DNA from: Pteria penguin
Lineage: Eukaryota; Mollusca; Bivalvia; Pterioida; Pteriidae
DNA length: 64,000 nucleotides
NCBI GenBank assembly: GCA_035048485.1
Contig: CM068587.1
Location: 55,051,501 to 55,115,500 of the forward strand
Reading direction: 5' to 3'
Under the pieces are notes generated by a model. It searched no databases. It saw only the letters and a list, made by a program, of their open reading frames with translations, and was not told the DNA's origin. The position numbers and the translations under genes were made by a program. Below, in pieces: positions 1-64,000 of the stretch (its first letter is position 1; every line of letters begins with the position of its first letter).

Positions 1-150
1 TTATGAACCACTCTCAATGATTTGTTAGGATCAGTTAAGATATATCTATAGATATCTAACTCTCGTCAATCACTGTTTCATGTTATACCTTTTTGCTTTT
101 ATAAACACTGATGCAGACACCATTTTCAAACAACTTTCGTAGATAGGAAA

Positions 151-158
151 TGACGTCA
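151..158. promoter_or_regulatory. CRE-like palindrome upstream of PSMC4
   Basis: A perfect TGACGTCA palindrome lies 24 bp before the Rpt3 start codon, so it is in the 5' UTR or core promoter. This is the consensus for CREB/ATF bZIP factors. Use as a regulatory site is inferred from position only; no TATA box is evident here. Confidence 0.4.
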
Positions 159-181
159 CGCTGCAAATACAGTAGAGAAAA

Positions 182-10551
<10,370 letters not shown>

Positions 10552-10631
10552 AAAATTGAACTTTGTAGACAACACTGTGAAATTATGTCATTTTTCATAT
10601 CATGCAGAATTGTTCATTTGCATTTAGAGGT

Positions 10632-10637
10632 AATAAA
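10632..10637 (+). terminator. PSMC4 polyadenylation signal
   Basis: AATAAA lies 81 bp after the Rpt3 stop codon in AT-rich sequence. It is the first canonical hexamer downstream and would give a short 3' UTR. Confidence 0.6.
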
Positions 10638-10981
10638 TTATGTACACAAGTGTATCTGTGATGCTTTATTCATCTTTGAGGTGATAGTACTTTTATTTAG
10701 TATATGTCTGTCTTACATGCGTAGTAATTCACTTGTCCATCACTCTGTGTGTTAATCTATCCAGATAAATATTTCCTGATAATTAAAGAGAAATGATTAA
10801 AGTAAATGTTTCCACCTGTGGCAACCAACTTTCTAACGATGATCCACAAGCTAATTAAGATTTTTGGCTGGATTTTGCAAAGTGATTCCAGTCTATAGAT
10901 TGGTGATGTCCGTCCATCTGTCTGTCTGTAAACGTTTTGGTCAAGTTTTTGGTTGACTCAAAATCTAAGCAACTAAAAGGA

Positions 10982-11253
10982 GTATATTGATTGATTGATT
11001 TTTGTTTTACGTCGTACCACGAATACTTCACGTATATGGTAACGGCATCTGCCTGATGCGGGGCATACAAATTTTGACCTTGCAACGGACCCACCCGAAG
11101 CAGTGAGGGATCTTTAACGTGCCATGCATCCTACGTCACGGGGCCTCTGTTTTTACTGTCTCATCCGAAAGACATGACACCTGCATGACCAGAGCGGGAC
11201 TCGAACCCCTGCCTCCTGATCAGGAGTCCGACGCGATACCACTGGGCCACGAC
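10982..11253 (-). mobile_element. tRNA-derived SINE, main family, nested in another repeat
   Basis: A reverse-strand copy: the tail (ATTGATTGATTTTTGTTTTA) is at the left and the tRNA-like head at the right, with GGGACTCGAACCCC as B-box complement and CCACTGGGCCACGA as A-box complement. The surrounding TTGACCTAGTGACCTTGGAC repeat appears split by it. Confidence 0.85.
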
Positions 11254-12571
11254 TTTTGACCTAGTGACCTTGGACTTTGACCTACTTTTAAAAATCTTTA
11301 ATTTTGGTTGTATCTAAAAATTCTTTTGAATCAATAGGGGTAGGCCTTCAATACATCACACAGGACCTTGACCTACTTTGGAATTTGCTATGCAATCTGG
11401 CCATGCTGTCTTTAGCAGTTTTTTGTTCTACATTTACTTTATAGTTTATACCAGAATTATGGCCCCTGAAAGTAGTGGAAATGTTGAATTGGACCAAACT
11501 CTGGTGAAAGCTATTTGGCAGGTCTGCCAGTATACCAAATTCATGGTGATTTTATCACTACTCTGGTTTCATTAACCACAGAGCATGACTGCCACCTTAT
11601 GGTTAAAATATACCTGGTGATGAATTCAGTAAAAAATCATTGTATAGGAGTGGCGACTTGTGCTGCTGTAGAAAGCAACTCTGGAGTAATCCTTGGGAGG
11701 CTAGGATGAAACTTAGTTTCAGGTTCCTGGTTTTGTTTTACATGGGCAAATGTCCAAGTCTTAACTATCATCACTAGCAAATACTATACCTTGAATGTAA
11801 ATGTGGGTGGGTAGAGTTGTACTGGAATGGGTTTGGTCTGTCTGTAGACATACAAGTTTTCAGCACTTTTTCCAGACGTCTTTTGAGATGGTTGACCTAA
11901 ACTCGGAACACATCTTCATCACCAACATTCACACACCAAATTTGAATTATGTTCCATTTTGACCTACTTTGCCAGAGTTAAGTCTCTTTATCTTCAAAAA
12001 TGTTGCCTACAAAGGATATGAGTCCTGCTTTGCAGACAGTTTTAGTTGAATTGATTGAATGGTTCTGTCAGCTTATACCATATGTAAACCATGGCATGAA
12101 TGAAGTACAGTCATGGTGTGAAGCCCCATACAGTATAGGTGATGTTACAAGCATATTGTAGAAAAAATGCATGTCCAAATCGGTTCACGGACCATCAGGG
12201 ACTGGAACTGACTTCCATCAGCATCCTGTGAGGACTACCGGACAGCAAGGGGCAACGTACCATCTGCTCACTTCATCTTAGGGTGAGATTCGAGGATTTT
12301 AACTGTATCACATTGTCCTGTGAGGCTTTTACCTTGACTGCCACATGAAGTATAGTGCTCAGCTTTTGAGTACACTTCGTATTGGAAGAAAAAGAAGATC
12401 TCAGATTTTGTGCTAGCATCTTACACAAAGAGCAGTAAATCTAAAAATAACCAACCATGGCAATGTCAAATTAAACCTGTAAATTCAAACATCAATGTTC
12501 AATAAAAGTTTCCTTTGGACATCTTGAAAAGTAATTGAATCTTTTCGTTAAGCACAGTTTTTACCCTTAAG

Positions 12572-12697
12572 GATGGTATTTGAGGTAAAACAATTATGAC
12601 ATCATCAATTTCCTCATTTGTGGACTATTATTTCCCAGAGGTTTAGATGGGGATTTTGATGACGTCATACCTGGTAATTGTTTTATGTCAGATACCG
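12572..12697. repeat. Fold-back (inverted repeat) element
   Basis: The left arm GGTATTTGAGGTAAAACAAT, followed by TATGACATCATC, pairs with the right arm GATGACGTCATACCTGGTAA, followed by TTGTTTTATGTCAGATACC. The arms are imperfect, ~35 bp each, around a ~55-bp loop. It looks like a small MITE. Confidence 0.6.
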
Positions 12698-13929
12698 TGC
12701 CAAACGGGAAGTAACTCTGTGTAATGAAAAGACTGAATAAAGGAAAGTCACGAAAAGGGCAATAATTGTGTATAGATCAACCATGACAAAAGTTGAACTT
12801 GATCTGTAAACTGACCTGAAAGACGGATCGAATTGAGACCCCTAGTTTTACAGTCAGGATTCATTACTTTGTAATTCTGGTCTCGGTCAGAAGAGCTGTA
12901 TCCTGGAACATCAGTTTTTAAATTTAGATATTGCATAAGATCTTCTACGTACTACCTCAAACAGCATACTTGATGGCATACAAGATTTTATCACATGATA
13001 TGAAAGTTTTTTTGGATTATATGACATATCAGCAAGCCTTATGTGACATGTCATATAGGATGTTTTCTATCACATCACAAGTATTGTTATATAACAATGA
13101 CCCAACATGAAAGTATTGTGAAATCTTAAAGCAACCTGATTTCATAAAATCTAAAAGAAAAAATACTTTTTCACTTTTTATACCTAATAAAATGTGATAA
13201 AAGGAGTCCCAAATGCATTTTTATTTCGTAAGACGTTTTATGAAAGTTGCTGTGTGTTTTATATTGATGAGGTAGGGAACGTTCAAACACTCAAGTCGTT
13301 TCATAAAGCATATTGTGAAATAAAAATTCACTAAAATCAAGACTGACTGAAAAAAAAAAAAAACAAATCAACAAGTTTAGTACAGGTTTATAGAGTGTAA
13401 ACAACAAATATATAAAAAGTTTGATTTACCAAGAACATATATATCAAAAATAAAGTATCACAGTGTCAAAAAGTAAGAAACAGAAATAAGTTAAGAAAAT
13501 ATGTAAATTATATACATGTATCTATTATAAATGTACATCGTGAAAAATGGACGGAGTATGACGACTTTCATTGATTTCTATCAACTATTCACAAATGCTA
13601 ATTTCATGTAAACAAGTTATTAAATATAGAAACTTTATTTAAACAAGAGGCCCAAGTGGACCTATATCGCTCACCTGAGTACCTAGATGATCAGTCATGC
13701 AGGAAGGAAGTATTCACTTATTTTTGCATTACATAAATGTTGAAAATATGTCAAATTTTATTTCAGACCAGAATAAAAAACAACACTTTTTGCACATCTA
13801 TTCAGGTGATCTTGATATTAAGCATTTGCTTTGTCTCTGCAAGATGTGATTCAGGGCAACAAGTTAGTCATTTTCTTTAGGTGGGGCCTTTTGTTGAGTG
13901 ATTTACTCATCTATAAAATATATTGGCAA

Positions 13930-14115
13930 CATATATGACGTCATAACAACCATTACCAGGTAGGCATGAGCATTGCCAGAAACATCAACATAAATGATGT
14001 CATAACAATTACTACCATGACGTGGGCATGAGCATTGCCAGAAATGATGTCATAAAAACTACTACCATGTGGGCATGAGCACTGACATTGATGATGCCAT
14101 AACAACCATTACTAT
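13930..14115. repeat. ~60-bp tandem repeat with TGACGTCA-like motifs
   Basis: About three degenerate units share ATGATGTCATAACAA, ACTACCATG and GGGCATGAGCATTGCCAGAA. It abuts the SINE that starts at 14142. Confidence 0.6.
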
Positions 14116-14141
14116 TGTTGGCAAAAGCACCAACAAAAACA

Positions 14142-14413
14142 AGCCGGTGTGGCCTAGTGGATAAGGTGCTCGGCTCGTGATCGAGAGGTCGCGGGTTCGA
14201 CTCCCGCCCGGGGCACACCGGTGTTCTGTCTTTCGGATGAGACAGTAAAAACCGAGGTCCCGTGTCACGGTAGGCGTGGCACGTAAAAGATCCCTCACTG
14301 CTTCGGGTGGGTCCGTTGCAAAGGTCTAAATTTGTATGCAATGCATCAGACAGATGCCGTCACCATATACGTGAAATAATCGTGGAGTGACGTAAAACAA
14401 TAATCAAACACAC
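14142..14413 (+). mobile_element. tRNA-derived SINE, main family, well preserved
   Basis: It has a clear A box (GGCCTAGTGGATAAGGTGCT) and B box (GGTTCGACTCCC), the core TTTCGGATGAGACAGTAAAA, and CACGTAAAAGATCCCTCACT. It ends with GTGGAGTGACGTAAAACAAT plus a CAAACA-rich tail. It is a good reference copy for the family. Two open frames on the opposite strand are by-products. Confidence 0.9.
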
Positions 14414-15047
14414 AAACAAACCAACAAAAACACATTTGCTAATTCCATATTCCTGCAAGCGAGATGGAAAGATGAATGGACGGATCAAATGCTGTATTAT
14501 TCACCTTTACTGAGGCAGAAAATACACAGTTGGTTATACATGTAGTAAAGAATGTTTTGGTGGCACCTAAGAAAATTAAATCTCAAAAGAATTATGATGC
14601 ACCTAAGCTTGTACTTTTTTACTGAACCACTTTGCCCTACATAAATCTATATAATATTTTGATAAATATATCTATGTAAGAATTATCGGTCGTATGAGAA
14701 GATGAATGGACCAAATGCTATATGGATCACCAAAGTCTATAAAAGAATTTCACAAATCAATCTCTGTAAGAATAATCCATCTTATAAGAAAGACATTATA
14801 GCTTAATATTAAACATACATAAACATACGGGGCTTTTTTGCGGTAAAATTTTACAAGCATTCAGATGAGGTTGAATACTGCTATCACTATTTTTCTAAGC
14901 TGCATAACCACGTGTAATCCCCTACAAGGAAGCAAAAACACTGTCCGGAGATGACTGTGTCAAGGTCACATGACATGTGTATATAGAGATGTATACATTG
15001 CATGTCTTACATAAACCTGAGTATGCAATAACTAATATACATTCATT

Positions 15048-15300
15048 CAATATACAATGGCAAATGTATACATAATGATAAATGTATACATGCTAATAAA
15101 TACATAAAGTAAATAAATATACAATGATAAATATACGTACCACATTCATCAATGTGCAATGATAAATGTATACATGCTAATAAATACATAAAATAAATAA
15201 TTATACAATGATAAATATACCGTATAATACGTACCACATTCATCAATGTACAATGATAAATGTATACATAATGATAAATACATAAAATAATTAAGATATG
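15048..15300. repeat. AT-rich ~100-bp tandem repeat
   Basis: About two and a half units contain AATGATAAATGTATACATGC, TAATAAATACATAAA and ACGTACCACATTCATCAATG. The minus-strand frame rich in Tyr/His/Leu/Ile is a translation of this repeat. Confidence 0.7.
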
Positions 15301-15768
15301 ATGACAAATATAGAGGGGTGATTCCAGGTAATATGGTCTTATTGATGATAGATTCACTTTTCGCCTACCGGTACGTACATTATAGGATTATAATCGTCTA
15401 CCTCTATGCTGTGACTTTTACAGAAAATATAAATATAGCACGGTAATCTTCAAAAATGTCATAAAACAACTCAAGAGGTTTTCCTAGATTGAGAATTAAA
15501 CCTCAAGTAAAGCAAGCACTTTGTGACTAATGTATATTATATCTGGAATATTTCCTTATTAGGACTGAGTTTTAGAAATACTGTAATCAAAACTTAAAGA
15601 CTGTAAGCCACTACCATAGATTTGACAGCTAACTTATTTGTTTCCTGACAAGTCCACAAGATTTATAACATTGCATTATAAATTGTTTACCTGTCATTTA
15701 ACCTATACAATAATGTCATCAGCTCTTGAGATTCAGCTCACATTTCATCATGTTCCACATCTAAACAC

Positions 15769-15969
15769 GAGTAGGGTAATTAGGGCTTCAGACGGGGGTA
15801 ACTATGTGACTGGTAGAGTGTATATACCATATACAAACAATGAGTACAGTAATTAGGGCTTCAGATGGGGGTGTATGACTGGTACAGTGTATATACCATA
15901 TACACACAAGTACGGTAATTAGGGCTTCAGATGGGTGTATAGGACTGGTACAGTATATATACCATATAC
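15769..15969. repeat. ~70-bp tandem triplication
   Basis: Three units share GTAATTAGGGCTTCAGA, GGGGGT, ACTGGTA and GTGTATATACCATATAC, with small indels. Confidence 0.75.
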
Positions 15970-16406
15970 CCATATGTGCTGCTTAAAGATAATATTATGG
16001 TATGTTGTGGGATCAAGAATGAATAAATTAGTATGTTTTGGAATTTTTCATGACAGCTTATAGGTCCATTCAACTGACATTTCAAATCAAAAACTGGTGT
16101 AATTTTCTAAGTTTTGATCTCTATAATATTCATGGGTTAGAAATCTTTTGAAAATTTAAATCAAGATGTAGTTTAAAAATAATTTCCTCCAGCAAAAAGC
16201 CATTAAATTGTAAAAAAATGAAATGGCCCAATTTATGTACCCAAAGTTGTAATAGTCTGTTCATTACAACTCTAATCAATATTTCTCAAAATCACTATTG
16301 CATTGATTATTCTTTCCCTACTTCATCCAAGGGTCTGTTTCCAAGGGTATGTTTCCAAGAATACTCCGCTAAACGTCTGTGGTACTATATAAAGAAAGAA
16401 CTGTTT

Positions 16407-16886
16407 CTAGAGAATGCTACAAGATTTTGATCTTTTCTCTGTTTGACCTTGATTTGGTTTATCTACTTCACTTGAAGTATGCTCTTCAGTTGATTTGTTA
16501 TTATTTTGATATGATGCAATCACTTTTTCTGTTCCTTCTGTTTCAGATTTAAAATGCATTACTTTCACTTTGTCTTCTGACTTTTGATTTGATGCGATCA
16601 CTTTTTCTGTCTCTTTGATTCCAGTTGCTGAGGTCATAACCTTCTCTTTGTTCTCTAGATTGTCGTTTGATGCATTCTTTTTCTTGGCTTCATTTTCTCC
16701 AGTTTCAGAAGTATTTAATTTCTTTTTATCTTCTGGCTTTTGATTTGATGAATTAGCCTTCTCTACTTCTTTTGTTCCACTTTCAGAAGGTGTTACTTTC
16801 TCTTCCTTTGGCTGGCTAACATTCTCTTCCCTTGGTTTGCCAGGAGTTGATGCAGCTTTGTCTTTGTTATTTTGTCCAGCTAAACA
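16407..16886 (-). CDS. Lys/Glu-rich repeat tail and C-terminal CaaX box
   Basis: The last exon (159 codons) encodes a low-complexity hydrophilic tail with about four degenerate ~26-residue repeats (for example ATGIKETEKVIASNQKSEDK). It ends in the polybasic segment EKRSKS, then CSIL and a stop. A terminal C-a-a-Leu is the recognition pattern for geranylgeranyltransferase I, and an upstream basic patch commonly helps membrane binding. Prenylation is predicted, not shown. Confidence 0.75.
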   Translation of the reverse strand, partial: CLAGQNNKDKAASTPGKPREENVSQPKEEKVTPSESGTKEVEKANSSNQKPEDKKKLNTSETGENEAKKKNASNDNLENKEKVMTSATGIKETEKVIASNQKSEDKVKVMHFKSETEGTEKVIASYQNNNKSTEEHTSSEVDKPNQGQTEKRSKSCSIL

Positions 16887-19800
16887 CTGTAATACATTAA
16901 ATTACATATCAAAGCTTCTCACAGGGGGGGGGGAGCTTTCATTATGATTATTGATATCCAATAGATGATGTTCTTCAAAGAAAATTGTATCATGACACAA
17001 AGAACGATTAACTCAGCATTCACAATATTTCGGTCTCCTGACGTTCTTCCGGTGAATTTTATTTTTCTTATATCAGTTATGATACATGATGGATTTCACA
17101 TTACTTACCCTACTAATTCCAATAAAATTCACCGAAGAAGGTCAGGAAACCGAAATATTGTGAATGCTGAGTTTATTGTTCTTTGTTTTAAGTCACTTCC
17201 CTTTGGAGGACTTTTAAGATGTATCATGAAATGTTACATATATAGTCAAACCTCTTTAAATGATCACCTGTATTAAGCAGTTACCTGTCTCTAACAACCA
17301 CCTGCCTCTATACTAATTATCTATACAACATCAATCTGAATAAAGAGGCCTCTTGCCTTAAGTGACCACTTTTCCACTTTCCCTTTGGTGGTCCCTTGGT
17401 TTGATTAAAATGTATGCGAAAATATTATAATAAACTAGTGTTTGAAGGAACATATGTGCTGCTTGCTGACTCCTATTAGACAGAAAGATGTACAGACTGA
17501 GGGACGGACAGAGGGACATACAGATGTACAGACTGAGGGACATACAGATGTACAGACCGAAGGACAGACAGAGGGACAGACATATGTACAGACAGAGGGA
17601 CATACAGATGTACATACAGATGCAAAGACATATGTACAGACTGAGTGACAGAAGACATACAGATGTACAGACTGAAGGACAGAGAGAGGGACAGACTGAG
17701 TGACAGACAGAGGAAAATACAGAGGGACAGAGGGACATACAGATGTACACAGAGGGACATACAGATGTATAGACTGAGGGACAGACAGAGGGACATACAG
17801 ATGTACAAAAAGGGACATACAGAGGTACAGGCAGATGTGCAGACTGAGGGACATACAGATGTGCAGACTGAGGGACATACAGATGTACAGACTGAGGGAC
17901 AGACAGATGTACAGACTGAGTGACATACAGAGGGACAGGCAGAGGGACAGACAGGGACATACAGATGTACAAACAGAGGGACAGGCAGATGTACAGACTG
18001 AGGGACAGACAGAAGGACATACAGATGTAGAGACTGAGGGACAGAGGGACAGACAGATGTACAGACTGCGGGACATACAGAGGGACATACAGATGTACAA
18101 AAAGAGGGACAGACAACTTGGATAGACAGACAAATAGACAGACAGGTGAACAGACAGAAAAACAGACAGGTGGATGGATAGACCGACAAATGGATGGACT
18201 GAAAAGGTGATGCCAGACAAGAGGATGCCAGTCAAAGTGATCTTCATATGTCAAGATGCTTTAAGGGCGACACACCGACAGAAATTCCTGAAAGTGCATC
18301 ACACCTTCCATATTTATACTGCATGACGTAAAGACCACAAAGACTGTCTGGTGTTGTTTAGAATAAAACTTTAGCAAGATCTGATACAATTCCAAGCTGT
18401 TATGTCCCAAGCTTACGTCTTCTGCATACAAAATACATTTTGCTTGTATCTATGTAAAGTATGTACATGTTTCTAACTTTTGCTTGTATGAATGACGGAT
18501 GATTCTGTTTTGCCGCGGTCTCTGTACAAACATGCAATAACTTTGAACATAAAGCCATACTGACTCCTAATGATTGGAATTTCCCTATGGAAAGACCAAA
18601 ATAATGATGTATCAGCTATTTTTTGTGTCCTATTCAATGACTTAATTTATCCAGCTATAAGTATATATCAACTTCATCTTGAATGTTACCTAATAATCGT
18701 GATGGCCTGGTGTCTCATGCAGGGAAGTCTGACATTCATCCACTCAGCACAAGAGGCACAGTATATGTTTTAAGTTTTATCAACAGCCTTCATGGCTAAA
18801 ATGAAACATGAACATGCCCAATGACAACAAGGTCCAAATAAGGCCAATTTTGAAATGTAGGTCAAAAATCACCATCAAGGTCACGAGGTCAATGACCTTG
18901 ATGTAATTTTAAAAGGGCTTTATTCGTGAAGTATGCATGCCAAATATGAAGTCTCTATGTTTCACAATTGAAAAATTAAATGTTAAAGTTGACAACAGAC
19001 AACAAACAAACAAACAGACAGACAGGTCAAAAACAATATGCCCTTGATCTATCCATCTGGGGGCATAAAAAGGATTAAAGGTATACAAAGTATTCTGGCT
19101 TATGGTATATAGCAGAAAGCACTTCGTTGAAAGAGACTCAAGAGCTTAGCGGCTCAAATTATTTATAGGAATGAACCATTCATTATTATAGGAGAGAGAG
19201 TGTAGTGTGGGTGATCATACCTCACTCAGTGGTACTTCAGAATTTGCCAGCTTTGCTTGTTCCGAGTCTGTCGCTATTCGTGACCATATCATACTTTCTA
19301 TAATTCTTCCGTTACGAGGCTTGCTATCACTGAAAAAAAAAGTGCCAGATTCAGTCTGTTTAGTGAAAGTTGGCAAATGTAAACGGATTGTCTATTTAGT
19401 ATCGAATATTAGACTTTAAATGTCATTTACGTATATTGTTGAGATTGACACTGCTCAGTCAGTAACAATGCAGACTAGGGGTCAAAAGGTCATGGTTTCA
19501 ATTTCAATGTGTTAAATTTATGAAACAAAACTTTTCCTTCTCTCTTGACTGAATTAATGCATCGTAATATATTGGTTGATTCTATCAAAAGTTTGGTCCA
19601 TTGCAACATATATTTTTTTTTAACATTTGCCAGCAATATTTAGATGTTGAATGTACGGTATTGATTGAGTATATGATTTGCATGAATGAACAAAACCGAC
19701 CTTGACATTCCTTCCACAATATCATCTGCTAGCTTGGTAATTGCTGCATATTCCGTGGGCTCATAAGAAAACCCTCCTTCAAAACCTGCCCTACTGGAAA

Positions 19801-22800
19801 CTATTATTTTTCGAGATGGATTTAAGCCCTTCTTTAAGAAATCATTCCAGATCGGGTCTGTTAACGACACGTCACAATGCAGTAAATGGACAAATATAGG
19901 ACTGGGATTCAGATCTGACGTTTGACATACATACAACACACGTCTGCTCATGTCAGAACGTTGCTTGATTATGGACATGTGTAGTTCCTCGATGTGTGCA
20001 GAAGATTCCATGTAATCTTTGGACAAAAGCAAAACCACTATATCTGCTTCATCTAGTTTGGCTAACTCCTTCGGGGTCTCATTTGTCAGGAGAGTCAACT
20101 TAGCCTCAGGTACTTGCTTTATTATCAAGTTTCCGATAGAAATAGCCCAGTGGACTTTATCGCGAGACACACTGATGACCACTTCTGTGTCCTTGGCTTT
20201 TTTGGACACCGTTATTGGGGAGTTTCTTGTAAGTGCATGGTCTCTATTAATATGATATTCCTTCAGGAGTTCTGCACCTCTTTCTGCTGCACAGACACTG
20301 AAGTCATATGGTTTCTGTATTGAAAAATTATCATTAAGAATGAAACATAATGCAAGGTTTTCATATCTATTTTAAACATACTTCTGTCTTCCATACATAT
20401 GAATACATAAAATGTTAATGATTTTATAAAAAGTCATGGAATACAAAATTCTTACATAAAAGTAAAGTATATTATGTCATTGACACTCCCCCCCCCCACA
20501 CACACACACAAACACACACACACTTTTTGGAACAAAAAGAAATGTTACTTACCACATTACCATATATGGAAGTGCCATATTCAAGAAAACCCCTCCATAC
20601 TTTCAACTGACTTTAATCACTTCAGAAATGTTCGACATAAAATTTAAAGTTTTATATCCATATCCAATTCTTTTACTTTTAATATAACCATATTATTTCG
20701 TAATATCATTTAACAGACCTCTTTCTGTTAGTTGCAGAGCTGTAACATTGGACAGCAAATTGATTCATGTTCCCTCCAGATCTATCCCATCATGATGTAA
20801 CTTGACATCATTCACGTCCATTTGGAGCTATCCAATGTTACACAGCTCCGCAGTTAATGTATAATAATGTCACATAAAAATTATCAGCACAACTACAATT
20901 CTCGGAACTTTGAGTTTCAATTTCACTTTCACAGACCTATCTCCAAATTTTTCGGCAATTTTACTGTTTTAAGTAAACATTCCTATTTCGGAAAATGTAA
21001 CACCCCACAGTGTGTTTATTACAGAATATAGGGTATACCAATTCATAAAAAAAGATGTTAACTTCATTTGTATTGTAATAATTTCTTTTTTCACATCCGT
21101 TTCTTAGGCAACACAGTAAAATGTCATAGCTGCTACAAGTAGTTTTATAAAGTTTTTGACTGTATTAAGCACGTTGTCAATAATATTTCCCCATAAATGA
21201 GTTGTATACAAAGACAACTCGTTGACTTATATGGCTATTCTATTTGTTTTTCTTTGTCGATGACCACATAAGTAATGTAACAGGAAGAATATCAATATGG
21301 CTGCAATACTGTTTTAAGAAATAAATCTAACATTTTTCAATGGATGGAGGTTAAACCCCAGAGAAAGAAATGGAAACTGCATCCTTGTGCATAGTGCATG
21401 ATGCATAGTTTTCCATGCTTTTTTTTCAAGGTACAACTCCAACCAAGTAAAAAAAATTAGATTTATTCCTTATCACTTAATTTTTCTCTTATTTTTTTCA
21501 AACAAATTAACATTAAAAGTGAGTTTCTGTTAGGAACTATTTGTTTCAAACACAAGAATTTAATGGACAAAAGCATTGTGATTTGAAGTCATAAGGGAAA
21601 TTTTGTCTATGGAAGTACATGTATATCAAAAATTGCTAAATAGGCAAAAAGGAAAAATTTATTATGTGCCAGAAGTGAACATCTTTCACTTGTTTTGATA
21701 TTCAAAATATCACATTTCATCTACATTACGGCAGGTCATTTTATCACTATGTTAGATTACTGTGTGATTTATATTTTGTGAGTCCTTTGCTTCTATGTTC
21801 CACATTCATATCATAGACATATCATTGTATATATTTTACCAATGGTGACTGGGGAATAATAAGGTCCCTTTTTTTCCTCTTGACCCAGCTCCATGCAGCC
21901 ATTACAATTTGTGGAATAAGCTTTTCAAACTTGTCTCCCCTTCCATCCAGCATGGGGACCTTGGCATATATACCAGGCACACTTCCTATGTCCTCCACAC
22001 ATACTGGTAACAGGATCATTTTCTCGGACTGAAAAAAATAGATTTCAACATGGTGGTATATCAAGTAAAACGATTAAACCGGAAAAATGAAGGCTGTGGT
22101 GACTGTGGAAACTTGTTACAAACAACTGTGAGTGAAAAGTTTATGTTGTTGCTAGACACCACATCAAATTTCCTCTAAATGGTAGTATCAAGTGTCATGA
22201 TGAAAGCAACCATGTTACAATGTAGAAAGACAAAACCGCCCTCGGCAGGTGAGCTGGCAAATCTTTAGCTCCTCCCACTAAAAGGTTACAGTCACATCTG
22301 ACATTGTGATACAACCTGCAGTGAGGCCTGGTATTGGAAACCAAACACTCAGACTGTTACTGCCCTAACTGCCCCTCAATATGTGTGTATTTTCTTCCAA
22401 TGGATGTACTCTCTCATTATGTGCCCAACAAGCTATGTTTTGCCACACAAATGTATGAATGTGTTTCCACGGTGAAGTCAAAATCCAAACCTTCACATCA
22501 TAGCAAAAATTCAAGGTATTCAATAAAAAACTGACACCCCACAAAATACTACTGCTTTAAGTGACAAGTTTCCAGTCATATCGCTGGTTCTGCTTTCTTT
22601 TGACCTAGGAACTACTACAAAATTAATACGCTTCAATATTATTAAAAACCCCAAAATTACCACAAAATTTAGCTTGTCAGACATTAGGTCTCTTACGTCT
22701 GGTAAAATTTTAGAAAATGTCTATTGTATGTATACACTGGGACCAAGAGTGCTCATTAGCTCATATTACTTCCATTATAGTGGTAATAGAGCCTTACAAT

Positions 22801-25800
22801 GCGGTTGGTACCTGTTCTTGAAAATGAAAATTTCTGTCAAAAGTCAGCACCATGTATGCTATGTTAGGTAACTGTAATTTTATAGTGTTTGTACTGTGTG
22901 GGTTTGTTTCCCCATTAATTCCCATTTTGCTTTACCTGCTGTGATCAGGTCATATCCCCTTCTTCCTCTCTTGTCACAGCTTTCACTCAGTTACCGATAA
23001 CGAACCTTAAAGTTTTCTCAAAACAGTAATGCCATACCTACCTCATTCATATATCTAGCCACGGATATGTTATATTCCTCTTGACACATTATTGATGTGA
23101 GGTAGGAAGGCGTTATTAGAGTGATGATGAACTCTGAGCATTCAAGGGACTGATATAAGGTCCTCTGCCAAAGGCTTCCTGTAAAAGTCATGAAAATCAA
23201 GAAATTTAAGCCGTTTGTGTGTAGGTAATCTACGGAGTTGGAAGCAGGGCAGTATGAATATCATACAATAATTAGGGGCTACCATGCGAGTGTTTTACAA
23301 AAACTGACAGGGTATCGGTGAATCCACTGTCAGTAATTAAATTTCACCGCAAGCCATTAGGCGAGCAGTGAAATAGATATTTCTGACAAGGAATTCATCG
23401 ATACCCTGTCAATTTTTGCGTGGTAACCCTATTCTAATGTTTTGACCAGAAATAAGCTTACACAAGTTCATTTTGAACGTCATCAACTAAGTTGCTAAGG
23501 GGCATATGATGTCATAGCAAAAACAGCAGTGAAACGTGAATCCCCTTGTAGTTTTTGAAATGTTTAAACAATCAAAATGTGCGTTGAAAACAGATTGCAT
23601 TAGAATTTTAATTCAGTCAGTCAGCATCACCATGGTATGCAAAAATTGAGACAGTACTCATCAATGGCAAATCAATTACAATGTTGGATCCACCCATAAA
23701 ATATCACTCACCTGTAGTGAGCTCACTCCTGTCAAAGAAGACTTTGATATCTGGATGATGTTTCTCAAAGTGTTCCAGGAGTGCAACAGCCTGAGCAGGG
23801 AACTTGTGAGAGTATGATATAAAAACATCATAATCATCGCCAGAGTCGGCTTCCTTTTCTGATGCATTCTGAATGGCTAACGGATCCTCCGACAAGATCG
23901 ATGTGATGGCCTGTGTAATCTTTTCATTCTTGTCATCTCCTTCCTTACGAACTCTAAAGATACAAGTATGAAATTATGACATAATTAAAGGCTCATATTG
24001 GATATAAAATCATAATTGCTTTTTATCTACAAATAATCTAATTTCAGAGGCAAACGCTGTATAAAGCCTATTTAACTGTATATAAAAAAATTTCGTTTAT
24101 ACCTCAATGAAAGTAAAAAATGTCATGTGATAATTGGCCATGCCTATGGTTAAACGTTCTATGATAAGCTATGCCCATGGGCATTATTTCTTTCTTTCTA
24201 TCTGACCCAAATTTTGATTGGTTGGCGTGGCTATCAATGCACTAAATTTTAAAATTCCTTATTTACAATAAATATTTCAAATTTCATCTAAATGTTTGTT
24301 TATATTAATGGAAATAATTAAATTATAAGGAATGAAATTAATAATCTATTTTTCTATGAAGGTATACTTTAGTTTGTGAATCAGTTTTACTTCTATACCT
24401 CCACAGAAAAATAAATTATTAATTTCATTCCTTAAATATGTTAGAAAGGAGAAATAACCTGATAATTTTGTTAACACAATTAGGTAAGCAGTTACCAGTA
24501 GATATTACCTGCAGTCGAAGAATTGTATAACAGACATATACAGTGGTAGAGCCTGCACAGTGTCAATATACAGGGGGAAAAGCATCTTCTTTTCCTGCCG
24601 TCTGTTGCAGCAGACGGCCATGTTAAACATCTCCAGACAGTCCTTGTTATTGACATACGTCTGCGTCAAGATGGCTACTATCCTAAAAAAAAAGGTAGGT
24701 CATATTCAGTGAGTTGATCAGGGGTTTCAACGAGTGCATTTACCTTTGTGATAACCTGGCTATGAAAGGTAAAGCCAAGAAGAATAAATTCCTTCAAATA
24801 CCTATGCAGCTGCTTTATCAAGTACTGCCTATGGCGGCAAAAGTATCTCTCTCTGTGCACGAATGTAAAGAATACTAGAAATGAAACCTGGATGGCTGGT
24901 TGGTGTTTAACGTCGTTTTCAACAACTTTTCTGTCATATCATGACTAGGAAGCAGGAGGTAACAAACCTCTGAGACCTAGCGACGCAGTTCGGGAATCGA
25001 ACTTGGATCCCCTGCACCATGACAGATGAAGATAATAATGTTAACTAGAAAACTGACAAAGTCAGAAGGGCCCTGCAAAATGCCTGTCACCAGTATGTTG
25101 ACCTTAATTTGGTACCAGCAGAAAGATCTTGTGATAAGGAGCACACATGCCAAATATGAACACCCTACTTCCAACGGTTCAGTAGTTATGGTCAATGTTA
25201 AAGTTTTTCAAATGCAAGTCAAAGGTCACCGTCAAGGCTACATGATAAAAAATTTTGGTACTAACGGGAAAGTCTTGTCATAAGGAACACACATGCCAAT
25301 TATGAAAGCCCATCTTCTTATGCTTCAATAGTTTTACAGTCAATGTTAAGTGTTTCAAATACAGGTGACAGGTCATTGTCAAGGTCACATGATCAAAAAT
25401 TTTGGTACCAATGGAAAGGTTATGTCATAAGGAACGCACATGCCAAATATAAAATCTTTACCTGTGACAGTGTATTAGATATAGCCAATGTTAAAGATTT
25501 TTGCTGATGGACAGACGGACAGAGAGAATGATTATTATAGGGCACCCGCTTATGAAGCAGGCCCTAATTAACTCAGGTCAAAAAGTAGAAAAAATATTTC
25601 AAGTGAATACTTTCTTTCCTTTGGGTTGGAAGCCGGTGTGGCCTAATGGACAAGGTGCTCGGCTCACAACCGAGAGGTCCCGGGTTCGACTCCCGCCCAA
25701 GGTGCACCTGTGTTCTGTCTTTCGGACGAGACAGTAAAAACCGAGGTTCCATGTTCCGGTAATAAAAGATCCCTCACTGCTATGGGTGGGTCTGTTGCAA

Positions 25801-28800
25801 AGGTCAAATTTCTATGCGATGCATCAGGCAGATGCCGTCACCATATACGTGAAATAATCGTGGAGTGACGTAAAACAATATTCAATCAATCAATCAATCC
25901 TTTGGGTGGGTCCATTACATGTCAAAAAACAAGTCACAAACCTTTTGGCAGTTATCATTTTTTTATAGAGGGTGTCCTGCCATACTTTCTCTTTGTCAAA
26001 ATGTGGAGTTTCCTTATAGATGGTAAGGTCCTTGGAGCTTGATTTGAATTTCTCCTCGATGACCTCCACTTCACGCTGATCTTCTTGGTCAAAAATTATA
26101 AATATGTCATAAATGCGTTCAAGCTGTTTCACCTACAAGAAATAAATGATGCAAAATTACACAGCATTTTATTATATCAATCTGAAATTCCTCAATGTAC
26201 TGCTAATCTTCCATTAGGGAAGTTGGTTCAATAGTGAAAAACAAGACACTCAACAGCTAAAAATTTTTGGCCACCTATCTTCTACTGAGTCTTCAAACAG
26301 AACATGATGAACATATCTGTACAACTGCCCCTTTCATTTATGAGTGAAAAACTGTCAAATCAGATGATGTCACAGTACTTTACACCTCGGTCATACCTTG
26401 AAAATGTGATGTCATGAAATTCAATAAATATTCCGCGAAAGCAATGGGTCAACTCATCTCTGCTAGTGAAAGTGTCCAACATAAGTAAGTAGATGCAAAC
26501 GTGTCACTTTAAACAATGCAACATAACATCAATTAACTGTAGAGTTCATACATAATAGATAAGGAAACAATATTCCAAATCTGTTTTTAAGTTAAATCCA
26601 CTTTGAAATCAATTTACTAATATTCTACTACATTTCTTTTCATTTATTAGTCTAAAATTCTTATGTTCACTGTATGGCCTGGTGAGTATAACAATGGCTT
26701 GATCACTCTCATCTTTACCATTGTGAGAATAACAATGGCAACATCACTCTCACCTTTACCATGGTGACTATAACAATGGCTTGTTCACTCTCACCTTTAC
26801 CATGGTGAGTATAACAATGGCTTGATCACTCTCACCTTTATCATCCTCAGTACAACAATGGCTTGATCACTCTCACCATTATCATGGTCAGTATGACAAT
26901 GGCTTGATCACTCTCACCTTTATCATCCTCAGTATGACAATGGCTTGATCACTCTCACCTTTATCATCATCAGTATAACAATGGCTTGATCACTCTCACC
27001 TTTATCATCCTCAGTACAACAATGGCTTGATCACTCTCACCATTATCATGGTCAGTATGACAATGGCTTGATCACTCTCACCTTTATCATGGTCAGTATA
27101 ACAATGGCTTGATCACTCTCACCTTTATCATCGTCAGTATAACAATGGCTTGATCACTCTCACCTTTATCATCGTCAGTATAACAATGGCTTGATCACTC
27201 TCACCTTTATCATGGTCAGTATAACAATGGCTTGATCACTCTCACCTTTATCATCCTCAGTATAACAATGGCTTGATCACTCTCACCTTTATCATGGTCA
27301 GTATGACAATGGCTTGATCACTCTCACCTTTATCATCCTCAGTATAACAATGGCTTGATCACTCTCACCTTTATCATCCTCAGTATAACAATGGCTTGAT
27401 CACTCTCACCTTTATCATGGTCAGTATAACAATGCCTTGATCACTCTCACCTTTATCATCCTCAATATAACAATGGCTTGATCACTCTCACCTTTATCAT
27501 CCTCAGTATGACAATGGCTTGATCACTCTCACCTTTATCATGGTCAGTATAACAATGCCTTGATCACTCTCACCTTTATCATCGTCAGTATAACAATGGC
27601 TTGATCACTCTCACCTTTATCATCCTCAGTATGACAATGGCTTGATCACTCTCACCTTTATCATCCTCAGTATAACAATGGCTTGATCACTCTCACTTTT
27701 ATCATCCTCAGTATAACAATGGCTTGATCACTCTCACCTTTATCATCCTCAGTATGACAATGGTTTGATCACTCTCACCTTTATCATCCTCAGTATAACA
27801 ATGGCTTGATCACTCTCACCTTTATCATGGTCAGTATGACAATGGCTTGATCACTCTCACCTTTATACCTTTATCATCATCAGTATGACAATGCCTTGAT
27901 CACTTTCACCTTATCATCCTCAGTATGACAATGGCTTGATCACTCTCACTTTTATACCTTTATCATCATCAGTATGACAATGCCTTGATCACTTTCACCT
28001 TATCATCCTCAGTATGACAATGGCTTGATCACTCTCACCATTATCATGGTCAGTATGACAATAGCTTGATCACATTCACCTTTATCATCCTCAGTATAAC
28101 AATGGCTTGATCACTCTCACCTTTATCATCCTCAGTATAACAATGGCTTGATCACTCTCACCTTTACCATGGTGACTATAACAATGGCGTGTTCACTCTC
28201 ACCTTTACCATCCTCAGTATAACAATGGCTTGATCACTCTCACCTTTATCATCATCAGTATAACAATGGCTTGATCACTCTCACCTTTATCATGGTCAGT
28301 ATAACAATGGCTTGATCACTCTCACCTTTACCATCCTCGGTATGACAATGGCTTGATCACTCTCACCTTTATCATTGTCAGTATGACAATGGCTTGATCA
28401 CTCTCACCTTTATCATTGTCAGTATGACAATGGCTTGATCACTCTCACCTTTATCATCATCAGTATGACAATGGCTTGATCACTCTCACCTTCATTATCC
28501 TCAGTATGACAATGGCTTCATCACTCTCACCTTTACCATTCTCAGTTTAACAATGGCTTGATCACTCTAACCTTTATCATTGTCAGTATAACAATGGCTT
28601 GATCACTCTCACCTTTATCATTGTCAGTATGACAATGGCTTGATCACTCTCACCTTTATCATTGTCAGTATGACAATGGCTTGATCACTCTCACCTTTAT
28701 CATCATCAGTATGACAATGGCTTGATCACTCTCACCTTTATCATCCTCAGTATGACAATGGCTTGATCACTCTCACCTTTATCATCCTCAGTATGACAAT

Positions 28801-31800
28801 GGCTTGATCACTCTCACCTTTATCATCCTCAGTATGACAACAGCTTGATCACTCTCACCTTTATCATCCTCAGTATAACAATGGCTTGATCACTCTCACC
28901 TTTATCATCCTCAGTATAACAATAGATTGATCACTCTCACCTTTATCATTGTCAGTATGACAATGGCTTGATCACTCTCACCTTTATCATGGTCAGTATG
29001 ACAATGGCTTGATCACACTCACCTTTACCATCCTCAGTATAACAATGGCTTGATCACTCTCACCTTTATCATGGTCAGTATAACAATGGCTTGATCACTC
29101 TCACCTTTATCATCGTCAGTATAACAATGGCTTGATCACTCTCACCTTTATCATCATCAGTTTAACAATGGCTTGATCACTCTCACCTTTATCATCGTCA
29201 GTATAACAATGGCTTGATCACTCTCACCTTTATCATCATCAGTTTAACAATGGCTTGATCACTCTCACCTTTATCATCCTCAGTTTAACAATGGCTTGAT
29301 CACTCTCACCTTTATCATCGTCAGTATAATAATGGCTTGATCACTCTCACCTTTATCATCCTCAGTATGACAATGGCTAGATCACTCTCACCTTTATCAT
29401 CCTCAGTATGACAATGGCTAGATCACTCTCACCTTTATCATCCTCAGTATAACAATGGCTTGATCACTCTCACCTTTATCATCCTCAGTATAACAATGGC
29501 TTGATCACTCTCACCTTTATCATCCTCAGTATAACAATGGCTTGATCACTCTCACCTTTATCATCCTCAGTATAACAATGGCTTGATCACTCTCACCTTT
29601 ATCATCGTCAGTATAACAATGGCTTGATCACTCTCACCTTTATCATCCTAGTATAACAATGGCTTGATCACTCTCACCTTTATCATCCTCAGTATGACAA
29701 TGGCTTCATCACTCTCACCTTTATCATCGTTAGTATAACAATGGCTAGATCACTCTCACCTTTATCATGGTCGGTATAACAATGGCTTGATCACTCTCAC
29801 CTTTATCATCCTCAGTATGACAATGGTTTGATCACTCTCACCTTTATCATCATCAGTATATTAATGGCTTGATCACTCTCACCTTTATCATCGTCAGTAT
29901 AACAATGGCTTGATCACTCTCACCTTTATCATCCTCAGTATGACAATGGCTTGATCACTCTCACCTTTATCATCGTCAGTATGACAATGGCTTGATCACT
30001 CTCACCTTTATCATCATCAGTATAACAATGGCTTGATCACTCTCACCTTTATCATCCTCAGTATCACAATGGCTTGATCACTCTCACCTTTATCATCATC
30101 AGTATAACAATGGTTTGATCACTTCACCTTTATCATCCTCAGTATGACAATGGCTTGATCACTCTCACCTTTATCATCGTCAGTATGACAATGGCTTGAT
30201 CACTCTCACCTTTATCATGGTCAGTATGACAATGGTTTGATCACTCTCACCTTTATCATCCTCAGTATAACAATGGCTTGATCACTCTCACCTTTATCAT
30301 CGTCAGTATAACAATGGTTTGATCACTTCACCTTTATCATCCTCAGTATGACAATGGCTTGATCACTCTCACCTTTATCATCCTCAGTATAACAATGGTT
30401 TGATCACTCTCACCTTTATCATCGTCAGTATGACAATGGCTTGATCACTCTCACCTTTATCATGGTCAGTATGACAATGGCTTGATCACTCTCACCTTTA
30501 TCATCCTCAGTATGACAATGGCTTGATCACTCTCACCTTTATCATGGTCAGTATGACAATGGCTTGATCACTCTCACCTTTATACCTTTATCATCGTCAG
30601 TATAACAATGCCTTGATCACTTTCACCTTATCATCCTCAGTATGACAATGGCTTGATCACTTTCACCTTATCATCCTCAGTATGACAATGGCTTGATCAC
30701 TCTCACCTTTATCATCCTCAGTATGACAATGGTTTGATCACTCTCACCTTTATCATCCTCAGTATGACAATGGCTTGATCACTCTCACCTTTATCATCGT
30801 CAGTATGACAATGGCTTGATCACTCTCACCTTTATCATCCTCAGTATGACAATGGCTTGATCACTCTCACCTTTATCATCGTCAGTATGACAATGGCTTG
30901 ATCACTCTCACCTTTATCATCCTCAGTATAACAATGGCTTGATCACTCTCACCTTTACCATCCTCAGTATGACAATGGCTTGATCACTCTCACCTTTATC
31001 ATCGTCAGTATGACAATGGCTTGATCACTCTCACCTTTATCATGGTCAGTATGACAATGGCTTGATCACTCTCACCTTTATCATCGTCAGTATGACAATG
31101 CCTTGATCACTCTCACCTTTATCATCCTCAGTATAACAATGGCTTGATCACTCTCACCTTTATCATTGTCAGTATGACAATGGCTTGATCACTCTCACCT
31201 TTATCATCCTCAGTATAACAATGGCTTGATCACTCTCACCTTTATCATCCTCAGTATAACAATGCCTTGATCACTCTCACCTTTATCATCCTCAGTATGA
31301 CAATGACTTGATCACTCTCACCTTTATCATCGTCAGTATGACAATGGCTTGATCACTCTCACCTTTATACCTTTATCATCATCAGTATGACAATGGCTTG
31401 ATCACTCTCACCTTTATCATCGTCAGTATAACAATGGCTTGATCACTCTCACCTTTATCATCCTCAGTATAACAATGGCTTGATCACTCTCACCTTTACC
31501 ATCCTCAGTATAACAATGGCTTGATCACTCTCACCTTTATCATCCTCAGTATGACAATGGCTTGATCACTCTCACCATTATCATGGTCAGTATAACAATG
31601 GCTTGATCACTCTCACCTTTATCATCGTCAGTATGACAATGCCTTGATCACTCTCACCTTTATCATCCTCAGTATGACAATGACTTGATCACTCTCACCT
31701 TTATCATCGTCAGTATGACAATGGCTTGATCACTCTCACCTTTATCATCATCAGTATAACAATGGCTTGATCACTCTCACCTTTATCATCCTCAGTATGA

Positions 31801-34800
31801 CAATGGCTTGATCACTCTCACCTTTATCATCCTCAGTATGACAATGGCTTGATCACTCTCACCTTTATCATGGTCAGTATAACAATGGCTTGATCACTCT
31901 AACCTTTATCATGGTCAGTATGACAACAGCTTGATCACTCTCACCTTTATCATGGTCAGTATGACAATGGCTTGATCACTCTCACCTTTATCATGGTCAG
32001 TATGACAATGGCTTGATCACTCTCACCTTAATTATTCAGATCAATTTATTATGTCAAGGGACTTATCTTTTCACATACATATATCTAGAGAGCTCAAAGG
32101 AACATGCAATCCGTTTTCTAAGTGTCCCTGTCTGTACATCCATCAATACAGACAGACAGACTGACAGACACTGCAGAAAGTGATCCCTATCCCCTACATT
32201 GTTTAGCAGGAGACTCAATACTCAATAAATCAGTATTACATACCTGTTTCTGTGATTTTTTATGCCATACATTTTTCATGGCTGCAAACTCTTCACACAA
32301 TGTGTTGTCTTGGGGTCTATAGACAACAATCTTGAAACATTTGAGAGACAGGCCTGCCAGGATCCACCTAGCAGCTGATTCTGTCATCACCTGAAGCACT
32401 TTCACCTCACTGCAAGACTACAGATATCACATCTATACATATGACGGTAAAACCAAAAATAAAATTCATTGCTAAAAGAAATAACACAAACACTCTTTGC
32501 CGCAAATTTTCGGCCTCCTGGCCTTTATCAAGCAATAGTTAGAATACCGTATTTACTCGAATATAATACGCACCCGAGTATAATACGCACCCCCCAAAAT
32601 GACCTCGAAAATCATGAAAAAACGTCTAACTCCGTGTATAATACGCAGGGAAAAAATCCAAAACAAGATGTCAATTTCGTGTTGAAACAGCAAGACGGCG
32701 AGCTGAATTTGCTTTGCCGTATACTTTTTAAAGTGTAATCGCGTAACGTGTATTATTATCAAAAGCGACACAGAACGACCAATCTTTATTCATCGTGTGA
32801 TATCAACGCTTTTCTCTTTCATTTCATTTACAATCAAACTCGCATAACGATCGCTTCATTTTTTTTCTCTCGTTAGAATGAACGTGCGTGTCTAATATAC
32901 TATCTGGGACGTAGATATATACGTCCCTGATACTATGTAAACTTTACGCGGAGATCGCAAATGTTTGTGAAGACAAAATATATTAAAAAAAAAAAAAAAC
33001 AATGAATGAATGTTATCCAAACTGTCGAAACTCGTGCCGTTACGGTCAAGTAGTTTCACCTGTTGCGTAACTATCGACTAACCAATTAAGGATAAATCAT
33101 TATATCACCCGTACAATCTGCTAATCAGAAACCATTGCTAAATAACACGGCACAAGTATTCTGCCACATTGTAGACTTTACTCCTTTTATCGCCTTGGGC
33201 ATTTACTACGGGATGCAGACAGTATACAGACAATAGATATATCTCACACCTCGTGGGTTTGATTGACGGCTTAAACTTCAACGGACACACGCACTCCTCT
33301 AAATCCGCCACTGAAGCTTAAAAGCGTGGAAAAAAAGTTCCAGATTTCTAACCCTATGTATAATACGCAGTGAGAAAATGAGTGCGTATTATATTCGAGT
33401 AAATACGCTAGTACCCTAGATCTACTTAACATCCATCTTTACATGTCTAATATAAACAAGCTTGTTTATATTAGATATGTAAAGATGGAAAGAGTGTTTG
33501 TATTATTTCTTTTAGTATATTTTACTTCCCTTTGGAGGACTATTTATTGTATCTAAAATTCATTATACCACTCTGCTCTTTAACAATGTTGGTCAAAAGT
33601 CAGTATAAGGCATATTTTGAAGAATTTTTCTAAATCTGTTTATCTTTACATTATGAGAGTGTTTTACGGAACACATGCATTATAAAACAATAACTAAAAC
33701 CAAGCTGATGTAGAGACAGATATGGAATGCCTGATCAGAGAAAAGGAACTCAACCTGGAACAGCAACTGTACTTCAAAGATGAGGTTATAATGTAATTTA
33801 CGTCAAAGCTCTTTATCACTTCAGGATTTTAAAAATAAATTATGGTAAAAACATCATTGAATGCTTTGATGCAGGAATTTCAGTCATGAATGTTTTGGTG
33901 TAGGAATTTTGGTCATTGAATGCTTTGATGCAAGAATTTCAGTCATGAATGTTTTGGTGTAGGAATTTTGGTCATTGCTTTGATGTAGGAATTTCCGTCA
34001 TCATTGAATGCTTTGATGTAGGAATTTCAGTCAAGAATGTTTGGTGTAGGAATTTTGGTCACTGAATGCTTTGGTATAGGAATTTCGATCATTGAATGCT
34101 TTGGTGTAGAAATTTCAGTCATGAATGCTTTGGCGTAGGAATTTTGGTCATTGAATGCTTTGATGTAGGAATTTCAGTCATGAATGTTTTGGTGTAGGAA
34201 TTTTCTGTCATTGAATGCTCTGATGTAGGAATTTCAGTCAAGAATGTTTGGTGTAGGAATTTTGGTCATTGAATGCTTTGATGAAGGAATTTCAGTCATG
34301 AATTTTTTGGTGTAGGAATTTTCCATCATTGAATGCTTTGGTGTAGGAATTTCAGTCATGGATGCTTTGGTGTAGGAATTTTTGTCACTGAATGCTTTGG
34401 TGTAGGAATTTCGGTCATTGAAGGCTTTGGTGTAGGAATTTAGGTCACTGAATGCTTTGGTGTAGGAATTTTTAGGGGAGCAATACCTGGTGACCAGTCG
34501 CCAGCAAGGGTGTTATGACAGACGATTCTTGGTTTCGAAACACCGGCACAAAGACTCGGAAAATATCTCTGATCAGCTCTATTAGTGATGACCTTGAACC
34601 TCTTCCTCTGAGAAATGAAAAGTACAGACATACATGTGCGGATGAACTACAATCAAAGGCAGATTATTCATGACTTCTACAAAGTACGGTAAATAATATC
34701 TTTTGAATAATCCAGTTTTAAAATTAGAATGCTTATTTATTAGTTATAAGGATTTACTGATATATCAATACTATATCCTTAGTGGGATGATATCTGACAA

Positions 34801-37338
34801 CTTGAAAGTACACTGCATACTGTATATAAGTTTACACTGTCTTTCCTGATTAGTTCAGACACGTTATAGTTAGACAATAGTACTGAAAGCCGTGTGGCTC
34901 AGCGGATAAGGTGCTCGACTTGTGATCAAGAGGTCCCAGGTTTGACCCTTGCATGAACACACCGAGAGGTCCTGGGTTCGATTCCCGCCTGGGCACAACG
35001 GTGTCCTGTCTTTGGAATGAGATAGTAAAAACTAAGGTCCCGTTTCACGGTAAGCAAGGCACGTAAAACATCTCAGTGGATGAGGTGCTCAGCTCATGAA
35101 TGAGAGGTCCCGGGTTCGAATTCCGCCCTGGACACACTGGTGTTCTTTCAGATTAGACAGTAAAACTGATGTCCCATACTACTGTAGGCGTGGCACTTAA
35201 AATTCCTCACCGCTTTGGGTGGGTCCTTTGCAAAGGTAAAACTTTCTATGCAATGCACCAAGCAGACGCTTTCTTCATATTCGTGAAATAATTGTTGAGT
35301 GTTGTAAAACAACAATCAATCAATATATTACAGGGATCCCAAAACAAGCTCATGAAAATATCGGATCACCTCATAAAAAGTGCAACTGGTATTTTATTAT
35401 ACTACACTCTTATTATACTCATTCCTCTACTTAAAATAATATATATAACACAATAAACCAGTTCCAAGACAAGTAATATTTGAATGTCATCTGGTTGACA
35501 GTTTTACATTGTCACCAGGGGCAAAGGATACATATAGAGGATAACGTTTACAGGTAAATCAGCAAACAAAAATTATTGGCAAGCTTCTTATTTTAGCATC
35601 ACTTCACATAATTTGACCTATCACAGACAAGTATAATAAATATAACAATCTAACAAGGTTACAATACTATACAATGGTTGTATAATACCTTTCAAAGCAA
35701 AGAATTCTCCTAAAGGGAGAGGACTCAGGGAGGCTGTGAGTGAGCCAACAGGAAAAATTGGTCCTCAGATCCATTTCCCGTGAATATGATAAATCTCTGA
35801 GATCAATTCCTAGGTTTTGTAATAATGCACCAATAACAGTTCCACGCATAGGGGAATAATCACCTGTAATTACAAAAAAAAATATTCAAAGTGAAAAGTG
35901 TAATATATGTAATATAACATTATATGATATTATATGATATAATTTAAAGTAATGTTAAAAGTCAAATTTCAAGACCTCAAAAGACTGATTCTATTCATTA
36001 AATCTTTTTTAGATAAAAGGCATAGTAATACTATTTATAATAATGATATGATGATGCCTATTTTCTTATGAAAGATTTGAACATGGTTTACATTTATTTC
36101 CTTTGAATTTGAATTTGAAGAGATAGTCTTCTGCAATGATACATAAAATTTGATTGCATCAATGAGAAAAGGGTCCTAATGTCAATTTGTTTCAATTTTC
36201 ATTTACATGTATTGGCTTTGGTTTTATGTGTTATTTTTTTATTTATTTATTTTTTTTTTGTTTCTTATTTTGTATTTTTTCAGCATTTTCATTTTCATGT
36301 GACAATGAAAATAAGCCTTACTATATATGCACACTTTATGATGAATTTCTTTGGGTTTTGACATCATAGCCTTAACAACTCTTTCCTCATGGGTGCAATC
36401 ATTTAAATTCTGTTAATGTTTCAGCAAAATTTGAATACAAAAAATAAAAATCTTTTTTTCTAATTATAGATAATTAATACTTAGCAAACAGGCATGGTAC
36501 ATGTATATGCAATGGATATGTGAACAACATTTTTATTAATATCTGTTGTCACTTAAGGAATGACTGTCTTTTTTTCTAGGTTCATGGGGAATGAATTTGG
36601 GTGAACTTGGGCAAAGCGGTTCTCAAACGATTTGTTTGTTTCTCACCCAAGTTCATTCCCCATAAACCTAGAAAAAAAGACAGTAATTCTTTATATTTAC
36701 AATGCATTTTAAAAGGTTCTTTTTTGAAAACAAAATATAAAATTCCCCGTTATCAAACTGGCAAGGACAGAATTTTTCCTGCATGAAGCAGAAAAGTACT
36801 TCCGCAATATAGTGCGTGTCTAGAATGCTAAAAAATACTCTATCTGTCCAGGTAATTTTTTAACTGCTTAAAATTAACAGATGCATTAATTTCATTATTA
36901 CAATTCTTATATTTAATTAAGTAAGCCCCGCCTCTTTTTATATCACTACGCATGTGATTTGCCATATGCTACTTCCATGACCCAAGTTCATGGGCTGATG
37001 AACCGAGTCTGTTTAGCATGGTTCATCGAAGGAATTAGACTATCATTGTAAATATACAGACATAAACTCTGATTAATGCTAGTGCTAGGGTCAAACCAAA
37101 CTAAGCTACATCTGTCTATTTTATCCAACAATAATTCACAGACACTGAGTTAGAAATCAACAAAATGAACAAAAAAAAAACCCAAATTACAAACCGTACC
37201 TGAGAATGCTGATACCATTAAGATGTCCATTTTTTCTGACAGAGGCAGGGTTGTGATGTCTCCATAACAGAGTTGGATCTCAGAAACACCAAACTCTGTG
37301 GCCAGTTCTATGGTATCCTTGACCTTTAAAGTGGCCAT
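16407..37338 (-). CDS. Macro-like / triple-TIR / CaaX protein, complete, twelve exons
   Basis: Coding exons in transcript order: 37338-37200, 35863-35689, 34607-34487, 32417-32244, 26132-25942, 24682-24509, 23953-23712, 23178-23042, 22028-21840, 20314-19701, 19329-19221 and 16886-16407 (TAG). Every junction is GT/AG and the phases close to one 914-aa frame. Predicted order: macro-domain-like region (about 20-195), TIR-like 1 (about 208-325), TIR 2 (about 364-505), TIR-like 3 (about 556-720), a Lys/Glu/Ser-rich repeat tail (756-910), and the CaaX box CSIL (911-914). The start ATG (G at -3, +4 G) lies 2 nt after an AG acceptor, so an untranslated first exon is likely upstream. TIR domains are signalling scaffolds or NAD+ hydrolases; macro domains bind ADP-ribose. 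A role in innate immune or stress NAD+ signalling at membranes is inferred. No matching named gene is known to me. Confidence 0.82.
16965..17191. mobile_element. Fold-back element
   Basis: The left arm (about 16996-17060: CAAAGAACGATTAACTCAGC, ATTCACAATATTTCGG) pairs with the right arm (about 17124-17191: CCGAAATATTGTGAATGCTG, AGTTTATTGTTCTTTG). The adjacent ACTTCCCTTTGGAGGAC also occurs at the right end of the inverted-repeat element in the 32.5-33.5 kb intron, so the two may be related. Located in the last intron of the macro-TIR gene. Confidence 0.65.
17470..18170. repeat. Imperfect GACAGACAGAGGGACATACA minisatellite
   Basis: About 700 bp built from interleaved short motifs GGGACATACAGATGTACA, GACTGAGGGACAGACAGA and close variants. 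It lies in the last intron of the macro-TIR gene. Long frames on both strands (up to 298 codons, Cys/Ser/Pro/Val-rich on the minus strand) are translations of the repeat with no codon bias or start context. They are not genes. Confidence 0.85.
18780..19075. repeat. Dispersed repeat (AAGGTCACGAGGTCAATGAC type)
   Basis: Non-coding sequence with CAAGGTCA and TGACCTTGA motifs, CATGCCAAATATGAAG, and a CAAACAAACAAACAGACAGA segment. The same motifs recur at 25.03-25.5 kb and 5.3-5.7 kb. Probably a decayed dispersed element. Confidence 0.5.
19221..19329 (-). CDS. Short linker exon of the macro-TIR gene
   Basis: The exon follows a TTTTTTTTCAG acceptor and ends at a GAG/GTATGA donor. It reads NGRIIESMIWSRIATDSEQA and joins AG from the previous exon in phase 2 and the tail exon in phase 0. 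It is predicted to be a helical linker between TIR-like 3 and the tail. Confidence 0.7.
19701..20314 (-). CDS. TIR-like domain 3 in one large exon
   Basis: A 614-nt exon (residues 515-719) starts KPYDFSVCAAERGAELLKEY. It contains TEVVISVSRDKVHWA, KLTLLTNETP, EADIVVLLLSKDYMESSAHI, EELHMSIIKQ and RRVLYVCQTSDLNP, the alternating strands and helices expected of a TIR-like fold. Glu623/Glu624 lie in the helix that carries the catalytic Glu in NADase TIRs. It is much more divergent than TIR 2 and unlike it is not split by introns. A related Rossmann-like domain is possible. Confidence 0.65.
20488..20525. repeat. Poly-C/(CA)n microsatellite
   Basis: A run of C followed by CACACACACACA-type sequence in the intron upstream of TIR-like exon 3. 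Confidence 0.9.
20728..20858. repeat. Fold-back MITE-like element
   Basis: TTAGTTGCAGAGCTGTAACA, then TTGGACAGC, at the left pairs with GCTATCCAATGTTACACAGC, then TCCGCAGTTAA, at the right. Arms are ~30 bp around a ~70-bp interior. Confidence 0.65.
21310..21480. repeat. Copy of an ATGGATGGAGGT...TTTTCCAT element
   Basis: It contains ATGGATGGAGGT, GGAAACTGCATCCTTGTGCA, TAGTGCATGATGCATAGTTT and TCCATGC. Similar motifs in similar spacing are found at 55.80-55.99 kb, on the opposite strand in part. It is likely the same dispersed family. Confidence 0.45.
21840..23953 (-). CDS. TIR domain 2 (three exons), best conserved
   Basis: Exons 23953-23712, 23178-23042 and 22028-21840 encode YDVFISYSHKF (366-376, box 1), VFFDRSELTTGSLWQ (396-410, BB loop), CSEFIITLITPSYLTS (419-434), MCQEEYNISVA (436-446, with Glu440 three residues after Cys437, the usual place of the catalytic Glu) and MILLPVCVEDIGSVP (strand D). 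The basic stretch WVKRKKRD follows. Domain length and element order fit a full TIR fold. Enzymatic activity is possible but not shown. Confidence 0.85.
23270..23432. mobile_element. Inverted-repeat MITE (~165 bp)
   Basis: The left end AGGGGCTACCATGCGAGTGT, then AAAACTGACAGGGTATCGGT, is mirrored by ATCGATACCCTGTCAATTTT and GCGTGGTAACCCT at the right. It lies between the first two exons of TIR domain 2. Confidence 0.7.
24329..24436. repeat. Fold-back element
   Basis: AAGGAATGAAATTAATAATC, then TATTTTTCTATGAAGGTATA, pairs with TATACCTCCACAGAAAAATA, then AATTATTAATTTCATTCCTT. Arms are ~40 bp with a short loop. Confidence 0.7.
24509..26132 (-). CDS. TIR-like domain 1 (two exons)
   Basis: Exons 26132-25942 and 24682-24509 encode RIYDIFIIFDQEDQREVEVI (strand A and helix A), LTIYKETPHFDKEKVWQDTL (BB-loop region), AKRIVAILTQTYVNNKDCLE (strand C and the loop before the usual catalytic Glu) and KKMLFPLYIDTVQALP (strand D). 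Where NADase TIRs carry Glu three residues after the Cys, this domain has Met285, with Glu284 one residue earlier. It may therefore be non-catalytic. The intron between the halves holds a SINE and other repeats. Confidence 0.75.
24890..25022 (-). mobile_element. SINE family B, truncated copy
   Basis: On the minus strand it has a B box in ATCCAAGTTCGATTCCCGAA, then GTTACCTCCTGCTTCCTAGT, CATGATATGACAGAAAAG and a GACGTTAAACACCAACCA tail. It is the same family as the SINE at 680-850. Confidence 0.65.
25030..25500. repeat. Dispersed repeat with internal ~120-bp duplications
   Basis: Three related blocks share TTTTGGTAC, TAAGGAACACACATGCCAA, CAATGTTAA and AGGTCACATGATCAAAA. The composition matches the dispersed repeats at 5.3 and 18.8 kb. 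Non-coding. Confidence 0.55.
25630..25898 (+). mobile_element. tRNA-derived SINE with clear target-site duplication
   Basis: A complete main-family copy (GCCGGTGTGGCCTAATGGAC head, GGTTCGACTCCC B box, (CAAT)n tail). It is flanked by CCTTTGGGT at 25618-25626 and 25899-25907. Its right end is ~45 bp from the donor of TIR-like 1's first exon. Confidence 0.9.
26681..32029. repeat. Giant 41-bp minisatellite, about 130 copies
   Basis: The unit is CAGTATAACAATGGCTTGAT followed by CACTCTCACCTTTATCATCC and T, with CCT/GGT/CGT/CAT variants at the junction and TAACA/TGACA variants. It fills most of the intron between the macro-like domain and TIR-like 1. It is highly homogeneous for 5.3 kb. A 41-bp period destroys any reading frame and no coding potential is seen. 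Four units carry an extra TATACCTTT block. Confidence 0.97.
32244..37338 (-). CDS. Macro-domain-like N-terminal region (four exons)
   Basis: Exons 37338-37200, 35863-35689, 34607-34487 and 32417-32244 encode residues 1-203. Features reminiscent of a divergent macro fold are GDITTL (26-31) after a beta strand, a hydrophobic strand MDILMVSAFSGDYSP (37-51) followed by GTVIGALL, and a second glycine loop LLATGHQ (139-145). A C-terminal helix-strand pair, SAARWILAGLSLKCFKIVVY, follows. The third exon must be read in the frame giving RSSLIELIRDIFRVFVPVF and LLATGHQ; another open frame over the same bases (34440-34631) does not join its neighbours. The family assignment is by motif only. It could be a related Rossmann-like domain of unknown function, and ligand binding is not established. 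Confidence 0.6.
32471..33517. mobile_element. ~1-kb inverted-repeat element with nested element
   Basis: The left end AAAAGAAATAACACAAACAC, then TCTTT, is mirrored by AAAGAGTGTTTGTATTATTT, then CTTTT, at 33489-33513. Inside is a second pair (about 32550 and 33405) of CGTATTTACTCGAATATAAT / ATTATATTCGAGTAAATACG, and near the right end a near-perfect palindrome (33431-33485). No transposase frame is present. Family unassigned. Confidence 0.65.
32550..33408. mobile_element. Nested element with CGTATTTACTCGAATATAAT ends
   Basis: About 0.86 kb, bounded by perfect 24-bp inverted ends that extend to GCGTATTA/TAATACGC. Additional internal TATAATACGCA repeats lie near both ends. It lacks a coding region and is probably a non-autonomous DNA transposon; target duplication is not resolved. 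Confidence 0.65.
33851..34470. repeat. ~31-bp minisatellite next to a splice donor
   Basis: About 20 degenerate units of TTGAATGCTTTGGTGTAGGA plus ATTTCAGTCA. The array ends only ~16 bp from the donor side of the exon at 34487-34607, so intron 3 of the macro-TIR gene begins almost directly with the array. Confidence 0.85.
34887..35325 (+). mobile_element. Composite main-family SINE with internal duplication
   Basis: It carries two tRNA-like heads in one element. A first A-box region near 34895 and B-box-like segments near 34937 and 34975 are followed by a core part. A second partial head (GTGGATGAGGTGCTCAGCTC with GGTTCGAATTCC) near 35075-35120 and a complete core and tail follow. Probably two insertions or a template switch. 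Confidence 0.7.
36557..36690. repeat. Strong fold-back hairpin
   Basis: GACTGTCTTTTTTTCTAGGT, then TCATGGGGAATGAA, pairs with TTCATTCCCCATAAACCTAG, then AAAAAAAGACAGT. The stem is ~50 bp with few mismatches and the loop ~35 bp. It is in intron 1 (after the start exon) of the macro-TIR gene. Confidence 0.75.
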
Positions 37339-37589
37339 GACTGTAAAGCATTCAGGTCAAGGTTATTATCCTACAAACATAAGCAAGCAAAATAAGTTAG
37401 AAGTTACTGCCAGTTTCCATGTTGAGAAGTGAGTGGAACAATGTTGAATGCATCTTTAAATCTAAGATACAAAACAATGAACTCAAAGACAATACAGATA
37501 GCTTGGAAACATTTCCTCATACTTTCAATGGCTTGAATATATGGTAAAATGAGAGGATTGAAACAGATGTAGAGTGGTAATGTACAGAG

Positions 37590-37690
37590 AAATAAATATC
37601 ACAAGACTGGGATTCAAACCCATGACCCTCTAATTGCCATGTTGATGCTCTACCAGTGGGGTAACCTTGGAAGACCTCCCTAATCTGGTA
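37590..37690 (-). mobile_element. Possible third tRNA-like SINE family
   Basis: On the minus strand, ACCCCACTGGTAGAGCATCA resembles an A box and GGGTTTGAATCCCAG a B box, at normal tRNA spacing. The acceptor stem does not pair, so a tRNA-derived repeat is more likely than a functional tRNA. Confidence 0.4.
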
Positions 37691-37691
37691 C

Positions 37692-38724
37692 ACCATCACA
37701 GTGTTGCTGATTGCAGTGAGGACATTGACAGCATCACCATCACAGTGTTGCTGATTGCAGTGAGGACATTGACAGCATCACCATCACAGTGTTGCTGATT
37801 GCAGTGAGGACATTGACAGCATCACCATCACAGTGTTGCTGATTGCAGTGAGGACATTGACAGCATCACCATCACAGTGTTGCTGATTGCAGTGAGGACA
37901 TTGACAACACACCATCACAGTGTTGCTCATTGCAGTGAGGACATTGACAGCATCACCATCACAGTGTTGCTCGTTGCAGTGAGGACATTGACAGCATCAC
38001 CATCACAGTGTTGCTGATTGCAGTGAGGACATTGACAGCATCACCATCACAGTGTTGCTCATTGCAGTGAGGACATTGACAGCATCACCATCACAGTGTT
38101 GCTCGTTGCAGTGAGGACATTGACAGCATCACCATCACAGTGTTGCTGATTGCAGTGAGGACATTGACAGCATCACCATCACAGTGTTGCTGATTGCAGT
38201 GAGAACTTTGACAGCACACCATCACAGTGTTACTGATTGCAGTGAGGACATTGACAACATCACCATCACAGTGTTGCTGATTGCAGTGAGGACATTGACA
38301 GCATCACCATCACAGTGTTGCTCATTGCAGTAAGGACATTGACAGCACACCATCACAGTGTTGCTGATTGCAGTGAGGACATTGACAACACACCATCACA
38401 GTGTTGCTCATTGCAGTGAGGACATTGACAGCATCACCATCACAGTGTTGCTGATTGCAGTGAGAACATTGACAGCACACCATCACAGTGTTGCTGATTG
38501 CAATGAGGACATTGACAGCATCACCATCAAAGTGTTGCTGATTGCAGTGAGGACATTGACAGCACACCATCACAGTGTTGCTGATTGCAGTGAGGACATT
38601 GACAGCACACCATCACAGTGTTGCTGATTGCAGTGAGGACATTGACAGCATCACCATCAAAGTGTTGCTGATTGCAGTGAGGACATTGACAGCACACCAT
38701 CACAGTGTTGCTGATTGCAGTGAG
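37692..38724. repeat. 44-bp minisatellite upstream of the macro-TIR start exon
   Basis: About 23 units of CACAGTGTTGCTGATTGCAG, TGAGGACATTGACAGCATCA, CCAT, with CATCACC/CACACC length variants. It lies 0.35-1.4 kb upstream of the macro-TIR initiator, probably in a 5' UTR intron or promoter region. It resumes at 39446-39550 after an inserted element. Confidence 0.95.
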
Positions 38725-39445
38725 CAGACATGATTGCAGAGGAAATAAAAAAAACTGAAAGGGGGGTCTGGGGGTTCTCCCCCAGCCGGGTCACGAGGGG
38801 AAGCACCCCTGTTCTGGGGGTTCAGGGGGCCAAAGGCCCCAGACCGAAAATGGATTTTAGGCATTGTAAAGACCTTAAAAAACCATCTCCTGGCAGCTTT
38901 TTAAACAACAAATCTTTTCTATATTACCTGTTATTTATACACCTCAGCTACCTGTACATTGACTTGGACTTATAAAACACAAATAATCCTTCCATAGAAT
39001 ATATTCCAACTTAATTCAGTGTCATTTTTCCATATCCTTCTATTAAAATAATCGTTAACATTTTCATTCAACAGTAATATTCAAGAAATATTCAATAAAT
39101 AAAACATATATGGTCAAGATTTTATTGGTCCAACTTTATGAAAACATAGAGTATTGTGTCTATTTATGAGCTATGGGCCATCCTGGCTTTCTTGGCTAGG
39201 ACTAGTTAACCGTTCCGTGATTGGTCAAAGCACATCATCTCGACCAATGAGATCAACGATCACAACAACACCCCAATGACGGAAATGAGACATTGAATAG
39301 TAATGTTTAGAAACGATCCGGACATGGCGTATAATACAATGAAACGAGTTTTTTTCCGGACAGATCAGCGAAAAAAAAAAAAACTGATCAGTGGAAAATC
39401 GTGAAAAGCGGAATTCCGTTTAAAAGCGGAAAATAATCATGTCTG
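38725..39445. mobile_element. 721-bp transposon-like insertion inside the 44-bp array
   Basis: The ends are CAGACATGATT and AATCATGTCTG (perfect 11-bp inverted repeats). The insertion is flanked on both sides by AGTGAG, a 6-bp target duplication, and interrupts the minisatellite in mid-unit. The interior has a GC-rich segment (about 38760-38845) and no convincing coding frame. A non-autonomous DNA transposon is the simplest reading. Confidence 0.8.
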
Positions 39446-39550
39446 AGTGAGGACATTGACAGCACACCATCACAGTGTTGCTCCTTGCAGTGAGGACATT
39501 GACAGCATCACCATCACAGTGTTGCTCATTGCAGTGAGGACATTGACAGT
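39446..39550. repeat. Continuation of the 44-bp minisatellite
   Basis: Two to three units of the same repeat resume directly after the inserted element. Confidence 0.9.
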
Positions 39551-42130
39551 AATCCAGAGGTCAACTTAAGATACAATACTCCTGTAATAGGCAGGGTGAA
39601 AAAATTCATTCACTGAAATTCCAATCCAAAACATTCCCCATACTGTGCAGATGCTCTTGAACTGAGGAATCTGAGCCACACTCCTCCCCTGCCAATCCGA
39701 TGTTTCAAAAAAACCTCACAAATCCCAGTCCTCTTCTTGTAAAGATCTTCACACAAACATGGCTAACAAGGCAGACTTGGTGAAATTTATAAATCTGTCT
39801 CAGGAAAGGTGAATAAAAGTAATGGTCCCGAGGGGATTTTAACCCAGAGCCTTCAGACTACTGTGCCAATATTCGAATCGGCTATCTGAGCCCATACCTC
39901 CGTTTGTGCCACATTTATCATGAAGGAGAAGCAAAGTAAATGAATATGAGCTTTAATTCCGACAGCTTGAAAATGACGGTTAGCAATCTTCTGTAAATTA
40001 TTGTTCAATATCACATAAAAAATACTTCACTTACAAGACCGATTCCTTCGTTCATTCACTTTTTCTTCAATTATTGTTTCACAGAATAGTAAGATAATTT
40101 ATCTAGAAAGACACGGTAACTTTCCATTACTTAACAAATTTTCATTTATGATCAGACCCACTATTTAGCAGAGAGTGTTTCATTTATGATAAGACCCACC
40201 ATTTAGCAGAGAGTGTTTTTACGTACATGCCAAGGAGATGTTTCGGCCTAATTTTCTTGCAGCTTTATGATCGAAAATGACAATCTGTTATTTATTGCTA
40301 AAGATACTTTCTTGGCGGTATGTGAACTTAACATGTACAAAAATTAGTGAGACATCTCCATGTCTATATATGGGTCTAACAGCATCCTTCAAAATCAAAT
40401 TGCAGGAAATTAAATTCAAGATAAGAATTTTAGTAGGTTTTGCTGCGTAAATGTAAGTCTTAAAAGGTGTTTAATTTCATCAATTTCTTTTAAAGAAAAC
40501 TGTCGAATCATATGCAGTGCCGATTAAGATACGGCGAGTTAAGGTGCTAATCAGTCGGAATATTTCAAACATTACTTTGATGTTCTAAAACAGCATAGAT
40601 ATTATAGCTAGTATAACTATAATAATGAATATAGCAATGAGCCTCCTCCTCCTTATGGCAGTGGCACCAGTACGTAGAATGGTAAAGAAGACTTGGTCCA
40701 ATAGACTGCATGAGTAGTATATTACATGTACTTAAATAAGCAACAAAAAGATTTGACATTGAATTGATTGATTGATTATTGTTTTACGTCACTCCACGAT
40801 TATTTCATGTATATGGTGACGGCATCTGCCTGATGCATAGCATACAAATTTAGACCTTTGCAAGGGACCCACTCGAAGCAGTGGTACGTGACCTCGGTTT
40901 TTACTGTCTCATCCGAAAGACAGGACACCAGTGTGTAATTTGACAATGAAAGTAGTGCGCATCGGTGTAGTATTGTCAAATAATGCAGACCGTATTTGCT
41001 AGACATCTCTGCCCTTTATGAAGATATATCTCAAAGAGTAAAAAGATGGGTGTAAAAGTCAGTACTGCTGGCCGAAATGTCACTTATGGTGAGCCGAATT
41101 TGCAAATTGATGAAGTGGGAAAAGGCCGAACTGACTTGGGGCCGAAGTGGGAAAAGGCCGAACTGACCGGCATCTGTTCGGAGCAAATGTTACATTTAAT
41201 ATGAATGTTGATTGTTGTCAGAAAAATCTAATAGAGATATACTTGTTCTGAAAACAGACTACACCCCCTGCCTTTGGTTTAAAGTGATTTTATGTCAATA
41301 TTGACAACTCGTAAAAAAGCAAGAAACTGAAGAAATTCAGCTTGGATATTTTTTTTTTCATTTTCCTTAAAGATCAAAATAATTCTGGCTCATTGTGTAT
41401 GTAACACTTTAAGAAAAACAAAGCTATATCTTCTCCTTGGTCCTGGATGATACCTGTGTTTTCGTTTGCAGTGTATCACTATCAGCAGTGTCTGTGTTGA
41501 CGATCCGTTGTTTACCGTGTATACCGCCATTCTAAACATCTCGGGGATTACTTTCTATTGCCTAATGGAAAAGTCCAGGAGGTTGCGATTGTGAGGATAT
41601 CGGCAATGAAGGAATTAGTCGAACGATAACGGACTTAACATTCCGGATATGACCGATTATTTTTACATCGAAATACACAGTTCAACGATATCTGCAATAT
41701 TGAAACAAAAATAACTATATGTATTTAGTAACCCGTCTGTGCGAAGTCAACTCTAATATAATGAATCGGTACACATATGGACTTGGGTTTTTTTTTTCTT
41801 CTTCAATTTTGACCGATACAGAGTAACGATCGATATGCATTCGACGGATAAAAACCTTCAAATTGAAAACTCTAATCTCCAAAAGGAAAAACAAAAAATC
41901 TACAAATCCGCTAAGACAAAAGATTCATATTGAAAAAAAGTTACACTTTCAATGAACTAATTGAATGATAATTGATTGAATGATTACTATCTTTTTTAAT
42001 TATTAAATTGTTCTTTCCTGATCATGACAAAAGTAATTTTAAATACGTGTGTAGACAAATTTGTGAATCCGCCCCTGATTAAGATTGTGAAATTTGTGAT
42101 CGCAGTGATAAGACTGGTGTACTATAGAAG
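39551..42130. other. Intergenic region between divergent genes
   Basis: I see no gene. It holds a 36-bp duplication near 40148-40220 (AGACCCACTATTTAGCAGAG), a truncated SINE (40766-40935), a short GGCCGAAGTGGGAAAAGGCC duplication near 41100-41165 and otherwise unrecognised AT-rich sequence. A degenerate tRNA-like stretch on the minus strand near 39825-39900 is too weak to call. Confidence 0.6.
40766..40935 (-). mobile_element. Truncated main-family SINE
   Basis: The reverse-strand tail (ATTGATTGATTGATTATTGT), the core complement (TATGGTGACGGCATCTGCCT) and GTTTTTACTGTCTCATCCGA are present. The tRNA-like head is missing. Confidence 0.8.
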
Positions 42131-42133
42131 ACC

Positions 42134-42143
42134 TATATATATA
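42134..42143 (+). promoter_or_regulatory. TATA-like box of the vWA gene
   Basis: A TATATATATA run lies ~70 bp before the signal-peptide ATG, which would place transcription start near 42165 and give a ~45-nt 5' UTR. Position and sequence fit a core promoter; not proven. Confidence 0.45.
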
Positions 42144-42208
42144 CTACATACTGAACTTGACATCTCGCAGAGAACGACTCTCCATACCTGGACTGGACTA
42201 AGACGACC

Positions 42209-42272
42209 ATGTGGTCCACACTGCTCATATTGTCTTTATGTGTTGCTGTGCACGGACAGACACCTGCTCCAG
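42209..42272 (+). CDS. Signal-peptide exon of the vWA gene
   Basis: Encodes MWSTLLILSLCVAVHGQTPA then P, with a hydrophobic core at residues 4-14 and a likely cleavage after Gly16. It ends in phase 1 at CCAG/GTATGA. Confidence 0.85.
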
Positions 42273-45200
42273 GTATGATAAACAAGTTTTTAATTTATGT
42301 TTTACATAAAAGAAGGGGGGGGGGGGTCGTTGTGCTAGTGATTCTTGCATCATCCAATATGTCTGTATGAACTATGGTTAGAATCCAGGGCAGATAACGG
42401 ATAGAAATCTAGTCGTAACGTGTGCAAGTGAGAGGTCAGTTTTCCTAAATTGTTCCTGTTGACGGTCAGTTGTCTTAGCGTGTTGATAGTCTGTTGTCCC
42501 AATTTGTTGTTACAGTGGCGGATTAAGGGGGGTTTGAGAGGGTTAAGAAAACCCCCTCAGATACCAAAAATCTTTAAAATAAACATAAACAGTGGCCAAT
42601 TTCTTGAAAACTTGGGATTAAAAAACCCCCTAACCCTGCAAAAAACTTCCCCAGACGAGCTTCTGGATCCGCCACTGTTGTTAGTCAGCTGTCCTTATGT
42701 GGCCATGTACCTGTTGATAGCCAGTTGTCCTAATACCTACCTGTTGCTAGTCAGTTATCCAATCCGAATGTGCACTCGTTGAAGGTCATTTTTAAGTCTA
42801 AAGTATGACAGTTAATGGTCAGTTGTCCTATCCGCATGTGTATATGTTAAAATTCTGTTTTCAGTCCAAAAATGTATCTGTTGAAGGTCAGTTATTCATT
42901 TCGAAAGGTTGAAGGTGAATTGTCCAGTCCGAACAGATAAATCTGTTGAAGGTCAATTGTCTACTCTGAATGTTTACCTGTCGAAGGTCAGGTGTCCAAT
43001 CCGATTTGTACCTTTTGAAAGTCAGTTTTTCAGTTTGAAAATGTACTTGTTGAAGGTCAGTTGATCAGATCGAAAGAGTACCTGTTGAAGATCAGTTGTC
43101 TAATCTGAAAGTATACCTGATGAAGGACAGTTGTCCGGTCTGAAAGTATACCTGATGAAGGTCAGTCGTCCGGTCTGAAAGCGTACCTGGTGAGGTTAAC
43201 GCACAGTAAAGAACTGTACTGATACATCGTACATCTAATTTGGATGTTCATGAACATGTAATTGCGAAATCATATTAAGAAAGTCATCACTTCTTCTTGC
43301 AACTGGAAAGATGAGATATGCATACATTCTAAATAAAAATCTAGTGAGGGTTTTACTGCTCGTATCAATGGTTAAGTGAAACGGAACGCATTAACAGTAA
43401 TAACACACGATGTTGGTTTACTTCCTACTTATATAGCACTTTCGTTAGAAAACGAAGATAAATAGGAAATGAAAATGGAATCGTCCTGAAGTGTTTTACC
43501 ATTCGAACACACTGCTGATATCAGAAGTGCGGCATGAACAATGCTTATCTGTGTTGTAATCGATGAACGTACTCTAAGTTATCGTAAACGGTCAAAGAGT
43601 ACCCTTATCTCTCAAGAACACTGACCATTCTGTTAAAATCTATGGTTGATAAAAACCAAGAACAGGTCTGTGAACACGGTTGTTCCCGGTGTCTCTTGTT
43701 TGTTTGAATTATTTTACGTCATGTCCAGATTATCTCACTAATGTGGTGGCGCCATCTGCTCTGCCGGATGCATTGCAACGGAAACACCCCCCCCCCCCCC
43801 GGAAGTTCTACCGTGATACGGAATCTCGATTTTATTGTTTCATCAGAAAGACGGGGACACCTTTGGGACTCGAACACAGGACCTGACAGTGACGAGCATT
43901 TACATGAATACAGGACTTAAATGAGCCAAGTACTTGCATAAGCCAAACAGTTGCATGAGACAAGCACTACACTGATACAGGACTTAAATGAGCCAAGTAC
44001 TTGCATAAGCCAAACAGTTGCATGAGACAAGCACTACACTGATAGTGTTACTCCAGCTGAGATTGGGTTACAGTTAATCACTTATATTTGGCGGGACTTT
44101 ATGATATAATTTCTAACATAGAGATCTTTTATGTGTCACGTTTACCGTGACATTGAACTGCGGATTTTACTGTCACGTTCTAAAGACATGACACCAAAGA
44201 GCCGAAAGTCGAACTCTTCTTCTTCTTCCTTGTGAGATGAGTTTGGTACAGGCGCAAGTCTCGTGCATGGGCAGTCCAACGTGAATATCAACATACTGAG
44301 TTGTGACTCAGAATTATGTTATATCAATACCCTTGCCGAATCCTCGATTTCAAACCAGACGCGCCATACACCCTGTACGTGTGTGGTTCTAGACTGGATG
44401 GGAACAACACTAATGAAATGAACGTAAACGATATTTTCCAAAGAACATTCTCAAATTGATACGACTACAATTCTTGTCCAGTCAAAAGTGTGCCTGATAT
44501 GTCAATTTCATACTTGTTTACTGAATTTGCAGCAATATTTTATAACGTGTATACACGTTCATGAAATACTATACAACATTCTTTTTTAGGTTGTAAATCA
44601 AAGTTGGACATTGTTTTCGTGTTGGATGAATCCTACAGCGAGGGTCAAATCAATTTTAAAAAACAGCTAGAGTTTGTGAAGAATGTGACGCAACAATTTA
44701 CTGTGGGCAGAGACGCCACACAGTTCAGCGTGGTGACATTCAGCACCACATACCGAAACGAGTTCTACTTGAATCGTTATTCCTCCCAGCTAACACTGCA
44801 AAGTGGTATTAACAGAATAACATACGGGTATGTCAGTTACTGTAAATCGATTCGCAACTGCTGTAATTTTCGAAATATTAATCTAGAATCGTATTTTATG
44901 TCGGTCAAATATTCACGAATATGCAAATCGAGTCGCTGCTTTTTCATGAAATTACTTCAATTTCAAAAGAAATCTTTATAGCGAAAGTAAGATATAAGTA
45001 TTACAAAGACAATTTGTGATAAATTGCTATACAAACAATTCGCGCAATTTGCGATATAAGCAAGGGCGCATGCCCATTGTGACAAATGCTGTGGTCCAAG
45101 AGATTTGCAAGTCTTGAAAGACTTTGAGCGATAAACATGAGATTTTTTTTGTTGTTCTATTGTTACTAAGATTTCTTTCAGGAGTGATTAATATCATAAA

Positions 45201-48200
45201 TCATTGGCTACAACCCGCCCCCTTTTGATCGGAAAATTTTACCAAAAAAGGTCATTTTCGACCATTTTTAGGACTGCAACTACCCCTTTTCAGGCCGAGA
45301 AGTGCAAAACATTAGTCATGGGAGACTGCAACCCCCTTCCCCTTTTAAAAATGTTATATGCGACATAACAGCTACTATCATGGTTTTCTCCCTACCTCCT
45401 TCAGACCGAGGATATTTTCCCCATCTTCTTCAGAATGGACATGTTTTAATTCTCCCTATCGTTTTCAGACTGAATATATTTCTCCTTATCGTCTTTATAC
45501 CGTGCATATTTTCCCGAACCTCTTCAAAATGGCATGTTTCTCCCTATCGTCTTAAGACCGGGCATCATTCTCCCTATCGTCTTCAGACCGGGCATGTCTC
45601 TCTCTATTGTCTTCAAACTTAACATGTTTCTTTCCATCGTCTTCAGACCGGACATGTTTCTCCCCATCGTCTTCAGATCGGGCATGTTTTTCTCCATCGT
45701 CTTCAGACCGGGCATGCTTCTCCCTATCGTTTTCAGACCGGGCATATTTCTCCCCATCGTCTTCAGACCGGATATGTTCCTCTCCATCGTCTTCAGACCG
45801 GGAATGTTTCTCCCCATCGACTATCGTCTTCAGACCGGGCATGTTTCTCCCCATCGTCTTCAGACCGGGCATGTTTCTTCCCATCGTCCTCAGACCGGGC
45901 ATGTTTCTTCCCATCGTCTTCAGACCGGGCATGTTTCTCCCCATCGTCTTCAGACCGGGCATGTTTCTCCCCATCGTCTTCAGACCGGGCATGTTTCTCC
46001 CAATCGTCTTCAGACCGGGCATGTTTCTCCCAATCGTATTCAGACCGGGCATGTTTCTCCCCATCGTCTTCAGACCGGGCATGTTTCTCCCCATCGTCTT
46101 CAGACCGGACATGTTTCTCCCCATCGTCTTCAGATCGGGCATGTTTTTCTCCATCGTCTGCAGACCGGGCATGCTTCTCCCTATCGTTTTTAGACCGGGC
46201 ATATTTCTCCCCATCGTCTTCAGACCGGGAATGTTTCTCCCCATCGACTATCGTCTTCAGACCGGGCATGTTTCTCCCCATCATCTTCAGACCGGGCATG
46301 TTTCTTCCCATCGTCCTCAGACCGGGCATGTTTCTTCCCATCGTCTTCAGACCGGGCATGTTTCTCCCCATCGTCTTCAGACCGGGCATGTTTCTCCCCA
46401 TCGTCTTCAGACCGGGCATGTTTCTCCCAATCGTCTTCAGACCGGGCATGTTTCTCCAAATCGTATTCAGACCGGGCATGTTTCTCCCCATCGTCTTCAG
46501 ACCGAGCATGTTTCTCCCAATCGTCTTCAGACCGGTCATGTTTCTCCCAATCGTATTCAGACCGGGCATATTTCACCCCACCGTGCTCAGACTGGGCATG
46601 TTTTCTCCCTATCGTCTTCAGACATGACTTGCAGTCTATGAACCACTATCTACCGTCGTGGTCTCCCTCTTCTCTGACATGACTTGCAGTCTATGAACCA
46701 CTATCTATCGTCGTAGCCTCCCTCTTCCTCTGACATGACATGCAGTCTATGAACCACTATCTATCGTCGTGGTCTCCCCCTTCCTGTGACATGACATGCA
46801 GTCTATGAACCACTATCTATCGTCGTGGTCTCCCTCTTCCTCTGACATGACATGCAGTCTATGAACCACTATCTATCGTCGTGGTCTCCCCCTTCCTCTG
46901 ACATGACTTGCAGTCTATGAACCACTATCTATCGTCGTGCTGTCCCCCTTCCTCTGACATGACCTGCAGTCTATGAACCACTATCCTACCGTCGTGCTCT
47001 CCCCCTTCCTCTGACATGACATGCAGTCTATGAACCACTATCTATCGTCGTGCTGTCCCCCTTCCTCTGACATGACATGCAGTCTATGAACCACTATCTA
47101 TCGTCGTGGTCTCCGCTTTCTTTGTAAATCTTGTTTTTCCGTTCCCATTCATTCTCTCGATGATAAGAGCTGAGCGCCCAGTAATATTACAAAATATTCC
47201 ACGTGCTGCATGTCACATCGATCAAATATAGAACATGGTCTTATCATAGAACCAGAGTGCACATTACTGAAGCTACTTTCAGTGGATGATAGACATATAT
47301 TGTTAATGCCACATGTCTTTGTAAACGGATTTGCTTATTTTGAGATCTCCCCCAATAATGGATTTATTTTGTTGGTGAATAATAATAATAATAACAAAAA
47401 TAATAATACTAGTAATGTAAACTAATTTCTTGTACAAATATATTTTTACGGCACTCCAACAAGTTTAACAAGTTTATTTATTTCTCATAAGTCGTTTACA
47501 CAACATCGAGAACATATATACATAATACATAATAATAATTTCATAATTTCAGAATTCTAATTTGTAGCAACATCAGCCATTAGATAAAGTTTCGGCGTCG
47601 TGGTAAAGGATATGGTTTGAAAACCATAATGTAATTCATTTAATGCCGAAAATCAAGAAAACAGAAGCACATTTCTCCCGACTTTGGAATACGACACTGT
47701 ATTATAACAGCGCTGAAACGCTTGCAGTATTGGAGCATATGACACTGTCACCTTGCAGTACTGGAGCATATGAAACTGTTACCTTGCAGCAATGGAGCAT
47801 ATGACACTGTCATACAAATTTAGACATTTGCAATGGACCCACCCGAAGTAGTGAGAAATCTTTTACGTGCCACGCCTACTGTGACACGGGACCTCGGTTT
47901 TCTACTGTCTCATCCGAAAGACAGAACACCGGTGTGCCCAGGGCGGGAGTCGAACCCGGGACCTCTCGATCACGATCAGAGCACCTTATCTACTAGGCCA
48001 CACCGGCTTCCTGAAGCACTGGAATATAACAGCGTCATATTACAGTATTAGAGCGTATGAATGTTATTTTGTTGCAGTGGAGCATATGACACTGTCATCT
48101 TGCAGCAGTTGAGCCTATGACATCACCATCTTGTAGCACTGCAACATATGACTGTCCTCTTGCATCTCTGGAGTATATGGCACTCTCATCTTGCAGCACT

Positions 48201-51200
48201 GGAGCATATGACACTGCCGTCTTGCAGCACAGGAGCATATGGCTCTGTCGTCTTTGGAGCATATGGCACTACCGTCTCGCAGCACTGGAGCATATGACAC
48301 TGCCGTCTTGCAGCATATGACACTGCCGTCAAGTCGCATTGGAGCATATGACACTGCCATCTTGGAGCATATGACACTGTCATCTTGCAGCACTGGAGCA
48401 TATGACACTGCCGTCATGTCGCATTGGAGCATACGACGCTGCCATCTTGGAGCATATGACACTGTCGTCTTGCAGCACTGGAGCATATGACACTGCCGTC
48501 ATGCCGCATTGGAGCATACGACACTGCCGTCTTGGAGCATATGACACTGTCGTCTTGCAGCACTGGAGCATATGACACTGCCATCATGCCGCATTGGAGC
48601 ATACGACACTGCCGTCTTGGAGCATATGACACTGTCGTCTTGCAGCACTGGAGCATATGGCACTGCCGTCTTGCAGCACCGGAGCATACGACACTGCCGT
48701 CTTGCAGCACTGGAGCATATGACATTTTCTTATCACTGGAGAGTATGAATATCTTCTCCATGGCACACCAGGATTATTGAAACATCTACATTTAATGTGA
48801 AGTCATTTACGATTTGCCGTGAAGGCTTTCCTTTTTAGTACTGACCAATATTAACCCTGAGTCTTACATTGTTTACAGCCATCCGGGAGCAACATACACA
48901 CATACTGCTCTGAAATTTGTCCGACAGAACTCCTTCCTCTCTACGCATGGCGGACGACAAGATGCCGACAAAGTCGTCATAGTGCTGACTGACGGACAGT
49001 CCTCATCCCCGTCATCAACCAGGTGAGTTACCATAATCACCCGACCGCTTACAACCAGGTGTATTCACATAATTACCCGACCGCTTACAAGCAGGTGAGT
49101 TCACATAATCACCCGACCGCTTACAACCAGGTGAGTTCACATAACCACCCCATAGCATCAACCAGGTGAGTTCACATAATCACCCGACCGCTTAAAGCCA
49201 GGTGAGTTCACATAACCACCCCATAGCATCAACCAGGTGAGTTCACATAACCACCCCACCGCTTACAACCAGGTGAGTTCACATAACCACCCCACCGCTT
49301 ACAACCAGGTGTGTTCACATAATCACTCCATAGCATCAACCAGGTAAGTTCACAAAATCAGTTGATAGCATCAACCAGGTGTGTTCACATAATCAGTTGA
49401 TAGCATACAATCAGGTGAGTTTACATAATCAGTTGATAGCATACAACCAGGTGAGTTCACATATTCAGTTGACAGCATTCAACCAGGTGAGATGAGATGA
49501 ATGCTTTAAATATGGCATTTTCAAGTGACTGATAAAAAAAATTGAGATTCAACTTGACTTGCTCCTCTTTGCCATAATGTTACTCCTCGCCGAATTGCAG
49601 GCGTCACCCATTGTTATTTATAATCTGGATCGTCTAAGCGCTTAAGCATGTGGTTGCCTTATACAAGCATTTTAAAGACAGAAATAAGACTACATTACGA
49701 CAATATCATTTACAATGACGTACTTTGTTTTTCACAGCGATATGTATATTTATTACAAAACAATGTCGACATTTTCAAGCTGGATGTGTTGTAAGTTTCT
49801 CAAATGTTCTGATATGTTATTTTTAACTGTCCCGCCGGATAGGTCAGGAACAACTTTTACCTGTCTGACAAGCCAAATCTACCTGTCCCGGACAGTCGTT
49901 TATGTCGAGCCCTAACCGGTCATATTGCCCGAATTTATACCACTTTTAAAAACTGTTTGGACAAATAGAAAAGTACTAAAACCATGTAACCATCACGGCT
50001 TGCAACTGTTCTAGAAGTTTAAGAGTTCATCTAATTTTCTTATTATATATGCTTCGCTATATTTTTAGACAAGAGGCTACCCAACTTCATCAGACCGGTG
50101 TCGAGGTCATTGCTGTGGGAATCGGAAGTAACACACAGAACACAGAACTGAATGCTATAGCTACAGACACCGCGCACGTCTTCACTGTCAAGGATTTTGA
50201 TCTGCTTGGTTCCATCCAGTCTCAGCTAACTCATGCTGCTTGTCTGACACCAGCTCCTCGTACGTTAGTTCGTTATTTGTGAATGTACAAATCAGTTTCT
50301 TTCAAACATTGAGGCATTTGGCGCAAAATATGATTATGTTGATGTCATTTAGGCGTACACTGAATTATAACGGCATAGGTATTACAATAGTGTGAGCTAG
50401 CTATACGGCTATACGCGTCCGTCCACTTCGAGTTTTACATAAGAAGAAGAGGTCCGAAACATTCCGGATGTGTATGGGTTATGACTTTCGTTTTAAATAT
50501 CGTAAGCGATCACGCAAGTTCTCAGCCACATATAGTCATATTACCAATATTAATGTAAATATATGACAAGCGTAGCCTTTTAAAAAGCTTAGGTTGCAAT
50601 CGGAATAGCATTAAATCTTCAAGCTATTGGTCACAAAGGCAAATGGCTTTATGTAAATAGGAATTACATGTACTTGTTTTTGAAACCATCCTTTTATGCG
50701 CAGTTGTGAATTTTCCCGCTAAAATTTCTAAAGCCACGCCTCATTTTTCTTTATTAGGAAAGTTGCCGCGCCTTTTTCCTTTTTAGGAAAGTCGGATGTA
50801 ATCGTTAATATTTGGAAATAAGTTGGTTTTTGTAGTGAGCAAATTTTTTTTAAAATTGTGAACATTTTATAAGATTTATTTCTAGAAATCGCAATATTTA
50901 CAGCAGAATTATTTGCTAATATTGTTTCTTAATACTCGATTATTACCCAACATGCCACGCTAATGGGGTTTGCACATGCGCTCTCAAAGCAAATTTACTT
51001 TCTTAAAATACAGGTCGAGGCCGATTGCAAATATCAGCATTTGAATTCACCGAAGAAGAATGAATAGATGAAATATTCTTAATTATTTTCTCTATTAAGG
51101 GAATAATCATAGTAAAACAATAGACAGAAAAATATGATTTTACTTAGAAATTAAAGATAAATCTTAAGGGTATACCTCATGCATACAGTCACTTGTTTAG

Positions 51201-54200
51201 ATCTTGGTCCATCTTTTGAATGAACCCCATTAGAATTCTATCTTTACAGACTGTAAGTCAAGGAAGGTGGACATAGTCTTCGCTGTGGATTCCTCGTCGA
51301 GTATATCATCTACAGAGTACTCCCAGCAGATGGCCTTCATTAAGAACCTGGTCCGTAATTTTGACATCTCACCAACTGAGGCACAGATCAGCATCGTCTC
51401 GTTCGCCTCCTCCATCTACGACGAGTTCACCCTCAGACGTTATAGCACCAAGACCAGTGTCCTGGGAGCCATTAGTAGAATCGTCAAGCACACCGGAATC
51501 ACAAACACTGACAAGGCGCTCTCACACATCGCAGATGTCAGCTTCTCACCAGCTAGTGGAGGGAGACCTGATGCTGAGAAGATGGTCATCGTACTGACCG
51601 ATGGTCAGTCCACGAACCCTTCTTTGACCATCAAACAAGCGAACAGGCTCCACAATATGGGTATCAAAGTGGTGGCCATAGGTGTGGGGAGTGGCGCTGA
51701 CAAAGACGAGCTTAAGAGTATTGCAACAGATGACCAGCACGTGTATCAGGTGGGAGGGTTCAGTGCGCTGAATTCCATTCTGAAAGAGCTGGAGGAAGTA
51801 ACTTGTGACCTCAATAGTAAGTATGTTGAATGTTTAGAGGAGAAGATTTGGTGATTCGTTGATTAGGTAATTTGGTGATTCGGTGATTTGGTGATTTGGC
51901 TTGCGTGACAGGCGATCGGGTTCGGTCATCGCTCTGCGACACAATGATTCATTCAGAGTTTGGTGTTTGGTTAAGTCTAGCAGGTTAATTTTTCAGATAT
52001 TTAAAATGAAAACTCAATGAAATATCAAAAAAAAAAAAAAAAGAAAAGAAAAGAATATAATTTAACAAATTAATAAATAAAAAAAGAATTAGGAAACCTT
52101 TCAATTGATTTGAAGAAGACTCCGCTAGTAGAGAGAAGAAAATGGTTATTGTTTTGCTTGGAGTCAGACTTGCGAATTTACTCGAAGTCACTGCAAAATA
52201 TGTTGATGTTCAATGCATTTAGTTGGCACTTCATGTATTTCAGTTTGCAAGAGTAAGAAAGCCGACATAGTGTTCCTACTCGATTCGTCAGCTAGTGAAG
52301 GCATCACCCATTTCAAGGAACAACTTGAATTCGTCGCCAATTTTACGTCAACATTTGATATCGGCCCTGATGCTGTACAAGTCGGACTGGCCACCTTTGC
52401 AACGAGTCCACAAAATCAGTTCTGGTTGGACACTTATCAGAACAAGACGGATCTGTTAAATGAGATAGCCCTTGTGCCTTACACCCCAGGGAGCACGTTT
52501 ACAGATCTCGGATTAGATCTTGTGAAGGTAATAACTTGATCAAGGCAATATACAATAGGATTGGTCTCCTTTCACATCCGTGTGAAGTATGCAGTGTTCA
52601 AAGAGATTCGTTGTCTGTATACTTTAGGTATTCATGGCAGATGTGTTTAGTCTGACAAGAAATGCCTACTTATTGTTGCTCCTCCTCCCGGGCACCATTG
52701 ACAGTAGATGTTAACTCCTCACGGGCGCCTGCTCTCACCATTGACAGGAGATGTTAACTCCTCACAGGCACCTGCTCTCACCATTGACAGGAGATGTTAA
52801 CTCCTCACGGGCACCTGCTCTCATCATTGACAGGAGATGTTAACTCCTCACGGGTGCCTGCTCTCACCATTGACAGGAGATGTTAACTCCTCACGGGCGC
52901 CTGCTCTCACCATTGACAGGAGATGTTAACTCCTCACGGGCCCCATTTTCACCTCTGACAGGAGACGCTAACTCCCCACGGGCGCCTGCTCTCACCACTG
53001 ACAGGAGACGCTAATTCCTCACGGGCACCTGCTCTCACCACTGACAGGAGACGCTAACTCCTCACGGGCGCCTGCTCTCACCACTGACAGGAGACGCTAA
53101 CTTCTCACGGGCGCCTTTTTCACCTCGGACAGGAGACGCCAAGTCCTCATGGTCACCGTGTTATATATTATTTACAAAGTGAGAAGATATGATAACAAAT
53201 AATGAATAAGTAAATACGTGTATAAAAATAAGTGAGAATAAAATAAGTGGGATTTAACATGACTAACTGTATTTCAGCAACAAAGCTTTACTCCTATGCA
53301 TGGAGCGAGAGACGCAGGCGTTCCCAAGATCCTGATCGTTATGACAGATGGCCAGTCAACAGATCCGGCGGCTACGACAAAAATGGCCGAGAGTCTTCAC
53401 CGTGCTGGCATCCAGGTGATAGCTATCGGTATAGGGTCAGGAGTTAATCCCACAGAACTTGCTGTCATAGCAACAGACAAATCTCACATGTTCACCGCCG
53501 CTAACTTTAGCGCGTTGGCGTCACTAGAGACAGATTTGACGCTTGCTACATGTAAAGGTATAGTCCATTTATCTTATCATAATGTATTGTCAGAAACTAT
53601 GCGCTAATTTCGATATGATTTAACTCAATTTATTACTTATATTAGTTTGGCGCTGTTTGCACCAAAACGAGTACATTAACTGATGACTCTCAAATTGTTC
53701 AACGTTGATGTAAAAACATCTACATTTCGGAAAGGTGCAAGAGTTGATTAATGCGCGTGCTATATGGCACGGTATGGCCAGTTGCGTAAAAAAGTAAACA
53801 GTTTTATAACTGGCATTTGCTCCACTAGCTGGGCGTCACTGCTGGTAGACCACATAAACCGGAGGCCAGCTTAACCAGATTATTCCTATCAGATCCGTTG
53901 AAGGGTTGATTTCAAAAGCATTCTAAATTTATAAATATCTTGATGTGATGAAAATCTGACTTCTACCTAAAGCCATTCTTATGATGAATATGCGGTGACT
54001 CTAACTATTTTGATGACACTGTGTCTGGATTTTTTTTATCTTTGATGATAGCTTTTGAACCGAAATATACATATAGGGGTCATTTAAAAATTTTCTGTAG
54101 ATAGGCGCATTGTGCTCTGATGTCTTTTTATATGCATAGTATGTCGATCAAGTTCAGAGAAAGTTAGACACATCTCTTCCATGCGTGGATCCAGTAATTT

Positions 54201-57200
54201 TTGTCAGAGGGGGTCCAACCAAAAAAGGTAAATTTTTCTCTTAGACGAGGGGGGGCCGGTTTCCAACCCCAAAAATGCCCAAATATTACCTTTTTTGGTA
54301 AAATTTTCGGATCTGGAAACCCCCCACTCCTCTGTATCCGTGCATGTCTTCTGCATAACGTTCTGATGAATAAGATATCTGTTTCCTAATGTGTCAGCCA
54401 TTTGTTGTTCTAGGTGTTCAGCCGAGTTCACTATGTGGAGAGCACCCAGCGGATATTGTTTTTGTCTTGGACTCCAGCAGCAGCGAGGGATCGGCCAATT
54501 TCCAAAAAGAGTTAGACTTTGCCAAAAACTTCGTCAACCAATTTGAAGTCGACAGAAAGCACGTGATGTTCGGTCTCGTTACGTTTAGTTCCTACGCTTC
54601 CAGTCGATTCTACTTCAGCAGCCACCAGGACAAACAATCGGTGTTGAACGCCATATCTAGGGTACCATACAGGAGTGGTAACACAAGAACAGACCAAGGG
54701 CTTACTCAGGCTATGTATCAGTTCCGCTCGTACCATGGTGCCCGACCAAATGTAGACAAGGTCGCTATAGTACTGACAGACGGACAGTCATCTTCGCCTT
54801 CGTCGACTCTGTCGAGAGCTAAGGCTTTACGAGATCAGGGTGTGAAGGTCATATCCGTGGGAATTGGAAACTCTATTAGTCAGACTGAGCTCAACGGCAT
54901 TGCTGGGGATCCCAAACACGCATTTACTGTGTCCAATTTTAACGCTCTGAAAGCCATAGAATACGATATCAAACACGCCGCATGCGGAAGTAAAAATTTT
55001 ATTTTCCATCCCGAATATATTTCTGTAAAAAAAAAACCCTCGCGTCACATGATATAAAAATATTGACCAACTCATTTCGTGTAACAAACATCATATGGTT
55101 CAGACACTTTTTGTATACTTCCATTTTTCATAAACCTGTACATATATATACAGACTAGTAAATAATTACATTCTATTGCTTGGAAGGTAAAACAGAGGTT
55201 TTGGGGTAATATCCTCAATATGTGATTTTAAATCTTATAACAGTTATACATTATATTTGAAAATTATAGGTTTGATTTTTTTCCAACATACAAGCAATAA
55301 CGGAACTATGTTAAGAATCGGGATCAAGTGCCCAACCCCTGCCGACCGGTCACACCCGCCGTGATGCCATGAAACAACAAATATCTTTTATCATTCTTTT
55401 TTGTCTGAATCGCTATATCAATCTCCCCCCTTTCCCCACCCAACTTTAGTCTTCCTTTCATGTGAATACATTTTCGATTAAGATCTTTCTGTTAAAATCT
55501 GTACATTTGTTTTCAGCAACACCGGCTCCTCCGATATCCCCTGGTATGTATAACACTCTGTTTTTGAAATAATTTATCATTTAATTTTACGTTAACACGC
55601 ATTTTGCTTGGTTTTTAAAATAAGTGGTATGTCTCTATCACGATTTTTTCTTCTTTTTTTACAACGTAATTTCCCGCAGTTACGTAACTGTGAAGTCAAT
55701 ATTCACACTACAGCGGCAGAAATTTAGAGTTGTTGAGAAATAGTGCAGACATAACGTACCAGTTTCTGAGAATATAAAACATGTTTGAAGGAATTAAATG
55801 ATAAGAAATGAATCTAATTTATTTGTCGTTGGATAGAGGTATATCGCGAAAAAAAAAAAAAGAACGGAAAACTTATGCACCATGCACTACGCGCAATGAT
55901 GCAGTTTTCCATCCTATCTTCATTTTTTTTCTTTCTTTTTTTTTCGTGGTATACCTCCATCCATCGAAAAAAAGAAGAGAATAATTCCTTAAATTCGTTA
56001 CTTAGACATGTTAATGTACTGTAAAATAAACAGGGGGTGACTGTTCAACAAGAGATGCCAACACATCTCTTCTACATGACTCAAGATTTAATTTGAATGG
56101 AACTCCAGTGATGATCCGACCACATAAATATGAAACAATATAGAAAAGCAAACCATCTATATGACTGGTATCATCATATTAAGTTGTCTGACCTGGTCAG
56201 AGACTGAAAACTCTTCACGAAACACCAAATTGATGCCAGGAAACATAACGAGAGAACGTTATTTCAGTATCCTATATATAAAGTATACTATATAGCATTA
56301 GTACTGCTCAGTATAAAATTAAGCCGTCGTAGCCTAGGCACTCGCCACCTGATCGGGAGGCCGGGGTTCGAGTCCCGCTCTGATCATGCCAGTGTTCTGT
56401 CTTTAGGATGAGACAGTAAAAACCGAGGCCCCGTGTCGTGGTATGCATGACACGTTAAAGATCCCTCACTGCTTCGCGTGGGTCCGTTGCAAAGGTAAAA
56501 ATTTGTATGCCCTGCATCAGGCAGATGCCGTCACCATATACGTGAAATATTCGTGGTGTGACGTTAAACAAAAATCAATCAATCAATCAGTATAAAATTT
56601 AACAGGTTAGACAAAGGGGAAGAAATTTCAGCGCGGAGAACTGGTATTGCATAAGGAATATGCAGTGGCGGATTTAGGGGGGGGGGGGCGGGCCCCCTCC
56701 TTTTGGTCACATATTTACTAGTAAAAATCCAGATTTTGCACCAAAAACTGACTGAGAAGTTTGGCTAATACCCATGCGCCCCCCCCTTTTTCGGAAATCC
56801 TGGATCCCCCACTGATTTGTGGGCGACAGTCGTTTCATTGTATAATAAATATGTGTACGATCATTGTGTTATTGTATAGGAAACATATGCACGACAGTCA
56901 ATTCGTTGTGTAAGGAATATGTGTGCGACGATCATGTCATTGTAGAATGAGTGTGTAACCGACGGTCAGGTTATTGTATAAGGAATAAATATGCAGGACG
57001 GTTGTGTTTTACAAGGAATATGTGTACGACGGGCATGCAGTTGTATAAAGAATATATGTACACGACGGTGGTGTTATTGTATTTCAAAAATCCTTAACCT
57101 CCATGACATATCGCAGGATTTTGTTGAAATCGTAGCTGAGTACGTTAATAAAGAAGCACAATTGTGCGATGTAAATTTGTTGAGTTTGGATTTTTTTCAG

Positions 57201-60200
57201 AATGTGGAAGTTCCCTTACTGATATTGTGTTCTTGTTGGATTCGTCTGGTAGTGAGGGAAGGTCTAATTTCGACAAACAATTAGACTTCGTGAAAAATTT
57301 TGCCAATCAGTTCGATATAGGACCAAAGAACGTGCAAGTTGGAGTGGCCACGTTTTCAACCCATGTGCGCGAATGGATAAAACTTAACCAGTTCTCCGAC
57401 AGACAAGCATTGACATCTGGTATAGGCGGTATTCATTATGACGGAGGTCTGACGTATACGGAAGATGCATTGAAATATGCGAGGATGAAAGCATTTTCAA
57501 GTACCAATGGCGGCAGACCAGGAGCAGCTAAGTTGGTCGTTGTGATGACGGACGGACAATCTTATAAGTAAGATAATTCTGCTACCTACAGACATAATAT
57601 TGCGGTTCAATTTATCATCTCGTCGATTTCTTGTCTTTCGGATTAGACAAAAAATCCGAGGCACGTGAATGATCCCTCACTACTTATGATGGGTCCTTTG
57701 CAAAGGTGTACGTACCCGAAGCGATGAGAAATGCTTAACGCACCGACATGTACAGAGGCACGGGTCCTTATATGCACTGAAGCACAGGTCCTCATATGTA
57801 CCGAGGCACAGGTCCTCATATGTACCGAGGCACGGGTCCTCATCTATACTGAAGCATATGTACGGAGGCACGAGTCCTCAAAAATACAGACGCACGGATC
57901 TTCATATACCGAGACACGGATCCTCAAATATACCGGGGCACGGGTGTTCATATATAATGAGACACGAGTCCTTATATATTTATACAGAGATACTGGTCCT
58001 CACATATACCGAGGCATTGATGGTCCTTGATGTATATCTTCTTACAGGAGATTGTGGTTGTGTCCAGTTTCTCGATCCTGAAATTAGCACACAACACCGA
58101 GAAAAAATTTCTACGTGGGCTATCTCCAATCATGATCTTTAACCGCTTGTCTTTACTTTTGCCATTACAGTCACGCTAATACCCTCCGGGAAGCGAGATT
58201 ATTGAAGGCTGTCCCGGGGATGAAGGTGATATCCGTGGGAATCGGGTCCAGTGTCAGTAAGACAGAATTATCCGCCATCGCGACCGACGCTCAACATACC
58301 TATAGTGTGCAGAACTTCGACGCTCTGAAGAAACTCAGTTCTGAAATCACATACACTTCATGTCAAAGTAAGGTTAATTTATTTATTTTATCTATTTATT
58401 ATTTATTTATTTATTTATTTATTTATTCATTCATTCATTTACTTATAATTTATCTATTCAACTATTATTGATTTATCATTTTATCTATTTATTTGTCAAT
58501 CTATTTTTTTATTGAAATAAAAGATTTTATCTGAACATAGAGGTCACTCATTTAAAACGATTTCCTAGCACGGATATCAAATGAATACAATGTGTATATA
58601 CATAATGACGTGTCTTGCTATGTTTTCATCGTGAAAATATATTTCCTATAACTTATCAGATTATAGAGGAACGAGTTGCCTTTAGTTAAATTGTTGAATA
58701 TATAAAGGTGCCTTCAAACACTTCATAGAACCGGCATATCTCAGTCAATGAGGCGCTTGATTCTTGATCGAGTTGTCCAAGGTTCGATTCCCTCCAGAGT
58801 TTGTCGGTGTCCTGCCTTTCGGATGATACACATCTGCGGATCCAGAGGGGTGGACCGGGGGTGTGGACCCACCCTGAAATTTGGCGAAAATTACTTTTCT
58901 TGTTATTTTTCGAAGTAAAATTAGCAATTTTTTTCCTAAAAACATGGGTGGACCCCTTCCAAGAAAATCATCGGGGTGGATCCCATCTCAAAATATTTCT
59001 GGATCCGCGCCTGATAAAGTAAAAATTCGAGATACTGTGTTACGATAAATGTGGTTGGTAAAAGATCGCTCACTTTTTCGGGTGGGTCTTTTGCATGGTG
59101 CCATTGGTGGTTTCTGTGCACTGCATTAGGCAGATACCATCATCGTATAAGTGCAACAATCTCAGTGTGGCATAAAGCAAGGAGCAACCAAACAAGCGAA
59201 GTCTAACACTACATGCAATTTGTTTTTAAGCATGTGGGTTCGTGCAAACCGCCGACATCATTTTTGCCCTGGATTCCTCGAGCAGCGAAGGCGCCATCAA
59301 TTTCCAGAAGCAGCTTGACTTCGTAGAAAGGTTTGTCACTGACCTCCCAGTAGGACCAAATAACGTCCAGTTCAGTGTGGTCAGCTTTGGTTCCACCGTC
59401 CAGAATGAATTTTACTTGAATCAATACAGTCAGAAAAGACCCATCTTAAACGCCGTCCAGAGCGCTCATAATATTGGGGGTACGACGCACACAGGTGAAG
59501 CGCTGAATTACATCAGAAACAATAATATTCTACCCGTGAATGGCGCCAGGCCGAATTCTACTCAGTTCGTCATTGTTCTCACCGACGGAGCATCTACCAA
59601 TTCTACAGCTACCATCTCGGAGGCAAACAAACTGAAGCAACTTGGCGTCACTGTGATGGCGATCGGAGTTGGATCTGGCGTCAATAAAGCTGAATTAGAC
59701 ACCATTGCGTCCGATCCTAATCACGTGTTCACGACGTCGACATTCGATGCGCTGCAGACGATTCGAGAAGACGTCAAGAAAGCAGCTTGTGAAGGTGTGT
59801 GAATTATTTGCTATTAGTTCTCATTTATTCATTTATTAATTTATTCATTCATTCGCTTGTTCATTTATTCATTCATTTGTGTCTGTCAGTCAGTCACTGA
59901 GAAATTAAACCAATAATTTTCATAGATGTACTGTGCTTTGACAGTTTTGGACTAGCAGCGATTCTCGGCTACTTACTTATTAATGGTGTAATGCCGTTCC
60001 GTGTATATTCTACTATTATCATGTTTTGTGTGCAGGTCCTTGGTGATTTGTGTCATACAGCTTTGTCAGATGTCTTCTGTTTTCTCTTTCATAATAAGTT
60101 GGATGGCTTTTAGTGTAATGCAACAAATTTCATCAAATGCCTCTGGAAAAAATGTATGAAAATATTCTGAAATATTGAATTTGTGCGACGTCAGTTTGGC

Positions 60201-61559
60201 TATAGTATTTGGGGAGTGATGACAACTCAATTTGATGCAAAAGAAAGAAAGAAAGAAAGGAAGAATGAAAGAAAGAAGACATCAGTGCAAAGAAAACGGT
60301 TGATGTCTTTTGAATGTTATGCGACCGTTTCAAATTGGTGGCCATCTTTACGTTTTAGTCAGTTTTGAATAATCACGGGTAAACTCGTTTTTGTTTTACA
60401 AAATATTTTTGTAATATTTTCTTGTTGAATGAAATACATATGTTATATAAATCGACTTACAACATTTTGCCATTAACAAGCATATTTTTTATTCATATAT
60501 TTAGTATGGTCATCTTTATATTAGTAGCAAGATGTTTGTTTTCGAAAATATAGGTGTCAACACAACGGTGGCCCCGCCTACTACCACACCTCTTCCCACC
60601 ACTACACCTACGAGTACCACCACCGCGGCACCACCATCACCCTCCACCACGCCAACTCCCTCGACCTTAACGACAGATGGTAGGTCTTACAAATGTTCCC
60701 CACATTATGATATCTTGACAATGCTTTGGAAATGTACAGCTTTAGATACAATTTTCGGTTTTGACATGCGCAATGTAGCTTCTGATATTGCCCAATTGTT
60801 CACTGTAATAAGGTAGAGATGCTCCCTCCCGCTTGCAATGGAAAAAAAAATACTTAAAGCAATATAAACTGTAACTTCTACTTAAAATATGCAAATACCA
60901 TTTAATACATATATCTAGTTATCTTTTCTCTCTGACTTATTTCCGTCCCGAAAAGAAACGCAAACATTCAGAATTGAGGAATGAAAACATATACTTTAAG
61001 GACTTATAAGTGATATATATCGGCTAATTTTTCACACATTCTTAATTAAGAGTTCCAGCTTATAATGCTTTATTTCATAGTGTAAATTTAACATTACTTG
61101 TAAGCTGAGATATACTTTGACACATTCTCATCTTGATACTTGTATCTAAAAAAATAAAAAGAGAAAAGTTAACGTTCTTTGCACGATAGGCCTCAGAATC
61201 TGTATACTTTCCTTCACTGTGAAAAGAAAGGAGCAGCATAGAGAGTTCTGTAACGGGATGTACGTGTAGATGTAGAAGCTTTCGTTCTTTACTTATTGTG
61301 GCTTAATAGCTGTGTATCAAAATCGGTACGATACCAACTGAAATTTGCAAGGGTTTGTGGGATTGAAAAGATCTTCCTGCACAAGTTGTTCAACAATGAC
61401 ACTGCTTGTCGTTTTTGCTTTTTGTAATGTTTGTCATAAATTTCCCTTTTGCTATGCTTTTAGAACTCTAGCATCGCTTGTATGCCGCGTTATATCCGCT
61501 TCTTCGTATTTTTGCAGCAGCGACCACTCAAGAGACGTCCACCATCGAGATTATTACTG
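42209..61559 (+). CDS. Secreted multi-vWA-domain protein, 5' complete, 3' end beyond window
   Basis: Exons: 42209-42272, 44590-44827, 48879-49022, 50069-50259, 51250-51816, 52244-52527, 53278-53557, 54414-54989, 55517-55543, 57201-57567, 58171-58367, 59231-59794, 60554-60679 and 61518-61559, all GT/AG and in phase (1222 codons so far). A signal peptide (MWSTLLILSLCVAVHGQ) is followed by six tandem von Willebrand factor A domains, each starting and ending near a Cys, then a Thr/Pro-rich mucin-like linker. Each domain keeps DxSxS, the MIDAS Thr and a TDG motif, so metal-dependent adhesion is likely. Matrilin- and collagen-VI-like proteins share tandem vWA domains; an extracellular matrix, shell-matrix or adhesive role is inferred. 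The start context is good (A at -3). Downstream exons (perhaps a membrane anchor or further domains) are not visible. Confidence 0.88.
42430..43210. repeat. Degenerate ~35-bp tandem repeat
   Basis: About 20 diverged units of CTGTTGAAGGTCAGTTGTCC with AATCCGAATGTGTAC, in the first intron of the vWA gene. It is interrupted by a ~165-bp MITE at 42514-42680. Confidence 0.8.
42514..42680. mobile_element. MITE with CAGTGGCGGAT ends
   Basis: CAGTGGCGGATTAAGGGGGG and CTGGATCCGCCACTG form the inverted ends, and TTGTTA flanks both sides as a possible 6-bp target duplication. It is inserted in the degenerate 35-bp array. Related elements are at 54185-54350, 56662-56817 and 58830-59023. Confidence 0.8.
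43700..43895 (-). mobile_element. Diverged main-family SINE
   Basis: Reverse-strand core: TTTTACGTCATGTCCAGATT, GTGGCGCCATCTGCTC, TTTATTGTTTCATCAGAAAG and GGGACTCGAACACAGGACC. Contains a poly-C run near 43790. Confidence 0.75.
43911..44044. repeat. 67-bp exact tandem duplication
   Basis: Two copies of CAGGACTTAAATGAGCCAAG... (43911 and 43978), essentially identical, so the duplication is recent. Confidence 0.9.
44590..50259 (+). CDS. vWA domain 1 (three exons)
   Basis: Exons 44590-44827, 48879-49022 and 50069-50259. MIDAS is DESYS (34-38), the Thr lies in GATYTHTALKF, and the Asp in VLTDGQSS. The domain ends in LTHAACL. It is the most intron-interrupted module; both internal introns (phase 2) contain minisatellites. 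The first MIDAS residues differ slightly from the other domains (Glu-Ser-Tyr rather than Ser-Ser-x). Confidence 0.88.
45390..46626. repeat. 30-bp minisatellite, about 40 copies, with ~426-bp higher-order duplication
   Basis: The unit is CATGTTTCTCCCCATCGTCT plus TCAGACCGGG, in vWA intron 2. Because 30 is a multiple of three, long open frames appear on both strands (up to 344 codons); they are repeat translations. A variant unit with CCATCGACTATCGTC occurs near 45814 and again near 46241, marking a duplicated ~426-bp block. Confidence 0.95.
46621..47113. repeat. 56-bp minisatellite, about 9 copies
   Basis: The unit contains GACATGACATGCAGTCTATG, AACCACTATCTATCGTCGTG and GTCTCCCTCTTCCTCT. It directly follows the 30-bp array in the same intron. 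Confidence 0.95.
47725..48726. repeat. 31-bp minisatellite with ~85-bp higher-order unit, SINE-interrupted
   Basis: Units of GGAGCATATGACACTGCCGT plus CTTGCAGCACT, several shortened. A block with CGCATTGGAGCATACGACAC recurs about every 85 bp (48412-48600). A SINE splits the array at 47816-48012. Confidence 0.92.
47816..48012 (-). mobile_element. Main-family SINE inside the 31-bp array
   Basis: Reverse strand: CCACCCGAAGTAGTGAGAAA, CTACTGTCTCATCCGAAAGA, GGAGTCGAACCC (B-box complement) and AGGCCACACCGGCTT (head complement). The 3' tail is missing. Array units flank it on both sides. Confidence 0.88.
49009..49490. repeat. 36-bp minisatellite seeded by an exon/intron junction
   Basis: The array starts at the donor of vWA exon 48879-49022. 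The exon end CATCAACCAG/GTGAGT is repeated about 13 times as CATCAACCAGGTGAGTTCAC or TACAACCAGGTGAGTTCACA followed by ATAATCACCCGACC. Many units keep a consensus 5' splice site. Confidence 0.92.
51250..51816 (+). CDS. vWA domain 2 (single exon)
   Basis: A full domain in one phase 1-1 exon: CKSRKVDIVFAVDSSSSISS, the Thr in TGITNTDKALSHI, VIVLTDGQSTNPS, VVAIGVGSG, closing at EEVTCD. All MIDAS residues are present. Open frames on the other strand are shadows. Confidence 0.92.
52244..53557 (+). CDS. vWA domain 3 (two exons)
   Basis: Exons 52244-52527 and 53278-53557 are joined in phase 0. It has CKSKKADIVFLLDSSASEG, GSTFTDLGLDLVK at the exon end, then ILIVMTDGQSTDP and IAIGIGSGVNPTEL, closing at LATCKG. 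The internal intron contains a 43-bp minisatellite. Confidence 0.9.
52676..53160. repeat. 43-bp minisatellite, about 11 copies
   Basis: The unit is CTCTCACCATTGACAGGAGA, TGTTAACTCCTCACGGGCGC, CTG, in the intron that splits vWA domain 3. Confidence 0.95.
54185..54352. mobile_element. MITE with GGATCCAG-type ends
   Basis: ATGCGTGGATCCAGTAATTT at the left is mirrored by TCTGTATCCGTGCATGT at the right. The interior has GGGGGTCCAACC and a mirrored GGTTTCCAACCCC. In the intron before vWA domain 4. Confidence 0.65.
54414..54989 (+). CDS. vWA domain 4 (single exon)
   Basis: A phase 1-1 exon: CGEHPADIVFVLDSSSSEGS, the Thr in GNTRTDQGL, VAIVLTDGQSSSPS, VISVGIGNS, closing at KHAACG. A complete MIDAS is present. 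Confidence 0.92.
55517..55543 (+). CDS. 27-nt Pro/Thr linker micro-exon
   Basis: It lies between a TTTTCAG acceptor and a GGTATGT donor and encodes roughly TPAPPISP as a symmetrical phase 1-1 exon between vWA domains 4 and 5. It would keep the frame if included or skipped, so it may be alternatively spliced. Confidence 0.6.
55800..55995. repeat. Fold-back/dispersed element related to 21.3 kb
   Basis: AAGGAATTAAATGATAAG with GGATAGAGGTATATCGCG at the left is mirrored by CGTGGTATACCTCCATCC and GAATAATTCCTTAAATTC at the right. The middle holds GCACCATGCACTACGCGCAA. A large inverted repeat with poly-A and poly-T tracts. Confidence 0.6.
56325..56592 (+). mobile_element. tRNA-derived SINE, main family
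   Basis: Head AGCCGTCGTAGCCTAGGCAC (diverged A box), GGGTTCGAGTCCCGC (B box), core TTTAGGATGAGACAGTAAAA, tail AAATCAATCAATCAATCAGT. In the intron between the linker micro-exon and vWA domain 5. Confidence 0.88.
56662..56817. mobile_element. MITE with CAGTGGCGGAT ends, copy
   Basis: CAGTGGCGGATTTAGGGGGG at the left and TCCTGGATCCCCCACTG at the right, with a G-run and C-run mirrored inside. Same family as 42514-42680. Confidence 0.75.
57201..58367 (+). CDS. vWA domain 5 (two exons)
   Basis: Exons 57201-57567 and 58171-58367 (phase 2). It has CGSSLTDIVFLLDSSGSEGR, LTYTEDALKYA, LVVVMTDGQSY, then VISVGIGSSVSKTEL, closing at YTSCQ. The internal intron holds a SINE piece and a 24-bp minisatellite. 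Confidence 0.9.
57625..57725 (+). mobile_element. SINE fragment
   Basis: TTGTCTTTCGGATTAGACAA, GATCCCTCACTACTTATGAT and GGGTCCTTTGCAAAGGT correspond to the middle of the main SINE family. Head and tail are lost. Confidence 0.65.
57735..58035. repeat. 24-bp minisatellite, about 12 copies
   Basis: The unit is GGTCCTCATATGTACCGAGG plus CACA, increasingly degenerate to the right. In the intron splitting vWA domain 5. Confidence 0.93.
58377..58505. repeat. (ATTT)n-rich microsatellite
   Basis: ATTTATTTATTTATTT and ATTCATTCATTC sequence just after the donor of the second vWA5 exon. Confidence 0.9.
58731..59182 (+). mobile_element. Old SINE split by a MITE
   Basis: A SINE head (GGTTCGATTCCC near 58782, TGCCTTTCGGATGATA near 58815) stops at about 58829. 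The SINE core resumes at about 59024 (GTAAAAATTCGAGATACTGT, GTAAAAGATCGCTCAC, AGGCAGATACCATCATCGTA). The 195 bp between is a GGATCCAG-ended element. Confidence 0.75.
58830..59023. mobile_element. MITE with GCGGATCCAG ends inserted in a SINE
   Basis: CATCTGCGGATCCAGAGGGG at the left and TTTCTGGATCCGCGCCTGAT at the right. Same general family as 42514, 54185 and 56662. Confidence 0.75.
59231..59794 (+). CDS. vWA domain 6 (single exon)
   Basis: A phase 1-1 exon: CGFVQTADIIFALDSSSSEG, TTHTGEALNYI, FVIVLTDGASTNS, VMAIGVGSGVNKAEL, closing at KKAACEG. The acceptor is TTTTTAAG. Confidence 0.92.
60554..61559 (+). CDS. Thr/Pro-rich linker exons
   Basis: Exon 60554-60679 encodes a Thr/Pro/Ser-rich stretch (TTTPLPTTTPTSTTTAAPPS) likely to be O-glycosylated. 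Exon 61518-61559 continues ATTQETSTIEIIT in phase 1. The second exon is less certain because it is short and low-complexity. Confidence 0.7.
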
Positions 61560-61852
61560 GTAATCATTTTCACGAAATATGTTCCAAGTATGGAAAGCAT
61601 TTTGGGATATGCGAAAATCATATTACATAAATTACGACGACACAAGATGTTTAAGTAATTAGTGTAGCAAAAGTTTTGGGTATGAAAGTATAATACTATA
61701 ACTATACTTAGAATATTCTGTTCAAATATAATATAAATAACATGATAATATAATGTACTATAAATATAACTACTATTCATGTTGTGTGGATTTGACCTGT
61801 AACAGGTTTAATCCACATTCAACTAATATATGCAGTATTGAGATATTCTTAC

Positions 61853-63628
61853 GTTAGCCGAGTACTTCCAGTGTGTATTGCGGCTGCTGCTAGCCATACA
61901 GGAGTCGCTTACACCGTTATAACACCATATACTTCGGTATTTTACGTTGGCTGAGTGCTTCCGGTGTGTATTGCGGCTGCTGCTAGCCATACAGGAGTCG
62001 CTTACACCGTTATAACACCACATACTTCGGTATTTTACGTTGGCTGAGTACTTCCGGCGTGTATTGCGGCAGTGGCTAGCAATACAGGAGTCGCTTACAC
62101 CGTTATAACTTCGGTATTTTACGTTGGCTGAGTACGTCCGGTGTGTATTGCGGCTGTGGCTAGCAATACAGGAGTCGCTTACACCGTTATAACTTCGGTA
62201 TTTTACGTTGGTTGAGTACTTCCGGCGTGTATTGCGGCTGTGGCTAGCTATACAGGAGTCGCTTACACCGTTATAACACCATATACTTCGGTATTTTACG
62301 TTGGCTGAGTACTTCCGGTGTATATTGCGGCTGTGGCTAGCTATACAGGAGTCCCTTACACCGTTATAACACCATATACTTCGGTATTTTACGTTGGCTG
62401 AGTACTTCCGGCGTGTATTGCGGCTGCGGCTAGCTATACAGGAGTCGCTTACACCGTTATAACTTCGGTATTTTACGTTGGCTGAGTACTTCCGGCGTGT
62501 ATTGCGGCTGTGGCTAGCTATACAGGAGTCGCTTACACCGTTATAACACCATATACTTCGGTATTTTACGTTGGCTGAGTACTTCCGGCGTGTATTGCGG
62601 CTGCTGCTAGCTATACAGGAGTCGCTTACACCGTTATAACACCATATACTTCGGTATTTTACGTTGGCTGAGTACTTCCGGCGTGTATTGCGGCTGCGGC
62701 TAGCTATACAGGAGTCGCTTACACCGTTATAACACCATATACTTCGGTATCTTACATTGGCTGAGTACTTCCGGTGTGTATTGCGGCTGCGGCTAGCAAT
62801 ACAGGAGTCGACTTACACCGTTATAACTTCGGTATTTTACGTTGGCTGAGTACTTCCGGTGTGTATTGCGGCTGTGGCTAGCTATACAGGAGTCGCTTAC
62901 ACCGTTATAACATCATATACTTCGGTATCTTACATTGGCTGAGTACTTCCGGTGTGTATTGCGGCTGCGGTTAGCTACACAGGAGTCGCTTACACCGTTA
63001 TAACACCATATACTTCGGTATTTTACGTTGGCTGAGTACTTCCGGCGTGTATTGCGGCTGCGGCTAGCAATACAGGAGTCGCTTACACCGTTATAACACC
63101 ATATACTTCGGTATCTTACATTGGCTGAGCACTTCCGGTGTGTATTGCGGCTGCGGCTAGCTATACAGGAGTCGCTTACACCGTTATAACTTCGGTATTT
63201 TACGTTGGCTGAGTACTTCCGGCGTGTATTGCGGCTGCGGCTAGCTATACAGGAGTCGCTTACACCGTTATAACTTCGGTATCTTACATTGGCTGAGTAC
63301 TTCCGGTGTGTATTGCGGCTGCTGCTAGCCATACAGGAGTCGCTTACACCGTTATAACACCATATACTTCGGTATCTTACATTGGCTGAGCACTTCCGGT
63401 GTGTATTGCGGCTGCGGCTAGCTATACAGGAGTCGCTTACACCGTTATAACTTCGGTATTTTACGTTAGCTGAGTACTTCCGGCGTGTATTGCGGCTGTG
63501 GCTAGCTATACAGGAGTCGCTTACACCGTTATAACACCATATACTTCGGTATTTTACGTTGGCTGAGTACTTCCGGCGTGTATTGCGGCTGTGGCTAGCT
63601 ATACAGGAGTCGCTTACACCGTTATATC
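61853..63628. repeat. 93/84-bp satellite, about 20 copies
   Basis: The unit has TTGCGGCTGCTGCTAGCCAT, ACAGGAGTCGCTTACACCGT, TATAACACCATATACTTCGG and TATTTTACGTTGGCTGAGTA, then CTTCCGGCGTGTA. A shorter form lacks 9 bp (ACCATATAC). Both lengths are multiples of three, which keeps a minus-strand frame open for up to 139 codons at 62913-63332. It is probably intronic to the vWA gene or just beyond it. Confidence 0.95.
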
Positions 63629-64000
63629 ACCAGAATACTGGATATTTTACATTAGTACATACGTATCAATTATGAAGTATATTGCTTTTGATTAAACTCA
63701 CGTTTAATATGAATAATAAATATCAGAGCATATATAAGTTTATTTATTTGTTGCGCCATATGCGCATATCGAAAACGTATGTTTCTTCAGTAATGCTCCA
63801 GGCCTAAACTGTGGAAATCGAAAGTATAAATATCTGTAGAGCAAACTTATTGCTAAATTGTCAAAAAAGAAAGAGCCAAAGAGTGCATCTTAGGACAGAG
63901 CTATGCATGATTAATTTTAGAATAATTCACAAACTAAATTTGAAGTATACATATAGGGTCAGTCACAGGTACTGAAAACTCCTTTATAAAGCACATGGAT
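63629..64000. other. Window end, nothing recognised
   Basis: AT-rich sequence after the satellite. No exon with acceptor, frame and donor continuing the vWA gene could be supported. Confidence 0.6.

Follow-up and report, generated by a model that had tools for sequence, protein, structure and literature searches.

A macro-type domain, three TIR domains and a CaaX box encoded by one gene of the bivalve Pteria penguin, with relatives in other animals and in bacteria

The window analysed here, i.e. the whole stretch of 64,000 nucleotides from contig CM068587.1 of Pteria penguin, contains on its minus strand a gene of twelve coding exons for a protein of 914 aa, with an N-terminal macro-type domain, three TIR domains and a C-terminal CaaX box (Table 1). 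The exons have GT donors, AG acceptors and compatible phases and the frame ends in a single terminal stop, which confirms the exon chain proposed in the original prediction. The acceptor of exon 4 was set at 32417, because the four extra residues resulting from this choice align without gaps with five homologues; several of the homology searches used a 910-aa version of the protein that is shorter by these residues. Eight of the eleven exon junctions (1-2, 2-3, 3-4, 5-6, 6-7, 7-8, 8-9 and 9-10) align clearly by eye with the Pinctada protein, and the junctions 4-5, 10-11 and 11-12, which sit in a linker or in the tail, align poorly. Junction 7-8 lies inside the BB-loop of TIR2. The domain borders computed here (macro 1-194, TIR1 208-346, TIR2 365-502 and TIR3 556-717) are close to those suggested before. 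In the 838-Mb genome of P. penguin, the four N-domain exons of this gene are the only matches to the N-domain at E <= 1 and the macro–TIR gene is single copy by that search. The same genome holds at least 92 Pfam TIR matches at E <= 0.001, many of them close together, which amounts to a large TIR repertoire.

Within the fourth intron of the gene, a 41-bp unit is repeated about 130 times as a satellite. Elsewhere in the window, a series of von Willebrand A domain exons probably belongs to one or more multi-vWA genes, an AAA ATPase C-terminal exon resembles by eye a proteasome regulatory ATPase, and three tRNA-family matches are perhaps tRNA-derived short interspersed repeats.

Table 1. Features of the window, with positions counted from its first nucleotide
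Feature	Position	Strand	Evidence
Whole 12-exon coding region, 914 aa	16407..37338	-	In-phase GT/AG chain and junction alignments
Exon 1, aa 1-46: macro start, GDIT motif, VSAFS	37200..37338	-	Animal and bacterial conservation
Exon 2, aa 47-104: macro (GDY, GTVIGAL, CW, LCFE)	35689..35863	-	Splice chain, conservation
Exon 3, aa 105-145: macro, ATGHQ loop	34487..34607	-	Splice chain, conservation, PDB profile alignments
Exon 4, aa 146-203: macro C-terminal part	32244..32417	-	Acceptor 32417 backed by five homologues
Intron 4: satellite	26685-32029		
Exon 5, aa 204-266: TIR1 first half	25942..26132	-	Pfam TIR_2; bacterial macro–TIR profile 5.8e-29
Exon 6, aa 267-324: TIR1 second half, CLEM replacing C-x-x-E	24509..24682	-	Alignment of TIR rows
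Exon 7, aa 325-405: TIR1 end, linker, TIR2 strand A to BB-loop (YDVFISYSH ... FFDRSELTTG)	23712..23953	-	Pfam TIR_2
Exon 8, aa 406-451: TIR2 core with CQEE	23042..23178	-	Splice chain, TIR2 rows
Codon of TIR2 Glu440, predicted catalytic glutamate	23075..23077	-	Glu in 54/54 TIR2 rows
Exon 9, aa 452-514: TIR2 end and linker	21840..22028	-	Splice chain
Exon 10, aa 515-718: TIR3 (556-717)	19701..20314	-	Pfam TIR_2 third stretch; animal TIR3 profile 162 bits
Exon 11, aa 719-755: tail	19221..19329	-	Splice chain
Exon 12, aa 756-914 and stop: Lys/Glu/Ser-rich tail	16407..16886	-	Splice chain
C-terminal CaaX box CSIL	16410..16421	-	Cys at -4 in 45/52 long-tailed models
Series of von Willebrand A domain exons	44565-59799	+	
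Pfam VWA	44565-44978, 51234-51851, 54374-55054, 59230-59799	+	Pfam
AAA ATPase C-terminal exon	9415-9807	+	
tRNA-family matches	9139-9211, 14143-14215, 25632-25704	+	

The N-domain is hard to recognize by sequence comparison. No Pfam family was found at E <= 1 with the 203-aa piece (with approximate exon joins), no model of Pfam, PADLOC or NCBIfam matched the domain, and the single sequence had no match in the PDB at E <= 1. A profile built from the animal N-domains matched known macro chains in the PDB weakly (best E 0.014). The predicted structure of the Pinctada orthologue and the subsequent fold search gave a macro fold for this domain, in agreement with its original description as macro-like, and the best fold matches include the macro domains of macroH2A and PARP9, which are known as binders and not as hydrolases. 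The likeness to PARP9/PARP14 and macroH2A concerns the fold only, since the identity in the structural rows is about 10-19%, the domain partners are others and those proteins are without TIR. The top Foldseek row was 7d3y_B, an SPX-domain entry, and Vtc4 SPX entries also aligned to the N-domain; we did not adopt an SPX reading, as we take the matched part of these entries to be a macro-type crystallisation carrier.

A set of residues comprising G-D, S-A-F, Y, G-A-L, D-L-R, C-W, C-F-E, G-x-Q, W and others is conserved in at least 90% of 51 animal and at least 85% of 135 bacterial macro domains. The profile alignments to PDB chains of PARP14 and AF1521, weak as they are, show that the GDIT aspartate and the T-G loop are retained. 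In contrast, the N-A-A-N motif of MacroD-type hydrolases is missing, as only one of the 186 domains contains a pattern of this type and S-A-F stands at the aligned place. A MacroD-type reaction is therefore unlikely. Since the aspartate and the loop are kept and N-A-A-N is absent, the macro domain is expected to be a binder of an ADP-ribose-type ligand, and of the two roles originally considered, sensor or eraser, that of a binder or sensor is the likelier one.

All three TIR domains that had been predicted are present. Pfam TIR_2 matches the 914-aa protein above its cut-off in three stretches (1.3e-33, 116.5 bits), and besides TIR Pfam reported nothing but one sub-threshold zinc finger. With pieces cut at approximate exon joins, TIR1 gave 5.7e-7 and TIR2 1.6e-13, and TIR3 alone reached 20.7 bits, which is under the Pfam cut-off of 28; the animal TIR3 profile gives 162 bits. 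The predicted structure of the Pinctada orthologue has a TIR fold in TIR1 and TIR2, and TIR3 lies outside the listed structural rows. The structural neighbours of TIR2 include the TIR domains of SARM1, MAL and MyD88. The packing of the domains is unreliable in the full predicted structure (pTM 0.54).

The three TIR domains, which the original prediction did not tell apart, are not equal. Residues were counted in non-overlapping matches of more than 100 residues, available for 54 of 59 animal-type rows in TIR2 and for 56 of 59 in TIR1 and TIR3. We take the catalytic role of the glutamate at the C-x-x-E site from SARM1 and other (bacterial) TIR NADases. In TIR2, this glutamate and the BB-loop glycine are both kept in 54/54 rows, so that the domain has the glutamate in helix C together with the BB-loop, as in TIR NADases. 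TIR1 carries Gln, Met, Leu, Lys or His in place of the glutamate in 54/56 rows and has the BB-loop glycine in a single one of 56. In TIR3, a glutamate stands at the aligned place in 50/56 rows, and the regarding of TIR3 as inactive rests for this reason on the BB-loop, whose pattern, loosely defined, occurs in 0/59 rows of TIR3 and in the best TIR2 matches of 52/59. TIR2 is the only one of the three with both glutamate and BB-loop pattern. The glutamate alone is insufficient proof of NADase activity.

The protein ends in CSIL, as predicted, and thus has the form of a CaaX box. Among 52 models with at least 40 aa after TIR3, Cys is found at position -4 in 45 and Leu in the last position in 42; over positions -5 to -40 of the 45 with this Cys, the mean Cys frequency is 0.4%. 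Seven of the 52 are without CaaX; a model that ends in CTTG 12 residues after TIR3 was left out of this count. The CaaX-bearing tails comprise 44-303 residues. A final Leu favours geranylgeranylation.

The same architecture is present in gene models of other species and is no invention of molluscs. Of the 16 proteins that a first search with the N-domain yielded, 15 belong to bivalves and one to a brittle star. The second, done with the alignment of these 16, gave 73 proteins. New among them were further echinoderms (a starfish, sea urchins and a feather star), two hemichordates, two nemerteans, the brachiopod Lingula and, from the molluscs, gastropods and a chiton. Vertebrates, arthropods and nematodes do not appear by name among the 73, but in a word-based search this is not proof of absence. 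We compiled 59 animal-type rows from the window protein, the 16 proteins of the first search and 42 of the second. The order macro, TIR1, TIR2, TIR3 is present in 57 of them, which speaks for one gene and against a split of the exon chain into two or more genes. The two exceptions are shorter models, P0172 (555 aa) and P0180 (380 aa), that end before TIR3 or TIR2.

For the macro tree, 29 of the 51 usable animal rows were combined with 30 bacterial rows, selected out of 135 with a ceiling of 55% identity. The animals lie on one side of a branch (support 100/99) and form the groups echinoderms plus hemichordates (94/86), brachiopod plus nemerteans (96/80) and molluscs (100/100), the latter with gastropods (96/77) and bivalves (85/90), and the window protein stands beside Pinctada (100/99). 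Since the animal macro domains are one group that follows the animal tree, the gene is old and vertically inherited. Judged from these sequences, animals have retained the macro–TIR core from the bilaterian ancestor onwards, if not for longer. In the TIR tree, the orthologues form the groups TIR1 (95/99), TIR2 (55/60, thus weak) and TIR3 (100/99), which broadly repeat the pattern of the animal tree, and therefore the triplication would predate the bilaterian split. In this weakly rooted tree, the bacterial TIR domains group with TIR1 and TIR3 (95/89) and TIR2 stands outside, which may reflect the order of the duplications or a separate origin of TIR2. The TIR domains of the family and its bacterial relatives are set apart from eight other TIR domains of the same genome and four other stretches by a weak split (58/40).

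The bacterial relatives were detected in a scan of genome contigs, in which three of 24 matched stretches encode proteins of 348-383 aa with 35-40% identity and one TIR after a macro-like domain. The Gemmatimonadetes member, used as a protein query, gave 250 matches at E <= 1e-3, and 114 of 120 among the matches listed have 320-400 aa. Bacterial macro-like–TIR proteins typically comprise about 345 aa (P0017-P0138, P0181-P0190), and all 119 bacterial relatives with a TIR keep C-x-x-E. Profiles built from 118 of 122 proteins (those over 300 aa) matched the window protein in the macro domain (5.1e-46), TIR1 (5.8e-29), TIR2 (5.4e-32) and TIR3 (1.8e-6). The window protein thus belongs to this family by its homologous macro-like domain followed by TIR. 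It shares with the bacterial members the SAF/CW/CFE-type macro domain, but these differ in having one TIR and in being without a long tail and without a conserved CaaX. No model of Pfam, PADLOC or NCBIfam covers the N-domain of the bacterial proteins either. As the spread is greater among the bacteria, we infer, on an unrooted tree, that bacteria donated the macro–TIR core to animals.

The family is sparse in bacteria: for the loci L010, L009 and L011, 395 genomes each of the respective phylum contained 1, 2 and 1 with a member, the central genome itself counted. None of 51 pattern stretches in viral contigs was confirmed as a relative, and tblastn gave no match at the limits used in plasmids (P0017, P0073) and phages (P0073). 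In Flavihumibacter, the macro–TIR gene is preceded on its own strand, at a distance of 10 bp, by a gene for a patatin-like phospholipase, which PADLOC recognizes as a phospholipase effector (9.3e-54). On the Gemmatimonadetes contig (L009), Hachiman hamA/hamB (475-3997) are located upstream in the same orientation, separated from the macro–TIR gene by one unassigned ORF. The loci L011 and L020 showed no defence-type neighbour by eye, and no TIR was seen in the macro ORF of L020. Defence-type genes near bacterial macro–TIR genes in two of four readable loci are suggestive and not systematic. Two metagenome proteins (P0191, P0192) carry a Nudix domain ahead of the macro–TIR pair, a fusion that agrees with ADP-ribose chemistry. 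A further metagenome protein of 1279 aa (P0194) represents another multi-TIR arrangement, with four TIR stretches, DUF4062 and SAVED.

Taken as a whole, the earlier interpretation holds for one gene, a macro fold, three TIR domains and a CaaX box, and is modified in that the TIR domains are unequal, a binder or sensor is likelier than an eraser and the module belongs to an old animal family with bacterial relatives. We have middling confidence in a reading of the protein as a prenylated, cytosol-facing NAD+-signalling protein, whose catalysis, ligand, gating, prenylation and immune role are predictions. TIR2 would be the working enzyme, either cleaving NAD+ with release of an ADP-ribose-type product or putting another base in the place of nicotinamide. 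TIR1, in the position of the single bacterial TIR, and TIR3 would be non-enzymatic or weakened copies that help TIR2 to assemble within the chain. The macro domain would bind ADP-ribose, a related dinucleotide or NAD+ and would gate or report TIR2, and a geranylgeranylated CaaL box would tie the long flexible tail to the membrane. The function would most likely be cell-autonomous defence or stress-induced death.

The closest known parallel by description is TM-macro Thoeris, in which, according to the account in PMC11204291, the TIR protein ThsB produces a nucleotide, either ADP-ribose or imidazole adenine dinucleotide, that is bound by the ThsA macro domain, which oligomerises. Both would combine a TIR enzyme with a macro domain that reads an ADP-ribose-type nucleotide at a membrane. 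In ThsA, an aspartate and a Ser/Gly/Thr loop are described as binding ADP-ribose (PMC11204291), and we infer by analogy that they correspond to the aspartate of GDIT and the T-G loop of the macro–TIR protein. However, Thoeris is described there as two genes with transmembrane helices on the macro protein, and here we find one chain with three TIR domains and a CaaX end, in which no 19-residue window of the 914 aa has a mean hydropathy above 1.41. Only tentatively do we go further and suggest a one-chain NAD+ circuit, in which the product of TIR2, ADP-ribose or a base-exchange dinucleotide, is read at the membrane by a macro domain, either that of the same chain or that of a neighbour. This would be a fused counterpart of TM-macro Thoeris that is older than the bilaterian split, came from bacteria and is apparently not present in vertebrates.

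It is conceivable, if rather unlikely, that the protein is instead a non-enzymatic scaffold, i.e. a cytosolic adaptor like MyD88 that works by TIR-TIR assembly and is recruited by its macro domain to ADP-ribosylated targets. The loss of the glutamate in TIR1, the position of MAL and MyD88 among the structural neighbours of TIR2 and the fold matches to the binders macroH2A and PARP9 would suit an adaptor, but the invariant glutamate and BB-loop glycine of TIR2, the invariant C-x-x-E of the bacterial relatives and the separation, though weak, from other TIR domains in the tree argue for an enzyme. We consider it unlikely that the macro domain is a hydrolase, which would remove ADP-ribose from substrates or destroy the TIR product and in this way limit the signal. 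The near-absence of N-A-A-N speaks against such an eraser with a MacroD-type reaction, even if hydrolases are numerous among macro domains, the core residues show strong conservation and the Nudix domain fused to two bacterial-type members suggests processing of an ADP-ribose product in some members. Hydrolysis by another chemistry is conceivable. A SARM1-like NADase for developmental or axon-type degeneration and not for immunity is quite improbable, considering that Pfam reported neither ARM nor SAM domains at E <= 1 on the 914 aa and that two of the four bacterial loci have defence-type genes close to the macro–TIR gene. The likeness to SARM1, an animal TIR NADase, consists in the structural match of the orthologue's TIR2 to the SARM1 TIR, whereas a macro domain and two further TIR domains take the place of ARM/SAM.

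The preferred reading, that of a prenylated NAD+-signalling protein, concerns a family that seems to have received little attention. We found no open-licence paper whose title or abstract names an animal macro–TIR family or a bacterial macro–TIR fusion. The ecTIR-DC families are summarized as TIR proteins with a wide distribution among invertebrates that vertebrates apparently lack (PMC6321704, PMC5549309, PMC6836662), and the TIR part of the macro–TIR family may be catalogued among those of Gerdol et al. 2017. A TIR atlas (PMC13142454) mentions uncharacterised TIR clades in molluscs, and the terms macro domain and macrodomain are absent from its main text.

If the preferred reading is correct, the macro–TIR proteins would join SARM1, on which animal TIR enzymology largely rests, as another animal family with an intact TIR active site, one that is old, widely conserved and has a nucleotide-binding-type domain beside this site. 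With the living bacterial counterparts of the core, it could be tested directly whether a working NAD+ signalling circuit was inherited by animals from bacteria. Because the gene is single copy in P. penguin by the genome search and has relatives in oysters, scallops, mussels, abalones and sea urchins, its function is testable in cultured species. The arrangement is common to many invertebrates and its core exists in bacteria, and therefore the macro–TIR protein may be an old, apparently unstudied NAD-based alarm of the cell.
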